Source of the DNA: Loxodes magnus
Lineage: Eukaryota; Ciliophora; Karyorelictea; Loxodida; Loxodidae
DNA: 64,000 nt
Assembly: GCA_946699065.1 (NCBI GenBank)
Contig: CAMPDV010000063.1
Coordinates: forward strand, 945,210-1,009,209
Direction of reading: 5' to 3'
Under the pieces are notes generated by a model. The model searched no databases. It was not told the DNA's origin and was given only the letters and a program-made list of their open reading frames with translations. This document shows positions 1-64,000 of the stretch, in pieces; the stretch's first letter is position 1; every line of letters starts with the position of its first letter. The translations under genes were made by a program, and so were the position numbers.

Positions 1-900
1 TATATCGTTTTCATCAGAAATAGCAGCTGTATGAGAATAGCTTTCTTCCTTATTGCAAGAAATTTAAGTACATCTAATCTAATTTTCCTTAAGAGATTGA
101 ATCAAAGTTGGTTTCTTTCTCTTATTCAAATCATTATGACCTAACTGACCCCAATCATTATTTCCCCAAGTATATATGTCTCCTTCTACAGTTATAAATC
201 CACAATGTAAAATACTAGTATCTACATACTTTACTTAGGGAACACCTTCTAATTTTTAAAACGTAACCTAATCGTTTGAATTACCATGTCCATTAAATTC
301 ACCATGTCCACATGTATAAACTTCATTTTCAGTACTTATAATTTAGGAGACATGTCCACCAGCTCCAATTTTTATAAACTTTTACTCTAAAGGAACTTTA
401 GTAAACTAATCTCTATTATTAGTATCACCTAAACCTAATTAGCCATGCTTATTATACCCTGTTGCATATACATCGCCTACAGAACTTAAAATAAGAGTAA
501 ATCACTAAGCACATGATATTTCGACTATTTATATTCCTGATAAGTAATTTATTTTAGTTGGAACATAGGTTTAATCTTATTTTCCCGTTAGAACAACTCC
601 CATCCTTCCATAACTTGTTTTTCCTCATCCATATACATCTCCATTTTCAGTAATACACATTGAGAATGTATTACCAGCTCCTACTTTTACTACATTAGAG
701 GGTACATTCTACACTTTATTAGGTAGAAATTATTTTTTAACAGTTTCAGGAATTCCTATTTCGCCTCCTGAGTTTAATCCAAAGGCATAAATACTTAATT
801 AAGAAGCAGGTTCTACCATTTCTGAAAAATGTTATATGCTTGCTAATTTAAATAGGGTACAATATTATATTGAACGTAACTATTCTTAAAGTAATTTCAT
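1..900 (-). CDS. RCC1-repeat protein (3' end beyond window)
   Basis: Read on the minus strand from an ATG at 900 with TAA/TAG as Gln, this frame has no TGA through the window edge, giving 300 residues and continuing. It shows tandem RCC1 blades: motifs such as YAFGLNSGG, GDVYATGYN and GDIYTWGNNDWGQLG alternate with HTAAIS-type strands about every 50 residues. RCC1 repeats fold into a seven-bladed propeller; family members are Ran exchange factors or, more often in protists, propeller scaffolds in larger signalling proteins. No kinase or other domain is visible in the present part, so the partner function is unknown. The standard code breaks the frame at many TAA/TAG codons. The start is chosen because the first blade follows within about 40 residues. 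Confidence 0.88.
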
Positions 901-1454
901 ATATCTATCACTTCAATTTTCATAGGATATATACAAACTTATTATCATCTACTTTGGTTTTTCAATCAAAGGCTTTTTATATTTTTGCTAATAAAAGTAG
1001 ATGAAAAATAGCGTTAGATTATAACTTTTTGATAAATTAATAGATGATAAATAAGAATAGTTAATATGATGGCTTATGAATATCCTTCAGTAGGTAGTAC
1101 TCAAGCTTATTTAAGACATCCATAGTATTACTGAAATAATTATACTGTTTAAGTTAGATATTTATAAGCTAAACCTATTAGTATAAATAAGAGATTTATA
1201 GTGCTTATTTGATGGAGTGTAAAGCAGATAATCCTATTTATAAATCTATCTTTTGGAATACTCATTTCTGATGAATATTGTTTCCAATGTTATTCATAGT
1301 TAATATGCTGAAGTTGGTGTCTGATAAATGGAAACTAAAACTAAATTTAAGATAATAAAGTTAATTAAATAATAAGCAGATCAGTTTCTGATTTTCGTAA
1401 ATAAGATAGCAAATAGTTTTATAAGAAAGGGCTTAAAGAACTTTAAGAGTAATG
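901..1454. other. Spacer, no supported gene
   Basis: Between the RCC1 gene and the exchanger. A plus-strand ORF starts at 1066 but shows no family signature and changes character after about 45 residues. The exchanger frame on the minus strand also stays free of TGA through part of this stretch, so the exchanger C-terminus may extend into it. Confidence 0.4.
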
Positions 1455-2612
1455 CTAATCAAAATAATTTACAAGTTGAGCAAAATATAAATAAGGTATA
1501 AAAGTAAAAATCAAGAAAGTAATTAAGATCTTAATAAGATTTGGAATGAGACTTTTTTTTAGGTTACCTCTTACCATAATAGCAATAAGTAAAGAAATAA
1601 TTAGACTAACTTTAATAATAATAAATCCATAATCAAGTCTCTTGGCATTGTACATAATTTGGCTATTTCGTATTATAGACAAACTACACTAAATCTTATT
1701 CCATATCCTAAAAATAAATTTATTAGTGATCCTACATATCTTGCTGATATTGCCATAATGACTGATTTTTTCTCTATCGAGAGGTTAATAACAATTTCTA
1801 CATAAAAGATATCATTAATTTCGTTTCCCCAGCTTAAAATAGTACCTCGAATTATATCATTTTACACTCCATAGTCTGCAATCCGTTGAAAATTTACGTT
1901 ATTGTTTTTGATTATTTGTATTTTAGCTTTATTAGCTTAAAGGTTCTGTATCTTATAGAAATTTATCTTCTGAATCGCTTCTCGTATATTTTTTGTCCTC
2001 ACTATTTTCTTTTTCTTAGTATCAAACTACACCGAAAAACACAAAGTAAAGGAAGATTATTCCTATTCCCATTATTATGTGAATCTTTCCTGTCAAATAT
2101 ACACTTGTTATAAAAAACGTCCCCACCAATAAAAATCCTACATTCCTAACGAAGGTTGCTACTGACACAACTGCTTACTTCTTATATGATAACAAACATG
2201 CACCAATAAGAAACGAACACATTAGAATACTTCCTCCTAGTATTCCTCCAAGAGCTAAACTATACTGTTTATTCTTAATTCCTATAGCAAATGTTGGAAC
2301 TGTATTCGCTTCATTTCCTAGAGCTAGTATTGTTGAGCCTGCTAAACTTTCTGAAAACTAAAGTTTCTCTGAAAGTTTTTAAACAGCAGGAGTAATAAAG
2401 GTATCAGCAGTTCATCCCACTAGATAAAAGATAAGAATAACGAGCATGAAAAGCATGACTATATAGATTTGATTAGCTTATAGTTAGCAGTAATACAACT
2501 CATATATATTTAAATGCTTATCATCTCCACATGCTAGCTTAGCAAACTCACATTGATTTTTCTAAAACTTAATTAACTCGCAGTCTAATTATTAGAGGCT
2601 TGCTGTTTACAT
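1455..2612 (-). CDS. NCLX/CCX-type cation/Ca2+ exchanger
   Basis: Membrane exchanger of the Ca2+/cation antiporter superfamily. ATG at 2612 gives an N-terminus with paired cysteines (DCELIKF.., NQCEFAKLACGDD), as in NCLX/SLC8B1 relatives. The alpha-1 repeat follows a transmembrane helix (GWTADTFITPAVQKLSEKL, then ILALGNEANTVPTFAIGI). Several more hydrophobic helices follow, then a hydrophilic loop (EKENSEDKK..), then alpha-2 (ILSWGNEINDIF, GSLINLFLGYGI). A 22-nt GT..AG intron at 1876-1897 joins the loop to alpha-2 in frame. A further frame change near 1680-1705 is needed to reach the last hydrophobic segments (IIIKVSLIISLLIAIMV); no intron of suitable length was obvious there, so it may be an atypical intron or an error. 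The usual GNGAPD of alpha-1 reads GNEANT, lacking the Asp. The exact stop is unresolved because no in-frame TGA lies near 1455. Confidence 0.82.
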
Positions 2613-3036
2613 TTTGACTATTTAAAATAATTTCGTTATATTTATAAGATTAGATAGCTAATACAATGTATAGCACTAAGATATTAGTTCATTATTATAG
2701 AGTCAAACTAATTTGCTAATTAAGAGAGTAAAGATTATCTTATATGATGCTAATGTATCTATTTGGCTAAACTTAGTTTAGTCCTTTCTAGAATTTCTTC
2801 TTGGAATAATCAGAGAAACATTATTTTATTAAAGTTAAGTTATGAACTACTAAGCAATCCCAATCAAAATAGAACCAGTGTAAACAAGAGTGAAAAAATG
2901 CCTGATCTGTAGTAGCATATGACATTTCTGGAGAAAAGGCAAATAAAATAAATTGATTCTCAAGAAAATTTGGAAAGACATTACTACGTTTTGCCCAACA
3001 AGCAAAAGAATAATATTTAAGAAACTTTATCAAAAG

Positions 3037-3246
3037 ATGTCTCATAAACCTAGAATTGGAATGGTTTTAAGCAAGGAAATCCGAGAATCTGAAAACTACT
3101 CAGAAAGAGAACTTTACTAAAAGATATTATTTTCCTAGACTACTTTTAAATTAAATTAAATTAAATTAAATTAAAATAAAGTTAGATCTTTAAATTTAAC
3201 TAATTTAGTTCAACACATAGAAGCATTAATTTTAGATGATGATTGA
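3037..3246 (+). CDS. Small hypothetical protein
   Basis: A 69-codon ORF ending in TGA. Its first half (SKEIRESENYSERELYQKI) resembles a stretch upstream of the 23.96 kb gene (QEIRESDSYKKI). The codons differ by synonymous changes (CGA/CGT, TCT/AGT), which suggests real protein-level similarity. The second half is low complexity because of a TTAAA microsatellite. Other frames over this stretch are also open, including a minus-strand ORF from 3045 to 2689, so the call is tentative. Confidence 0.25.
3146..3175. repeat. (TTAAA)6 microsatellite
   Basis: Six perfect tandem TTAAA units lie here. Nothing else is notable. Confidence 0.95.
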
Positions 3247-3478
3247 AAACTAAAAAAGGGTAAAAGAGAAAATCTAAGTAGATAGTCTCTAAATTTAATA
3301 ACTATAATACAATCTACTTAAATATTGGAAATTTAGATACAAATAGCTACAAAAGAAAGCTTATTTAAATATAAGAAGTTCCTATATAAATAAGCCATAG
3401 GATTCTTATTAATATACTAACCTATTTGCTAATTTAATACTCCATTATTCTATTTCTCTATCTTATATTGGCTACTAT

Positions 3479-4354
3479 ATGACTATCATTGAGATAATAT
3501 TGATAAATTAAAGTATAGTATTAATACATATAGATTTAAAAATTAAACAAAACTGTTAATTTTACAAGGAAGAAGTAAAAGTAAAAAATACTATAAAAAG
3601 ATTATTTAGTCCTTTATTATTAGAGAAGACTTACTTCTAAGCAAATACTTTAAAAATATAGAAGACTGAAGAACAGATTAACCAAGGAATTACCAATATG
3701 GTATTCATAAATAAAGAGAGAATTTAGCAAATTTAAAGATCAGAATTAAAGTAATGAGAGATTTACTTAAATCTAGAAGAAAGACTGATAGTTTAGAAAG
3801 AGATAGCCAATTTTAAGATTTAATCTGAATGAATGTTAGAACTTACTAAAGATAGCCAAAAGAAATTTAATCTCAGTAATTAAAAAAGCAGATATTTGCA
3901 AAAAATCAATTTATAATATAGGAATAGAGCAAGAAGCTAAATAAAATAGCATATTGTAGAAATAAGCGGTAAAATGAAACTAAGAAGCAGATGGAATAAA
4001 AAATAATAATTTTTTGATTTTAAAAACTGATCGAAAGAAATACCATTATAACGCTCAACAATCATTTAGTGAAGAGTTGTAAGATATTCTAAAAATGAAA
4101 AGGATCAATAAATATGAAAAATATTTCAAGATTATATTGAAATATCGGATGCTGATATAGAATACGCTTGGAATTCAAAATGATCTTACGAAATACTGAT
4201 AAAAACAAGTAAAAACCTATCTAGCAGTAGGTTAGATGAAAAAAAGAGTCAGAGAGCTTTAAAAAGAATTCCATTGATATCTTATAAATCTTAAATAATT
4301 ATAGTAGAAATAAAGTAATATATTATCATACTTAAAATAACAAAAATAATATGA
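3479..4354 (+). CDS. Hypothetical basic protein, faint Myb-like region
   Basis: One plus-strand frame is continuous to a TGA at 4352 with three internal TGA read as Trp; it is also open upstream to about 2666. The part from 3700 on is lysine/glutamine-rich and helical. Around 3974-4150 it contains SRWNKK, NWSKEIPLQRSTIIQWRV and WKIFQDY, whose tryptophan spacing recalls Myb/SANT repeats but is too irregular to call. Competing frames also stay open here. It converges on the F-box gene, ending 24 bp from that gene's stop. Confidence 0.38.
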
Positions 4355-4378
4355 TTAAACAAAAATATTAAATGAAGA

Positions 4379-6157
4379 TCAGCATACGTAAATAAATTCT
4401 GGCTTCTCTTTTTTAATAAATTTAGACCTTTTATACAGATTAATCTATGTAGGTCTCTTGTATGTACCAAAAACTCTCTTTAGTTACTAAATATTAGGAC
4501 TTCCGTTATAAATAAACTTATACATTCTCATTAACACTCTAGATAGACAATTGTTATAATATGCAGGCTTCACTTAATACTTGTATACTAAATGGATTTA
4601 ATTATACTGCACTATATTATGAGTAGCAAATTAAAACCTCTATGCTTAGTTTGTCTTTTTGTAGTAAAACATGTTAGTCGTGTCTAGGTTTTCTATCGTT
4701 TCCTTTTCTTCCGATGTTGCATTTATTTAATTGATGCTTTATATCAGAATCTGTTTTCTTTATTTACGATAGTAGTTTAATGTTTGCTCAACTAGATATA
4801 CATACGAAACTTTTTATTTAGATACTCCCTTTGTTCTCTTAAGTTTATCTTAGTTACTCAATATTCATTTGGAAGAAACTCTAAACAGTAATTGTATTTC
4901 GTTTGTGTTTAGTAATCTATATTTATGTGGTCTTTCAGATTCGTCTGGAATTCTAACTGACTGAGTGAATAAGAAGTCATTATATTTAGGATTTCGTATA
5001 GGACCGTAGAGACAATCTTTGCACAGTGTTCTAAGGCAAATGAAATCTGACTCCAAATCATTTTTTATTTATCTGCAATCTGAGCAAGAATTTTAAAGCA
5101 GCTATATATAAACCATTCTCCATTTCTACTCATATTTATATACTTATCGTATCTTTTAGGAAAATTAATCTACTTAGTTTTTAGGAAATTCATTATAGCA
5201 AACAAATTACCAAATTTCAGAGTTTCATCCTATCTGATATCACGCTTTAGACACTTTTTATAGAACACTGGAAATTTATTTTCCGTTAAAGAACTTGAAG
5301 ACTTCTAGTAAAGCTCTTTGATTTTTATTAGACTGTTTTTCCTCTAGCTTGATTAGTCATTTTTCTTATACTTACTTTTGACTATTAAAAATGACTTTAC
5401 TACAGTTAAAGTTGCTGAGTAATGTTTATACTTCTTATAGGTTTTGTTGTGTTAAGTTATGATCATTTAATGACTTGACATGGTAGTAATCACACTGTTT
5501 CCTTAAGAAGCAACTTAAATCTTCAAAGTAGGCCATCTTCTTAACATCCACTCTGGGTATTACAATTAGATTGAATAATTAGTACTTCTACTTACATTAC
5601 CTGCATCTAATATTACTGTCTATTATACTATCAACATAGCTCTATAAAATTTGTTCATCAACATGAATAAATGTGGGTACTTCTAATCGTTCTTACAGTC
5701 ACTAAAGACGTGAGGCTAATAGTTTCATATACTCATCTAGGTTAACTATAACACCCTTTACTGTGTTAAACTTCTAGTTCATTTATCTCTGAGCTAGAAA
5801 AATATCCTTTAGATAAATTATCTTTCTAAAGTGATTCTAAGATTTGATATTCAAATGCTTTATATTTAAATAATCAACTTAGATATCTTTACTTACTTTC
5901 TTAGCTACAACAATATGTCTCAAGCTTATAAAACTACCTAACTTAAACTATCTAACTGGAATAATGTTTTAGGGAATGTTTGAAGAATATCAATAGTGTA
6001 AAGTAGGTTTCAACTAGTCATAGATGGTAGAAACGGTACTATAAATAAGGAAGTAACTAATCAAATAAACTTTATTTATATGGAAAAGGAAGGTTTTATT
6101 CCTTTCAGAAGATAAGCGTATTATATATATCATATAGAAGTTTATAATAACAAGCAT
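4379..6157 (-). CDS. F-box protein with cysteine pairs
   Basis: An uninterrupted 592-codon minus-strand frame from ATG 6157 (a second in-frame ATG at 6133 is possible) to TGA 4379. About two thirds of the way along is an F-box: RALLEVFKFFNGKQISS, VLQKVSKAWYQIGWNSEIW, followed by WRMVYIQLL. F-box proteins couple substrates to Skp1-cullin ubiquitin ligases; the core here has the expected hydrophobic spacing and the terminal WYQI..W. After it come CSDC and LCKDC, plausibly a small zinc site. The roughly 330 residues before the F-box are mixed alpha/beta with no recognised repeat (for example GVIVNLDEYMKLLASRLQW), so substrate choice is unknown. Several TGA codons are read as Trp (HYWYSS, KAWYQIGW). 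No intron is needed. Confidence 0.8.
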
Positions 6158-6339
6158 TAAATAGTTAAATAGTAAGAAACTCTATCTCTGTTATCCTTAG
6201 TATGTAACTTTTAGATTGATAATAACATTAAATTTCTTTTGCGAAATAGAATAAAATAGAGCTTATTTAATAAACCATTTCTATAATATTCCTAGTTAGC
6301 AAATAAAGGAAATAGCAAATGAAGCTAATATAAGGAGCT

Positions 6340-6825
6340 TCATTAAGCAGCTCTCGCTCTATAGTGTATTTTTCTCTCTTCTATGAAGATATACTTAATT
6401 ATATGAATTTATAAGGAATAATTGTAAACAATCAATTTTATAATATTGTAGTATTGATTGATTAAAATTATCTATTCTCTCATAGGTTTTTCTTAAGGAA
6501 TGATTTAATTTCTTTTATCTTTAATCTATTTGCTGCTATTTCAAAATATTCTATTTCATATTTTATCAAAATCATTACTCTTTACACTTTTAAATCCTTT
6601 TTCATCCAAACTTATATAATACAATGTTATATTGCATCCAATGCTAACATTATTAAAGCTGCTTTTCTATTTCTTCTTGTCTTGCTAGATTTAAGAAGTG
6701 TTTTATTAGAATTAAACTAAGAAGCTAGCTATAATATTGTACGCTAATACAATAAGTTGTCCAACTAATTACTCCTCATGTTTTCTCAATCAGCTATGTT
6801 ATATCTTTATAGCCTTTATGCTCAT
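6340..6825 (-). CDS. Hypothetical protein
   Basis: 161 codons from ATG 6825 to TGA 6340. It begins MSIKAIKIQHSWLRKHEEQ, then a hydrophobic stretch (LIVLAYNIIASFLVQF) that could be a membrane segment or buried helix, then a hydrophilic region (NVSIGCNITLYYISLDEKGF). Two TGA codons around 6544-6561 might instead be the real stop, giving a protein of about 115 residues. Not recognised. Confidence 0.45.
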
Positions 6826-6899
6826 CACTACTAAAGAAGGCTGAATATAGAATCACATTTCATGCTTAAATAAAATAGAATAAACAAAGTTTTTATTTC

Positions 6900-7298
6900 T
6901 CAGCGAAAATGCTTATTTTTATTACTCTTCTAAACAACAAAGTAGACTCCTACGATCAAACCTACGATACACAAGATGATTATAATGCATCATATAGCTT
7001 TTATTTTACTTGATACTGGTTTTTGCTTGCTATTACTTTAATTTTCCGATTTCTGGAGGTCTTTTATCTCTTGCTCCAACACTTGCTCCGCTTATTAGTC
7101 TAAGTTGTTATTTTCTCTTACTTAACTTCAAATTTACTGAATATTGTCCTTCCTAACTACCATATAAGGATCTACATCCAATATAAGACATTCTGGCTAG
7201 ATCCCATCCATACTTTCTACTTGACTTACAGATTTATAGATTATAGTAGTATCATTACAGTCTTTCTTCTATTCCCTTGGTTCTATAGGCATATCCAT
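6900..7298 (-). CDS. Tail-anchored coiled-coil (SNARE-like) protein
   Basis: 132 residues, ATG 7298, TGA 6902-6900. Layout: acidic N-terminus (MDMPIEPREQKK), a middle heptad-like helix (DNIQQIQSQVRENNNLDQQAEQVLEQEIKDLQK), then one C-terminal transmembrane helix (CIIIILCIVGLIVGVYFVV) and a short basic tail (QKSNKNKHFR). That order fits tail-anchored proteins such as SNAREs, but a SNARE central-layer Gln/Arg cannot be assigned with confidence. The membrane helix is preceded by a TGA-encoded Trp. It is divergently placed to the plus-strand ORF at 7412. Confidence 0.7.
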
Positions 7299-7411
7299 TT
7301 AACGTCTTTTATTTTGTATTTAGTGTACGTTTAAAACAGAGAATGAGCTTTAAAATATTGATCCTTTTACTGCTTTAATTACCATTGTAATACTTATCTT
7401 CCAAACAAATA

Positions 7412-8218
7412 ATGAATGTAGAGGCTATTGAATGTAGTAATATGGCTATAGTAAGTAGCTAATAGTTAGTATTACTAATCAGATAAGTCTATAGGTTTGC
7501 TACTTTTGATCAACAAAGGTCTAAGTTTAAGCTACGTATAATTAGAATACTTTCTAGTTCAAGTTAGGGTCAGAAGCAAGAACAGCAGGTAATGTTAGCA
7601 TACTCTAGCTAAGTGAAGCATACTCCTACTTTATTAGTTTAGATAATAAGCAAAAAGCAAATTAGTAAAGCAATTTGAAAGACTCCTGTGAATAGTAACA
7701 TAACGCTCAATAAACCTAAAGGCTTAAATTGCTCAATTAGATTAAATTAAATGTCTTTTACTAAAAATATCAATACAGTCCATAAGTAACTTAGGAGGAC
7801 TGACTAACTATCTGCCATGCTTTCGCTTAAGAGTGAGGATATTATATTAAACACTTCCTACTAGAGGAATCCTAAGACTGTTAAAATGATCAGTAAGATT
7901 GAATGACTTCGGAAGTAGAAAAAGAAGAAGAGAGTTAAGATGAAAAAGAACCAGGAAAGCTGAAAGCCTGAAATTGACTTGTCTTAATAGATATTCGAGA
8001 ATATGGATGAGGTTAAGAAACCAGTAAGGCTAAAGATTGATTTGAAGAACTTAAAGGAAGCAGTTTTTAATCTAAACTCGAAGCTTTAAAGAAGACTAGA
8101 AGAACGGATACAACAGAAGCAAGTAAAGCTACCTTAAATAAAGCAAATAAAGTAGACTACTCCAGTAGGATCAAAGACGAAGCTATTTGTTGCTTACAAT
8201 TCTTTTGTTCTTTAAAAA
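7412..8218 (+). CDS. Hypothetical basic protein, stop unresolved
   Basis: This frame is lysine-rich in its second half, with acidic/leucine stretches (PEIDLSQQIFENMDEVKK, LKIDLKNLKEAVFNLNSKL) that look coding. It runs in the same frame straight into the VPS10 start codon. No TGA separates them, although a TAA lies 6 nt before that ATG. Either a short intron near the end is missed (a TGA sits in the next frame), the two are unrelated and this is a chance open frame, or TAA ends it. A possible 32-nt GTAAGT..CAG intron lies near 7454. Confidence 0.35.
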
Positions 8219-10417
8219 ATGAAATTGCTTCTATTTGCTTTAATTTATACTTCATTAGCTTAGCTTTAGTTAATTGATTTTCTAGCTTTCGAAAGCAAGA
8301 TCGGAACTTGATGATGTAAAGAGTATGATGCCATGCTGATCAAAACTAATCAAGGCCGTTTGCTTGTATATCATCTGAATACTAAGGCTGAAAACTAAAT
8401 CGCAATTCAGGCTGAAAGTGTAATATAGACAGAAAAGGATAAAGCAGCGTTTATTGTGAAATCAAATGGAAGCTAATGACTAACAGGAGATTGTTTCCAC
8501 AACACTCTTTAAATCCAGGGAATTCCTAAAATAGAAAATTTCCAGTTCCATCCATACGAAAAAAGCTGAGTGTTAGTATCAAATGAAAATCAAGAATTAT
8601 ACTTAAGTGTGAATTTTGGAGCCACCTGGAAGTTGATTTTGAAGGATGCTGTTAGTTATAAATGAGGAGTTCTAAATCTGGCTAAAGAAGCAGTCAAGTT
8701 TCCTCAGTAAAGAGTTTACGCTATTTATAAGTAAAAGCACTAAAATGTGAACTACCTTAAAGCAGATAAGCAAATCAACATGTTCATATGTTCTGATAAC
8801 TTTTTTGAGAATTGAATGGAAATTTCAAAAGAGGTAGAGGATTTTCTCATTTAAGACTGGTATATAATTGCCTTCCAATACTATCTTAGCAAGGAAATTA
8901 TTCTACTAGTAGCTAACCATGTTCAGAGCTTCGCTATATTTAACAAAGCGAAGCTACCAAAGATAAGAGAAAGGGAGGATGTCACAGTCTTGTCAACGAG
9001 AAATAAAATAATGCTGCACATTAGCAAAGATAATGGAATGGGAGATGTTTACCAATCAGATTTTTCAGGATCTAGATTTACGGTCTCATTGGAGAATGTG
9101 ATTTGCAATATTACCCTGTGCTAATTTTAAAAGCTAGAAGGAATTTCTAATGCGTACATAGCTAATGTTAACAGTGACTATTAAAGAAGAGCTAATTTGA
9201 ACCTAAATTATGAACTTGAGAATAGCACTATTTCGTTTATCAGTCTGGATAATGGAATTAGCTGAGAATAATTATCAGAACATTTGCATCCAAATTTATA
9301 GGATAATTAAGATGTGATTAATTAAGATAATGCACCACTGGTATTGATAGGGAAGAAAAGAGGGATTTTAGAACAAGACTATGTAGAATATTACGTTATC
9401 AGTACTAATTTGGGAAGAGAATTCGAAAAGGTTAACTAGAATTTTAAAAATAGCAAGTCAGGTACTATACTTAATGTTATGGATGGAGATATTTTGATTA
9501 TGGGTTAAACTAAATCTAGCAATGTTTATTATTCATTTGACTTTGGTAATTCTTGAAAAAATCTTATACAGCTGAAGAAAGCAAGGCTTGAGAATTTTCA
9601 CTATATGAGATAAATGTTTTTGGTTGAATATACATATGAAACCAAAACTTATTTAAAATATGTTCAGATACAAAGTGTAGAGTAGCATAAACTTAAGAAA
9701 ATGGAAAAATGCAGACATCCATATGCTGATGCTAACTTAATAAATGACAAAGATTATGCTAATTTAAGGCTGAACTGTACTTTAGGTGTAACTACTACTT
9801 ACTTTACACGGAAAGCATAGTGTCTACCACTAGAAACTGTACTACCTTTAATTGAATTTTGTCATTGCACTAAAGAAGACTACGAATGTAATTTTAACTT
9901 CCATAAATCTGATAATAGTGAGTGTATTCCAAACAATTTGCTAGACATCAGCGATTAAGTAGATGGTAAAATTAAGAGGATTAATGATAAATGCAAAGAA
10001 TAAGAGACCTTCTATTTCTAACTTCTCTTGACTCTCTTTTTCATTTTCTTAATTCTCCTTTGTTGCTTCTTTTGACTAAATAGTTGGAGATGGCTCAAAT
10101 TCTAGGTTAGGTGCCTATTTGACGCTAGCCTTAGTCTAGCTCTTTTTATTTCTAATGAATAGGAATATGAAACTGTTCCTACTTGTGAAGAAGATAATGA
10201 AGATATAGACAGAAATTCTCCAACTTCTTAGAAGCGAGGGGACTAACTCTCATCAATAGATTGAGATGATACTATGGAGCTTGTATATGAAGATGAGATG
10301 TCAGGTTTGTATAATCATGTGCATAACTCATATCTTTATTTAGATTAGTCAGCTGCTGGCTTGTTGTAACTTCTTAGAGAAACTGATAAAAAATTCATAG
10401 AAGAATCCATTTATTGA
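8219..10417 (+). CDS. VPS10-domain (sortilin-type) sorting receptor
   Basis: 732 codons without introns, ATG 8219, TGA 10415. A signal peptide (MKLLLFALIYTSLAQ) leads into a ten-bladed VPS10 propeller with Asp-box strands (ELYLSVNFGATWKL, ISLDNGISW, YYSFDFGNSWKNL). A cysteine-rich segment follows (LNCTLG, FCHCTKEDYECNF), as in the 10CC module. One transmembrane helix (about residues 598-622) precedes a cytosolic tail of about 110 residues with acidic clusters (CEEDNEDID). Such receptors carry hydrolases from Golgi to endosome or lysosome, and in ciliates also to mucocysts. Early in the luminal domain GTWWC is encoded with two consecutive TGA codons, both necessarily tryptophan. The tail resembles adaptor- or retromer-binding tails only in general character. 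Confidence 0.92.
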
Positions 10418-11031
10418 CTTTTAATTAAGGCTATAGTTTGTTAATTTTGTAGTTATGAAGCTTTCTCTTTACAGCATCAGCTTATATTGACTTAATGTTG
10501 CGGCCTTATAAAGCATTTGTAAAATATGTTAATGATATATAGAACAAAGTACATTAGTTCAGTTTATATAGAAACATTTTACTTCTTGAATGATCTTATT
10601 TAAATATTTATTTTCATTACAGTGAATTAAAAATTGCTGTACTAACTTTATTTCTTATCTTAAAGTAATGCTTATATCATCATTATTAATATAAGAGACA
10701 TTTTATGCTCCAGCAATGTTTAAGTACCTTATCTTCTGTTTATCGTTTCGTATCTTATAGACTTAAACGTTTTATTATCTCAAAAAGGCTGCAATAATTT
10801 TAAAGCTACCAGGACTAATATTGACTAGCAAACTCTAGCAGCTCCATTTATATATTGATTTCTCTTTCATTGCAAGGTAACTAAGTAAAAGTACTTAAAT
10901 GATGGTAGCAATAGGAGCTGTTCTTGCTAAGTACTTATATCTAAGTGACAAATGTAATTAGCTACTAATTAAAACTGACTAAAGTAGCTTATTTATATCT
11001 AAGTGTTTATTAGATCCTATTATATACCAAA
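10418..11031. other. Spacer, nothing recognised
   Basis: AT-rich sequence between the VPS10 and ARF genes. No frame shows a family motif, and no RNA gene fold was evident. Confidence 0.5.
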
Positions 11032-11571
11032 ATGGGTTAACTTTTAGCTAGAATTTGGAATTGGTTTTTTGGTAAAAAGGAAAGAAGAATACTTATGATA
11101 GGTTTGGGAGGTTCTGGAAAGACTACGATTTTATATAAGTTGAAACTAGGAGAAGCAGTAAATACTATACCTACAATAGGATTCAATGTAGAGAATGTAG
11201 AATATAAAGGATTTAAATTAACAATGTGGGATGTTGGAGGATAGGATAAAATAAGATCACTTTGGGTTCACTATTTTGCAGGTACACATTTGGTTATTTT
11301 TGTAATAGATTCAAATGATAGGGAAAAGATAGAAGAAGCTAAGTAAGAAATATAAAAGTTGCTATCTGAGGAAGAGTTAAAAAACGTAGGCTTTCTGTTC
11401 CTGGCTAATAAGCAAGATTTACCTAATGCAATGACTGTTGCGGAAATAGTTGATAAATTGCAGCTTTTTGAAATAAAATCAAGACAATGGTTTCTCTAGG
11501 CAACTTGTGCAATAACAGGAGATGGTTTGTATGAAGGTTTAGATTGGCTGATAAAAAAAGTGAAAAACTGA
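11032..11571 (+). CDS. ARF-family small GTPase, copy 1
   Basis: 179 residues, ATG 11032, TGA 11569. All ARF motifs are intact: Gly2 for N-myristoylation and an amphipathic N-terminus ([13 protein letters not shown]), P-loop GLGGSGKTT, switch I ([10 protein letters not shown]), switch II WDVGGQDKIRSLW, NKQD, and CAITGDG. The family recruits coats and lipid enzymes to Golgi and endosome membranes in the GTP state. TAG encodes the catalytic switch II Gln (GGQ). It is the first and best preserved of five ARF-like copies in 5.5 kb. ARF versus ARL1 cannot be settled by eye. Confidence 0.94.
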
Positions 11572-12025
11572 GAAACAATATAATTTATAGCTGCTTTAAA
11601 ATATAAACCATATAGACTCTTTTGCATTTACAGTAAAAGTAATAACTACAATATATTATACTCATTAAGTTGGCTTAGTGGAAATACTAAGAGGAACAAT
11701 AATATACTTATCTTACAACGAGAGATAATTAGCTCTTATGATAAAGCTTTATATTCTAAAATGAAATATTGAGATAAGTTAGAACTTGATACTCTTAGTC
11801 CTTATACTTAGAAAGCATCTTTTACTGCTGATTCTTTGATTTCTTTTGTAGTTTTATCAAAACTTAAGGTATGAAGTTAACTTTTTAAACTAGATATCCA
11901 TACTTAATTTTAATAGCTTTGAGATATTCGATTAGTTAGTTGTAATAGTTCAAAAATGCTTCGCTTATAGTCTGCATGTTCACTTTATGTGGTTTTTATA
12001 TTATTTTCCTTTTTTAAGTTCTAAT
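11572..12025. other. Spacer
   Basis: No supported gene. It separates ARF copy 1 from PCMT copy 1, and is AT-rich with no motif seen. Confidence 0.5.
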
Positions 12026-12772
12026 ATGTCTACATACTCAAAACCACTTAGACTTGGAATTATTTTTTTCCTTCTATCCCTGTAAGCCCCTCATTCACTA
12101 TATTTCTAAGGTAGCAAATCTAATTAAGAGCTTGTATAAAATCTTAAGGAAGAGGGAGTTATTAAATCAGCTAAAGTAGAGCAAGTAATGCTATAAGTTG
12201 ATAGAAAGCACTTTGTCAAGGATAAAAGTCAAGCTTATTAGGATAATCCTTTATACATTGGATATGGAGCTACTATTAGTGCACCACATATGCATGCATA
12301 TGCGTTGGAGCTGCTGTCTGACTTTTTATAACCTAATTAAACAGCTTTAGATGTTGGATCAGGAAGTGGTTATTTAACTGTTTGCATGAGCTATATGGGA
12401 GCTGGGAAAGTATATGGAGTTGAGCATATTTAAGAGTTAGTTGATTTTTCTTTGAGGAATGTGGAAGATCACTATGGACATTTACTTCTAAAAGAGAGAA
12501 CAGAGATTGTTAAAGGAGATGGCAGATAAGGTCTTAAGAAAGGAGCACCATATAAAGCAATACATGTTGGTGCTGCAAGTGCAGAATATCCAGAACATTT
12601 AATTAACTAGTTAGCAAATGGAGGAAGGCTATTAATTCCTGAAGGAAGATAAGACTAAAAGATGGTTATTTATGACAAAGATGAGAATGGTAGAATAAGT
12701 AGGAAAGAGACACTTGGTGTGAGATATGTACCACTAACAGATGAAAAGACCCAAAAGCATGAAATTTGATGA
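12026..12772 (+). CDS. Protein-L-isoaspartate O-methyltransferase, copy 1
   Basis: 248 residues. The enzyme uses S-adenosylmethionine to methylate isoaspartyl residues in damaged proteins. A hydrophobic N-terminal segment (GIIFFLLSLQAPHS) suggests a signal peptide or anchor, so it may act in the secretory pathway. The substrate loop GYGATISAPHMHAYALE is canonical, AdoMet motif I is LDVGSGSGYLT, and GAPYKAIHVGAA and LANGGRLLIPEG follow. The end is conserved with human PCMT1-type proteins (VPLTDEKTQ). The last codons are ATT TGA TGA: the first TGA is Trp and the second is the stop, as in copy 2. Confidence 0.95.
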
Positions 12773-13398
12773 AGCATTAATAGTAAAATCTAACTTTTTA
12801 AGATAATTAGAGTCCATAAATAGCTAAGTTATAGCAATCTAAATGAAAAGAAATGCTACAATATACTTATTAATGCATCTAATGCAATGATACATAGAAA
12901 AATAACTACTCAGAAAGTAAAATATTTAGTTACATGCTTAATTGCTCGTATAACAACTAAAGCTATGATATTAATAAATCCTATTATAGTTATTATTCAA
13001 ATGGTTTACTTTTAAAGTAAGATACTTAGATATTGCTAGATTTTAAGATAATAGCAATCTATAATGTATATAAACCTATTAAGTAGAACTGTCCATATAT
13101 CACTATAAATGCTTATATTACTATCAATAAGATAGGAAATATTCAATATTCATATCGTTTTAAGGCTTATAGTTGAGCAAGGATTAAGCAGCAGAAGCAT
13201 AGCAGTTAGTACTATAAGATTAAGCTTGGAGTTAGTGAAAAATAAAATGTTGATATTATGAAATAAGCAGGTAAAGATTAGTTTTAGTCCTGTCTATATA
13301 TAGACTTGTAAGCTTATTAGATACAGCAATTTTAGTTAGGTTTTTAGCTAAAGCTTTTTAGTATTTTATCCTTTTAAATTTTGTTTTTTTTAATAAAA
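12773..13398. other. Spacer
   Basis: No supported gene between PCMT copy 1 and ARF copy 2. Confidence 0.5.
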
Positions 13399-13947
13399 AT
13401 GGGATAGATACTCTCACAGTTCTGGTCATGGCTAACAGGTTAAAGGAAAGGAAGAATATTATTATTAGGTTTAGGTGGGTCTGGTAAGACAACTATATTA
13501 TACAAGTTAAAGCTAAATGAATACGTAACTACTATACCTACTATAGGATTTAATGTAGAGGACTTAAAGATTAAGGGATGAAGATTAACATTATGAGATG
13601 TAGGAGGCTAAGATAAAATACGCGTACTATGGCGACATTATTTCTCAGGTAATAATGCGATAATATTCGTAGTGGATTCAAACGATAGAGAAAAGATCTA
13701 AGAAGCTAAATAAGAACTATGAAAGCTTCTAGAAGAGAATGAACTCTAGGACAATAGTTTTTTGATCCTTGCAAATAAGTAAGATTTACCCAATTAAATG
13801 AGCATCTAAGAAATGTGTGAACAACTATAGCTTCACTCAATTAAGAATAGACAATGGTATATTTAAGCCTGTTCAGGAATATCAGGAGAAGGTTTAATGG
13901 AGGGCTTAAATTGGCTGACTAAATAGTTGGGCAGCAAAACAAACTGA
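13399..13947 (+). CDS. ARF-family small GTPase, copy 2
   Basis: 182 residues to the first TGA after the fold (13945). Myristoylatable start [15 protein letters not shown]-loop GLGGSGKTT, switch [11 protein letters not shown], switch II WDVGGQDKIRVLW, NKQD and ACSGISGEG are all present. Two conserved Trp (GWRLTLW) use TGA. If the terminal TGA at 13945 were read as Trp, the next in-frame codons would add a hydrophobic helix (FTIFILMIIAIPFISVYYY). The normal ARF length argues that this TGA is the stop. Confidence 0.92.
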
Positions 13948-14485
13948 TTTACCATTTTTATATTAATGATAATAGCAATTCCTTTCATTTCAGTCTATTA
14001 CTATAATCAACTTTTTAATATAGTTCTGATGTAATAATTGTTAGTCCTCACTTAAATGTAACAAGTATAAAGAGCATATCATCAGTTGATATATTGAAAT
14101 GATAAAGCAAGGGAAAGGCAAAATTGATTAATAGTTAAATAGCGATATCTATGGTATTGACTATCTAAAATAGTAAAAGCTTCTTTATAACTAAGAGATA
14201 AATAAAATAGCTATTTTAAAGCGTTCCTAGAATAAAAGCTATTAAGGTATTTTAATCCTTATGATACATTCTTTAATAATATAGTAAATATCTATCTAGT
14301 CTACTTTTTAATATGAGTGCTAGTAAAAATATTATATCAGAGATATTAATTAAAAGTGCTAAAAGACTCAAATGAAATAATAGATAGTAGCAGAAGAAGG
14401 AAAAGCAAGATAATATTGATTTTTATTAATTATTCCTAGTATTAAAATAGACTTCTTGCTATATTGATAATATTAGCACTATAAT

Positions 14486-14850
14486 ATGAATAAGTTACTT
14501 GCAGTGTTTAGAACGTGATTAACAGGTAAAAGAGAAAGATGAATTTACTACTAAGATTAGATTATTCAAGAAAAGCTTCTTTATTTTATAGACTAGTAAT
14601 AGAATAAGCAATTAAATGTAATTCAAATAATAGGCTCAATATTGAAAATGTAAGTTAAGAGGAATGATAATTATAAATGCGAGATATTGAAGGAAGTTAA
14701 GAGTTATAATCACATTGAGATTACTATTACAATTTCATTTTTAAGTTCCTATACGAAGTTAAATATAGATATTTTGTCATTTTGAAGGTAAATTCTTTAG
14801 TTTTGATGCTAATATTCAGTTTCAGACTAAAATAATCTTAATATTTTCTA
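14486..14850 (+). pseudogene. Decayed ARF copy 3
   Basis: The start (MNKLLAVFRTWLTGKRER) matches the ARF N-terminus copies up to residue 18. The remainder can be followed only in pieces in shifting frames: a P-loop region without GK[ST], a scrap of IENV, and WQLQMRDIEGSQ where copies 1 and 2 have [10 protein letters not shown]. No GTP-binding motif survives intact. This is a fossil of tandem duplication. Confidence 0.75.
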
Positions 14851-15413
14851 AATCCTCTAAGATATATTATGTTAGCTTTAATTTGGTATCTATATAAGAC
14901 CTTGAACTAGAATATATTATTTATATTAAGTAGGATAAATACTTAAAGCTAAGCTTTTCTATAGCATACCTATCTACTACCATACTCTTTGCTTCTTCTT
15001 TTAATTATTCGATACTTGTCATAGTATTAATTGCACAAATGCCTAAATTTGGACGTATCTATATTAAATAAATATCTAACTATCCTATTCCATCTTTTAC
15101 TACCTAATCATCATATCATTATGTATCTACTGAAGATATAACTAGCATTCTTATATTTCTGTTAAGATGTTCTTAGTAAAGAAATATTAGATGACAATAA
15201 TGAAGCTTTATATGATAAGAGTCTGAATACAATACAGACTTTAAAATGCTTAAGGAATAAAAGCTTTTAATAGACTCCATTTCTTCCATCTAGATTAGCT
15301 ACCTTTGTAATAATCCCTCTAGCAAACTACATAAATACTATACTTTCTTATCATTATCACTTTAGTGTAAGTTAAATTTAGTTAGACTGATTAAATATAA
15401 AAAATGGGCTAAT

Positions 15414-15944
15414 TGTTCTCCAGATTTTGATAGTGATTAACAGGTAAAAGAGAAGCAAGGATATTATTAATAGGAATTGAGTCTTAAGGAAAGACTTAGT
15501 TTCTTTATAGACTAAAGTTAGGATAAGTAATAACTTGTCTTCCTACTATCGGATTTAATGTGGAAACTATAAGTCATAAAGGATGCTAATTGACTATGTG
15601 AGATGTTGGGGTTAAGAATAGATAAGATTACTGTGAAGACACTATTTCGAAAATACAAATGGATTAATTTTTGTAGTAGATTCAAGTGATAAAATTGAAG
15701 TAGATAAGAGTTATGAAAGCTACTTTAAGAACAATATCTTTAAAATATCTGTTTCCTCATCCTAGCAAATAAGCAAGATTTACCTAATGCAATGTCTATA
15801 CTTTAAATAACTGAGAGATTATAGCTTAATAAAATATAAAGCAGGCAATGGTACATTTAAGCAACGAGTGTTGTATAAGGAGAAGGTTTGAAAGAAGGTT
15901 TGGATTGGTTAACAACAGAATTAAAGAAAACTATGAACATTTGA
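15414..15944 (+). pseudogene. Frameshifted ARF copy 4
   Basis: The copy starts well (MGQLFSRFWQWLTGKREARILLIG), but the P-loop is GIESQGKTQ, losing the Ser/Thr after the Lys. After TMWDVG it needs at least two frame changes, near 15610-15645 and 15740-15765, to recover RHYFENTNGLIFVVDSSD and then [14 protein letters not shown]. It ends GEGLKEGLDWL..KKTMNI before TGA 15942. Switch II is destroyed (DVGVKNRQ in place of DVGGQDKI). Confidence 0.88.
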
Positions 15945-16003
15945 TTATTAAAACTAATAGTAGAGTATTAATTTTAGCTTTATGTATTATTAAATAACTA
16001 TAA

Positions 16004-16552
16004 ATACGTTAATTATTAGAAAGGTTCTGACCATGGCTAACTGCCAAAACTGAACAAAAAATTTTAATGACTGGTCTCAATAGCTTAGGAAAGTCTACTA
16101 TACTTTACAAATTAAAATTAGGCGAAGTGGTTACAACAATACCTACTATTGGATTTAATGTTGAAACAATTGAATATAAAGGATGAAAAATAACTATTTG
16201 GGATGTAGGAGGTTAGGATAAAATATTACCTCTCTGGAAATATTATTACAGCATGCTTAAATCATGTTTTGCTTTCGTAATCGATTCTAATAATAGAGAA
16301 AGAATAGACTAGAATAGATAATTAATTAAAAAGCTACTTTAAGAAATAGCTTTGAAGAATATTAATATTCTGTTTCTAGCAAATAAATAAGATTTGCCTA
16401 ATAGAATGTCAACAAATGAGCTAATAGAAAAGTTGCAATTGAATGCAATTAAAGACAGGAAGTAATACTTATAACCTTGCTGCGCCTTTACAGATGATGG
16501 CTTATATGAGAATTTAGATTGGATAGTTAATTAGGCAAGAAAAAAGTAGTGA
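16004..16552 (+). pseudogene. ARF copy 5 with lost start codon
   Basis: The GTPase body is a full open frame to TGA 16550: P-loop GLNSLGKST, switch [28 protein letters not shown] and CAFTDDG. At the position where the other copies have ATG GGT TAA (Met-Gly-Gln), this copy reads ATA CGT TAA, so both the start and the myristoylated glycine are gone. No in-frame upstream ATG was found; the first internal ATG (16055) would remove the amphipathic helix. It could be a very young pseudogene, or translated as a soluble GTPase from the internal ATG. Confidence 0.8.
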
Positions 16553-16991
16553 GATGTTATATAAAAACTATAAATAGTTAATCTATTTTCATTACTGTCA
16601 TTATTCATAAGATCATAATTATCAAGATTATAATAAAATCTTAGTCTTAAATTTATTCCCTAGCTAATAAATTTTTTATCAAAAATCCGCTTTCCTTTAT
16701 AAATTTTCTCAGTATATCTATAACAATATCATTAAGAAGCTAAAGTAGAATCACTTCATATTTAGACATAAAAAGCCAAATCTATATCTACCATTTCAGT
16801 TAATCATAAAATGCTAATCCATCAATTTTCGAAAGTTTAAATGTTCAAAATTTACATTCAGTTGACTATTAAGCTACAGAGTCAGAACACAGGAACTAAT
16901 TAGAATAGTAAAAGCTTAAGCTATAAATGACATGGTATTATAGTAAAAAATGTATATAAGAAAGTATATTTTATTATTTTAATTAATATAA

Positions 16992-17744
16992 ATGTCAATT
17001 TCCTCATAGACTGTACGCTTGAGCATTGTCTTCTACATTCTTTCTCTTTATATCTCGGAATCTTAGTCTATTTACTCTCGCTATGCTAGAACTAATCAAG
17101 AAATGGTTTAAATTCTGAAAGATAATGGAGTGATAGAGTCATAGAGAGTAGAATAGGCTATGTTGAAAGCAGATAGAAGGAATTTTATGAAGGATTTTGG
17201 CTCTTCCTATACACTTAGAAAAATGTATGTCAGTTATGGAAATTTCGTCTTGGCTCCTTAATAAGCTGCTTTTATTCTAGAAACATTAGCTAGTTATATC
17301 ACCTCTGATGCAACGGTTTTAGATGCAGGAACAGGTACTGGCTGGTTAACTACATGCTTTGCTTATATGGGAGCTGGGAAAGTTTATGGAGTTGAACATA
17401 TAACAAAGCTTGCTGATATAGCAAATCTAAATATTAGAGACTTTTATTTTGAATTATTCTAAGATAATAAAGTAGAAGTCAACCATGGAGACGAACATTA
17501 AGGCTGGCCCCTTGGAGCACCTTACAAAGCAATTTATTTAGACTACACAAATCCAGATTACCCAGAAGTTTTGCTTGACTAGCTGGCTAATGGTGGAAGA
17601 CTTATGTACCTTGAAAGTAAAGATTCTCCTAGGTTTATAATATATGACAAAGATGGGAAAGGAAATGTAAGTCGTAAGGAAGTTTTAAATGAAAAATACG
17701 ATAAACCAGAGGATAATAACTATAGGAGATAAGAAATTTGATGA
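16992..17744 (+). CDS. Diverged isoaspartate methyltransferase-like, copy 2
   Basis: 250 residues, ATG 16992. It shares with copy 1 a hydrophobic N-terminus (VFYILSLYISES), AdoMet motif LDAGTGTGWLT, the block YMGAGKVYGVEH, GAPYKAI and LANGGRL. The substrate-binding loop is SYGNFVLAPQQAAFILE instead of GYGATISAPHMHAYALE, so the Ser and the SAPHM core are lost. The C-terminal third is also altered (ESKDSPRFIIYDKDGKGN). It probably still binds AdoMet but may not methylate isoaspartate. It ends ATT TGA TGA exactly like copy 1. Confidence 0.87.
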
Positions 17745-18302
17745 AGCTAGAGAGATTATTAACTTTTTATTGATAAACAATAATACGTAATAATGCATAT
17801 TCTTATTTCAATATTACATCAAATATAGATTACTATACCACTCTATTAGCAAATTAGAGTATTAAGTTGATAAATCCAAATACACTTAGTTAAACTCTAA
17901 CTACTAAAAAAAGATAAAACTGAAAATAATTTGATATGAAGCATTCTTCTTCAGATATAATTCTTCTAAACTTGTAGATAAGAATACGCAACTAGTCATT
18001 CGTAAGTAAACAATTTGAATGATACATTGATTATAACTTTTAATTTATAACTTATGCTCATAAACTCTTATCTTATACTATATTATTTATACTAAATCTA
18101 TACTAAATCTATTTAAAAAAAGCTATTATAGACTAATATACCCAAATTTATTTCCTATTAACTTAATTATTTCATTCACTCTTAAGTTATAAATATAATT
18201 TTAGATATCTTTAAAGTGATGTCACTTTAGAAGAAAAATAAGGAAAGATCATTAAATTTATAATTTAATCACTTTGACTATATAAGTTTAGTTAATTAGA
18301 AG
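17745..18302. other. Spacer
   Basis: AT-rich sequence with no supported gene between the ARF/PCMT cluster and the convergent minus-strand gene. Confidence 0.5.
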
Positions 18303-19350
18303 TCATAATTTTTTATGTTTTGTATGTAGTTAATAGCAAGAAAAATAAGGAGGAAATAGTTAATTAAAAGGGAATATTTTTGATTTAAAGACTGAAAGTT
18401 TGATATAAAAAATGAATAAATAAACTATGAATTGCATATGCTATCGTGTACCACAATAAGAGGAAAAATGCTGGATATCTAAAATATAGTTAGTATCAGA
18501 GAAGCAGAAAAATAAATCATATCACTAATGATCTTTGGTAGTGACAATCCTCACTTACCTTTTGTGTTAATGTTTTGTAAATGCTTTATCAATTTTTGCT
18601 TATTAACTTGAGCTAGGAACCTAAAAAAAGTAAGTATCAATTATAAAAAAAGATGAAATCATATCAACAAATGATATTCGTGTGTAACAAACTTTCACTT
18701 ACATTTTGCTACCTTGTGCTTATTCTTCTTCCTTGCTACTGAAATGTATCTTGCTAAAGCAAGATTTGTAGTATACCTATATAATAGTTAGTATCAGACA
18801 TTGGAACAAAAATCATTTCCCACGATATTAGGGCTTGGCTATCTTCACTTACCTTTTCATTTTTCATTTATTATAAATTTTGCATCTCACCGTCAATTTA
18901 AATGATTCCTTCAACGATAAAACTCAAACTTATATATAGTATTTTAAATTTTAAACCCTTACGAAAGATATAAATTCTGAAAATTAATAATATTAGCATT
19001 TTATTTCTGCGTATCCAACTATAATAAATCAACCTCAGACATCACTCATCTTATTTAGTTTGGTGATACTGCTATGGAAGTATAAGGTTAAATCTATCTA
19101 AGTTTAATGTGGTAGGTTATAGCTCGCTTATAGTATATGCAAAGAAACTTATAAGTATGTAGCAAATAAATCTAGTGAAGATTTTAAAGAATGCTTTGCA
19201 TTGTATAACACTCAAATTTTTATATTTTATTTTTATTTCATACATTTGGGTTTTCTTTGCAATAAAGCTATTAAGCAGCATTATTGAAATTAGAATATTT
19301 CTCCCCAATTTTTGAGATAGTATGCTTCTAAAAACTTTGATCTAATCCAT
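18303..19350 (-). CDS. Hypothetical protein with three 76-82 nt introns
   Basis: Exons on the minus strand: 19350-18853, 18776-18703, 18620-18559, 18478-18303; spliced length 810 nt, 269 residues, stop TGA 18305-18303. Intron phases are 0, 2 and 1, and the frame is kept only when all three are removed. The N-terminal 165 residues are hydrophobic and basic (MDQIKVFRSILSQKLGRNIL, FTRFICYILISFFAYTI), probably membrane-associated. The middle is hydrophilic (SKIHFSSKEEEQAQGSK, FLAQVNKQKLIKHLQNINTK). Not recognised. The start follows from the first in-frame ATG after a TGA-containing stretch. Confidence 0.6.
18479..18558 (-). other. 80-nt spliceosomal intron (3 of 3)
   Basis: On the minus strand it begins GTAAGTGAGGATTGT and ends TGATACTAACTATATTTTAG, with a perfect TACTAAC branch-site motif 10 nt before the end. 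It contains GATATGATTT, shared with the other two introns of this gene. Confidence 0.85.
18621..18702 (-). other. 82-nt spliceosomal intron (2 of 3)
   Basis: It begins GTAAGTGAAAGTTTGT and ends TTGATACTTACTTTTTTTAG. The branch motif is TACTTAC, and it again contains GATATGATTT about 25 nt upstream of the branch site. Confidence 0.85.
18777..18852 (-). other. 76-nt spliceosomal intron (1 of 3)
   Basis: It begins GTAAGTGAAGATAGCC and ends CTGATACTAACTATTATATAG. It contains AATATCGT and AAATGATTT at the positions matching the other two introns. Confidence 0.85.
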
Positions 19351-19924
19351 TTTAATAGTATTTCTTCTCTTTTATTACTGAAGAAGAATACCAATGGCTT
19401 TACATTTTTATCTTTAACTAGTCAACATTATTTAACTCTAATCTTGCATCTGTTTAGTGTAGATGACATTTATGAATAAAATTGTTTCCCATAATTAAAA
19501 AAGGCGGGAAATGAATGTGTAACCATTTTAAATAATGATGATTTTAAAATGTCTAAGTCCTTTATATTTCCGCATCTTCTAACTAATATATTTACCATTC
19601 TTCATATGATTCAACCTCTTCTGGTAGAAGAATGATAAAGTTAAAATGACTAAAATTAAAAAAATGCAGCAGGATGCTTTCCATCAATTGTATATATCGT
19701 TTAGTTAAAATTTGCCTATTAAAATTGAGATGCTAATTTCGAAGGAATAATCAAAGTAAAAATTTTATCTATCTAACAAGGAAAAAAGATAGTAAGACTT
19801 ATATTTTAATCAATCGAAGCACTAAAATCAGTGAATGCTTTTGGTATATCGATTAAGTTAGAAATTCAATCGATGAGCAAAAAATTTAATTTTAGATCAT
19901 ATAAGGAGAGATAAATTAGCTAAA

Positions 19925-20608
19925 ATGGTAGAAAATATTCAATAAGAATATGAGTTTTAAAATCCAAATCTAGAAATGACAAAGTCATATTCCTTAGATC
20001 TTATATTTTAGATCACTATAGCATCATTAGCACTTTATAAAAGCTAAAGCAGTAAAATGAGAAACATCATCTATATAATTCAATTGTAGTTTGTAAACTA
20101 ATTTAAGGAAATATAAGAATAGTAGCTAAGTATTCATCAAACGAGTGAGTAAATAATGTGGTTAGATATAACTAATTTGAAGGTAGATATCTAAATGAGT
20201 ATATTACTTGTCATTTAAAAACATGCTTGGTAGTTAGTTATTAAATCAACTATCGAATTTAATGGAAATTACTCGACCGATTTCATATAAAAATAAGCAT
20301 CGGTTAGTATTTAAAATAGACTAACAGATTGTATACTAGTTGTTATATAAGGATTATGCTTGTAGGTCAATAAATAGAAATTTTCCCAGTTAATGTTAGT
20401 TTAAGATAAGATTGGAATCAGCAAGAGTTTGATCGTTAGCATTAGTGAGTATAAAAGATATCATAGAATGATACTTATTGGAGCTTTCGTTTTATCATAA
20501 GGTTTCTATACCTTTACCTAGAATATACCTTTGAAAATTCTTTTATCAATTAGTTATTAAAAAGGAAAACTATTGCTAGTCTATTTACGTTTTGATTTGT
20601 ATATAAAA
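19925..20608 (+). CDS. Hypothetical protein, 3' end unresolved
   Basis: From an ATG at 19925 the frame is free of TGA for 228 codons, which is unusual here. It contains varied segments (NPNLEMTKSYSLDLIF, TSEQIMWLDITNLKVDI, IEFNGNYSTDF). It then runs in frame into the next gene's ATG without a TGA, so its real end (a missed short intron or another stop) is unknown. The same frame is also open upstream to about 19640. No family recognised. Confidence 0.35.
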
Positions 20609-21326
20609 ATGCAGAAGTCAGGGTATAGTTCGTTAATGCCTAAAGTCTAATGGTATAAAACAAATGGAACTGGAAGAGATGGTTATATCTCACATGACAA
20701 TGGAGGATGTACAAAAGCATCATCTTAAAACCGAAGTTAATATATTGTATCTTCTTTTAGAAGGAAAAGATTATACGACTAGAATCCTCCAAGGTTAGAT
20801 GCTAAAATTCTTTACTATTATTCTGATGGTACTGGAAGAGATTCTTATGTACAGTAAGCTAAATTTATCTTTCATTTTTAGAGTAAGTTCTGGAGGTCTT
20901 GTAGCTCCACAAGACCCTACCAAAGCTTCAAAATCCTTTTTTTAATAGTTGCGTCAATATAATGGGAAGGTATCTGAAATACCTAATGATACATTTCATA
21001 GGAGTTAATTAAGATAACCAGCATAGAATTATCAAAGCTACCAAAAAAAAATATTCGGAGTGTATCAGAAAAATTAAACCCAAAGATTGAGTGCTCCTAA
21101 GACGACAAGATTTAAGTGATAAACACAGGCCAATCCTTCATTTAGAATTTCTTCAAGAGAATTTAGAGACCTGACTAAATTTAACGCTACTTCTGAAAAG
21201 ATCTTATAAACAACCGAAAGTAAGAGGGATTTACATGAGAATCAAGAAAAGAGAAATTTGATAAGGCCATAGAGCGCTCCTTATTTCGGAAGAAAATCCA
21301 CTATAACAAAGGATTTCTTTTATTGA
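20609..21326 (+). CDS. NGTGRD-repeat protein (unknown, possibly axonemal)
   Basis: Exons 20609-20853 and 20882-21326 around a 28-nt intron (GTAAGC..TTTTTAG); 229 residues, TGA 21324. A motif appears twice: WYKTNGTGRDGYISHDNGG and YYYSDGTGRDSYVQVSSGG, each about 30 residues before a Ser/Arg-rich stretch. The C-terminus is basic with many Arg/Gln and no helix-rich core, the style of small ciliary microtubule-associated or inner-lumen proteins. That role is inference only. Start: the first ATG lies 17 codons before the first motif. Confidence 0.78.
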
Positions 21327-21930
21327 TTATTAATTTGCTCTCGCTAATGTTTTTTGTAATATCCTAAATCTTAAAAAACTAATAACACTATTCAATAAAG
21401 CAATAGTGATAGCAGGCTTTAAACTATTAAGCATTTTTATATGCTAAGCATAGAAGGCTAAATATCATCGACTTGCTAAATAGAAAGATAATGATAATGT
21501 TTAATATAAGAGATAAAAGAAAAGCTCTAACTTTTTATTTAATCAATACTAGTAAATTATAAAAAGTATTATAAATTGAATTCTAGAAATATAGATAAAA
21601 AAGGGTTTGATAATATAATAGAAACAAATATGATTAATAAGTAGTAAGTGCTAAGTTAATATTAATATTCAATAAATATTGATAAAGATTAACTTTAAAT
21701 ATTATAAGTAGATTTATTTATTACCTTTATAAAGAGTAATTAGCAAGTTGATTATCTGATATAATCGAAGGTTAAATCATGGAGGTAAATTATCTACTAA
21801 ATATAAATATCTTTTAGCTCATAGTTTATTTTGCGCTCGAAAAAGTTTTTAATTATGAGTAATTTTTCATACTCTTAAACATAAATAGCATATTTTTGTT
21901 CAAAATCGATTAAATTTAAAAGCATTATGT
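21327..21930. other. Spacer between convergent genes
   Basis: AT-rich, no supported gene. On the minus strand the frame of the next gene stays free of TGA through this whole stretch, which leaves that gene's stop in doubt. Confidence 0.45.
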
Positions 21931-21933
21931 TTA

Positions 21934-23121
21934 TTTTACTAACTCACTTAGTAAGCTTTCCAAGGTCTTAAAACTTTCTTCGCAATTTTCTATCAAAATA
22001 GTATTAAGAGCATTACTTTCTTGTAATGGACTTGGTGCAGGAACCCATACTTTGCTAGATTTTTATTCTGTTAGTTATGGTTGTATCTTTTCTATTTAAT
22101 TTTGTTAGTAGGATTGCTTTCTTGATGCCTTTTTACTTTTTACTATTTTTTGAACTATTTTTTCAATAGAATTTTCCGTATTTTTGCTCTATTTTTCGAT
22201 TTCTTTTTGCTTCTTTATAGGTTAACTCTCTTCAGCACTTTTTAAATTATTAATCTTAAAGTTGTTTTCTAATACTTATATCACTTTAGAATTATCTAGC
22301 TTGAAGTTTGCTGCTTCGCCTTCTCATTTTTCCGGCGTTACATTTTATTTTCTCGACAGTTCTTTTTGAAGTTAATTAAGTGAAGAGGTCTAAATAATTT
22401 CTAATGGATATACAAACTTGATTTTTTAATTCTCTTCAAAATCATATCCATTCTAATAAAACAGCTTATCATTTACAGTCTAAGCTTTTTATGCTTTATA
22501 TTCTTATGCATTTTTATTTTCATCCATCAGTGAAACATCCAGTATATTACCTTTAACATCTGATGTATACTAAAATATCTAATTTTGGTATATTGGAGGA
22601 CTTTTTATCATTCTCTTTTTCTTTTTTTGCACTTTTACTTTCTTCTTATCTGTCTATTAGTGCTCATGCTTTTATTTTTTTTATTTTATCAGATGTGTTT
22701 CTTTAGCCTTGTTCTATATTTTCTTACTGTTTTGAATTATTCTCTTTATGATAGTTTGTATGTTAACAGTATCTTTATGACTATTCAGTCTCCTATGAGT
22801 ATGTGAGCCTTCATAAATTTGTTATAGCTTATCTGTTTATATCCCTAGATGTTTACCATTTAGTCAGTTATTGTACTAAATAAACTTCGATCCAAATATA
22901 CCTTAAGACTTAGAACTAGCTCTAGATCTTCTTACTAAGTTAGGAGTTTTAGTTGTAAGAAAGATATTTTACCTTCCACTTTTACTAGTTAAATTATATG
23001 TCTCCTGTATAACCAGAGGAGTTTAAGCTTGCTTTGGAGTATTAGGTCTGGAAATTTTAGCAGATGTAACTCTAGTTGCTGCACTAGTAAAATAGCCTTT
23101 TTGCAGTGAAGATTTTTTCAT
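21934..23121 (-). CDS. Basic, partly coiled-coil hypothetical protein
   Basis: 396 residues from ATG 23121. The N-terminal 100 residues are Ser/Thr/Pro-rich and basic (RVTSAKISRPNTPKQAQTP, TTKTPNLVRRSRASSK), a pattern common in microtubule-binding proteins. A charged coiled-coil centre follows (KKKVKVQKKKK, EKQSKNTENSIEKIVQKIVK), then a tail with KVWVPAPSPLQESNALN and ESFKTLESLLSELVK. The natural end coincides with a TAA at 21933-21931; no in-frame TGA follows for about 190 codons. One internal TGA serves as Trp (PEKWEGE). Confidence 0.72.
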
Positions 23122-23961
23122 TTTTAGTTGACCTTTAAACAAAAATCAATACTCTAAATAGAATTAAACTCACAACCATTAAGTAGCCAAACTACCATCA
23201 CTAAATATGACACTATACTAATATATCTCTTAAACAACCTTCGCTAAAATCTTCCTATCACAATCATTTTATTCCATCGCCACTCTTTATTTCCTATTAA
23301 TTACTCTAGTATCAGATAAATGACACCTAGTAGTTTAAAAGCCCCATATATGTACATAAAATACCAGTAATAGCAAATTATCTCTCAATATTACCTTAAT
23401 TTACTATGAGTATACTAACTATGTTCTATATAGGTACCATGTATGAGAATTATTAAGATTATAGAACTTAGAAGTTTAAACTTCTTTTAATTACCTAAAT
23501 GCGTATTAATTGATACACTGCCTTATTATGCAAAATATTGTAGGCTTTTAATCTCAAGATGTGATATTTTATGCTTCTGTCAGTTCAGTGAAAATAGTCT
23601 GATATGAGGTGTTTTCGAGAGTGTTTTAGACTAGAAATAACAGAGAAGTGAGTGATTAGTGATAGAAAGTACTTTTTAGCGTAATAAAATGATTATTACT
23701 AGCAAATGAGAAAGGAGCGTGAAGGAAGGATATTTAATATACGATAATATCTTAGAAATGAGCAGAAGATCAATCAGCAACGAAATAAGTTAATTAATTT
23801 CTTCTAGTAATTGAAGTAAAAACTCATGGATAGTAAATGTATCTCAGCAACAAGAAATCCGTGAAAGTGACAGCTATAAAAAGATAATTTTGTACTTTAC
23901 TAATCTGGAATTTCATTATTTAGCTTTAATACTTTAATTTAAGTTATCATTCTATATTAAA
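23122..23961. other. Spacer, with an in-frame upstream extension of the next gene
   Basis: Mostly non-coding. From about 23760 the frame of the next gene is already open and includes QEIRESDSYKKI, similar to the small ORF at 3037. It could be a 5' extension, but the KKEG-rich ATG at 23962 looks like the better start. Confidence 0.35.
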
Positions 23962-24745
23962 ATGAAAAAAGAAGGAAAGAAAGGAGAAGCTAAAAAGGAA
24001 GAGTTTAAAAAGGGAGAAATTAAAAGAAAGACAGAAAATTTGAAGGAGAAAAACTAGAAAAATGATAAAAATTAGCTTCAAGAAGAAGAAATTAAAACTG
24101 AAAAATTGCCTAGAAATGTAAATTACTACTAACACTTAGTTGGAGGATCTATGACAACTGAAGCATCTTTAGCGTGGGTTCTTGATTTGAGAGCTAAGCA
24201 AATAGGAAAAAAAACATATCGCTCTCCAAGTGGCCCTCCTGGATGCTATAATAAGTGAACAGAAAGTATGCCTGAAACGGTTAGAGAGGGAACTGCCAAA
24301 AAGCTCTGGAAAACAACGGTAGATGTAGAATAGATGGGAAACTCAAATGAAGTAACTTTCTTTATATTAGATTATACATCTAACTCATCATAGGATTGGC
24401 TAAGTTGCAAATAAAAGTTAGGTTACTTTTGAATCTGGACTAAGGAAATACACCACTGAGCAGTCTCGATAAGCATGAAGTAGCGCTGCTAAAGTAGATA
24501 GAGGTGAATTTCCTACTTTCTTACCTCCATTAAGAGATATACATACTGCTAATAAGCAAAATCCAATAGAATTGGTGAAAACAGGAAGAGTTAAAATGGA
24601 AACTGCCTTTGTAGGGGAACACAAATCACTCCCAAAATACGATGACAAAAAATCGAACAAATAAACAAGCGTTTACAAGCATCTGTTTGGAAGTGACAAA
24701 TCAATATCAAATTTGAACAACTGGTACAGCAAATTGAGAACATGA
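23962..24745 (+). CDS. Unknown soluble protein with Lys/Glu-rich N-terminus
   Basis: Exons 23962-24416 and 24445-24745 around a 28-nt intron (GTTAGG..CTAAG); 251 residues, TGA 24743. The first 50 residues are almost pure Lys/Glu. The core has a distinctive Gly/Pro/Trp pattern: GGSMTTEASLAWVLDLRAKQ, YRSPSGPPGCYNKWTESMP and GEFPTFLPPLRDIHTANKQ. This resembles small conserved ciliary proteins, but no named family could be assigned. The intron is inferred from the frame change; its GTTAG donor is weaker than others here. TGA encodes the Trp in YNKWTE and RQAWSS. Confidence 0.68.
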
Positions 24746-24819
24746 GTTAACTATTTTATACTGAGATATTATTAATTCTTATATAGTGTAAATAAAAGGG
24801 AATATAATTAATATTTATA

Positions 24820-25687
24820 ATGCAATCTGAGATTATAAGCAACCTAAGCTAAACTTAACTCAAAGTCCTAGCTTTATTAAAAGATAATTTAGGTCCAGTT
24901 TGTGATCAGTTTGATGATTGAACTTTGGTTAAATTTCTCATAGCTCGATAGTGAAATTTGTAAAAAGCATTAGAAATGTTTGGTCAATATGTAAACTGAA
25001 GATTCGAGTATGATGTAGATTCGATATTTAAATACGAATTTATAGAGATTGACAGTCTTAAATAAATATATCCACATGGATATCATAAGACTGATAAGCT
25101 TGGAAGACCAATTCTTATCTAAGTTGTTGGATAGATAGATGTGACTTAGATATTTAATATAACTACATAAGAGAGATTGATGAGGTATTTCGTAAGAGAA
25201 TACGAAAGATGCATAGTTTAAAAATTCCCTGCTTGTAGTTAATTCTTTGGGAAATTTATCTCCTAACATTTTGTTATTATAGATCTCAATGGTATGTCAT
25301 TCATGTCTATTAAGCAAATAAATGATTTTCTGAACTTAACTTCGAATATAACTTAAAGATACTATCCTGAGATGCTAGCATAAATGTATATAGTAAATGC
25401 TCCTTTCTATTTTAAAGGACTATGGTCTATTTATAAGCTTTGGCTTGATGAAAAGACTAAATCCAAAATACATATATTAGGTGGCTATTACTAAGACCAA
25501 CTACTTTAAGAAGTAACATTTTAAAGCTTTTTACATATAGATTTCATAAGAAAACTTACCCATTTTTTTAGGAGGAAGTTGTTCATGCCCAGAAGGTTGT
25601 TTATCAACAAGTATAGGACCATGAAATTAGAAAGGGTTAAAGACTAATTATTTTGGAGATTTAGAGTAGCAGTAGTAGAGCTAGTGA
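24820..25687 (+). CDS. SEC14-like (CRAL-TRIO) lipid-binding protein
   Basis: 279 residues with one 28-nt intron at 25513-25540. The CRAL-TRIO N region (DDWTLVKFLIARQWNLQKALEMF) is followed by the lipid-binding domain (YPHGYHKTDKLGRPILIQVVG, VIIDLNGMSF, YYPEMLAQMYIVNAPFYFKGLW). The family hallmark after the intron is ENLPIFLGGSCSCPEGC, ending IGPWN. Sec14 proteins exchange phosphatidylinositol and other lipids between membranes. Removing the intron restores QEISQENLPIFLGG. The gene ends TAG TGA TGA; termination at the first TGA gives 279 residues, at the second 280. Confidence 0.93.
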
Positions 25688-25917
25688 TGAAACTTAATCT
25701 AAAATATCATTTGTTTGTTAAATATATTAGCATGATATAGGTATGACTTAGATACCATCCTTTCCTTTATTTCATACTATTTTACCGTAAAGTATTAAAG
25801 TCGTTTGAATATTGTAAACTGATATAGTAGCTATTGTTAAATTGCCTTTCTAACTTTTTATAACTAAACCTTCTTTAATTTTTTCTATTTTATAGACAAA
25901 AAAATCAATTCATAAAA

Positions 25918-27243
25918 ATGAACTTCTATCTTACCAAACAGCTTAGCATGATGAGGTTTTTCTCACAAGTAAAATAATTTATGCAAGTTCAAAATGACTA
26001 GATTGCGTACCCCAAACTGATTTAGTTATTGTCGTAGATTAGAAGATCTACTAGACAGGAATTGACAGATAAGAAGTAATTAGGAACGAATATAATTACC
26101 CAGCTTACATAGTACCATACCATTCAATAGATGACTAGCAAGGAGTTTATCATCTTGATTAATGTGCTAAGTTGAATTAGGGTAGAAAAGGAAGAACTTA
26201 CAACTTTACTTCCAGGTTTGAAGATCAAGATACTTGAAGTGTATGACTCGCTAGATGCATAAAGTTTGCTAAGAGTGCTATTAGAAATGAGCGAAAGCAG
26301 ATTTATAGAAAAGGAGATAGTAAAAGATATCTTCGATAAAAAGTTCGATTTTATTATAAGTTAGAGCACTATAAAGGAGATTAAAGTGCTGTCTCACCTA
26401 ATGAGTTCGTTATAGATACAGGATCAAAAGATGATTAGCCAGCTCGTTGAAAAAGCTGAATAGTAAATTGATCAGATTAACGCTGAAAATATTTGAAAAT
26501 TCTGCTTTAACTTCAGTCAAATTCCACATATCCCTCCTACATTTTATGAATCTCTCAAAAATAAGATTTATTAGTTACGTGACTAGTTAAAAATAAAAGA
26601 TTGAGCAAGAATTTTGAACTCATTAGTTAAAAGCTGTAACATAACTTCATTGATAAGCCAATGTGAAAAAGAAATAATTGAAAGAATTAATAGCAAGAAA
26701 GCAACTCCTATCGACATCTCTGAAATTTTGAATGCTTATATGTTGTCTGAATACTATAATACTGAGATATTTAAGATCGTATAGAAAATAGTCATTAAAG
26801 ATCCTTGTGTATATATTGGAAAAGAAGTCAGCATTGCCATGATTTTGCATGCAATTGTAAAATCAAATCAAGATTCAAGAGAATTATTTAGCTGCCTTGA
26901 AAAATTGGTTTAGGAGCCTAAATTTTATCCAAAGACTCATCCTAGTTTATCTATATTCTTACTGAGTTTGATTAGAAATAAGCACTCAAAAATCTTACAA
27001 GACAGCGCTAAGGCTAAAATATTGGAAGTTAAGAGTGAAATAAAGTAACTGCATGTAGAGAAGATAATTGACGGCATGATCTAGCTAGAGATTCTTGATG
27101 ACTAGTTCTGAGAATAATTTAAAGATAAATTCTACGAACTCGAAAACTAGCAAAGACTCTTTTTGTATAGAAAACATATTAATTTCTTTAAGGAGAAAGG
27201 AATTGATATTGTATAGGAGGAAGAAAAGGTAAAATAGTCTTGA
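25918..27243 (+). CDS. Probable mitochondrial helical-repeat protein
   Basis: 441 residues, ATG 25918, TGA 27241, no introns. The N-terminus (MNFYLTKQLSMMRFFSQVKQ) has the basic/hydrophobic look of a mitochondrial targeting peptide. The rest is alpha-helical with repeated LL/I spacing (SLLRVLLEMSESRFIEKEIV, ILNAYMLSEYYNTEIFKIVQ), reminiscent of FASTK/OPR-type organellar RNA-binding repeats. No RAP domain is visible at the end, so that is a guess. The C-terminus is charged (KVKQS). It follows the SEC14 gene on the same strand. Confidence 0.72.
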
Positions 27244-27311
27244 AACAATTTACTTTTAAATTATAATTAATAAATAAAATCATTTTCAATAACAGGCTAG
27301 TTAATTATGCC

Positions 27312-28737
27312 TCAACTTTTGAAAATTATTATCTACTCTTCACCTAGAAACGCGTTTTGAAGCTTCAAATCTGATTACAGCGAGAAATTTCCAGGTCAGT
27401 AATTCGAAGCTTCTATTTCACTTGGAAGTAGATCAGTTCTTTTAAACGCTTCGGCCACTAGTTCACTACAAAAATATCCTTGTTTAGTTTTAACTTTTTA
27501 CTACTAAAACTTTGAGGTCAATTTCCTTCAAATTTTGGAGGTATCGAAATGATAATTTTTTCCAAGTACTTCAAAAATAAACGACTCAATTGCTTTTAAA
27601 AAATGAGTTGATCTTTTCATATGTAAATGTCTATATGCTAGTACATTGTACAGTTAGTATCAGTCGTTCTATTTGAATTTATTTCATGCCAACATGCTCA
27701 CTCCCTATATATGCTTAAAAATATCTTACATTTACTTCTGTTGCCTCTAAGAAACTTACAGCTCCACTTTTATATTTCAGAATCAACCCCACATGGTCAT
27801 AAAGGCTTCTAGTAAAGGATCTTTGTATTTTAGCTGTCACATTTTTCCCTTAGAAGAGTAAAATATCTCCTGTTTCCGCTTAGCATAGAAATTGAGCTTC
27901 AGAAATATAATTTTTTTTCCAAAACTTAGGATCTTCTAGTTATAAGCATGTTAGACTCTAATTACCTCCACTGCTAGAATTTATATGTATCTAGATACAC
28001 TTTGTTCACTCAATGAAGCTTGTATGACTAGGAGCCTCAATTAAGAAGGAAGCCTTAAAATTAAGATTTATTAGCTCTATTTATTTTGTGTTTTGCAATT
28101 CTTAAGTTTTGACTATAAAAGTTACTAAGTCAAAATTAAAAACTCCTTTAGGAATTTTATCCGTACGGTTAGCATAGAAGCAGAGTTTCTTATCCTTTAG
28201 CACAAAGTACCTAGTCTTCTATTTATTTTTATTCTTTTGTGATTAAATTTTTAATCATCCTTCGATTTATGGTAATTGAAATTCATTGTCATAAAGGTTT
28301 TGGACTATGTGACTATTTTCTTATTATTTTACTTGAAGTTTCTAAGAAATCTGATAATCAGACTAATCTATAGGAAAGCAGACTAGTGACTAAGATTATT
28401 TAAAATGCTTCTACATTTTATTTTCAAGTTGAAACTCCATTGGATTAGCATTCTGACTCTAGATTTTTGGATTTCTTTACATCTTATCCTTGTTAATCTT
28501 TCCACGAGGCTCTTTAATCAGTGACTCTTTGATCCTATTAGGCTTATTAGCATCTTCCTATATGTTTCACTAAGTTTTGGCTGGATTGTTGATACTGCTC
28601 TAACTAAACTCTTCATTCAAATTAGGATCAAGATGAATATTCTTAGTGGCAGAAAGGTTTTTGGTATAAGGTGAAAGCTTTTAGACAAAAACATCATCAA
28701 AATCGATTTAAAGTAGCTAGCTTTAGACTTTTTGCAT
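27312..28737 (-). CDS. PH domain plus permuted papain-fold (YiiX/DUF830-type) protein
   Basis: 464 residues with one 31-nt intron (27705-27735); ATG 28737, TGA 27314. After about 155 polar residues comes a PH domain (EGWLKIQSQ, RYFVLKDKKLCFYAN, IEWTKCIQIHI; about 157-255), likely binding phosphoinositides. The C-terminal half has the circularly permuted NlpC/P60 order: GDILLFQGKNVTAKIQ, catalytic-type His in YDHVGLIL, FLEATEGVSMLAW, NVLAYRHL, and catalytic-type Cys in YFCSELVAEAF, then YWPGNF. The fold includes cysteine peptidases, amidases and lipid acyltransferases. Splicing the intron is what restores EATEGVSM. The Alba gene lies 58 bp upstream on the same strand. Confidence 0.9.
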
Positions 28738-28795
28738 TATTATTATAAAATTTTGGTTAAAAAATTTTTAAAAAAAGTTTAGCTTGAAGGAAGGA

Positions 28796-29173
28796 TCACT
28801 ACTATGGAGGGAGTAGGTTTTCAAATTTGGCAGTCTCTTCATACTTGGTGAAAAGACCTTCAAAATCTTTACTTCTCGTCAAAGTCACTATCAACTTAGC
28901 TTTCTTGGCTATTCTATTGTCTTGTGTCTTCAAATCAATGGTCAGTGTCTCAATCTTTTGAATTTGAACATAGCCAAAACGTTATAAAGCTTCAGCTATC
29001 TAAATCACATTTGTCATAGCATCACCAAGTCCGTGGAGTTAGAGAGTTTCTTACTCACGCAGGCGGTTCTTAATTTAGTAGATATATTACTTATTACTAC
29101 GTCTTACTGAAATATAGAATGTCTTGGGATCAATTGGAACCGCTGTCTGTCCTTTAGTCTAACTTTCTGCCAT
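28796..29173 (-). CDS. Alba-domain nucleic-acid-binding protein
   Basis: 125 residues, ATG 29173, TGA 28798. It is a single Alba fold: FYISVRRSNKQYIYQIKNRL, then LHGLGDAMTNVIQIAEALQR, then FGYVQIQKIETLTIDL, and a basic strand (RIAKKAKLIVTLTRS). Alba proteins bind RNA or DNA; eukaryotic short forms resemble the Rpp20/Rpp25 subunits of RNase P/MRP or act in translation control. The loop normally holding a conserved Lys/Gly reads LHGLGDAM. No RGG tail is present. Confidence 0.88.
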
Positions 29174-29515
29174 GTTTTGACTTTTATTTAATAATTGATT
29201 ATTTAAGTTAACAATAGAATTAATTAGTATGAAGTCTAAGGTCTAAATTAATTTAACTGAAATATTATCATCTCATTATACTCAACTACATCACTATGCT
29301 ACTTCAAGCTTCTCTATATATAAATAGAATTGACTGACTATACTAATACTTGGTCATTATCACTGACTTAATACCTTCAGTTTATGTATTTATTATCACT
29401 TATGTTCATTTCAATTTTTATGTTGCCACTATAGCTTTAATATAAATCACAATTATGAGCTCATTTTATTCCGTTAATTTTAGCTAATTTACTCTTTAAT
29501 TAAGCTTAAAGAAAT

Positions 29516-29896
29516 ATGTCAAGTCCTATCTATCAAGTCAGTAGTAAAAATGATAAAAAGGCTATTTATTTAAATCAGTCTGATGACTAAGAATGGAAAA
29601 TAGCTATAGCATATGAAAACCCTCAGCATTATAGTTATATTAAGGCTAGGAAGCTAAGATTGAAAGTAGTAAGTAAGTGATGTATAGTATAACCATCTAC
29701 TCTGTCAGTTAATCTAAAGAATTCTTTATTTTAAGACTCTTTATAGATGATAACTGGAAAGTCTATTAATATAGCAAGCATAAAATCCTTTATCTATTCA
29801 ATTGAGGAAGTTAATTTTAATATTGACATGTTATTTGCATTATTATATCAGATGATATTTAGCTCATTTAAACCCTATTTGATCATACTCCAATGA
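29516..29896 (+). CDS. Hypothetical protein
   Basis: 126 residues, ATG 29516, TGA 29894. The N-terminus is polar (MSSPIYQVSSKNDKKAIYLNQ), followed by a mixed helix/strand region (EWKIAIAYENPQHYSYIKAR, SIASIKSFIYSIEEVNFNID) ending in a hydrophobic helix. One TGA is read as Trp (SKWCIV). A GTAAGT..TAG stretch near 29672 could be spliced but would break the better-looking frame. Not recognised. Confidence 0.5.
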
Positions 29897-30111
29897 ATAA
29901 TGTTAACAATTGTTTAAAATTTTCCTCGTTTCTTAGCTTTTAAGGAGTATTCTAGTCTAACTTAACTATGCCTTTCAAAAATTTGGATAGTTAAGGTAAC
30001 TATACCTTATATCTTTTCCCTTATATAGCTTCACTACTTTTCAAAATATTCCTTTACTTATAATCTTTCATGCCTTGAATAATACTCCTAAGGATTAAGC
30101 TTTTAATCACC

Positions 30112-30495
30112 ATGGATCTTTATAAGCAACAAGAGAATAATTAAGAGCTATAATAGTTCTATAATAGGAAACGTAAAATAGAGAAATGAATACTAAGACT
30201 AGTCCTTTAAGTTGCTCAAAAGGAATACTCTAAGTTTTATTAAGGAGCTTTAGTTAGTAATATTCAAAATATTATAGGAGGTTCTATATAATGGTTCATA
30301 ATTGCTAGTTTAAATTACTTAAAGGGGAATTACTTTAGAATGTAGAGATCTGTTATAAACGTAGTGGATATTTAAAAATTTATAATATTGAAATGAAAAC
30401 TTCAACTATAAGCTGAATATAGTTCGCTAGTATAACGTTAAATGCTTATGAATATATGGTTTTATCAATACTTAATAGTCTGATATTTTTAATGA
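30112..30495 (+). CDS. Hypothetical protein
   Basis: 127 residues from ATG 30112, Gln-rich N-terminus (MDLYKQQENNQELQQF) and a hydrophobic centre (GGSIQWFIIASLNYL). The first of two possible stops is at 30481, the second at 30493. Not recognised. Confidence 0.4.
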
Positions 30496-30995
30496 CTAAA
30501 TCTAGTTCAAAATGCTAAAAGCATCAAGTAAGCAGACATTCTAGCCCCATTTTCTCAGACATTTATTATTGAATTTTTTTTCTTAAAAATAGTTAAATTC
30601 TAACAGATACTAATTGTTAGCTACGAGCATCTAGATTCAAAATATTTACACTGCTCTATTCAAGATTTTATTTATCTAGCATGAATTTTACAGTAACGTA
30701 ACAGTTATTTCATCAGAGTAGTCATTTATCATATAGCCAATATAAGAACAGCAATGTTGCTAAGTATTTAGTTAGTTAATTTAATTAATACATAGAACTG
30801 CATCTCCACGCTTCTAATACTCACCTAACTCTTTTTACTTTCACTGTCTTAAGAATGATAAATCCCCTTAGCATATCATTATTCTATTTAAGCATCCATA
30901 GCATGAAAAGTATAGTTTGATTACGTTCTGTACGTGTAAGAATTTTCCTTAGATGATTTATGAGTATTTAAAAAATAAAGGATTAAGTTAATAAA

Positions 30996-33089
30996 ATGTA
31001 AAGAGAAGGAATCTTACACTAATACCAAAATATATTTAAAGGGTATAAATAGAAATACATCGTTCTCCACAATGATATGCTCTTCATTAGTAGCTCATAG
31101 GGAGAAAGGCCTGAGAAATAAATACACTTATTAACCTGCTAAATTAGAGAACATATCTCAAACCCTGAGTTGCTTTCTATTGTAATTGGTAGCGAGGAGT
31201 TAAAATTTAAGTCTAATACAGCTTAGGAAATGCAGGAGTGGAAGAAGACTTTGGTGGCAGCTATAAAGTAGTTGCAAATAGCTAAGAAGATATCGAAGAG
31301 CTTGGAGGAAACTATCTATAACTTAAACTACGTAGAGACTAATAACGCTAAGTATAAAATTAGAAACTTGAAGTTGAAAGATGTTTAGAAGGAAAGTGAT
31401 CACTAGGTTTAACTGCAAATTTAGTCTATTTGGGAGGTTAAGGCTAAAATGGATGAAGCTATCTGCAATTTAGAGCCATAAGAATTTAAAGGTAAAAACA
31501 TGGCTTAGCTTTTCTAGGAAATATAGAGAATTTAGCAAATAAGCGATGATATGAAGTTCAAATTCACAGATTCGGTGAACTAGCTACAAAGACTCTAAAA
31601 TTTCAGAGAGCAAACCTAAAGATTGTCAGAAATTAACTAAATAAAGCATTCCATTCAGATAAAAAGACAATCATTAGGATTTCATAGGAAAAGTGCAGAA
31701 ACCGATTTTTAGTAATCACAGCCTTTATAATAATTGCAAAGCTAGAAATAAAAGTGCATAAGTGTTGTAACAGGAACTTCAAACTATGCAGATGCTTTAG
31801 AAACTATGATTGGATGTAATTCGTAGACCTAGTAAAACTGGTTCGTACGTAGAGACTCATTGCCAGCAACTAGATAACCTATTGCTCCAAATATATGAGA
31901 AAACCTAAAAGGAAGCTTTGCAACGAGTGATTTTGTCAGCATTAATATACCAATATACCTTAAAGAGCCAATAAGCTTTTTATAGAAGTTTGCTGAAGAC
32001 TTAGAATATTCAGAACTACTAGACAATGCAAGTTAAGAATAAACAGAACAACTAAGACTAGCTTATGTAGCCGCTTTTGCATGCTCTTTATACTGTAACA
32101 CCAAAGGTAGATGTCTTAAACCTTTCTAGCCAGTATTAGGAGAAACATTCGAATTAGTACATCCAAAATTCAAATGTATTGTCGAATAAGTATCTCCAAA
32201 CGAAATGGCTTTACAGTCCGAAAACTAAAACTTTGAGTATGACGGAAATCTATAGATACTGACTAAACTAAATGCAATGAGTTTGTAAATTATTCCTAAA
32301 GGCGATAGAAGAGTATTCCTAAAAAAATTTGGTGAGACCTATCAATTTTAACCAATCATAACTGAAATGAGAAACACCTCATCAGGATAGCTTTAAATAG
32401 AGCATCACGGAGTTTGTAATATTGTCTGCTCAAATAAATGATCTGCTTGGTTAAGATTCTACTAGCAAAAGCTAACTGAGGCTGAACCAAATTTTTAAGT
32501 AGATGGAGGAATAATGAATCCTTAGGGTTCTACTATAGGCTTGTTGAATGGTAGATGAGACTCCTTCTTAAACTATAACGGGTTTATTGACAACTTTGAT
32601 TTACTACTTTGGAGTTCAAATGAACTACCTCAAAATTGGGATGTCAATTTTAGATTTGGATTTTACACATTAAACCTCAACTACATTGACTCTGAAATTC
32701 AACAAAAACTTCCTTCAACAGATTCAAGATTAAGAAAAGATATAAGGTATCTGGAAGAAGGAAACATGGAAAAAGCCACTCAAGAGAACTAGAAGATATA
32801 GGATAAAAGCAAGCTTAAAATAATGCAACAAGGCTAGAATTTCAGTCCAAAATGGTTTAAAAAAGGCAAAAATAATTGGGATTATAAAGGGCAATACTGG
32901 GAAAAGAGATAGCAAGGATGGAACGATAGGTTCGAATTCTTTACTTAAGCTTTTAATTATTTAATAGAAAAAATAGATTTTTAATATAAACTATCAAAGG
33001 AAGATAATTTTATACATCATCTATCAATCAAGCAATGCTTGTATAATATAAAGTATAAAAGGAACATTGAAAAAGAGTCACAGTAGTGA
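30996..33089 (+). CDS. OSBP-related protein (PH + ORD)
   Basis: 697 codons in one frame, ATG 30996, TGA 33087. The PH domain is N-terminal (MQREGILHQYQNIFKGYKQ, YIVLHNDMLFISSS, MQEWKKTLVAAIK), followed by a Gln-rich coiled region and the ORD lipid-transfer domain: SLPATRQPIAPNIWENLKGS, SINIPIYLKEPISFLQKFAE, CNTKGRCLKPFQPVLGETFEL, and WNDRFEFFTQAF. These proteins move sterol or phosphatidylserine, usually against PI4P. The normally invariant EQVSHHPP reads EQVSPNEMA, removing the two histidines that bind PI4P. No FFAT motif was identified. The domain's usual end coincides with a TAA about 110 nt before the TGA. Confidence 0.92.
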
Positions 33090-33589
33090 TATTAATATGG
33101 TATTCTTCTATATCTTACATTGGAAGTTTGAGGACAATAAATTTTGAATAGCATGCTTGATCCAACTACTAATATAAATCATTGCTTAGAAAACATTTGA
33201 ATATAAATGCTCAAGAAGATTTATTGCTCTATATATCCTTTAGTAAATGGTATTACTTCTTTAAAAAAGTATATTAGGTGAAGGCTAATGAAAGCACAGA
33301 AAGAAACAGTACAGATTAAAATGCTCACACGAAAAGGTGTGAAAAGTTAATCGTATAATTCGATTGATTAAAGCTAAGGGAATAAGATCAAATTTTTATA
33401 ATTAGCAGATGTTAATTGAAAAGGGTTAGATATAGGTTTAAGCTTCTATAGAAGATTTAACTCAATTTGATAAAAATTTAACAATATAATATTTAAATTT
33501 TTCAAGTTAACAAATGAATTTTGCATATTGAAGGAGTAGTTATAATTGAACTTGAAGATAAATAAACAAAGAAATAAATTAAAAGTGTC
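33090..33589. other. Spacer between convergent genes
   Basis: No supported gene; AT-rich. Confidence 0.5.
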
Positions 33590-35787
33590 TCAATTAATCT
33601 CAAAGTCAATAATTGGCATTTCAGGATCAATAATTTCCCATATCAATTGCTCCCATTTTTGCATTCTTTCATCAAGTTTAGCAAACAATGCTTCTAGTTC
33701 AAATTTTTCTTTAAGCTCAGGTTCATTTTTTGTAATGTAGTTTTGCACGAACAGAGAAAGATCCTTCCTTAAAAATCTCTAAGCAGCTTAATGACTAACA
33801 TAAACAGCTAAACCTGAAGGAGCGCGAGGATGAATCAATAAAACTTAGTCAATTATTTCTACCTCACGTTCAACTTCTTCTGCTCCTTATTAAGCCTTAG
33901 AAGGAGCTTACTGTTTGTCCTTAGAAGATTCATTCAAATCTTCTTCACCTGAACCTTCTCCTTCCTCTTACCCTGGTCTAATAATTGGAATTCTAATTCT
34001 AGCAACAGCTTTAGGTTTCAAATTTTTCGCTTCCATGCCTAAAAGAATGAAATGATCAATTAAACTTACCAGGTAACTCAGTAAGCCTGATTTTATTTCT
34101 AACATTGCTATTATCTACCGTTTCAGTGTCTTTAATTGCCATCAATCTGAAGAACGCTATTATAGTACCTCTAATCAAATCTTATCTGATACCAAATCTC
34201 TCTACATTTTAAAAAATAGTAGTTAGAGCTGTATTTGCAAAATTTTTCTAAGGGTCCATAACAGTTTCCAAAAATGGAATCTAAATCACATAAAAATAAT
34301 TTTACAAAGAGTGGCTCAGGCAACTCATGTAAATTATCCAAATTTACTTATAAATCATCACCATGCTCTTAAGGAATTTTTAGGTTCTCTAGTCATGAGT
34401 TTATCTCATTTGCGTTTATATTTGTAAACTCGAAAATTTCTTACTTCATGTGCTCAACTGCAAAAACTTAGATAAATTCAAGTAGTTAATCAAAATCCAA
34501 ACTCTTTCCATATATATCTTCCATGACAGTTATCAGGCATAAAAATTCTCCAAACAAGCCTCCAGGTGTTCCAACAATTTTCTCAGAAACTCTATAATCA
34601 CCATCTGTAAATATCTGCTCTATAATTTTTTCTCTCACATCACCAACATCAATAATTTCGTTATAGATTTGCTCTTTTAGTCCTTCAATATAAAGTTATC
34701 TCTTGTGAGCTTTTCTATTCAGATCTCTTTGCCTTTTTCTTTCCTCTTTTTCTTTTATCTATTTGAGCTTTTAAAGTCTCTCGCTTTCTCTTTTATTGTA
34801 CTCTGTCAATATCGATCTTGCATGTGTTGCTACTCCTTCTTGATAACCTTTAACTTCAAGGTCCAATACTATTTTTCCTGAACAGCTTACTAAAGAATTC
34901 AGATCTTAAGTCTAATCTAAGAGCCAAGGTATAAATTGGTCATGAAGAGCGATTTGCAAAGGATCTCTAAAGTATCCTGAGTTGCTTAGCTATCTAAAAA
35001 CTCCTTTTTGCATATTCTATAAATATTTCTTGGAATATATTCTGCTACAGAATTTTTGGTGCGCTGTTTGCTGCTACTCAATTCTTGCTCTCTACTGTAG
35101 TTTCCTTCTATCAGCTTCTTCCTTTTTCCTCTTCTCTTAGGCTTCTAACCTTTAAACTTCAGATATTTCTGCATCTCTTATTTACTAGAACTCTCGTTGA
35201 TGCTTTCTCATTGCTTCAAGCTCTTCTTCCTCTAAAACTTCCATTCTTGCTTGCTCTAAAGTTTTGCCTACCAGAACTTCCAGAATAGGCTATACTTCTC
35301 TGTCAAAATCAAAAAGTTCGCCATCTTCAATTTAAGTTTCAATATCTTCTCCCCTTTTAACAGGTATAAAGTGAGGAGTTGGTGGTCTATCAATAAAAAA
35401 GTCGGTTTAAGTTTCTATTTCATATTCAGGTGGTTTGTCAGTTAATTCTTCTAAGAATTTCTCCGTTTGAGCTTCTTCATGTTTTCGACCTTAAACAGGT
35501 TCAGGAGTAGATACTTCTCTTTAAGACTAAGATGCTTACTAATTTTACTAAGAAGTTTGCTTTCTTTTTCTTTTTTTCTTAGATATTTCCTACTATCTCT
35601 CTAGTTCCTACTACTAAGACTGAGGTACAACCATTGCAGCATAAGTATTACCTCTAATTACCCTTTTATCAAACATAATATTCTAAGCTTATGATTATGT
35701 TGGATCTCTATACTTAACATGTGATCCTGCTACTACAACTTTCGGTTCCGCAGAAAATCGATAACCTCCTTCAGCAAGTTATGCCAT
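33590..35787 (-). CDS. RSPH3: Radial spoke protein 3 with long C-terminal extension
   Basis: 713 residues, introns of 31 nt (34040-34070) and 25 nt (34281-34305), ATG 35787, TGA 33592. RSP3 dimers form the backbone of axonemal radial spokes and anchor PKA. The hallmark core is present: FDKRVIRGNTYAA, EIETQTDFFIDRPPTP, ILEVLVGKTLEQARMEVLEE, then YLQNMQKGVFRQL, GYFRDPLQ and FIPWLL. After the coiled coil, about 300 further residues (TPGGLFGEFLCLITVMEDIYG, FANTALTTIFQNVERFGIRQ, then an acidic linker and PEMPIIDFEIN) are not part of the classical RSP3 fold. Both introns are needed to keep that part in frame. Confidence 0.93.
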
Positions 35788-36464
35788 TTTTATAATAAAA
35801 CCTTTATTCCTTAGGCTACTATCTTCATTACATCTCTCTATATTTATAAAATACAACCTATCTTAAAAGCCTAATCATAGAAGCTGCACTGATGAGCATT
35901 AAAGTAAAATGATATGTGAGAGATATAAATATAGATGTGAACATATGTAATAGACTGCTATGATATGGGGCTTTAAGTATGAATAGTAGTCATGCTAATG
36001 AGATGTGATTGGCTTACAAGTATATCATACCTGTAGTTAAGTTAATACTTTCAATGAAAAGGTTATTATGAACATAACATACTTCGGATTATTTAGCATG
36101 ATACCAAGATTCATCTTCTGACTTGATTAAAACATAATCAGAAGGTTTTATAACTGTATCCACCCGAAAGAAGTCTAAGATATATAAATAGAGGGTTGAT
36201 AGTTAGTGTCAGAAATAGAATTAAAAGCTATTGATCATTGATTGTTCTTCTTACTTTCATCCTCTTCTTTCTCCTTTTTGGGTTTCACTCTAATAAAAGC
36301 CTCTTCCATATCCTGCATAATGTTCTAATTTGTTTCCTCAGTATTTTCCCAAACATCATCACTATATTTCTTATCAATTTCCAATATTTATTTATACATA
36401 TCATAATTAGACTTTTCATTTAAGAGCGTATAGATACCTACTCCAATCATAGATCTAGTTATTA
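35788..36464. other. Spacer between divergent genes
   Basis: No supported gene; presumably holds both promoters. AT-rich. Confidence 0.45.
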
Positions 36465-37067
36465 ATGGATAAGGCAATTAGACAGGCAAGTAATAAGCAG
36501 TTAAAAAAGACAAAGGAGCTGTTAGGATCTTATTCCTTAGATTTATCTGATTTATTTTGATTAGCTTCCTACTATCTTCCACTGTAAGAGTCTTCATATT
36601 TCTCAGAAATTTGCGCATCACTTACCTGCCTTGCTTTATAGTTTTAAACATATTTATTATTTCCTTTGCTAATTCAACTATGATAATAAGGCTCTTTATA
36701 ATACACTATCTTATGTAATTAGTTGCTAGTTACTCTTCTAAGCTATATGCATTATATGGAAAGTGGAAGAAGCAATTAATAGCTTTCAATTTTGTTTACA
36801 CTAATTGTCTTAATAAATTACTAAAGGCTTGAATAGAGCATTTGCATAACAGTCACTAGGAAGAGAAAAGGGAGTAAGAAGAGTAAGATAAGAAGGCATA
36901 GTAAAGCTATTCTACCTATTTAAGAAAGATAGTCAAATGGCTATTCAAATAAGAGCTAGAAAAGAAAGGATTCATTAAACTAAAGCTATTCATAAAAAAA
37001 TAGCTACAATGGTAAATATCTTTATATTAGAGTATCTGCAAGTATTAAATAAGTCTCAATAGTATGA
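36465..37067 (+). CDS. Hypothetical protein
   Basis: 200 residues. It starts MDKAIRQASNKQLKKTKELL, with a hydrophobic middle (LTCLALQFQTYLLFPLLIQL) and a basic C-terminal third (RKRKGSKKSKIRRHSK). Could be a one- or two-pass membrane protein. Not recognised; the frame relies on two TGA read as Trp. Confidence 0.38.
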
Positions 37068-37635
37068 ATAATCATGCAGTTCTTAAATAAAAGCGTTTAG
37101 TCTAGAAGTAAAAGACTTATACTATGTGATGCATTTACAAATTAAGGTAGTCAATGAAGATAGTTATTTTTATCATCTGCTAATAGAATTAACAAAATGA
37201 AGGATAGGATAATGGAGATAAAGAAGTAGGAAATAATATTGCATTATGTATCATATTAATAGTCTCTTAAATAAAAGGATAAAAGAAGAATCATATAAGT
37301 AATAATAAAGTCATACAGTTGCTAAGTAGTCTATTTTATAAGGTTATTGGATCTATTTATGAGCACTAGTTTCTGCATATGTTGATACTGATAAGTGTAG
37401 AATATGATGAGAATAATAAAGGCTAGCAAGAGAATTTGTTATAGAATAGAGATTTAAAAATTGACAACTAGTTAGATTTTAAATACCTTTATAGTATATT
37501 TTCAATTCATAAAACTAAGTTCTAGATTTTATTCTAGAAGATGAAGGAACTCGCTGAGTATTGGCTTAAATTTACCAGAAAGCATCGTACGAGAGAAATT
37601 TCGATTTAAATTGTCTAGAAAAATATCAATTATAA
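37068..37635. other. Spacer with an unexplained open frame
   Basis: From ATG 37154 one frame is free of TGA for 160 codons and reads as a plausible charged protein (DENNKGQQENLLQNRDLKID, WLKFTRKHRTREI). It overlaps the E2 start in another frame, so it cannot end in a TGA before that gene. It may be chance. Confidence 0.25.
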
Positions 37636-38082
<447 letters not shown>

Positions 38083-38458
38083 TATTTACCTTTATTCACT
38101 TATTTTAAATTAGATTCTTATTCTTTTTCCCATTCTTACTGCCTTCATTTTCTCCTTCTCTCATACTCTCCATCAAATTACTACCTTATAGTCAATAATC
38201 GCTACACTTATCTACTCTTACTTTCCCTCTTTACTATATGATTCAAACTCCTCTTAATGTGTCTTCATTTTTGACATCTACACATATAAGACCACTATAA
38301 GCTAAAATAGTTAAGAATAGATTATTAAAGAACGGTGAAAGGGGATAGTAATAAAGCTAATAACCTTAGTTAGGCAGCAATAGTGATATAGCTAAGTAGC
38401 TAATACCTAATATACCCTTAACAAGGAGAGCAGAGTTAAAGAGAGAGTCTGTTATTAA

Positions 38459-38950
38459 ATGATCAATTAAATAACCTTCAATCTTGAACCTTTAAGAATG
38501 CAAATGCAGCAATAAAGCAGGCTTTACTAACTAATTGCTGATATCTAAAACAATAATAAGTCTAAGCTTAATCAGGTAGAGGTTAAGTTATCTACCACTA
38601 AAAATGAAAAATCTTATAGTAGTAAGTATGAAGCTAAATAAGCTGAACTAGTAGAGTTTAAATAGCTACTTAAATAAAGTTAAATAAGTAACTCATTTAT
38701 GTAAAAGCAATCTCTCATATGCAGCTTATAAGTGCCAAAGTATGATAATCTAGCACTTACTTTTTATATATCTTCCTAGCTAACCAAAAATAGGTTAAAG
38801 GTATAGTATCTATATCTATGTAAAGATACCTAACTAAACCCAATTATCAGCTGCAAAGGATCAGTTAATAAAAGCTGGCTTCATTTAAATAAGGACGTTC
38901 CTAGTTAATGCTAACATCATATTGTAATCAGTTGTTATTAAAAATCTTGA
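38459..38950 (+). CDS. Hypothetical protein
   Basis: 163 residues with no internal TGA. The first half is Lys/Gln-rich and helical (LRMQMQQQSRLYQLIADIQN, SSKYEAKQAELVEFKQLLK); the second looks more globular (PKYDNLALTFYISSQ, CKDTQLNPIISCKGSVNKSW). Not recognised. Confidence 0.52.
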
Positions 38951-39056
38951 CTGTTTAAGGGAAAGGTTATAGTTATAAAGCTGGTTTATATAAATGTGAG
39001 AAAGTACATATAAATTAGAAAAAGTGAAAAAAGGAAATAAAGTATAATAGGATCAT

Positions 39057-40022
39057 ATGCTGAGAATCAGACCTAAAAGTGCTTCTAAAGCGAAATATGA
39101 TTCTATCAAAAGCCCTAAGAAGAAGCTATCTCAAAGACTGTAAGAGATGTGCAACTGAGAGTAAATCTAGCTAATAATCAGCTAAATATAGTAAAAAGAG
39201 GTATAAGGTTAACCAGTTATGTAGCCTAATATCAAAACTAAAGGAAGATCTAGAACTCCAACACATCTAAAGAAAAGTTATTAAAATTATGCCATTGCGT
39301 AGGATAATAAAGGTTAGACTTTGAAAGCAGAGAAAATAGGTATTAACGAGAATGTTGATGAAGATAATGTAAAGGAGGAAAAAGTAGTTTGCGCTATTAA
39401 CTCATTATACAATTCTTTTGAAAACAAAAAGTAAAAACCAGTGCCTATGTGAAAACTTGTGACTCCTAATACGAAAAAATGAATAAACAGAGGTTAATTT
39501 AATGGATTTAAGGTTCCGAAAAAAAGTAAAGCTGTGGATAAAGATGATAGGGGAAGTAACTGTATTGTTAATATTAATGAAGCTTCACCTGATGAAGATA
39601 ATCTTTGGAGCTAGAGATAAGTTTTTCCTGCTAGAACAGTGAAAACAATAATTTAAATTAAGAACTAGAAAGAAAGCATCCAGTTTATAGAATAGCAATA
39701 AAAACAACAGGAACTTCCTTTTTCAAATATACTTTCGGGTAATAACTTGTGGAAATTTAGAAAGTATATGCTATAAAGTCCTTTCGAAGAAACTTTAGGA
39801 AGGTCTAACACATAACGAAAGGAAAAGGAAGAATTTTATAAGAGTAATTAGCTGAAGAGTTATAGAAAACTGAGTGATGTGAAGAAATAATCAAAAGCAA
39901 ATAACGAGAAATTAAGAAATTAGAAATATAAAGGAGGTCACTTTGACAAAACTCACTCTAACGAAGGATTAGTATTAGGATTTAAAGTAGATAGTGACTT
40001 TTTAAACGTAGTCAGAAAATGA
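39057..40022 (+). CDS. Basic hypothetical protein
   Basis: 321 residues ending KVDSDFLNVVRK before TGA 40020. It is rich in Lys, Ser and Pro (MLRIRPKSASKAKYDSIKSP, KGRSRTPTHLKKS) with an acidic stretch (NENVDEDNVKEEKV). The low hydrophobicity and repeated SP/TP sites suggest a disordered cytoskeletal or nuclear protein. TGA is read as Trp in MCNWEQ, PMWKLV and KKWINR. Not recognised. Confidence 0.65.
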
Positions 40023-40614
40023 TACTTGATTGTTTTAATTTATTTATAAATAAATTTAGCATAAAGATATCAATAAGCAAACTAGTAACTAGTTTGAATT
40101 AGCTCAGAGACTTTGCATCATTCCAATGGATCTAAACATTTAATAAAGTAGAATATTCTCCATAATCCCTCAAATATATTTAGTTGCCTACCCATATATC
40201 AAATAAACTTCTCTTCTATCTCCTCTATCATCCACATTTAGTCTCTCTTATCTAGCAAAGCATATATTAGCATACCAATTGATGGTTTCATCTTAGCTTA
40301 TTATTTATATGTTATTTAGTTCCTACCTAATTTTATAGCTCTGCATTTGCTTTTATAATGCTTATCGTATTTGTTTTACTAATTGCTTGGAGATTATAAA
40401 GGACCCTTATATTTATAGCCTATACTAAGCTAAAGTAATAGGAATTAGTATCTATTATATCCCTTAAATTTCCCTAGTCTCACAAAGCAAGCCTATTACT
40501 GGTAACTTTCGTTTACCCTTCTATCAAATAGTTAATATATTGAATAGCTTAGTATATAGCAGAGATATAGGATCTTGATTCAAAAATTTAGGCTAGTTTA
40601 CTTAGTAAAACATA
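40023..40614. other. Spacer
   Basis: No supported gene. Confidence 0.45.
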
Positions 40615-41128
40615 ATGATAAGCAATTAGAAGTATAAGAGTGACTATTATGTATTTATATCTAAGAATGCAATCTAAACTAGTAGTAAGATCATAATGGG
40701 TTTAGTCTATAAAACTGATATTCAAATGATTACTTTAAGCTTATAAAACTAACTTTAGTATTGTTACCAAGACTGAGAGTAATAAGTGAAATAGTGATTA
40801 GAAGTGTATCACTTTATACTAAATATGCATGAGTTATTAATACAAGAAAGAAGTCTGTTTATACTTAAGGATAAATACTTGAACTAGCATAAAAAGATTA
40901 AAGAATAAGTCTAAAAACTAAGGAAGGATCTGAATATAAATCTACCGAAGATATAACTAACTAACTTATCAAATAAACTAAAGAAGTAAAGCTTAGATTA
41001 TTCTAGTTAGCAATTGCTTGTGGATTAACGAAGTTAGTTCATTTCTTTTCTTAAGGGAATTTTAAGTGAATAAAGCGTGAAGGATAACTTCCAAGGCTAT
41101 TTAATTATAGGAATTCATATATAAGTGA
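40615..41128 (+). CDS. Hypothetical coiled-coil protein, 3' end inferred
   Basis: The frame opens at ATG 40615 and includes LNMHELLIQERSLFILKDKY and HKKIKEQVQKLRKDLNINLP, with a polar helix after it. Read without splicing it runs into the next gene. A 19-nt GTGAAG..CAAG intron near 41079 would give an end IQLQEFIYK before TGA 41126, which I take as the tentative end. Confidence 0.4.
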
Positions 41129-41168
41129 ATTAATATTTTAACAGTTGCTTAGGTTTCATATTTTATAA

Positions 41169-43445
41169 ATGGGTTGTGGACATAATTCCTAGTAGAGCGT
41201 TAAGCCGTCATAGCTAAATTCTTCTAGCGGATAAAGTAAATAGACTAAGACTTAAGGTTAAACTGCATAAGCAACCAAAAAGGAAGGCGGAGAGGAAGAT
41301 GTGGGAATGCAGTTTGAAGATAAAAATAGAGAATTTGACGAAGATATCTAATTAGAAATCTTAGGTAAACGAATAGATCCTTCAGGCAATGAAAAAAGCA
41401 ATTATGAAAGAAATTAGAAAAGACCTGAAGATAATTAGTAAATATTTTCTATGTTTGAAGAGACAGCTGCAGAATCAGGTGAATAAGCAATGGCTGTAAA
41501 GCCTTTCATAGGAGCTCTCATTCCACCTTCTAATCCTCCTAACATAAGTACTGAAAAGCCTAGTATAAATTTGACTCTTGATTATGCATATGGATATAGA
41601 TGCTTTGATACAAGAAATAATCTGGTTTATACGAATAATCCTGAAAATATTGCTTATATGACAGCTGCTTTAGGTGTGGTATTGAATAAAACAAACAACA
41701 CTCAGAAATTCTTTGGAGCAGGATCTAAAGAAACTGCAAAAGGACATAATGATGATATCGTATCTTTAGCAATTCATCCTAATAGAGAATTAATAGCCAC
41801 TGGAGAAGTTGGAAAGAATCCTACTATCTGTATATGAAAATCAAGTAGTCCTGAAGCTGGACCAGTAAGTAGTTTTAAGTAAGGTCCAGGCACTCGATCC
41901 GTCTCTACGCTATGTTTTTCATCATGTGGGAAATTTTTAGTGTCATGTGGCTTTGATAATGATAATACGGTTTTTGTTTGGGATTGGTAATAAAAATAAT
42001 AGCTTGCTTCAAGTAAAAGTGGTCCAGATAAAATCTTACATGTAGCATGAAATCCAAAAGTTTAGCAGTTCTTTACGGTTGGAGTAAAGCATACAATCTT
42101 TTGGTGGTTTGATGGCAAATAAATCACCAAATAATCGAAAGGATTATATGGAACTGCTGGAAAAGCAACTAACATGACATGCGTTGCATTTTTATCTAAC
42201 GGATAGGCAGTTTCAGGAGGAGCTAATGGATGCATTTATCTATGGGATTCCTAGAATAGATAATTAGCTAAAAGCGTTTAGATTCATAATAATGCCATAC
42301 ATAGCTTGAATGTAGGAAGTGATGATAAAATAGTAACAGGAGGTGCAGATAAAAAAGTATATCTACTTTCTTCTAGTTTTGGAAAAGAAGTCAGTTTGGA
42401 TGTAGAGGATACTCCTAAAGCATTAGATTTGCATTAAAGTGGAAATATCTTAATAGGGCTTAAAAATGGCACAATTAAAGAGTATAGTATTAAACTTTAG
42501 AAAAGTGAGGTCTTCATGTAATCCCATTCGTAAGGTGAAATTTGGGGTATTGATTTAGATCCTTCCAAAAGATATCTTGTTACAACAGGAGACGATAATA
42601 AAATTCTGGTATGGGATACAAGATAAAAAAATGTAATAAACTAGGCGGTTATAAATAAGAATCCAGGCTAACCTAGAAAAATGGGAGCATCAACCCTTTC
42701 TGAACTTCCTCCAAATCAATAGTCGCGTGCAGTTTGCGTTAACAAAAAAAATGGACATGTAGCTATTGGAAATAATGATGGAACAGTAACAATTAGAGAA
42801 AGTTTACCTTTAATATAGAACATTATAAAGGAGATTAAAGATCCGAAAGAATGAATTGAAGCTATGTCTTATTCTCCTGATGGAACTAAATTAGCAGTTG
42901 GCTCACATGACAACTGCATCTATGTTTATGACGCTTAATCTTATGCACTATTATAAAAGTTAGCTAAACATAATTCATTCATAACAAGTTTAGATTGAAG
43001 CACGTGTTCTCAATATATTCATAGTAATTGTGGTGCTTATGAGCTATTGTTCTTTGATGCTAAATCTGGATAGCATTTACCTGGTAACTTTATTAAATGC
43101 AGATGGAGCCTCAAAGTTAAAAGATGAATTTTGGAATACTTGGACATGCAGATTTGGTTGGCCTGTACAAGGTATTTATATGGGTTAAATAGACTTTACT
43201 CATGTTAATGGAATTGATAGAAGTAGTAATGGCAAACTAGTTGCAACAGGTGACGATTGGGGATTTGTATGCGTTTTTAACTATCCTAATAAAGCAGGAA
43301 GCAAAGCTTAGATATATAAGTAAGTTATAATATTTAAAGAGGACATAGCGAGCATGTAACTAGAGTAAAATGGGGGCATGATGATAAATATTTATTTTCA
43401 ATAGGAGGCCATGATAAGACTTTACTCTAGTGGAAAGTAGTTTGA
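41169..43445 (+). CDS. EML/EMAP-type WD-repeat protein
   Basis: 745 residues with introns of 19 nt (43084-43102) and 20 nt (43320-43339). The N-terminus MGCGHNSQQ offers Gly2/Cys3 for myristoyl and palmitoyl anchoring. After an acidic linker the EML pattern starts: LDYAYGYRCFDTRNNLVYTN, AALGVVLN, GHNDDIVSLAIHPNRELIA, then WD blades (TICIWKS, FVWDWQQ, IYLWDS, ILVWDT) and the conserved EFWNTWTCRFGWPVQGIY. EML proteins bind microtubules and in ciliates decorate axonemes. Both introns lie in conserved sequence and must be removed (IYKGHSEHVTRVKWG). Several blade tryptophans use TGA. Confidence 0.94.
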
Positions 43446-43645
43446 AACTATCAACACTAAAATGATTTTTCTTATTAAAATTTTATAGTTGTAAGCTGAT
43501 TGATTCATATTTCAAAATTTTACTAGTTTTACTCTAAGCATCTAACAACAGTTACAAAATTTTCCAAAAAAAAAGTAACTTCCTTTAAAATAAAATAAAT
43601 ACATTATTGTATTCGTTACTATTTTAATTAAAAAATGCTTATATA

Positions 43646-45250
43646 TCATCTTGCAGTTTCTAGAAAGGCAATGTAATTTAGCGAATGTTTTTTGCGAACT
43701 GAATTCTATTTTTCTAACAGCGAGTCTTTTAACTAAGTTGATTTCTCCTTATCAAAGTATTTTTGTATATTCTTAACCTTTATTTCCTCCAATTTTTATA
43801 AATTTTCTTGCACAAGCTATTTCTTGAATTCCTTCATTTGTTATCTAAAATTCCATTCATTTTAGAACTAGTTTTATAACTGACTTATGAAAAGTTCACG
43901 CTTATGTTCATGTTAGTTCATTTGCTTTTCAGACTGAACTTATTGCTTAATCTTTGTAGAAAAACTTCTTATTTAATGTCTTGAAGGAGAGCTTATTGAA
44001 TCAGGAGTCTTTGATCGTAAGCTTTTCTACTTTATAAATCTTAGATTTTCCTTTTCTTATATATATTCCAGCATTTTAATCACGTTTTAAACTTCCTTGG
44101 CTTAATGTAATTGAAATAAATTTGAACTTTAAACATTGCGAAATTTTTCTCTGCTTTAAGCTAAACTTTAGCTCTAAGCACGTAAAAAGTTTTAGCGTTT
44201 CACCGAACTTTACTACATTCTATTCTCATTTTACTAAAGTTTGATCTTTATAAAGTTCTCTTCTTCAGTACTTAATCTAAAATCTCTATTAATTTGGTTA
44301 ATGATAGACCTATTAATCTACTGCTTAGTTTGCTATTTTCAAAATTTTTAATTCTTTTTTATATTTTCCTACATTTCCAGCTTTTTCATTTATTCCTACT
44401 ACATGTCAAACTATCTCTACTGTTAGATTGCCTTTCTTTCCATATTTTGTATTTCTTGTTTCTTTTATGCTTTTATTTGTTCTTGCTTCATTTTGCTTTT
44501 TGCTCTGAAACTTAGATTTAGTTCTTCCTTCTGTTAAGGAGAGGTTTGTTCTGCTTATTTCTTTATTCTTTTGTACATTTTTTTTAGCTTCATATTGATC
44601 TTAGAAGTTTCGTTTTTAACGTTATTCAGTAAATTATCTGAAATCTAGCTAAACTTGCTTTATAGTTAAGTTTTGAAAAAGCTCATTTTATTCTATTAGT
44701 TCTCAGTTTCTACCTACTTTTCACTTTATTTCTCAGTTTCGAAGTTCTATTTATTAATAGAGTTAATACTAAAGTTCTATACTATTGGAGAAGCACAACT
44801 TCTAGTCTTTCTCATATTTTTCTGCTTTTTCCATTACTCTCTCAATCTCTTAACACATTCTTCCAACACTTAATCAGCCACTAGCTACTATTTCTTAAGC
44901 AGGTAAATCTTTTTATTAATCTCAACATCATAAGGATTACTTTACAATTTCACAAGCTCTTCCTAGCTCAGTCCTTACTTCTTTAGCTACTATATATCCA
45001 CACTTCGCTCATCACATACTTATTATATAATCCTAGGAAACTACAGCACATTTTAGCTTCTATTTCAAACATTTAATAAGTTATTACTTTCTTTTTTCTC
45101 TATAGCTGCACTATAGACAATTTCCTTTAGCTAAGCATCATTAAGCTTATCAATACTAATCTTCTCGCTTTACGAAATTTAATTACTCTTACTTTCAATT
45201 TCCCCTATATTAGACTAAGGTAGTGAGAGTCTCTTATTATTGTTCTGCAT
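43646..45250 (-). CDS. Long coiled-coil protein
   Basis: 534 residues, ATG 45250, TGA 43648, no intron. It is highly charged throughout, with long heptad-rich helices (RAKSKMKQEQIKAQKKQEIQ, LQNQFQNEWNFRQQMKEFKK) and short Ser/Pro islands (RSCASPIVQ, SKTPDSISSPSRHQ). Probably a structural basal-body or axoneme coiled coil; no named domain. A 30-nt GTAAGT..CATAG element at 45312-45341 could be a 5' UTR intron. Confidence 0.75.
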
Positions 45251-46305
45251 TTAATTAAAGGAAAGATAAATGTTCAATATCTAGTTTTAACTATGAAAAT
45301 AGCTTTTAAATGTAACTTACCACTAAATCAAAAATCAGGTATAACTTTCTTATATCTCTCCATTTTATAGCAACGCTATTTTCTTTAGTAGTTGGAAAGA
45401 AGGGAAATAATCACAGATATTAAGCACTTAATATAAGAACAAGTTTGGTAAATATAAGTAAAATAGGCTAAATGAGAATGAGGCTTTGGGATAACTATTG
45501 TAAGATGTAGAAAAGTAGAATTTATTTAACTATTTGGAATCAAATTAAATAGCATCCTCATTATATAGAAAGTGGGAATTGCTTATAGCTTTGGTTTAAG
45601 ATTTAGAAAATGATTATAGGTGGAAAAATTTTATGTCTATGTTAGCTCAAAAAAAGAATGCTTGTTGATAATAAAGATAAATTAGAAAACGGTTGATTGA
45701 TATTAAAAATTAGAGCAATAGAAAATAAAATAAAAAGAGTGCTACTAGTTGTGTTCATGACAGATAAAAATAAACTAGATTATCTAAACTCTTCATAAAG
45801 TAAACTTGGTTAAATATGACGCATTTATATCATCTCAAAACTGGATAATTTACTTAAAGTCTAAGAATTCAGAATATCTTTATTAGAATAAATATCTAAG
45901 AATATTTTGCATTTTAAGAGGAAAAATTTAAATAAAAAATTGATTTAGTAAGAGCTAGACTATTAAAGTGTATTATTAAGAATAATAATACAAAGAATTA
46001 AAATTTAATAAAAAGCTAGATAAAAGATAAATGTTTATAATAGAAAACTAATTACTATTTTTGTAATAATCTGAAAATAGAAAATAGTGCATCAAAGTAA
46101 ATCTTTGCATGATTAAAAATATATGAAAATACTAAAAATAAAGAGTAAAGTAGATTATAAAGATTTTAGCATTATCATAATTGTAAGATTAATTCTTTGA
46201 TTATTTCATTAAAAATTATTTTTATGATTTATATAAAAAATGAAATCAAGAAAATACAGATATCTCTCAATAAATACTTAAAAGTGAGAAATATAATATA
46301 ATTTA
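45251..46305. other. AT-rich spacer
   Basis: No frame here has convincing composition; probably intergenic with the upstream regions of two genes. Confidence 0.45.
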
Positions 46306-47178
46306 ATGAATAATCAACTTAGTAAGTAAAAGGACATTAACCTCAGGAATTTTTAGCACAAACAGTCTGCTAAAGAATATAAAATCTATAATAAGAAATA
46401 AAAATAAAAGGTTAAAGATTAAGAATTAGAATAGATGCTAGAAAAAATAGGAGATAAATTAAATAATTAATTTCCATCTATAGAGCTGTAAATAAATAGC
46501 TTGCAATTGTAAATGGTTTATAAACTGGATGAAAATGATAAATAATTAAATTTAATTCCTCAAATTTTAAAGATTTAGTTTTCTTATTTCAAATATTTAA
46601 AAAAATTTAAGAAAATATGCACAATAAAGAGAAATTATTCAAAAAGACATTGGATACAGGGAAGTAATCCTATTGATATAGAAATAAATAAATATAACAA
46701 AGCATACGAAGAAAAATACGCTGTTATAAATATCAAACGCAGCAAAATTTTAAAGAATGCCGATGAAGAAACTAGAATTATGAAAAAATAAGAGAAACAA
46801 ATAAAGACCTATTTTATATATGTTCTACATAAGCAAGATTAATATATAGAAAAAACGCTATGATAGTAAATTAAGCAAATTTTAAAATAATTTTTAGAAT
46901 AAGCAAGCTCAGCTGTAAAGTCAAAATTATAAATAAGACAAAGTCCTTAGAAATCCTTTAGTTCAAGAGTATTCATTTTCAAAATTGCTGGATGTAAAGG
47001 ATAAGTTTTGAAACTAAAAATATCTTTTAACTTTGCCTTAAGAATATAGAATCATTTCATTATTTAGCAGATTCAGCTAAAGTACTATTATCATTTTTAT
47101 AATATTTTATTCAGTTTAAACTTTTTTTTATTTTCACTATACAAAGTAACCTATGATTCCTTTGCTTTCTACTTTTGA
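46306..47178 (+). CDS. Hypothetical charged protein
   Basis: 290 codons to TGA 47176. The first 200 are hydrophilic and helical (KVKDQELEQMLEKIGDKLNN, NADEETRIMKKQEKQIKTY) with an RHWIQGSNPIDIEINKYNKA segment. The last 60 codons degrade into Phe/Leu/Tyr-rich low complexity, so the true end may be earlier, near 47000. Not recognised. Confidence 0.45.
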
Positions 47179-47189
47179 TTATTCTAATT

Positions 47190-49000
47190 TAATTTTAAGA
47201 ACTTATTTTTTCTTTGGATTCATAATTACAGAATTAGGAGAAATATTTTCAAGACAGTCAGTTATTGCTTTTATTTCACTCTAAAATTTCAAGAACTAAA
47301 AAATCCTTTAAATTTAATCTTCCTTTTCACTTTTTTATAACCTTTTATTTGATGGAGGTGAGTTCTTTTATTCTTTCTATTTTCTTTTAAATCTTTAAAT
47401 TCTTATTAAATATAAAATTCTTAATATTACTATCTTAAACTTTAGTCATATTAATTTACCTTTTTTATTTCTTAAACTAAAGTTTAGCTTTTATATGAAG
47501 TAAATCTCTCTAGTTATGTTTCATTCTTAAAATTGTTTTTCTCTTAATTTAAAATGCTACTGTAAATTATAATGTGCTAATTTTCCCTTTATCTAAGAGA
47601 ATCATTCTCTCTATTTTGAGGTTTAGCGTACATGTAATGATTTTAAGTGAGGAATCAAACCTGCTTAACTAAAGTTAATCCCTAATAACCTGTAATTTAC
47701 ATTAATAAGCATGATTGAACCTACAATTATTAGCTTTGGGTTTTATTTAAACTAGTTCTCCTCACTCTTTTTAAGTATTTGTTATTTGCCTATTTATGTC
47801 TATAAACTTATTAGATTTTCAGATTTAACTTGAAGTCTAAAAGATATTTCGTAGTAAATACACTCCTTTCAATCAAGTACTCACTCTTAATTTTTATCTA
47901 TTTAATTTAAAATAGGTTTATTAACTTACAACTGATAAGATCCTTTAATATTCAAGATATCCTTTTTAATTATTGCTTTGAAGTTACTAAGAACTTATAA
48001 AAAATAGAGAGTTAAACTTATTTTCAGACAATCTCGATATTTTTGCGATAAAAAGGACTTCAATTATGTATGTTACTAAATGGACTATAATTGACTAAAT
48101 AATATCAAAAGCTTTTATATTTTTCTTTTATCTAAGCTATTTCTTTTAATCTTTACATTCTTCTTCATTACAATCCTTTAATTTAATATGACTTAGTTGA
48201 ATTTCTTCGCAATCTTTTATATAAAAAGTTTGATATTCAAATTCAAAAGCTTATAGATGCTTAATAAATTTTACTATCTCATAGGAAAATTATTTTTTGG
48301 ATATTTAATTTTAGCTTTATTGTAAATAATCTTCTCTTAAAGTTATTAGTTCAAGTGAAAAAAATAAAATAACTCTTAAAATCATTTTTACGAACTTTAG
48401 AAATCTTAGCCTCTTAATCAAAATTACCTTTTATCAATAAAATTATTTTAGATTTAATACCTGAGCATCTTTATTAAGCCGTTACTTACTCAATCTTTTT
48501 TCTAAGATTTAAACTTTATTAACTAGCTTTAATTACTAGATTAATTGCAAATGTTCTTCCATTTAATTGAAATTAAAAAACCATTATTTTTAAAATATTC
48601 CTTTTGAATCTTTTACTTTTTTGATTCTTGAAATCAAATAATTATTTTTAATTGACTAAATTAGCAATTTCCTCTTACTTGAAATTTCATCTTAGATGAT
48701 TAAAAAAATTATTCTTTTTCCTTATTTATTTCAAACTTTTTATATTTCCTTCTCTATAATCCCTTCTATTAAAGAATTTAAAACAGAAAGTTGTATATTC
48801 TTCCGTCAACTTTTTCATAATTATTCACCAAGGTTTTATTTCTGTTAAATCTAAGTTAATAAAATAGACATTTGCATTAATCTATACAACTATAAATCTT
48901 ATTTCCTTTCCTTTAATGGCAAAAGTTAATGCTTATATTTTTGTCTCCTCAAAATCATTTTCTGAGAAATAAATTTAATTCTCAGTGGAATACTTTTTTA
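47190..49000 (-). CDS. Multi-exon hypothetical gene, structure unresolved
   Basis: Minus-strand segments look coding but change frame several times, implying short introns not resolved here. The 5' part reads STENQIYFSENDFEETK, then IRFIVVQINANVYFINLDL, then KLTEEYTTFCFKFFNRRDYR. Further on is FEYQTFYIKDCEEIQLSHIK followed by LKDCNEEECKDQKKQ. The repeated DC..EE pattern suggests a duplicated short motif. Start and stop are not fixed. Confidence 0.33.
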
Positions 49001-49590
49001 AAAAGTTATTTATACTATAAAAATCATTATTCGCTAGAATGATTTTTAATCATATCAAAATTAAAAAAAAACACATAATTGGACTCTAAAATTTATTTAG
49101 CTTGGAATTATAATTTATATATTAAGATTCTAGTAAGAATGATTAAGTGCTGTGATAAAAGTAAAAAACCAGATTTGAACTAATATGGAACTTAGTTCCA
49201 ATTAGAATAAATATTATAGGGAAAATATATTGGCTTATAGATAAACTTTTAGTCTATATTAATAAAGTGATTTTTGTTAAAATAATCGCTAATTAGCATT
49301 TCAAAAAGTAATCAAAAAAGCATATGAAGTAATTAAATTTACTTGCTAGAATAAAATATAAACTATTTTCATTTCGAGCGAATATTTATTTGCCTGTGTA
49401 AGATATAAACAGATAAGAAAATAACTTTTTTAATTATAAAATCTAACTGTAATTAAATAGTTAGCTGGGTGTGGGTTTCTCAAAATTTACTTTTTTTAAT
49501 TGTATCTAGTGTATAAGTAGATAATGTTAAAAAAATGCTGAAATTAAAAGTAATTTCGTTCAAAATATTTCAAATTGCTATTTAAATAAA

Positions 49591-50340
49591 ATGGGACCTA
49601 AGAAACAATTAATCTATAACCAATGTCCTAATTAAAAATAAGATACATTGATTGAAATTTATTCGTTATGCGTTGCAGTAATTAATTCAGCAGATAAACA
49701 ATCTAGATTTAAATCTAACTAATTCTAAAGGATAATGAAATCTTGAATATAGAATTTTACTTAAAAGCTGCTACACATCTATTTAACTAAAATTTTAAAA
49801 GAACAGAAGAAAAAATGAATAAATTGAAATCTCAATTAAATAAACTACGAACAAGTTATGACTAAAGCTATATAGGATCCAATGAATATTGAACAATCAA
49901 GTTCAAATATTGATCAAACTAAAAAAATTATTAACCAAGTAATAAAAAGAAGATCTATTATGTGATGATTCATTAGAAAATTAGGAAACATAAAAAATTC
50001 CTTTTTGATATTTTAAAAATTGTTAAAAAATGGAAATTAAAAAGTCTGAAAATTCTAACCAAGATTTACTCTAAAGGTGAGTTATATAGAAGAAAAATGA
50101 TTGCAGGAAAAAAATTACTTGAGTAAATAGAAAATACATAAAGAATAAGATCCAAATAAATGTTTAGAAAGGACCGAAATTAGAATAAAATACATTCGAT
50201 AAAGAAAGGTTAGATTAGCAGTCACATATGTTATTCAAGAATACGAACCTGGAAAAGAAAATGGAAGATCTCAATGATTTTTGCAAATATTCTTGAGACT
50301 TTTTATAAACTAATACATGACAAGCCAAATAAAGGTGAAG
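49591..50340 (+). CDS. Hypothetical gene, probably with an intron
   Basis: Starts MGPKKQLIYNQCPNQKQDTL, continuing to about 50040 in one frame. A second coding-like stretch follows in another frame (GELYRRKMIAGKKLLEQIEN). The join and the stop are unresolved. No family recognised. Confidence 0.3.
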
Positions 50341-51449
50341 TCACATTAATAAATTAAAAAAAATTATGTTATGCAAAATTTTTTTTTAATTTTCTTAAAA
50401 ATCTATTTTTCAAACAAAAAAAGTTAAATACTATAATATTAAAAATGTTTAACGATATCAATATTTGATCTAGATATTTTAGATTTTTTAATTAAAAATT
50501 TTGTATTTTTTTTATTTTAAATATTTATGTTTATTATAAATAAATAATTGAACTATTTAGAATAAATGCTAATATTTAAAAAAAATATTTTCATCTTTAG
50601 TATAATAAATTAAAGCTACTATACAATAAAAAAAATTTGTTTATATTTGTAAAGCCAAAAATATAGGTAATAATTATTAAAACTATGATAAATATTAAAG
50701 TGAAATTAATGAATTATATATCTTTTTCTTTCATAGAATTATTATATTTTTTTAATTTTTGCTACATATCTTTTTTTTAATTAAAATAGTTCTATTCATT
50801 TTAATTTTTCATCTATTTTAATATAGAAAATAGTAATTTTTCAGAGGAAATCAAATTTTTTTATCTGATTGTTAATTTAGAGAATTCGCTTAACAAGAAA
50901 TATAGATTTTTTAGTCATATAAAGATAATTTTTTTGCCATTGCTATTTGAAACTTCATTGCTTTGGAAATATAAATAAAATCTGCATTATATTTGCAATC
51001 TAAAATATGATTAGCTTCAACCTTATTTTTGCAATTGCCTATAACTAAAGATTAGTTGACTTTTACTGATTTCCTTTTTAAAATAAAAGAAAAATTCTTA
51101 TATTATAAATAAAAATAGACACTCATAAAATATATCTGTGATCTGTAAGGAAATTTTTTAAAGCATACTTAATCATTTTTATTTAATCAAAAATATTTCA
51201 TAAAAGAACATAAAAATGTTAGTATAAGTATATATTTATTTATATTTTTTAAATAAACAAATCTAAATCAAAGAAATCCAATAAATATTTAAAAAGAAAG
51301 AAATAGAAATATTAATAATCAGAAAAAAGTAAAAATTACAGATAAGTTTATTATTAAAAAAGTTTAAAAAAAATATAAAATTTATAAAAATATTACATAT
51401 TTTTAAAGATTGAAAAAATGTAAAAAAGTAATAAATATATTTATTCTGA
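50341..51449. other. Extremely AT-rich low-complexity stretch
   Basis: Long runs of A and T with almost no G/C and no coding-like frame. It looks like intergenic DNA. Confidence 0.6.
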
Positions 51450-52103
51450 TCAAATTTGGAAGATAGAAAAATAAAATAAAGAGCTTTTAAAATTTATATT
51501 TTAGTTAATTCTTTTAATAACTTTATAAAAACATTACAAATTTTTGTATTAAAAAAATTTATTTTACTTTATTTTAAAAATGCAATTAATAATTAAGTTA
51601 GACATTTAATTTAAAGAAAAAAATTCTAGTAAATATATTAAATAAATAAATTTGATTATAGAACATATAGCGCCTCGTTGGTGCACAACTCTTTCCATAT
51701 CTCAATATATGTCCGCTTCTTCAAGTAAGCATTCAGGTAATAAAAAATCTTCTCTTATTAGTTACATATCTTCCTCGTTTTCCTCTACATTATCTCTTTT
51801 TCTTCTGTCTTCTATCTATCTACGCTTTATTAGATCTTTATTCCAATTTTAATTTATTTTTCTTATATATCTTACTAATTTTCATTTCTATCCCTTTTCT
51901 TCTTGATCAAGCTCTTATACACTCATAAAAACTATCTTTTTCCTTCTCTAGTCTTTTCCTATTTCTTTCTCATTAAATTTTATTTTCCTTGTATCCTTTT
52001 TTCTAATATATCTTTGATATAATATTATATTATTAGGTCAGTTTTAATTCTTTTTTACTCTTCTTGATAAATTTAATTTTCTATGCTTATGTTTAGCTAT
52101 CAT
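51450..52103 (-). CDS. Hypothetical charged protein
   Basis: 217 codons from ATG 52103. The coding-like part is a very basic N-terminus (MIAKHKHRKLNLSRRVKKN) followed by an acidic block (NVEENEEDMQLIREDFLLPE) and EEADIYWDMERVVHQRGAIC. The last 55 codons before TGA 51452 are low complexity, so the true end is uncertain. Not recognised. Confidence 0.5.
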
Positions 52104-52804
52104 AAACAAAATATCATATAACAATGTAAAAAAGCATTTTATATGTCAAGATTTTTTTTCTCTATAATAATAAAGTTTAAAAAATTTGTAAATTTCAAGA
52201 ATTTTTTTATAATAACAAGATTTAATCTTTAAATTTAATATTAGATTTAAGTATATTTTAAATTTCATAATTATTAAAGGATTTTAAAATTCTTCGATTC
52301 ATTTTTTTAATTAAATCTTTTTAATTTAATTGATAAAATATCTTTAATTCATAATTCAAAAATTATTTAGATTTTATATTTTCTATTTTAAGAAAAGAAT
52401 ATTCTAAAGATGCCATTCATTATAAATCAATTACTTATAAATACTTTAATTATTTTAAAAGCCCACTATGCTGTAATTTTTCTTCTTAATAAACCAGATT
52501 TTCGCTTTTTTTATTTTCAACTTTTTCAATATTTTAGCATTTCTAAATAGATTAAAACATAAAAGACATTTAAAGCTTTAGAAGTATTTAATCAATTTAA
52601 CTATTAAATTTTTCATTTGATCTAATAACTTATTATAATTTAAGCCTTGTTATAATCCAAATTTCTAGATTTTTAGAGTTTTTTTGTCTATTTGTAATTA
52701 AAGTGAGAATTGTAATTTATTCAAGTGCCTAACAAAAAATTTTATTTTTGTTTTTAACTTGTAAAATAAACTCCACTATTTAGTCAAAATTATTGGAAGA
52801 TAAA
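52104..52804. other. AT-rich spacer
   Basis: No supported gene. Confidence 0.5.
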
Positions 52805-53077
52805 ATGAAGCACACATCATAAACCAACTTAATCTTCGCAGTTACGATTTTCTTAGTTACTCTAATTGAGTCCTATTAATTTTTCAATTATAGCTAGCTA
52901 AATTTAAGATTATTTGTATATATCCTATAAATATAAAACTTCTACTATACATATAAAACTAAAATCCTTAACTCTAGAAAAATTCCTATTTAGTAGATAA
53001 ATAAGTTAGAGCGAAATAGGTAAGAAAAAAAATCTAAGTTTACTCGTTAAGTTAACGTACTTTTATACCTTTTATGA
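52805..53077 (+). CDS. Small, possibly secreted protein
   Basis: 90 codons. A clear hydrophobic leader (MKHTSQTNLIFAVTIFLVTL) is followed by a Gln/Lys/Tyr-rich stretch. It lies 42 bp upstream of the acid phosphatase on the same strand. No cysteines and no family recognised; could be chance. Confidence 0.35.
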
Positions 53078-53119
53078 GATATTTGATTTTTAATCTCTAT
53101 TAAGATTACTTTTATATAA

Positions 53120-54157
53120 ATGAAAAAGTTAAGATAAGTTGTAGCCTTGTTTAGACATGGAGCTAGAATTCCTCTCTTAAAACTTCCTTTTGACAACACT
53201 TAATGGCCTCGTAAGTGAGCTAATTTGACCCCAAAAGGATGGTTACAGCTTTATTTAAAAGGATTGAAATTTTAAGAAAAAGGAAAGCTTCTACACCTCA
53301 AATAGACATTTGATAAAAATGAAGTGATGGTAAGGAGTTCTAATTATAAAAGAACATAGGAGAGTGCTGATGCTTTCCTTAGAGGTTTATATAACATCTC
53401 GCTAGATGATATTCAGGATTGAAACTATTCTAACAAATAAGAAGTTGTTAGTGAAGGAATATTAGAACAATCAAATATAAAATTCACAGTTCCTTCTATT
53501 ATTTTTCCTTTAATAGTTTTTAACAAAGCAGAAGATGTTATAATAAAACCTTGTCGATCTATAAAAGAAGTGAAAGCTCTTAGTTAAGATATAATGAAAT
53601 CCGAATATATTAATAACATACTTAATTAAAATAAATGGTTCTTAGATGAAATTGGATGAAGGTTTAGAATGAAAATTAAAAATCTGAAAAAAGTAGTAGA
53701 TTTTTATGATACCTTAATATGTACTAAATTTGAAACGAATCAAACATTTATTTCAAACGAAGAAATGAGGATTATGGAAACTTTGACATGCCTTTTCTAG
53801 CTAAATTAGCATTATTCAACTAAGCACTTGATTAATCTGAATACAAAAGGATTTTTTAATGCTTTAATATCTCATATGGATTGCATTGTAAGTAATGAAA
53901 ATCCCTAAAAACTTGCTCTTTATTTTGGTCACGACGACTTATTAATAGCCATCTTGGAATAAATGAACATATGAGATTTTAGACATCCACCTTTTGCTTC
54001 ATGCTTAGCCTTTTATTTATGAGAAATACCAGAAAAAAATCAATATAGTGTTGAAGTGGAATACAATGGAGAAAGTAAAAGATTTCCAGATTTTAAAGAG
54101 AATTGTGAATATTAGGAATTTAAAGAATACTTGAGTAATAGGCTAAGAGAAAAATCT
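53120..54157 (+). CDS. Histidine acid phosphatase family enzyme
   Basis: About 346 residues. The catalytic RHGAR is at residues 12-16 (VVALFRHGARIP) and the proton-donor HD motif is in LYFGHDDLLIAIL; the SSNYKRTQESADAFLRGL segment is also typical. The enzyme hydrolyses phosphomonoesters through a phosphohistidine. No signal peptide precedes the RHG motif, so it is probably cytosolic or anchored differently. The domain ends near LSNRLREKS, where the next codon is TAA (54158); the next in-frame TGA is at 54383, so the stop is ambiguous. TGA serves as Trp at PRKWAN and QDWNYS. Confidence 0.88.
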
Positions 54158-55108
54158 TAACACTATTAATTTAAACTTTCATTTGAATTATAATATACAT
54201 TTACATTAAGTCTGTTTATTTTCAACCCTTTGAATCATACACTTAAATTTATTTATTCAAACCTAAAATTAAGAATGTACATTCTTCTTTTATTTGCTTG
54301 CAATTATTAAAAATAAACTGAGAATTTTAAAATAGCATTAATGAGTTTTATTGCATAAAGACAGATAAATGCTAATTAACTATGATTTATGGTTATAACA
54401 ATCTGAAAGCAAAGTAGCGATTCTACTAAAATAGATGATAAAACATAAATTTTGATTTAAGTTAAAATTTAGAATAAACTTGACGATATTTTAAGAAACT
54501 TTTAACAAATTGGATTTTATTAACTAAGGTAGATTTTTAATAAGCCAATTAAATCTATAGAGTTCTCAGAAAATATGTAATCAATCGAAAAAAATTTAGT
54601 CATAGTAGTAAATACCAAATTTATATAAAAATGAAGAAAGAAAAATTTAAAAAAGATTTAAAAAAAGATTTAAATAGCCAAAGAGGATAAAAATTAAAGT
54701 TGAAAATAATAAAAAATTGAAAACCCTTTAAAAGTAATAGTTGATTATCATTTTTTAATAGGATATATTTCTCTAATTAATCTAAAAGAAATTTCTTAAA
54801 ATGCATTAAACCTTTTTTATTTAATATAATTTAATTTAAAGAAAGCTTTCTCAAAAATATAAATAAATAATAAATAAAAGCCTTTATAATATTACAAGAA
54901 TTAAATAGAATAAATTAGAAAATCTTCTCACTTCTATAATAAGTCTTGGGATTACTCTAAAAGGTGTTTAATTATTAGAAGTTAATTAAAAAAAAATTTA
55001 TTTGAATAGTTATAATAAACTACAGAATTTGATAACTAGCTTTATCTTAAAAATCAATAAAAAATAAGTATATAATAGCTTTTTAAGTTTAACTATTTAT
55101 TATATAAA
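54158..55108. other. AT-rich spacer
   Basis: No supported gene, although the acid phosphatase frame stays open to 54385. Confidence 0.45.
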
Positions 55109-56065
55109 ATGACTTCTAAGAAATAATAGAATTCTACGCTAAAGCCTTATGATAAGCAAGACTTTGTTAACGATTTAATTGTTACAATTGGATAATCAGA
55201 AGCTAGTAAAAAACTTATGTCCTTAGATAAATAACTTAATCTCTTGCTAACTATTATCAAATTGATAAATAAATAGAACCTTAAGCAAGAAATGAATGAA
55301 TAGATTATTTCTTAAAAGATGGGAAAGGTATAAAGGTAAAATCTAAGTGAATTTAAGATAATAATTTTGAACAGAGGATTAGATAATTAGAGCATATCAA
55401 GCTCAATTAAATATCATATCTAAAATCAATAAGAGAAGAGAATATGAACTAAAGATTATCCTATTAGAAAAGAAAAATTAGATGTTGATATTGTTATAAG
55501 TATGGAAGCAAGGTTACTTAGTTCTTTCGATAATAAAAGAAACAATCTTATGTAAAGAAAAGGAATAAAACTAATAAAGATCTATTGCTTGCCAAGCAAA
55601 AATTTAAAAAGAAAAAAATGTTAACAATTCTTAGAAGCTCCAAATATCAAAGACATATTGAGAAAACAACAAAGATGAAAATATGAATTTGACTTACAAG
55701 CATAAGCAAGAGAAGAAAATAAAAAAATAATAAAAAATTAAAATCCAGAAAATAAAGAGGAATACAATCTTGAGGCCTTCTTATTTGAGCAAGACTCTAT
55801 AAATTCAATCTCGAGGTAAACAAACAAAGATGACGCCACAAATATATATTATAATATTAATAAGTTTTCCAAATAAGATTGGTATTTAGCTAATAATTTT
55901 GCCAGCCATTTTTAGTATTTGGAGGATAGGGTCCAAGAAGATGAGAAACTTTTAATTTTATATTTTATTTTGGAAAATTCTTTTTTTAACGTAAAAAAGT
56001 GTTATGAAATATAGTAAAGGTGGTTATAAAAGAAGTTTTATGATAGGTTATATAAAAACGGGTGA
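55109..56065 (+). CDS. Hypothetical protein whose 3' end enters the tandem array
   Basis: 318 codons. A helical, charged protein begins MTSKKQQNSTLKPYDKQDF and includes DYPIRKEKLDVDIVISMEAR and LEAPNIKDILRKQQRWKYEF. From 55906 its codons are read from the first, partial unit of the array, in a frame different from the array genes, until TGA 56063. The last 52 residues (after NNFASHFQYL) are therefore probably not its original end. Not recognised. Confidence 0.6.
56049..56057 (+). promoter_or_regulatory. TATA-like box of array unit 1
   Basis: TATATAAAA lies about 46 nt before the ATG inside the 158-bp spacer and recurs at the same offset in every unit. Candidate core promoter, inferred from sequence only. 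Confidence 0.4.
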
Positions 56066-56102
56066 TTTGATATAAAAAGAAGGTAGTGAAGAGATAATAA
56101 AA

Positions 56103-56489
56103 ATGAAATCGACAGTAGTGCTTTTATTATTAGGTTGTTTAATAGCTGAAAGTACCTTTTTAAGAGAGAAGTTAAGATCGAGACAAGTGTAAGATTAAGG
56201 ATAATATTATATTCCTTAAGAAATGGGAAATATTTCATAAAGTTTTCCTACGTTTGATATGTAAGCATTTATGCCGTAAGGATAAAACATGACATAATTA
56301 TTAGAAGTAGGATAAGATTCTGACGAAGTGGATTCTGACGAAGTGGATTCTGACGAAGTGGATTTTGACGAAGTGGATTTTGATGGAAGAGGAGTAATGC
56401 CATTTTTGCCACCATAACAGTTCATGCCAGCATAGGAGTTTTAAATGCCACCATTTTTAGTATTTGGAGGATAGGGTCCAAGAAGATGA
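56103..56489 (+). CDS. Array gene 1: secreted acidic pentad-repeat protein
   Basis: 128 residues, ATG 56103, TGA 56487. A signal peptide (MKSTVVLLLLGCLIAES) is followed by a basic patch (FLREKLRSRQ) offering dibasic-type cleavage sites and a Gln/Tyr/Met-rich region (QDQGQYYIPQEMGNISQSF). Then come acidic pentads (DSDEV three times, DFDEV once, ending DFDG) and a Pro/Met/Gln-rich tail (GVMPFLPPQQFMPAQEFQ) ending GGQGPRR. No Cys lies after the leader. Gln is encoded by TAA/TAG throughout and no internal TGA occurs. The product should be secreted or stored, and the acidic block could bind calcium. A role in extrusomes, surface coat or mating signals is speculation. Confidence 0.9.
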
Positions 56490-56647
56490 GAAACTTTTAA
56501 TTTTATATTTTATTTTGGAAAATTCTTTTTTTAACGTAAAAAAGTGTTATGAAATATAGTAAAGGTGGTTATAAAAGAAGTTTTATGATAGGTTATATAA
56601 AAACGGGTGATTTGATATAAAAAGAAGGTAGTGAAGAGATAATAAAA

Positions 56648-57034
56648 ATGAAATCGACAGTAGTGCTTTTATTATTAGGTTGTTTAATAGCTGAAAGTAC
56701 CTTTTTAAGAGAGAAGTTAAGATCGAGACAAGTGTAAGATTAAGGATAATATTATATTCCTTAAGAAATGGGAAATATTTCATAAAGTTTTCCTACGTTT
56801 GATATGTAAGCATTTATGCCGTAAGGATAAAACATGACATAATTATTAGAAGTAGGATAAGATTCTGACGAAGTGGATTCTGACGAAGTGGATTCTGACG
56901 AAGTGGATTTTGACGAAGTGGATTTTGATGGAAGAGGAGTAATGCCATTTTTGCCACCATAACAGTTCATGCCAGCATAGGAGTTTTAAATGCCACCATT
57001 TTTAGTATTTGGAGGATAGGGTCCAAGAAGATGA
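56648..57034 (+). CDS. Array gene 2
   Basis: 128 residues, same pentad number as gene 1 (545-bp unit). Confidence 0.9.
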
Positions 57035-57192
57035 GAAACTTTTAATTTTATATTTTATTTTGGAAAATTCTTTTTTTAACGTAAAAAAGTGTTATGAAAT
57101 ATAGTAAAGGTGGTTATAAAAGAAGTTTTATGATAGGTTATATAAAAACGGGTGATTTGATATAAAAAGAAGGTAGTGAAGAGATAATAAAA

Positions 57193-57579
57193 ATGAAATC
57201 GACAGTAGTGCTTTTATTATTAGGTTGTTTAATAGCTGAAAGTACCTTTTTAAGAGAGAAGTTAAGATCGAGACAAGTGTAAGATTAAGGATAATATTAT
57301 ATTCCTTAAGAAATGGGAAATATTTCATAAAGTTTTCCTACGTTTGATATGTAAGCATTTATGCCGTAAGGATAAAACATGACATAATTATTAGAAGTAG
57401 GATAAGATTCTGACGAAGTGGATTCTGACGAAGTGGATTCTGACGAAGTGGATTTTGACGAAGTGGATTTTGATGGAAGAGGAGTAATGCCATTTTTGCC
57501 ACCATAACAGTTCATGCCAGCATAGGAGTTTTAAATGCCACCATTTTTAGTATTTGGAGGATAGGGTCCAAGAAGATGA
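57193..57579 (+). CDS. Array gene 3
   Basis: 128 residues, same as gene 1. Confidence 0.9.
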
Positions 57580-57737
57580 GAAACTTTTAATTTTATATTT
57601 TATTTTGGAAAATTCTTTTTTTAACGTAAAAAAGTGTTATGAAATATAGTAAAGGTGGTTATAAAAGAAGTTTTATGATAGGTTATATAAAAACGGGTGA
57701 TTTGATATAAAAAGAAGGTAGTGAAGAGATAATAAAA

Positions 57738-58109
57738 ATGAAATCGACAGTAGTGCTTTTATTATTAGGTTGTTTAATAGCTGAAAGTACCTTTTTAAGA
57801 GAGAAGTTAAGATCGAGACAAGTGTAAGATTAAGGATAATATTATATTCCTTAAGAAATGGGAAATATTTCATAAAGTTTTCCTACGTTTGATATGTAAG
57901 CATTTATGCCGTAAGGATAAAACATGACATAATTATTAGAAGTAGGATAAGATTCTGACGAAGTGGATTCTGACGAAGTGGATTTTGACGAAGTGGATTT
58001 TGATGGAAGAGGAGTAATGCCATTTTTGCCACCATAACAGTTCATGCCAGCATAGGAGTTTTAAATGCCACCATTTTTAGTATTTGGAGGATAGGGTCCA
58101 AGAAGATGA
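57738..58109 (+). CDS. Array gene 4 (one pentad fewer)
   Basis: 123 residues. Only two DSDEV units precede DFDEV, so the unit is 530 bp. Confidence 0.9.
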
Positions 58110-58267
58110 GAAACTTTTAATTTTATATTTTATTTTGGAAAATTCTTTTTTTAACGTAAAAAAGTGTTATGAAATATAGTAAAGGTGGTTATAAAAGAAG
58201 TTTTATGATAGGTTATATAAAAACGGGTGATTTGATATAAAAAGAAGGTAGTGAAGAGATAATAAAA

Positions 58268-58654
58268 ATGAAATCGACAGTAGTGCTTTTATTATTAGGT
58301 TGTTTAATAGCTGAAAGTACCTTTTTAAGAGAGAAGTTAAGATCGAGACAAGTGTAAGATTAAGGATAATATTATATTCCTTAAGAAATGGGAAATATTT
58401 CATAAAGTTTTCCTACGTTTGATATGTAAGCATTTATGCCGTAAGGATAAAACATGACATAATTATTAGAAGTAGGATAAGATTCTGACGAAGTGGATTC
58501 TGACGAAGTGGATTCTGACGAAGTGGATTTTGACGAAGTGGATTTTGATGGAAGAGGAGTAATGCCATTTTTGCCACCATAACAGTTCATGCCAGCATAG
58601 GAGTTTTAAATGCCACCATTTTTAGTATTTGGAGGATAGGGTCCAAGAAGATGA
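58268..58654 (+). CDS. Array gene 5
   Basis: 128 residues, same as gene 1. Confidence 0.9.
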
Positions 58655-58812
58655 GAAACTTTTAATTTTATATTTTATTTTGGAAAATTCTTTTTTTAAC
58701 GTAAAAAAGTGTTATGAAATATAGTAAAGGTGGTTATAAAAGAAGTTTTATGATAGGTTATATAAAAACGGGTGATTTGATATAAAAAGAAGGTAGTGAA
58801 GAGATAATAAAA

Positions 58813-59200
58813 ATGAAATCGACAGTAGTGCTTTTATTATTAGGTTGTTTAATAGCTGAAAGTACCTTTTTAAGAGAGAAGTTAAGATCGAGACAAGTGT
58901 AAGATTAAGGATAATATTATATTCCTTAAGAAATGGGAAATATTTCATAAAGTTTTCCTACGTTTGATATGTAAGCATTTATGCCGTAAGGATAAAACAT
59001 GACATAATTATTAGAAGTAGGATAAGATTCTGACGAAGTGGATTCTGACGAAGTGGATTTTGACGAAGTGGATTTTTGACGAAGTGGATTTTGATGGAAG
59101 AGGAGTAATGCCATTTTTGCCACCATAACAGTTCATGCCAGCATAGGAGTTTTAAATGCCACCATTTTTAGTATTTGGAGGATAGGGTCCAAGAAGATGA
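58813..59200 (+). pseudogene. Array gene 6, frameshifted
   Basis: A single extra T in the run at 59073-59077 (GATTTTTGAC instead of GATTTTGAC) shifts the frame inside the pentad block, so the Pro/Met tail and normal stop are lost. A homopolymer sequencing error is possible. Confidence 0.8.
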
Positions 59201-59358
59201 GAAACTTTTAATTTTATATTTTATTTTGGAAAATTCTTTTTTTAACGTAAAAAAGTGTTATGAAATATAGTAAAGGTGGTTATAAAAGAAGTTTTATGAT
59301 AGGTTATATAAAAACGGGTGATTTGATATAAAAAGAAGGTAGTGAAGAGATAATAAAA

Positions 59359-59730
59359 ATGAAATCGACAGTAGTGCTTTTATTATTAGGTTGTTTAATA
59401 GCTGAAAGTACCTTTTTAAGAGAGAAGTTAAGATCGAGACAAGTGTAAGATTAAGGATAATATTATATTCCTTAAGAAATGGGAAATATTTCATAAAGTT
59501 TTCCTACGTTTGATATGTAAGCATTTATGCCGTAAGGATAAAACATGACATAATTATTAGAAGTAGGATAAGATTCTGACGAAGTGGATTCTGACGAAGT
59601 GGATTTTGACGAAGTGGATTTTGATGGAAGAGGAGTAATGCCATTTTTGCCACCATAACAGTTCATGCCAGCATAGGAGTTTTAAATGCCACCATTTTTA
59701 GTATTTGGAGGATAGGGTCCAAGAAGATGA
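59359..59730 (+). CDS. Array gene 7 (one pentad fewer)
   Basis: 123 residues, pentad pattern as gene 4. Confidence 0.9.
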
Positions 59731-59888
59731 GAAACTTTTAATTTTATATTTTATTTTGGAAAATTCTTTTTTTAACGTAAAAAAGTGTTATGAAATATAG
59801 TAAAGGTGGTTATAAAAGAAGTTTTATGATAGGTTATATAAAAACGGGTGATTTGATATAAAAAGAAGGTAGTGAAGAGATAATAAAA

Positions 59889-60275
59889 ATGAAATCGACA
59901 GTAGTGCTTTTATTATTAGGTTGTTTAATAGCTGAAAGTACCTTTTTAAGAGAGAAGTTAAGATCGAGACAAGTGTAAGATTAAGGATAATATTATATTC
60001 CTTAAGAAATGGGAAATATTTCATAAAGTTTTCCTACGTTTGATATGTAAGCATTTATGCCGTAAGGATAAAACATGACATAATTATTAGAAGTAGGATA
60101 AGATTCTGACGAAGTGGATTCTGACGAAGTGGATTCTGACGAAGTGGATTTTGACGAAGTGGATTTTGATGGAAGAGGAGTAATGCCATTTTTGCCACCA
60201 TAACAGTTCATGCCAGCATAGGAGTTTTAAATGCCACCATTTTTAGTATTTGGAGGATAGGGTCCAAGAAGATGA
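59889..60275 (+). CDS. Array gene 8
   Basis: 128 residues, same as gene 1. Confidence 0.9.
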
Positions 60276-60433
60276 GAAACTTTTAATTTTATATTTTATT
60301 TTGGAAAATTCTTTTTTTAACGTAAAAAAGTGTTATGAAATATAGTAAAGGTGGTTATAAAAGAAGTTTTATGATAGGTTATATAAAAACGGGTGATTTG
60401 ATATAAAAAGAAGGTAGTGAAGAGATAATAAAA

Positions 60434-60805
60434 ATGAAATCGACAGTAGTGCTTTTATTATTAGGTTGTTTAATAGCTGAAAGTACCTTTTTAAGAGAGA
60501 AGTTAAGATCGAGACAAGTGTAAGATTAAGGATAATATTATATTCCTTAAGAAATGGGAAATATTTCATAAAGTTTTCCTACGTTTGATATGTAAGCATT
60601 TATGCCGTAAGGATAAAACATGACATAATTATTAGAAGTAGGATAAGATTCTGACGAAGTGGATTCTGACGAAGTGGATTTTGACGAAGTGGATTTTGAT
60701 GGAAGAGGAGTAATGCCATTTTTGCCACCATAACAGTTCATGCCAGCATAGGAGTTTTAAATGCCACCATTTTTAGTATTTGGAGGATAGGGTCCAAGAA
60801 GATGA
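60434..60805 (+). CDS. Array gene 9 (one pentad fewer)
   Basis: 123 residues, pattern as gene 4. Confidence 0.9.
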
Positions 60806-60963
60806 GAAACTTTTAATTTTATATTTTATTTTGGAAAATTCTTTTTTTAACGTAAAAAAGTGTTATGAAATATAGTAAAGGTGGTTATAAAAGAAGTTTT
60901 ATGATAGGTTATATAAAAACGGGTGATTTGATATAAAAAGAAGGTAGTGAAGAGATAATAAAA

Positions 60964-61350
60964 ATGAAATCGACAGTAGTGCTTTTATTATTAGGTTGTT
61001 TAATAGCTGAAAGTACCTTTTTAAGAGAGAAGTTAAGATCGAGACAAGTGTAAGATTAAGGATAATATTATATTCCTTAAGAAATGGGAAATATTTCATA
61101 AAGTTTTCCTACGTTTGATATGTAAGCATTTATGCCGTAAGGATAAAACATGACATAATTATTAGAAGTAGGATAAGATTCTGACGAAGTGGATTCTGAC
61201 GAAGTGGATTTTGACGAAGTGGATTTTGACGAAGTGGATTTTGATGGAAGAGGAGTAATGCCATTTTTGCCACCATAACAGTTCATGCCAGCATAGGAGT
61301 TTTAAATGCCACCATTTTTAGTATTTGGAGGATAGGGTCCAAGAAGATGA
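60964..61350 (+). CDS. Array gene 10 (variant pentad order)
   Basis: 128 residues. The pentads are DSDEV, DSDEV, DFDEV, DFDEV, so the expansion occurred in the DFDEV rather than the DSDEV unit. Confidence 0.9.
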
Positions 61351-61508
61351 GAAACTTTTAATTTTATATTTTATTTTGGAAAATTCTTTTTTTAACGTAA
61401 AAAAGTGTTATGAAATATAGTAAAGGTGGTTATAAAAGAAGTTTTATGATAGGTTATATAAAAACGGGTGATTTGATATAAAAAGAAGGTAGTGAAGAGA
61501 TAATAAAA

Positions 61509-61880
61509 ATGAAATCGACAGTAGTGCTTTTATTATTAGGTTGTTTAATAGCTGAAAGTACCTTTTTAAGAGAGAAGTTAAGATCGAGACAAGTGTAAGA
61601 TTAAGGATAATATTATATTCCTTAAGAAATGGGAAATATTTCATAAAGTTTTCCTACGTTTGATATGTAAGCATTTATGCCGTAAGGATAAAACATGACA
61701 TAATTATTAGAAGTAGGATAAGATTCTGACGAAGTGGATTCTGACGAAGTGGATTTTGACGAAGTGGATTTTGATGGAAGAGGAGTAATGCCATTTTTGC
61801 CACCATAACAGTTCATGCCAGCATAGGAGTTTTAAATGCCACCATTTTTAGTATTTGGAGGATAGGGTCCAAGAAGATGA
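61509..61880 (+). CDS. Array gene 11 (one pentad fewer)
   Basis: 123 residues, pattern as gene 4. Confidence 0.9.
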
Positions 61881-62038
61881 GAAACTTTTAATTTTATATT
61901 TTATTTTGGAAAATTCTTTTTTTAACGTAAAAAAGTGTTATGAAATATAGTAAAGGTGGTTATAAAAGAAGTTTTATGATAGGTTATATAAAAACGGGTG
62001 ATTTGATATAAAAAGAAGGTAGTGAAGAGATAATAAAA

Positions 62039-62425
62039 ATGAAATCGACAGTAGTGCTTTTATTATTAGGTTGTTTAATAGCTGAAAGTACCTTTTTAAG
62101 AGAGAAGTTAAGATCGAGACAAGTGTAAGATTAAGGATAATATTATATTCCTTAAGAAATGGGAAATATTTCATAAAGTTTTCCTACGTTTGATATGTAA
62201 GCATTTATGCCGTAAGGATAAAACATGACATAATTATTAGAAGTAGGATAAGATTCTGACGAAGTGGATTCTGACGAAGTGGATTCTGACGAAGTGGATT
62301 TTGACGAAGTGGATTTTGATGGAAGAGGAGTAATGCCATTTTTGCCACCATAACAGTTCATGCCAGCATAGGAGTTTTAAATGCCACCATTTTTAGTATT
62401 TGGAGGATAGGGTCCAAGAAGATGA
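62039..62425 (+). CDS. Array gene 12
   Basis: 128 residues, same as gene 1. Confidence 0.9.
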
Positions 62426-62583
62426 GAAACTTTTAATTTTATATTTTATTTTGGAAAATTCTTTTTTTAACGTAAAAAAGTGTTATGAAATATAGTAAAG
62501 GTGGTTATAAAAGAAGTTTTATGATAGGTTATATAAAAACGGGTGATTTGATATAAAAAGAAGGTAGTGAAGAGATAATAAAA

Positions 62584-62975
62584 ATGAAATCGACAGTAGT
62601 GCTTTTATTATTAGGTTGTTTAATAGCTGAAAGTACCTTTTTAAGAGAGAAGTTAAGATCGAGACAAGTGTAAGATTAAGGATAATATTATATTCCTTAA
62701 GAAATGGGAAATATTTCATAAAGTTTTCCTACGTTTGATATGTAAGCATTTATGCCGTAAGGATAAAACATGACATAATTATTAGAAGTAGGATAAGATT
62801 CTGACGAAGTGGATTCTGACGAAGTGGAGTGGATTCTGACGAAGTGGATTTTGACGAAGTGGATTTTGATGGAAGAGGAGTAATGCCATTTTTGCCACCA
62901 TAACAGTTCATGCCAGCATAGGAGTTTTAAATGCCACCATTTTTAGTATTTGGAGGATAGGGTCCAAGAAGATGA
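62584..62975 (+). pseudogene. Array gene 13, frameshifted
   Basis: A 5-nt insertion (GAGTG at about 62827-62831) between pentads makes a 550-bp unit and breaks the frame. It looks like slippage on GAAGTG/GAGTG rather than a homopolymer error. Confidence 0.82.
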
Positions 62976-63133
62976 GAAACTTTTAATTTTATATTTTATT
63001 TTGGAAAATTCTTTTTTTAACGTAAAAAAGTGTTATGAAATATAGTAAAGGTGGTTATAAAAGAAGTTTTATGATAGGTTATATAAAAACGGGTGATTTG
63101 ATATAAAAAGAAGGTAGTGAAGAGATAATAAAA

Positions 63134-63505
63134 ATGAAATCGACAGTAGTGCTTTTATTATTAGGTTGTTTAATAGCTGAAAGTACCTTTTTAAGAGAGA
63201 AGTTAAGATCGAGACAAGTGTAAGATTAAGGATAATATTATATTCCTTAAGAAATGGGAAATATTTCATAAAGTTTTCCTACGTTTGATATGTAAGCATT
63301 TATGCCGTAAGGATAAAACATGACATAATTATTAGAAGTAGGATAAGATTCTGACGAAGTGGATTCTGACGAAGTGGATTTTGACGAAGTGGATTTTGAT
63401 GGAAGAGGAGTAATGCCATTTTTGCCACCATAACAGTTCATGCCAGCATAGGAGTTTTAAATGCCACCATTTTTAGTATTTGGAGGATAGGGTCCAAGAA
63501 GATGA
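63134..63505 (+). CDS. Array gene 14 (one pentad fewer)
   Basis: 123 residues, pattern as gene 4. Confidence 0.9.
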
Positions 63506-63663
63506 GAAACTTTTAATTTTATATTTTATTTTGGAAAATTCTTTTTTTAACGTAAAAAAGTGTTATGAAATATAGTAAAGGTGGTTATAAAAGAAGTTTT
63601 ATGATAGGTTATATAAAAACGGGTGATTTGATATAAAAAGAAGGTAGTGAAGAGATAATAAAA

Positions 63664-64000
63664 ATGAAATCGACAGTAGTGCTTTTATTATTAGGTTGTT
63701 TAATAGCTGAAAGTACCTTTTTAAGAGAGAAGTTAAGATCGAGACAAGTGTAAGATTAAGGATAATATTATATTCCTTAAGAAATGGGAAATATTTCATA
63801 AAGTTTTCCTACGTTTGATATGTAAGCATTTATGCCGTAAGGATAAAACATGACATAATTATTAGAAGTAGGATAAGATTCTGACGAAGTGGATTCTGAC
63901 GAAGTGGATTTTGACGAAGTGGATTTTGATGGAAGAGGAGTAATGCCATTTTTGCCACCATAACAGTTCATGCCAGCATAGGAGTTTTAAATGCCACCAT
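63664..64000 (+). CDS. Array gene 15, cut by window end
   Basis: The first 112 codons are intact with the short pentad pattern of gene 4; the last few codons lie beyond the window. Confidence 0.88.

Follow-up and report, generated by a model that had tools for sequence, protein, structure and literature searches.

Tandem arrays of a probable secreted acidic protein family in the karyorelict ciliate Loxodes magnus

A head-to-tail array of near-identical units raises the questions of whether the units are genes and, if so, why there are so many. Such an array (array A) closes the window, the 64,000-nucleotide stretch of Loxodes magnus contig CAMPDV010000063.1 (C63) analyzed here. It occupies 55906..64000 of the forward strand: first a partial unit, then 14 full periods, and last a 15th unit that the end of the contig truncates. 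Fifteen start codons, spaced 530-550 bp apart from 56103 to 63664, keep the head-to-tail register, and TRF (period up to 2000) returned a single array at 55900-64000 (period 545, 15.0 copies, 98% matches), bearing out an earlier note that had placed a head-to-tail array from 55906 onward. Unit similarity sets in at that position, within the final 39 bp of a family member's coding sequence; this left border (55906..55944, +) ends in TGA. The contig stops at its base 1,009,209, the last base of the window and within the array, so the 15 units are a lower bound.

Twelve of the 15 reading frames, all on the forward strand, are intact. Seven encode 128 amino acids (unit 1, 56103..56489; unit 2, 56648..57034; unit 3, 57193..57579; unit 5, 58268..58654; unit 8, 59889..60275; unit 10, with the pentads SSFF, 60964..61350; unit 12, 62039..62425) and five encode 123 (unit 4, 57738..58109; unit 7, 59359..59730; unit 9, 60434..60805; unit 11, 61509..61880; unit 14, 63134..63505). 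The earlier note had called each unit a complete gene, which is wrong for the other three. Unit 6 (58813..59079) carries one extra T in a minisatellite and is frameshifted, reaching its first TGA after 88 residues; this T is possibly a homopolymer read error. Unit 13 (62584..63096) is frameshifted by five extra bases (+GAGTG) in the minisatellite, and the frame of unit 15 (63664..64000) is open up to the contig end. In this code TAA and TAG specify Gln and TGA is the sole stop; TGA also stands at expected Trp positions in conserved genes, which supports the ciliate code claimed previously and fits a karyorelict. A phage, bacterial or rRNA origin was ruled out by eukaryotic ciliate-code genes in several parts of the window and by an Rfam scan of the window that gave no match; a tRNA scan of the window led nowhere.

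Array A initially appeared to be the only array of its kind, because a 32-base unit start has 15 exact matches in the assembly, every one of them within it. A protein search of the assembly overturned this view by matching a second contig, C447, where positions 261113-274552 hold array B, newly described here, with 19 complete units, all 19 with intact frames (166 or 174 amino acids). The genome thus has at least two arrays of the family. Array B likewise runs off the end of its contig. The two arrays were rejected as alleles because 213 bases of flanking sequence on C447 match the window only in chance pieces of 16-23 bases (E 0.39). Their products are identical at 104 of 126 aligned residues and have in common the signal peptide, an LREKLRSRQ site and arms rich in Gln, Pro, Met and Phe, and the units also share part of the upstream region. 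Unit 1 of array A has in array B a paralog with the same ends. The acidic middle, by contrast, is unlike in both sequence and length.

The predicted signal peptide of unit 1 (MKSTVVLLLLGCLIA; predicted extent 56103..56147, +) is conserved in array B. A crude signal-peptide profile picked out the array and, elsewhere in the window, 1 of 370 open ATGs. The basic possible processing site is conserved as well, and these two elements, together with the acidic pentads and the Pro/Met/Gln-rich tail, uphold the protein architecture proposed in the earlier note. So does the lack of a recognizable family: the array A product had no match at E <= 10 in Pfam, the PDB or a large protein set, the array B product had none in the large protein set, and a literature search of partial coverage returned no paper naming the family or the array. 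A single-sequence AlphaFold model places helices only at residues 2-29 (the signal peptide and after) and 53-56; it is confident only at the signal peptide, with low confidence beyond residue 20, and shows no coiled coil.

Could the frame be a chance feature of a non-coding satellite? With a single stop codon long open frames arise easily, and long TGA-free frames are frequent on both strands of the window. Synonymous codon choice weighs against the frame more than for it (-4.2 bits, whereas some other frames reach as much as +5.4). A plain codon score does favor the frame (0.196 bits/codon; z = 3.7 without the pentads against base shuffles), yet one antisense frame nearly equals it once the pentads are left out (0.146 against 0.128). 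Diverged as they are, A and B both retain the open frame with its start and stop codons, the signal peptide and both ends, and it is in the spacer that they differ more (124 of 156 nucleotides identical, against 288 of 321 in the conserved ends), with one-base gaps there. Within the arrays, unit length varies by 15 bp in A and by 24 bp in B, through acidic repeats that lie in the same block and are not alike between the arrays. In 31 of the 33 complete units the change amounts to whole codons, the exceptions being the two frameshifted units of array A. For the conserved ends the dN/dS ratio between A and B is 0.65, which with so few changes does not differ from 1 (Fisher p = 0.26); the point estimate over all aligned codons is 0.47. 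GC contents of the coding sequences (34.1% in A, 33.3% in B) and spacers (20.9% and 19.8%) also speak for genes when set beside those of L. magnus coding sequences (33.5%) and 3' UTRs (18.6%; PMC11441545). We regard a chance frame as highly improbable. Because the ends, signal peptide and processing site are shared while the acidic middle varies by whole codons, the arrays very probably encode a real family of secreted proteins. Each unit would be a short intronless gene, probably with its own promoter: the 158-bp spacer after gene 1 (56490..56647, +; 20.9% GC) presumably combines the 3' UTR with the promoter and 5' UTR that serve the following gene, and a TATA-like box, TTATATAAAA (56048..56057, +), lies ahead of gene 1 in a block conserved in array B.

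The units are even more uniform than the near-identity previously described. Outside a minisatellite of 45-65 bp, array A has no substitution in 7,279 compared bases, where about 22 would be expected if its units differed as much as the 0.6% heterozygosity of L. magnus (PMC11441545). The minisatellite, which in unit 1 consists of four 15-bp units encoding acidic pentads (56316..56375, +), is the sole variable part. Array B combines two unit lengths with a T/C variant in each of the four possible ways (8, 5, 3 and 3 units), which reveals exchange between its units, and a mosaic A/B partial unit (78/80) lies at its border. The uniformity of A and the variant combinations of B support the earlier proposal of recent expansion or strong homogenization. 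An assembler that multiplied copies or made them identical would also yield uniform units, and both arrays lie at contig ends and a homopolymer T sets unit 6 apart. Because polishing reads were limited to mapping quality >= 20 (PMC11441545), the arrays are also probably poorly polished. We nevertheless consider such an artefact very unlikely: the reads are HiFi, the arrays mix several types of unit irregularly over their 8 kb and 13 kb, and collapse would rather hide copies. The evidence supports a real secreted gene family whose uniformity is maintained through exchange, and unequal exchange together with conversion may keep the units alike. Histone and antifreeze genes form head-to-tail, near-identical, homogenized arrays that provide dosage. 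The rDNA of L. magnus is similarly arranged (PMC11441545), and the Loxodes arrays resemble such systems in having units more alike than alleles (A) and signs of exchange (B). Unlike them, they encode a protein family with no known relatives, and an in-frame minisatellite is the sole variable part of array A.

The two or more arrays would constitute one lineage-specific family, the products of which would enter the secretory pathway and probably lose a short propeptide by cleavage between LREKLRSR and Q. The mature protein may be a flexible chain of three blocks, with near-neutral arms rich in Gln, Pro, Met and Phe (charges -4/+2 in A and -3/+2 in B) flanking a polyanionic middle (-14 in A, -28 in B). 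The computed pI of both products is acidic at 4.05, a value that looks like the floor of the program because unlike fragments give the same figure. The acidic block changes fast between steadier arms and is built from different repeats in each array, suggesting selection for charge over sequence. We guess that the protein serves as bulk cargo, either in a secretory granule (extrusome) or in mucus, an assignment to which we give somewhat less than an even chance. Ca2+ or other cations might then keep the acidic block packed until it swells at discharge, while the arms would hold the network together.

If it is cargo, its closest functional counterparts would be the Grl or trichocyst matrix proteins of Tetrahymena and Paramecium, likewise secreted ciliate granule cargo. 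In PMC6189453 and PMC12752500, Grls are described as acidic and made as proproteins. The Loxodes product is acidic too, and its conserved basic site may be a cleavage site; Grl1p has a pI of 4.28 (against our 4.05, likely the program's floor). Grls are also described with predicted coiled coils and calcium binding. The Loxodes protein differs in being a probably disordered chain of three blocks with internal acidic repeats, and the database searches gave no link in sequence to known granule proteins. Euplotes pheromones are small secreted ciliate proteins too, but are disulfide-rich (PMC9229436); the only Cys of the array A product is residue 12, inside the signal peptide, and the array B product has one Cys at the same place.

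The conserved basic site and C-terminal arm might alternatively mark a precursor of a secreted bioactive peptide for signaling or defense, in which an acidic pro-region would keep a Pro/Met/Phe-rich C-terminal peptide inert until cuts at RSR and GRG. Release after GR would yield a slightly basic peptide of 32 residues (pI 9.6). A precursor of this kind is rather improbable: the protein lacks cysteines beyond the signal peptide, no dibasic pair precedes the C-terminal arm, a helical fold is unlikely for an arm so rich in Pro, and the N-terminal arm is also conserved, which a mere pro-region would not need. Vertebrate secretory calcium-binding phosphoproteins are acidic, Pro/Gln-rich secreted polyanions that carry S-x-E sites beside P/Q-rich disordered arms. 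The 128- and 166-residue Loxodes products each have three S-x-E sites; we note the resemblance in composition and claim no homology. A secretory-pathway polyanion, acidic, probably disordered and perhaps phosphorylated at S-x-E, could also bind Ba2+ and template BaSO4 as the organic matrix of the barite statoliths that Loxodes keeps in its Mueller vesicles (3-60 per cell; PMC10954788). There is no direct link between the family and these organelles, and statolith volume seems small for such a dosage, making this role extremely improbable.

Many ciliates boost gene output by multiplying their somatic DNA. In karyorelicts the macronucleus is described as nearly diploid (PMC6935857), and high output could not then rest on macronuclear amplification but must sit in the germline. 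The rDNA of L. magnus provides a precedent, lying in chromosomal tandem arrays with no rRNA amplification found (PMC11441545); arrays A and B may similarly supply dosage from the germline. Selection of the arrays for dosage is a guess that we regard as evenly balanced. The full scenario, bulk cargo of granules or mucus made in quantity from germline arrays, is our best explanation and a tentative one. The genome makes tandem repeats readily, and copy number alone, from which the earlier note had argued heavy demand for the product, is therefore no proof of selection for dosage. Of its 706 Mb assembly, 231 Mb are given as low-complexity tandem repeat (PMC11441545), and 10 of 30 places that we sampled were tandem repeat. 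Being rich in several sorts of such repeat, the genome may have produced the arrays of a real, secreted family as unselected by-products of slippage and unequal exchange, as the two frameshifted units of array A would also suggest. Against this, one small family has two separate arrays, all 19 complete frames are intact in B, and the ten other repeats sampled have basic periods of ~80-123 bp, too short for a gene and its spacer. We thus view by-product arrays as somewhat unlikely.

Coding-like WD40 arrays were present at 4 of the 30 sampled places. Under the published TRF settings the entire array A is one low-complexity repeat region, and the published annotation singled out gene calls overlapping such regions. 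Tandem-repeat masking may therefore remove real genes, array A being a probable example. With an unamplified soma, dosage might be encoded in the germline generally, with highly used genes in long homogenized coding arrays that, together with the giant coding-like WD40 arrays, would make up a sizeable share of the 'low-complexity tandem repeat'. We think this broader proposal unlikely; if true, arrays A and B would be visible examples of satellite DNA that codes for protein and has escaped gene annotation. As two arrays of a single secreted family, A and B suggest how near-diploid karyorelicts might make bulk products.

At the end of the window, itself positions 945210-1009209 of contig C63, we identified a head-to-tail array (array A; 55906-64000, forward strand) of 15 units with a repeat spacing of 530-550 bp and a first gene start at 56103. 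The left border (55906) falls within the final 39 bp of a coding sequence and the right border (64000) is the contig end, so 15 units is a minimum. An earlier note had described fifteen complete and near-identical genes; the number of units and their near-identity held, but only 12 of the 15 encode intact proteins (seven of 128 and five of 123 amino acids), two being frameshifted and one cut off. The units contain a minisatellite with three or four repeats of 15 bp; elsewhere, no substitution separates them over 7,279 bases, against approximately 22 expected if they differed by as much as the species heterozygosity of 0.6% (PMC11441545). The two frameshifts, caused by one extra T within a T run and by five additional bases, could be genuine or could reflect read errors, because only reads with a mapping quality of at least 20 were used to polish the contig (PMC11441545). 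Upstream of the array, a histidine acid phosphatase-like sequence (53126-54067, forward strand; PF00328, E 3.1e-14) was the only Pfam match on either strand in the 46-56 kb interval of the window. The window also contains a local cluster of diverged duplicates on the forward strand (11000-17750). It comprises seven Arf-like GTPase stretches in the three frames of 8000-17902, those placed being at 11.0-16.6 kb, and two PCMT-like methyltransferase matches that by eye seem to begin with a signal peptide.

The large array of near-identical genes is real and now extends to two arrays. At the protein level, a search of the full assembly (705,730,643 bases in 7,843 contigs; 706 Mb in the published description of the Loxodes magnus macronuclear assembly, PMC11441545) returned 38 matches on two contigs only, 17 of them pieces of array A and 21 on contig C447 (274,582 bases). 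This second array (array B, C447:261113-274552) has 19 complete units, 11 of them 663 bp and eight 687 bp long, flanked on each side by a partial unit, the terminal one running into the contig end. Both arrays are carried at contig ends (window 64000 and C447:274582), and an exact 32-base search of the assembly found no contig for the distal side of array A. The frames of all 19 complete units of array B are intact and encode products of 166 or 174 amino acids; the products of the two arrays agree at 104 of 126 aligned residues. Two sites vary among these 19 units (T/C, Val/Ala, in six units and G/T in one), a count that excludes the cut 20th unit, which has zero mismatches to the reference of its own length type. 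Each of the four possible pairings of unit length with T or C is present (8, 5, 3, and 3 units), the pattern expected from exchange between units. Further, the border unit of array B is a mosaic in which 78 of 80 bases are array A-like and the next 309 are identical to array B. Immediately before it is an inverted 104-base relic of a gene start (75% identical, E = 8e-15), and this left border, relic and then mosaic partial unit, maps to positions 117-303 of locus L040 (C447:261016-261202). Comparison of 213 bases of the C447 flank, partly relic, with 55,905 bases of the window revealed only short chance pieces in common.

On balance, the array units are very likely protein genes. The conserved genes of the window read TAA and TAG as Gln and have TGA both at expected Trp positions and as the terminal stop, the code used by Loxodes magnus (PMC11441545). 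Common to both diverged arrays are the ATG, the signal peptide, the candidate cleavage site LREKLRSRQ, two arms and the stop. Nucleotide identity between the arrays is 288/321 in the conserved ends and 124/156 in the spacer, and the ATG-to-TGA frame is kept despite a 38-codon difference in product length. Unit length varies by 15 bp within array A and by 24 bp within array B, through acidic repeats that differ between the arrays but occupy one and the same block, and the length changes comprise whole codons in 31 of the 33 complete units. The GC contents of the coding parts (34.1% in A, 33.3% in B) and spacers (20.9% and 19.8%) resemble those of known coding sequences (33.5%) and 3' UTRs (18.6%) of the species, respectively (PMC11441545). 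A crude signal-peptide profile was satisfied by one of 370 open ATGs in the remainder of the window. Among four other gene starts compared, one Arf-like gene shares the array context AATAAAA-ATG and the radial spoke gene has ATAAAA-ATG. Against a protein gene, codon scores set the unit frame apart only modestly, synonymous codon choice gives it no support (-4.2 bits, with other frames up to +5.4), and dN/dS between arrays in the conserved ends (0.65) does not differ from 1 (p = 0.26).

The predicted product starts with a signal peptide and a short basic stretch that may be cleaved ahead of Gln28. An acidic block, with a charge of -14 in A and -28 in B, then lies between two arms rich in Gln, Pro, Met and Phe; the first arm has a charge of -4 in A and -3 in B, and the second, similar in composition, has a charge of +2. 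The sole Cys of the product lies within the signal peptide, and single-sequence structure prediction was confident for the first 20 residues only. The earlier note had recognised no family, in agreement with the lack of matches to the array A product at E ≤ 10 in Pfam, PDB sequences and 5.8 billion proteins, the last of which also lacked a match to the array B product. If, as we assume, these proteins were mostly predicted with other codes, ciliate relatives with recoded stops would escape such a search. The homogenised gene array is of a known kind and its protein is novel with respect to the databases searched; the genes most likely represent a lineage-specific secreted protein family.

TRF with the published settings returned array A as a single repeat region (55900-64000). 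The published methods identified gene predictions overlapping TRF repeat regions (PMC11441545), and we infer that the array genes are absent from the released annotation. A word search of the main text of that paper found neither WD40 nor any word starting with "secret". We sampled 30 other places in the assembly, hand-chosen and non-random (20 of 10 kb, one on the window's contig, and 10 of 800 bases), and ten had a tandem repeat across most of the stretch, four with a 123-bp period and six with other periods. The 123-bp repeats, at four of the 30 places, encode a 41-amino acid motif identified by eye as WD40-like (L021, L024 and L026, 10 kb each, on contigs C400, C600 and C800; L030, 800 bases, on C1400). 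The three 10-kb stretches each have one continuous frame with 15-37 in-frame TGA codons, readable as Trp in this code, and have 76/80 (L021), 79/80 (L024) and 80/80 (L026) repeats in register. Departures from their consensus are mostly amino-acid changes, with pN/pS values (5.75, 4.0 and 2.13, respectively) that are descriptive only because the repeats are not independent copies. Columns 14, 16, 32 and 34 (also 17) are among the eight most variable in all three, and the first four are spaced like codons 7, 9, 25 and 27, which are positively selected in the WD40 repeats of Podospora non-self recognition genes (PMC2873952). The other AT-rich repeats (L028, L031, L032, L035, L036 and L037) have basic periods of ~80-102 bp; a TCACTTTTCT core on one strand is common to several of them, which may constitute one satellite superfamily.

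Tandem expansion is thus common in this genome, which weakens a pure dosage argument for the arrays. That argument draws on the description of karyorelict macronuclei as nearly diploid (PMC6935857) and on the chromosomal arrays of L. magnus rDNA, in which amplification is not evident (PMC11441545). In arrays A and B, more constant arms flank an acidic middle whose sequence changes freely and whose charge in B is twice that in A, a pattern that suggests selection for charge and flexibility. Extrusomes are known in Loxodes, as in the pigmentocysts of L. striatus (a reference title in PMC12811490). Our guess is that the product serves as granule or mucus cargo, which would condense with cations and swell upon release.
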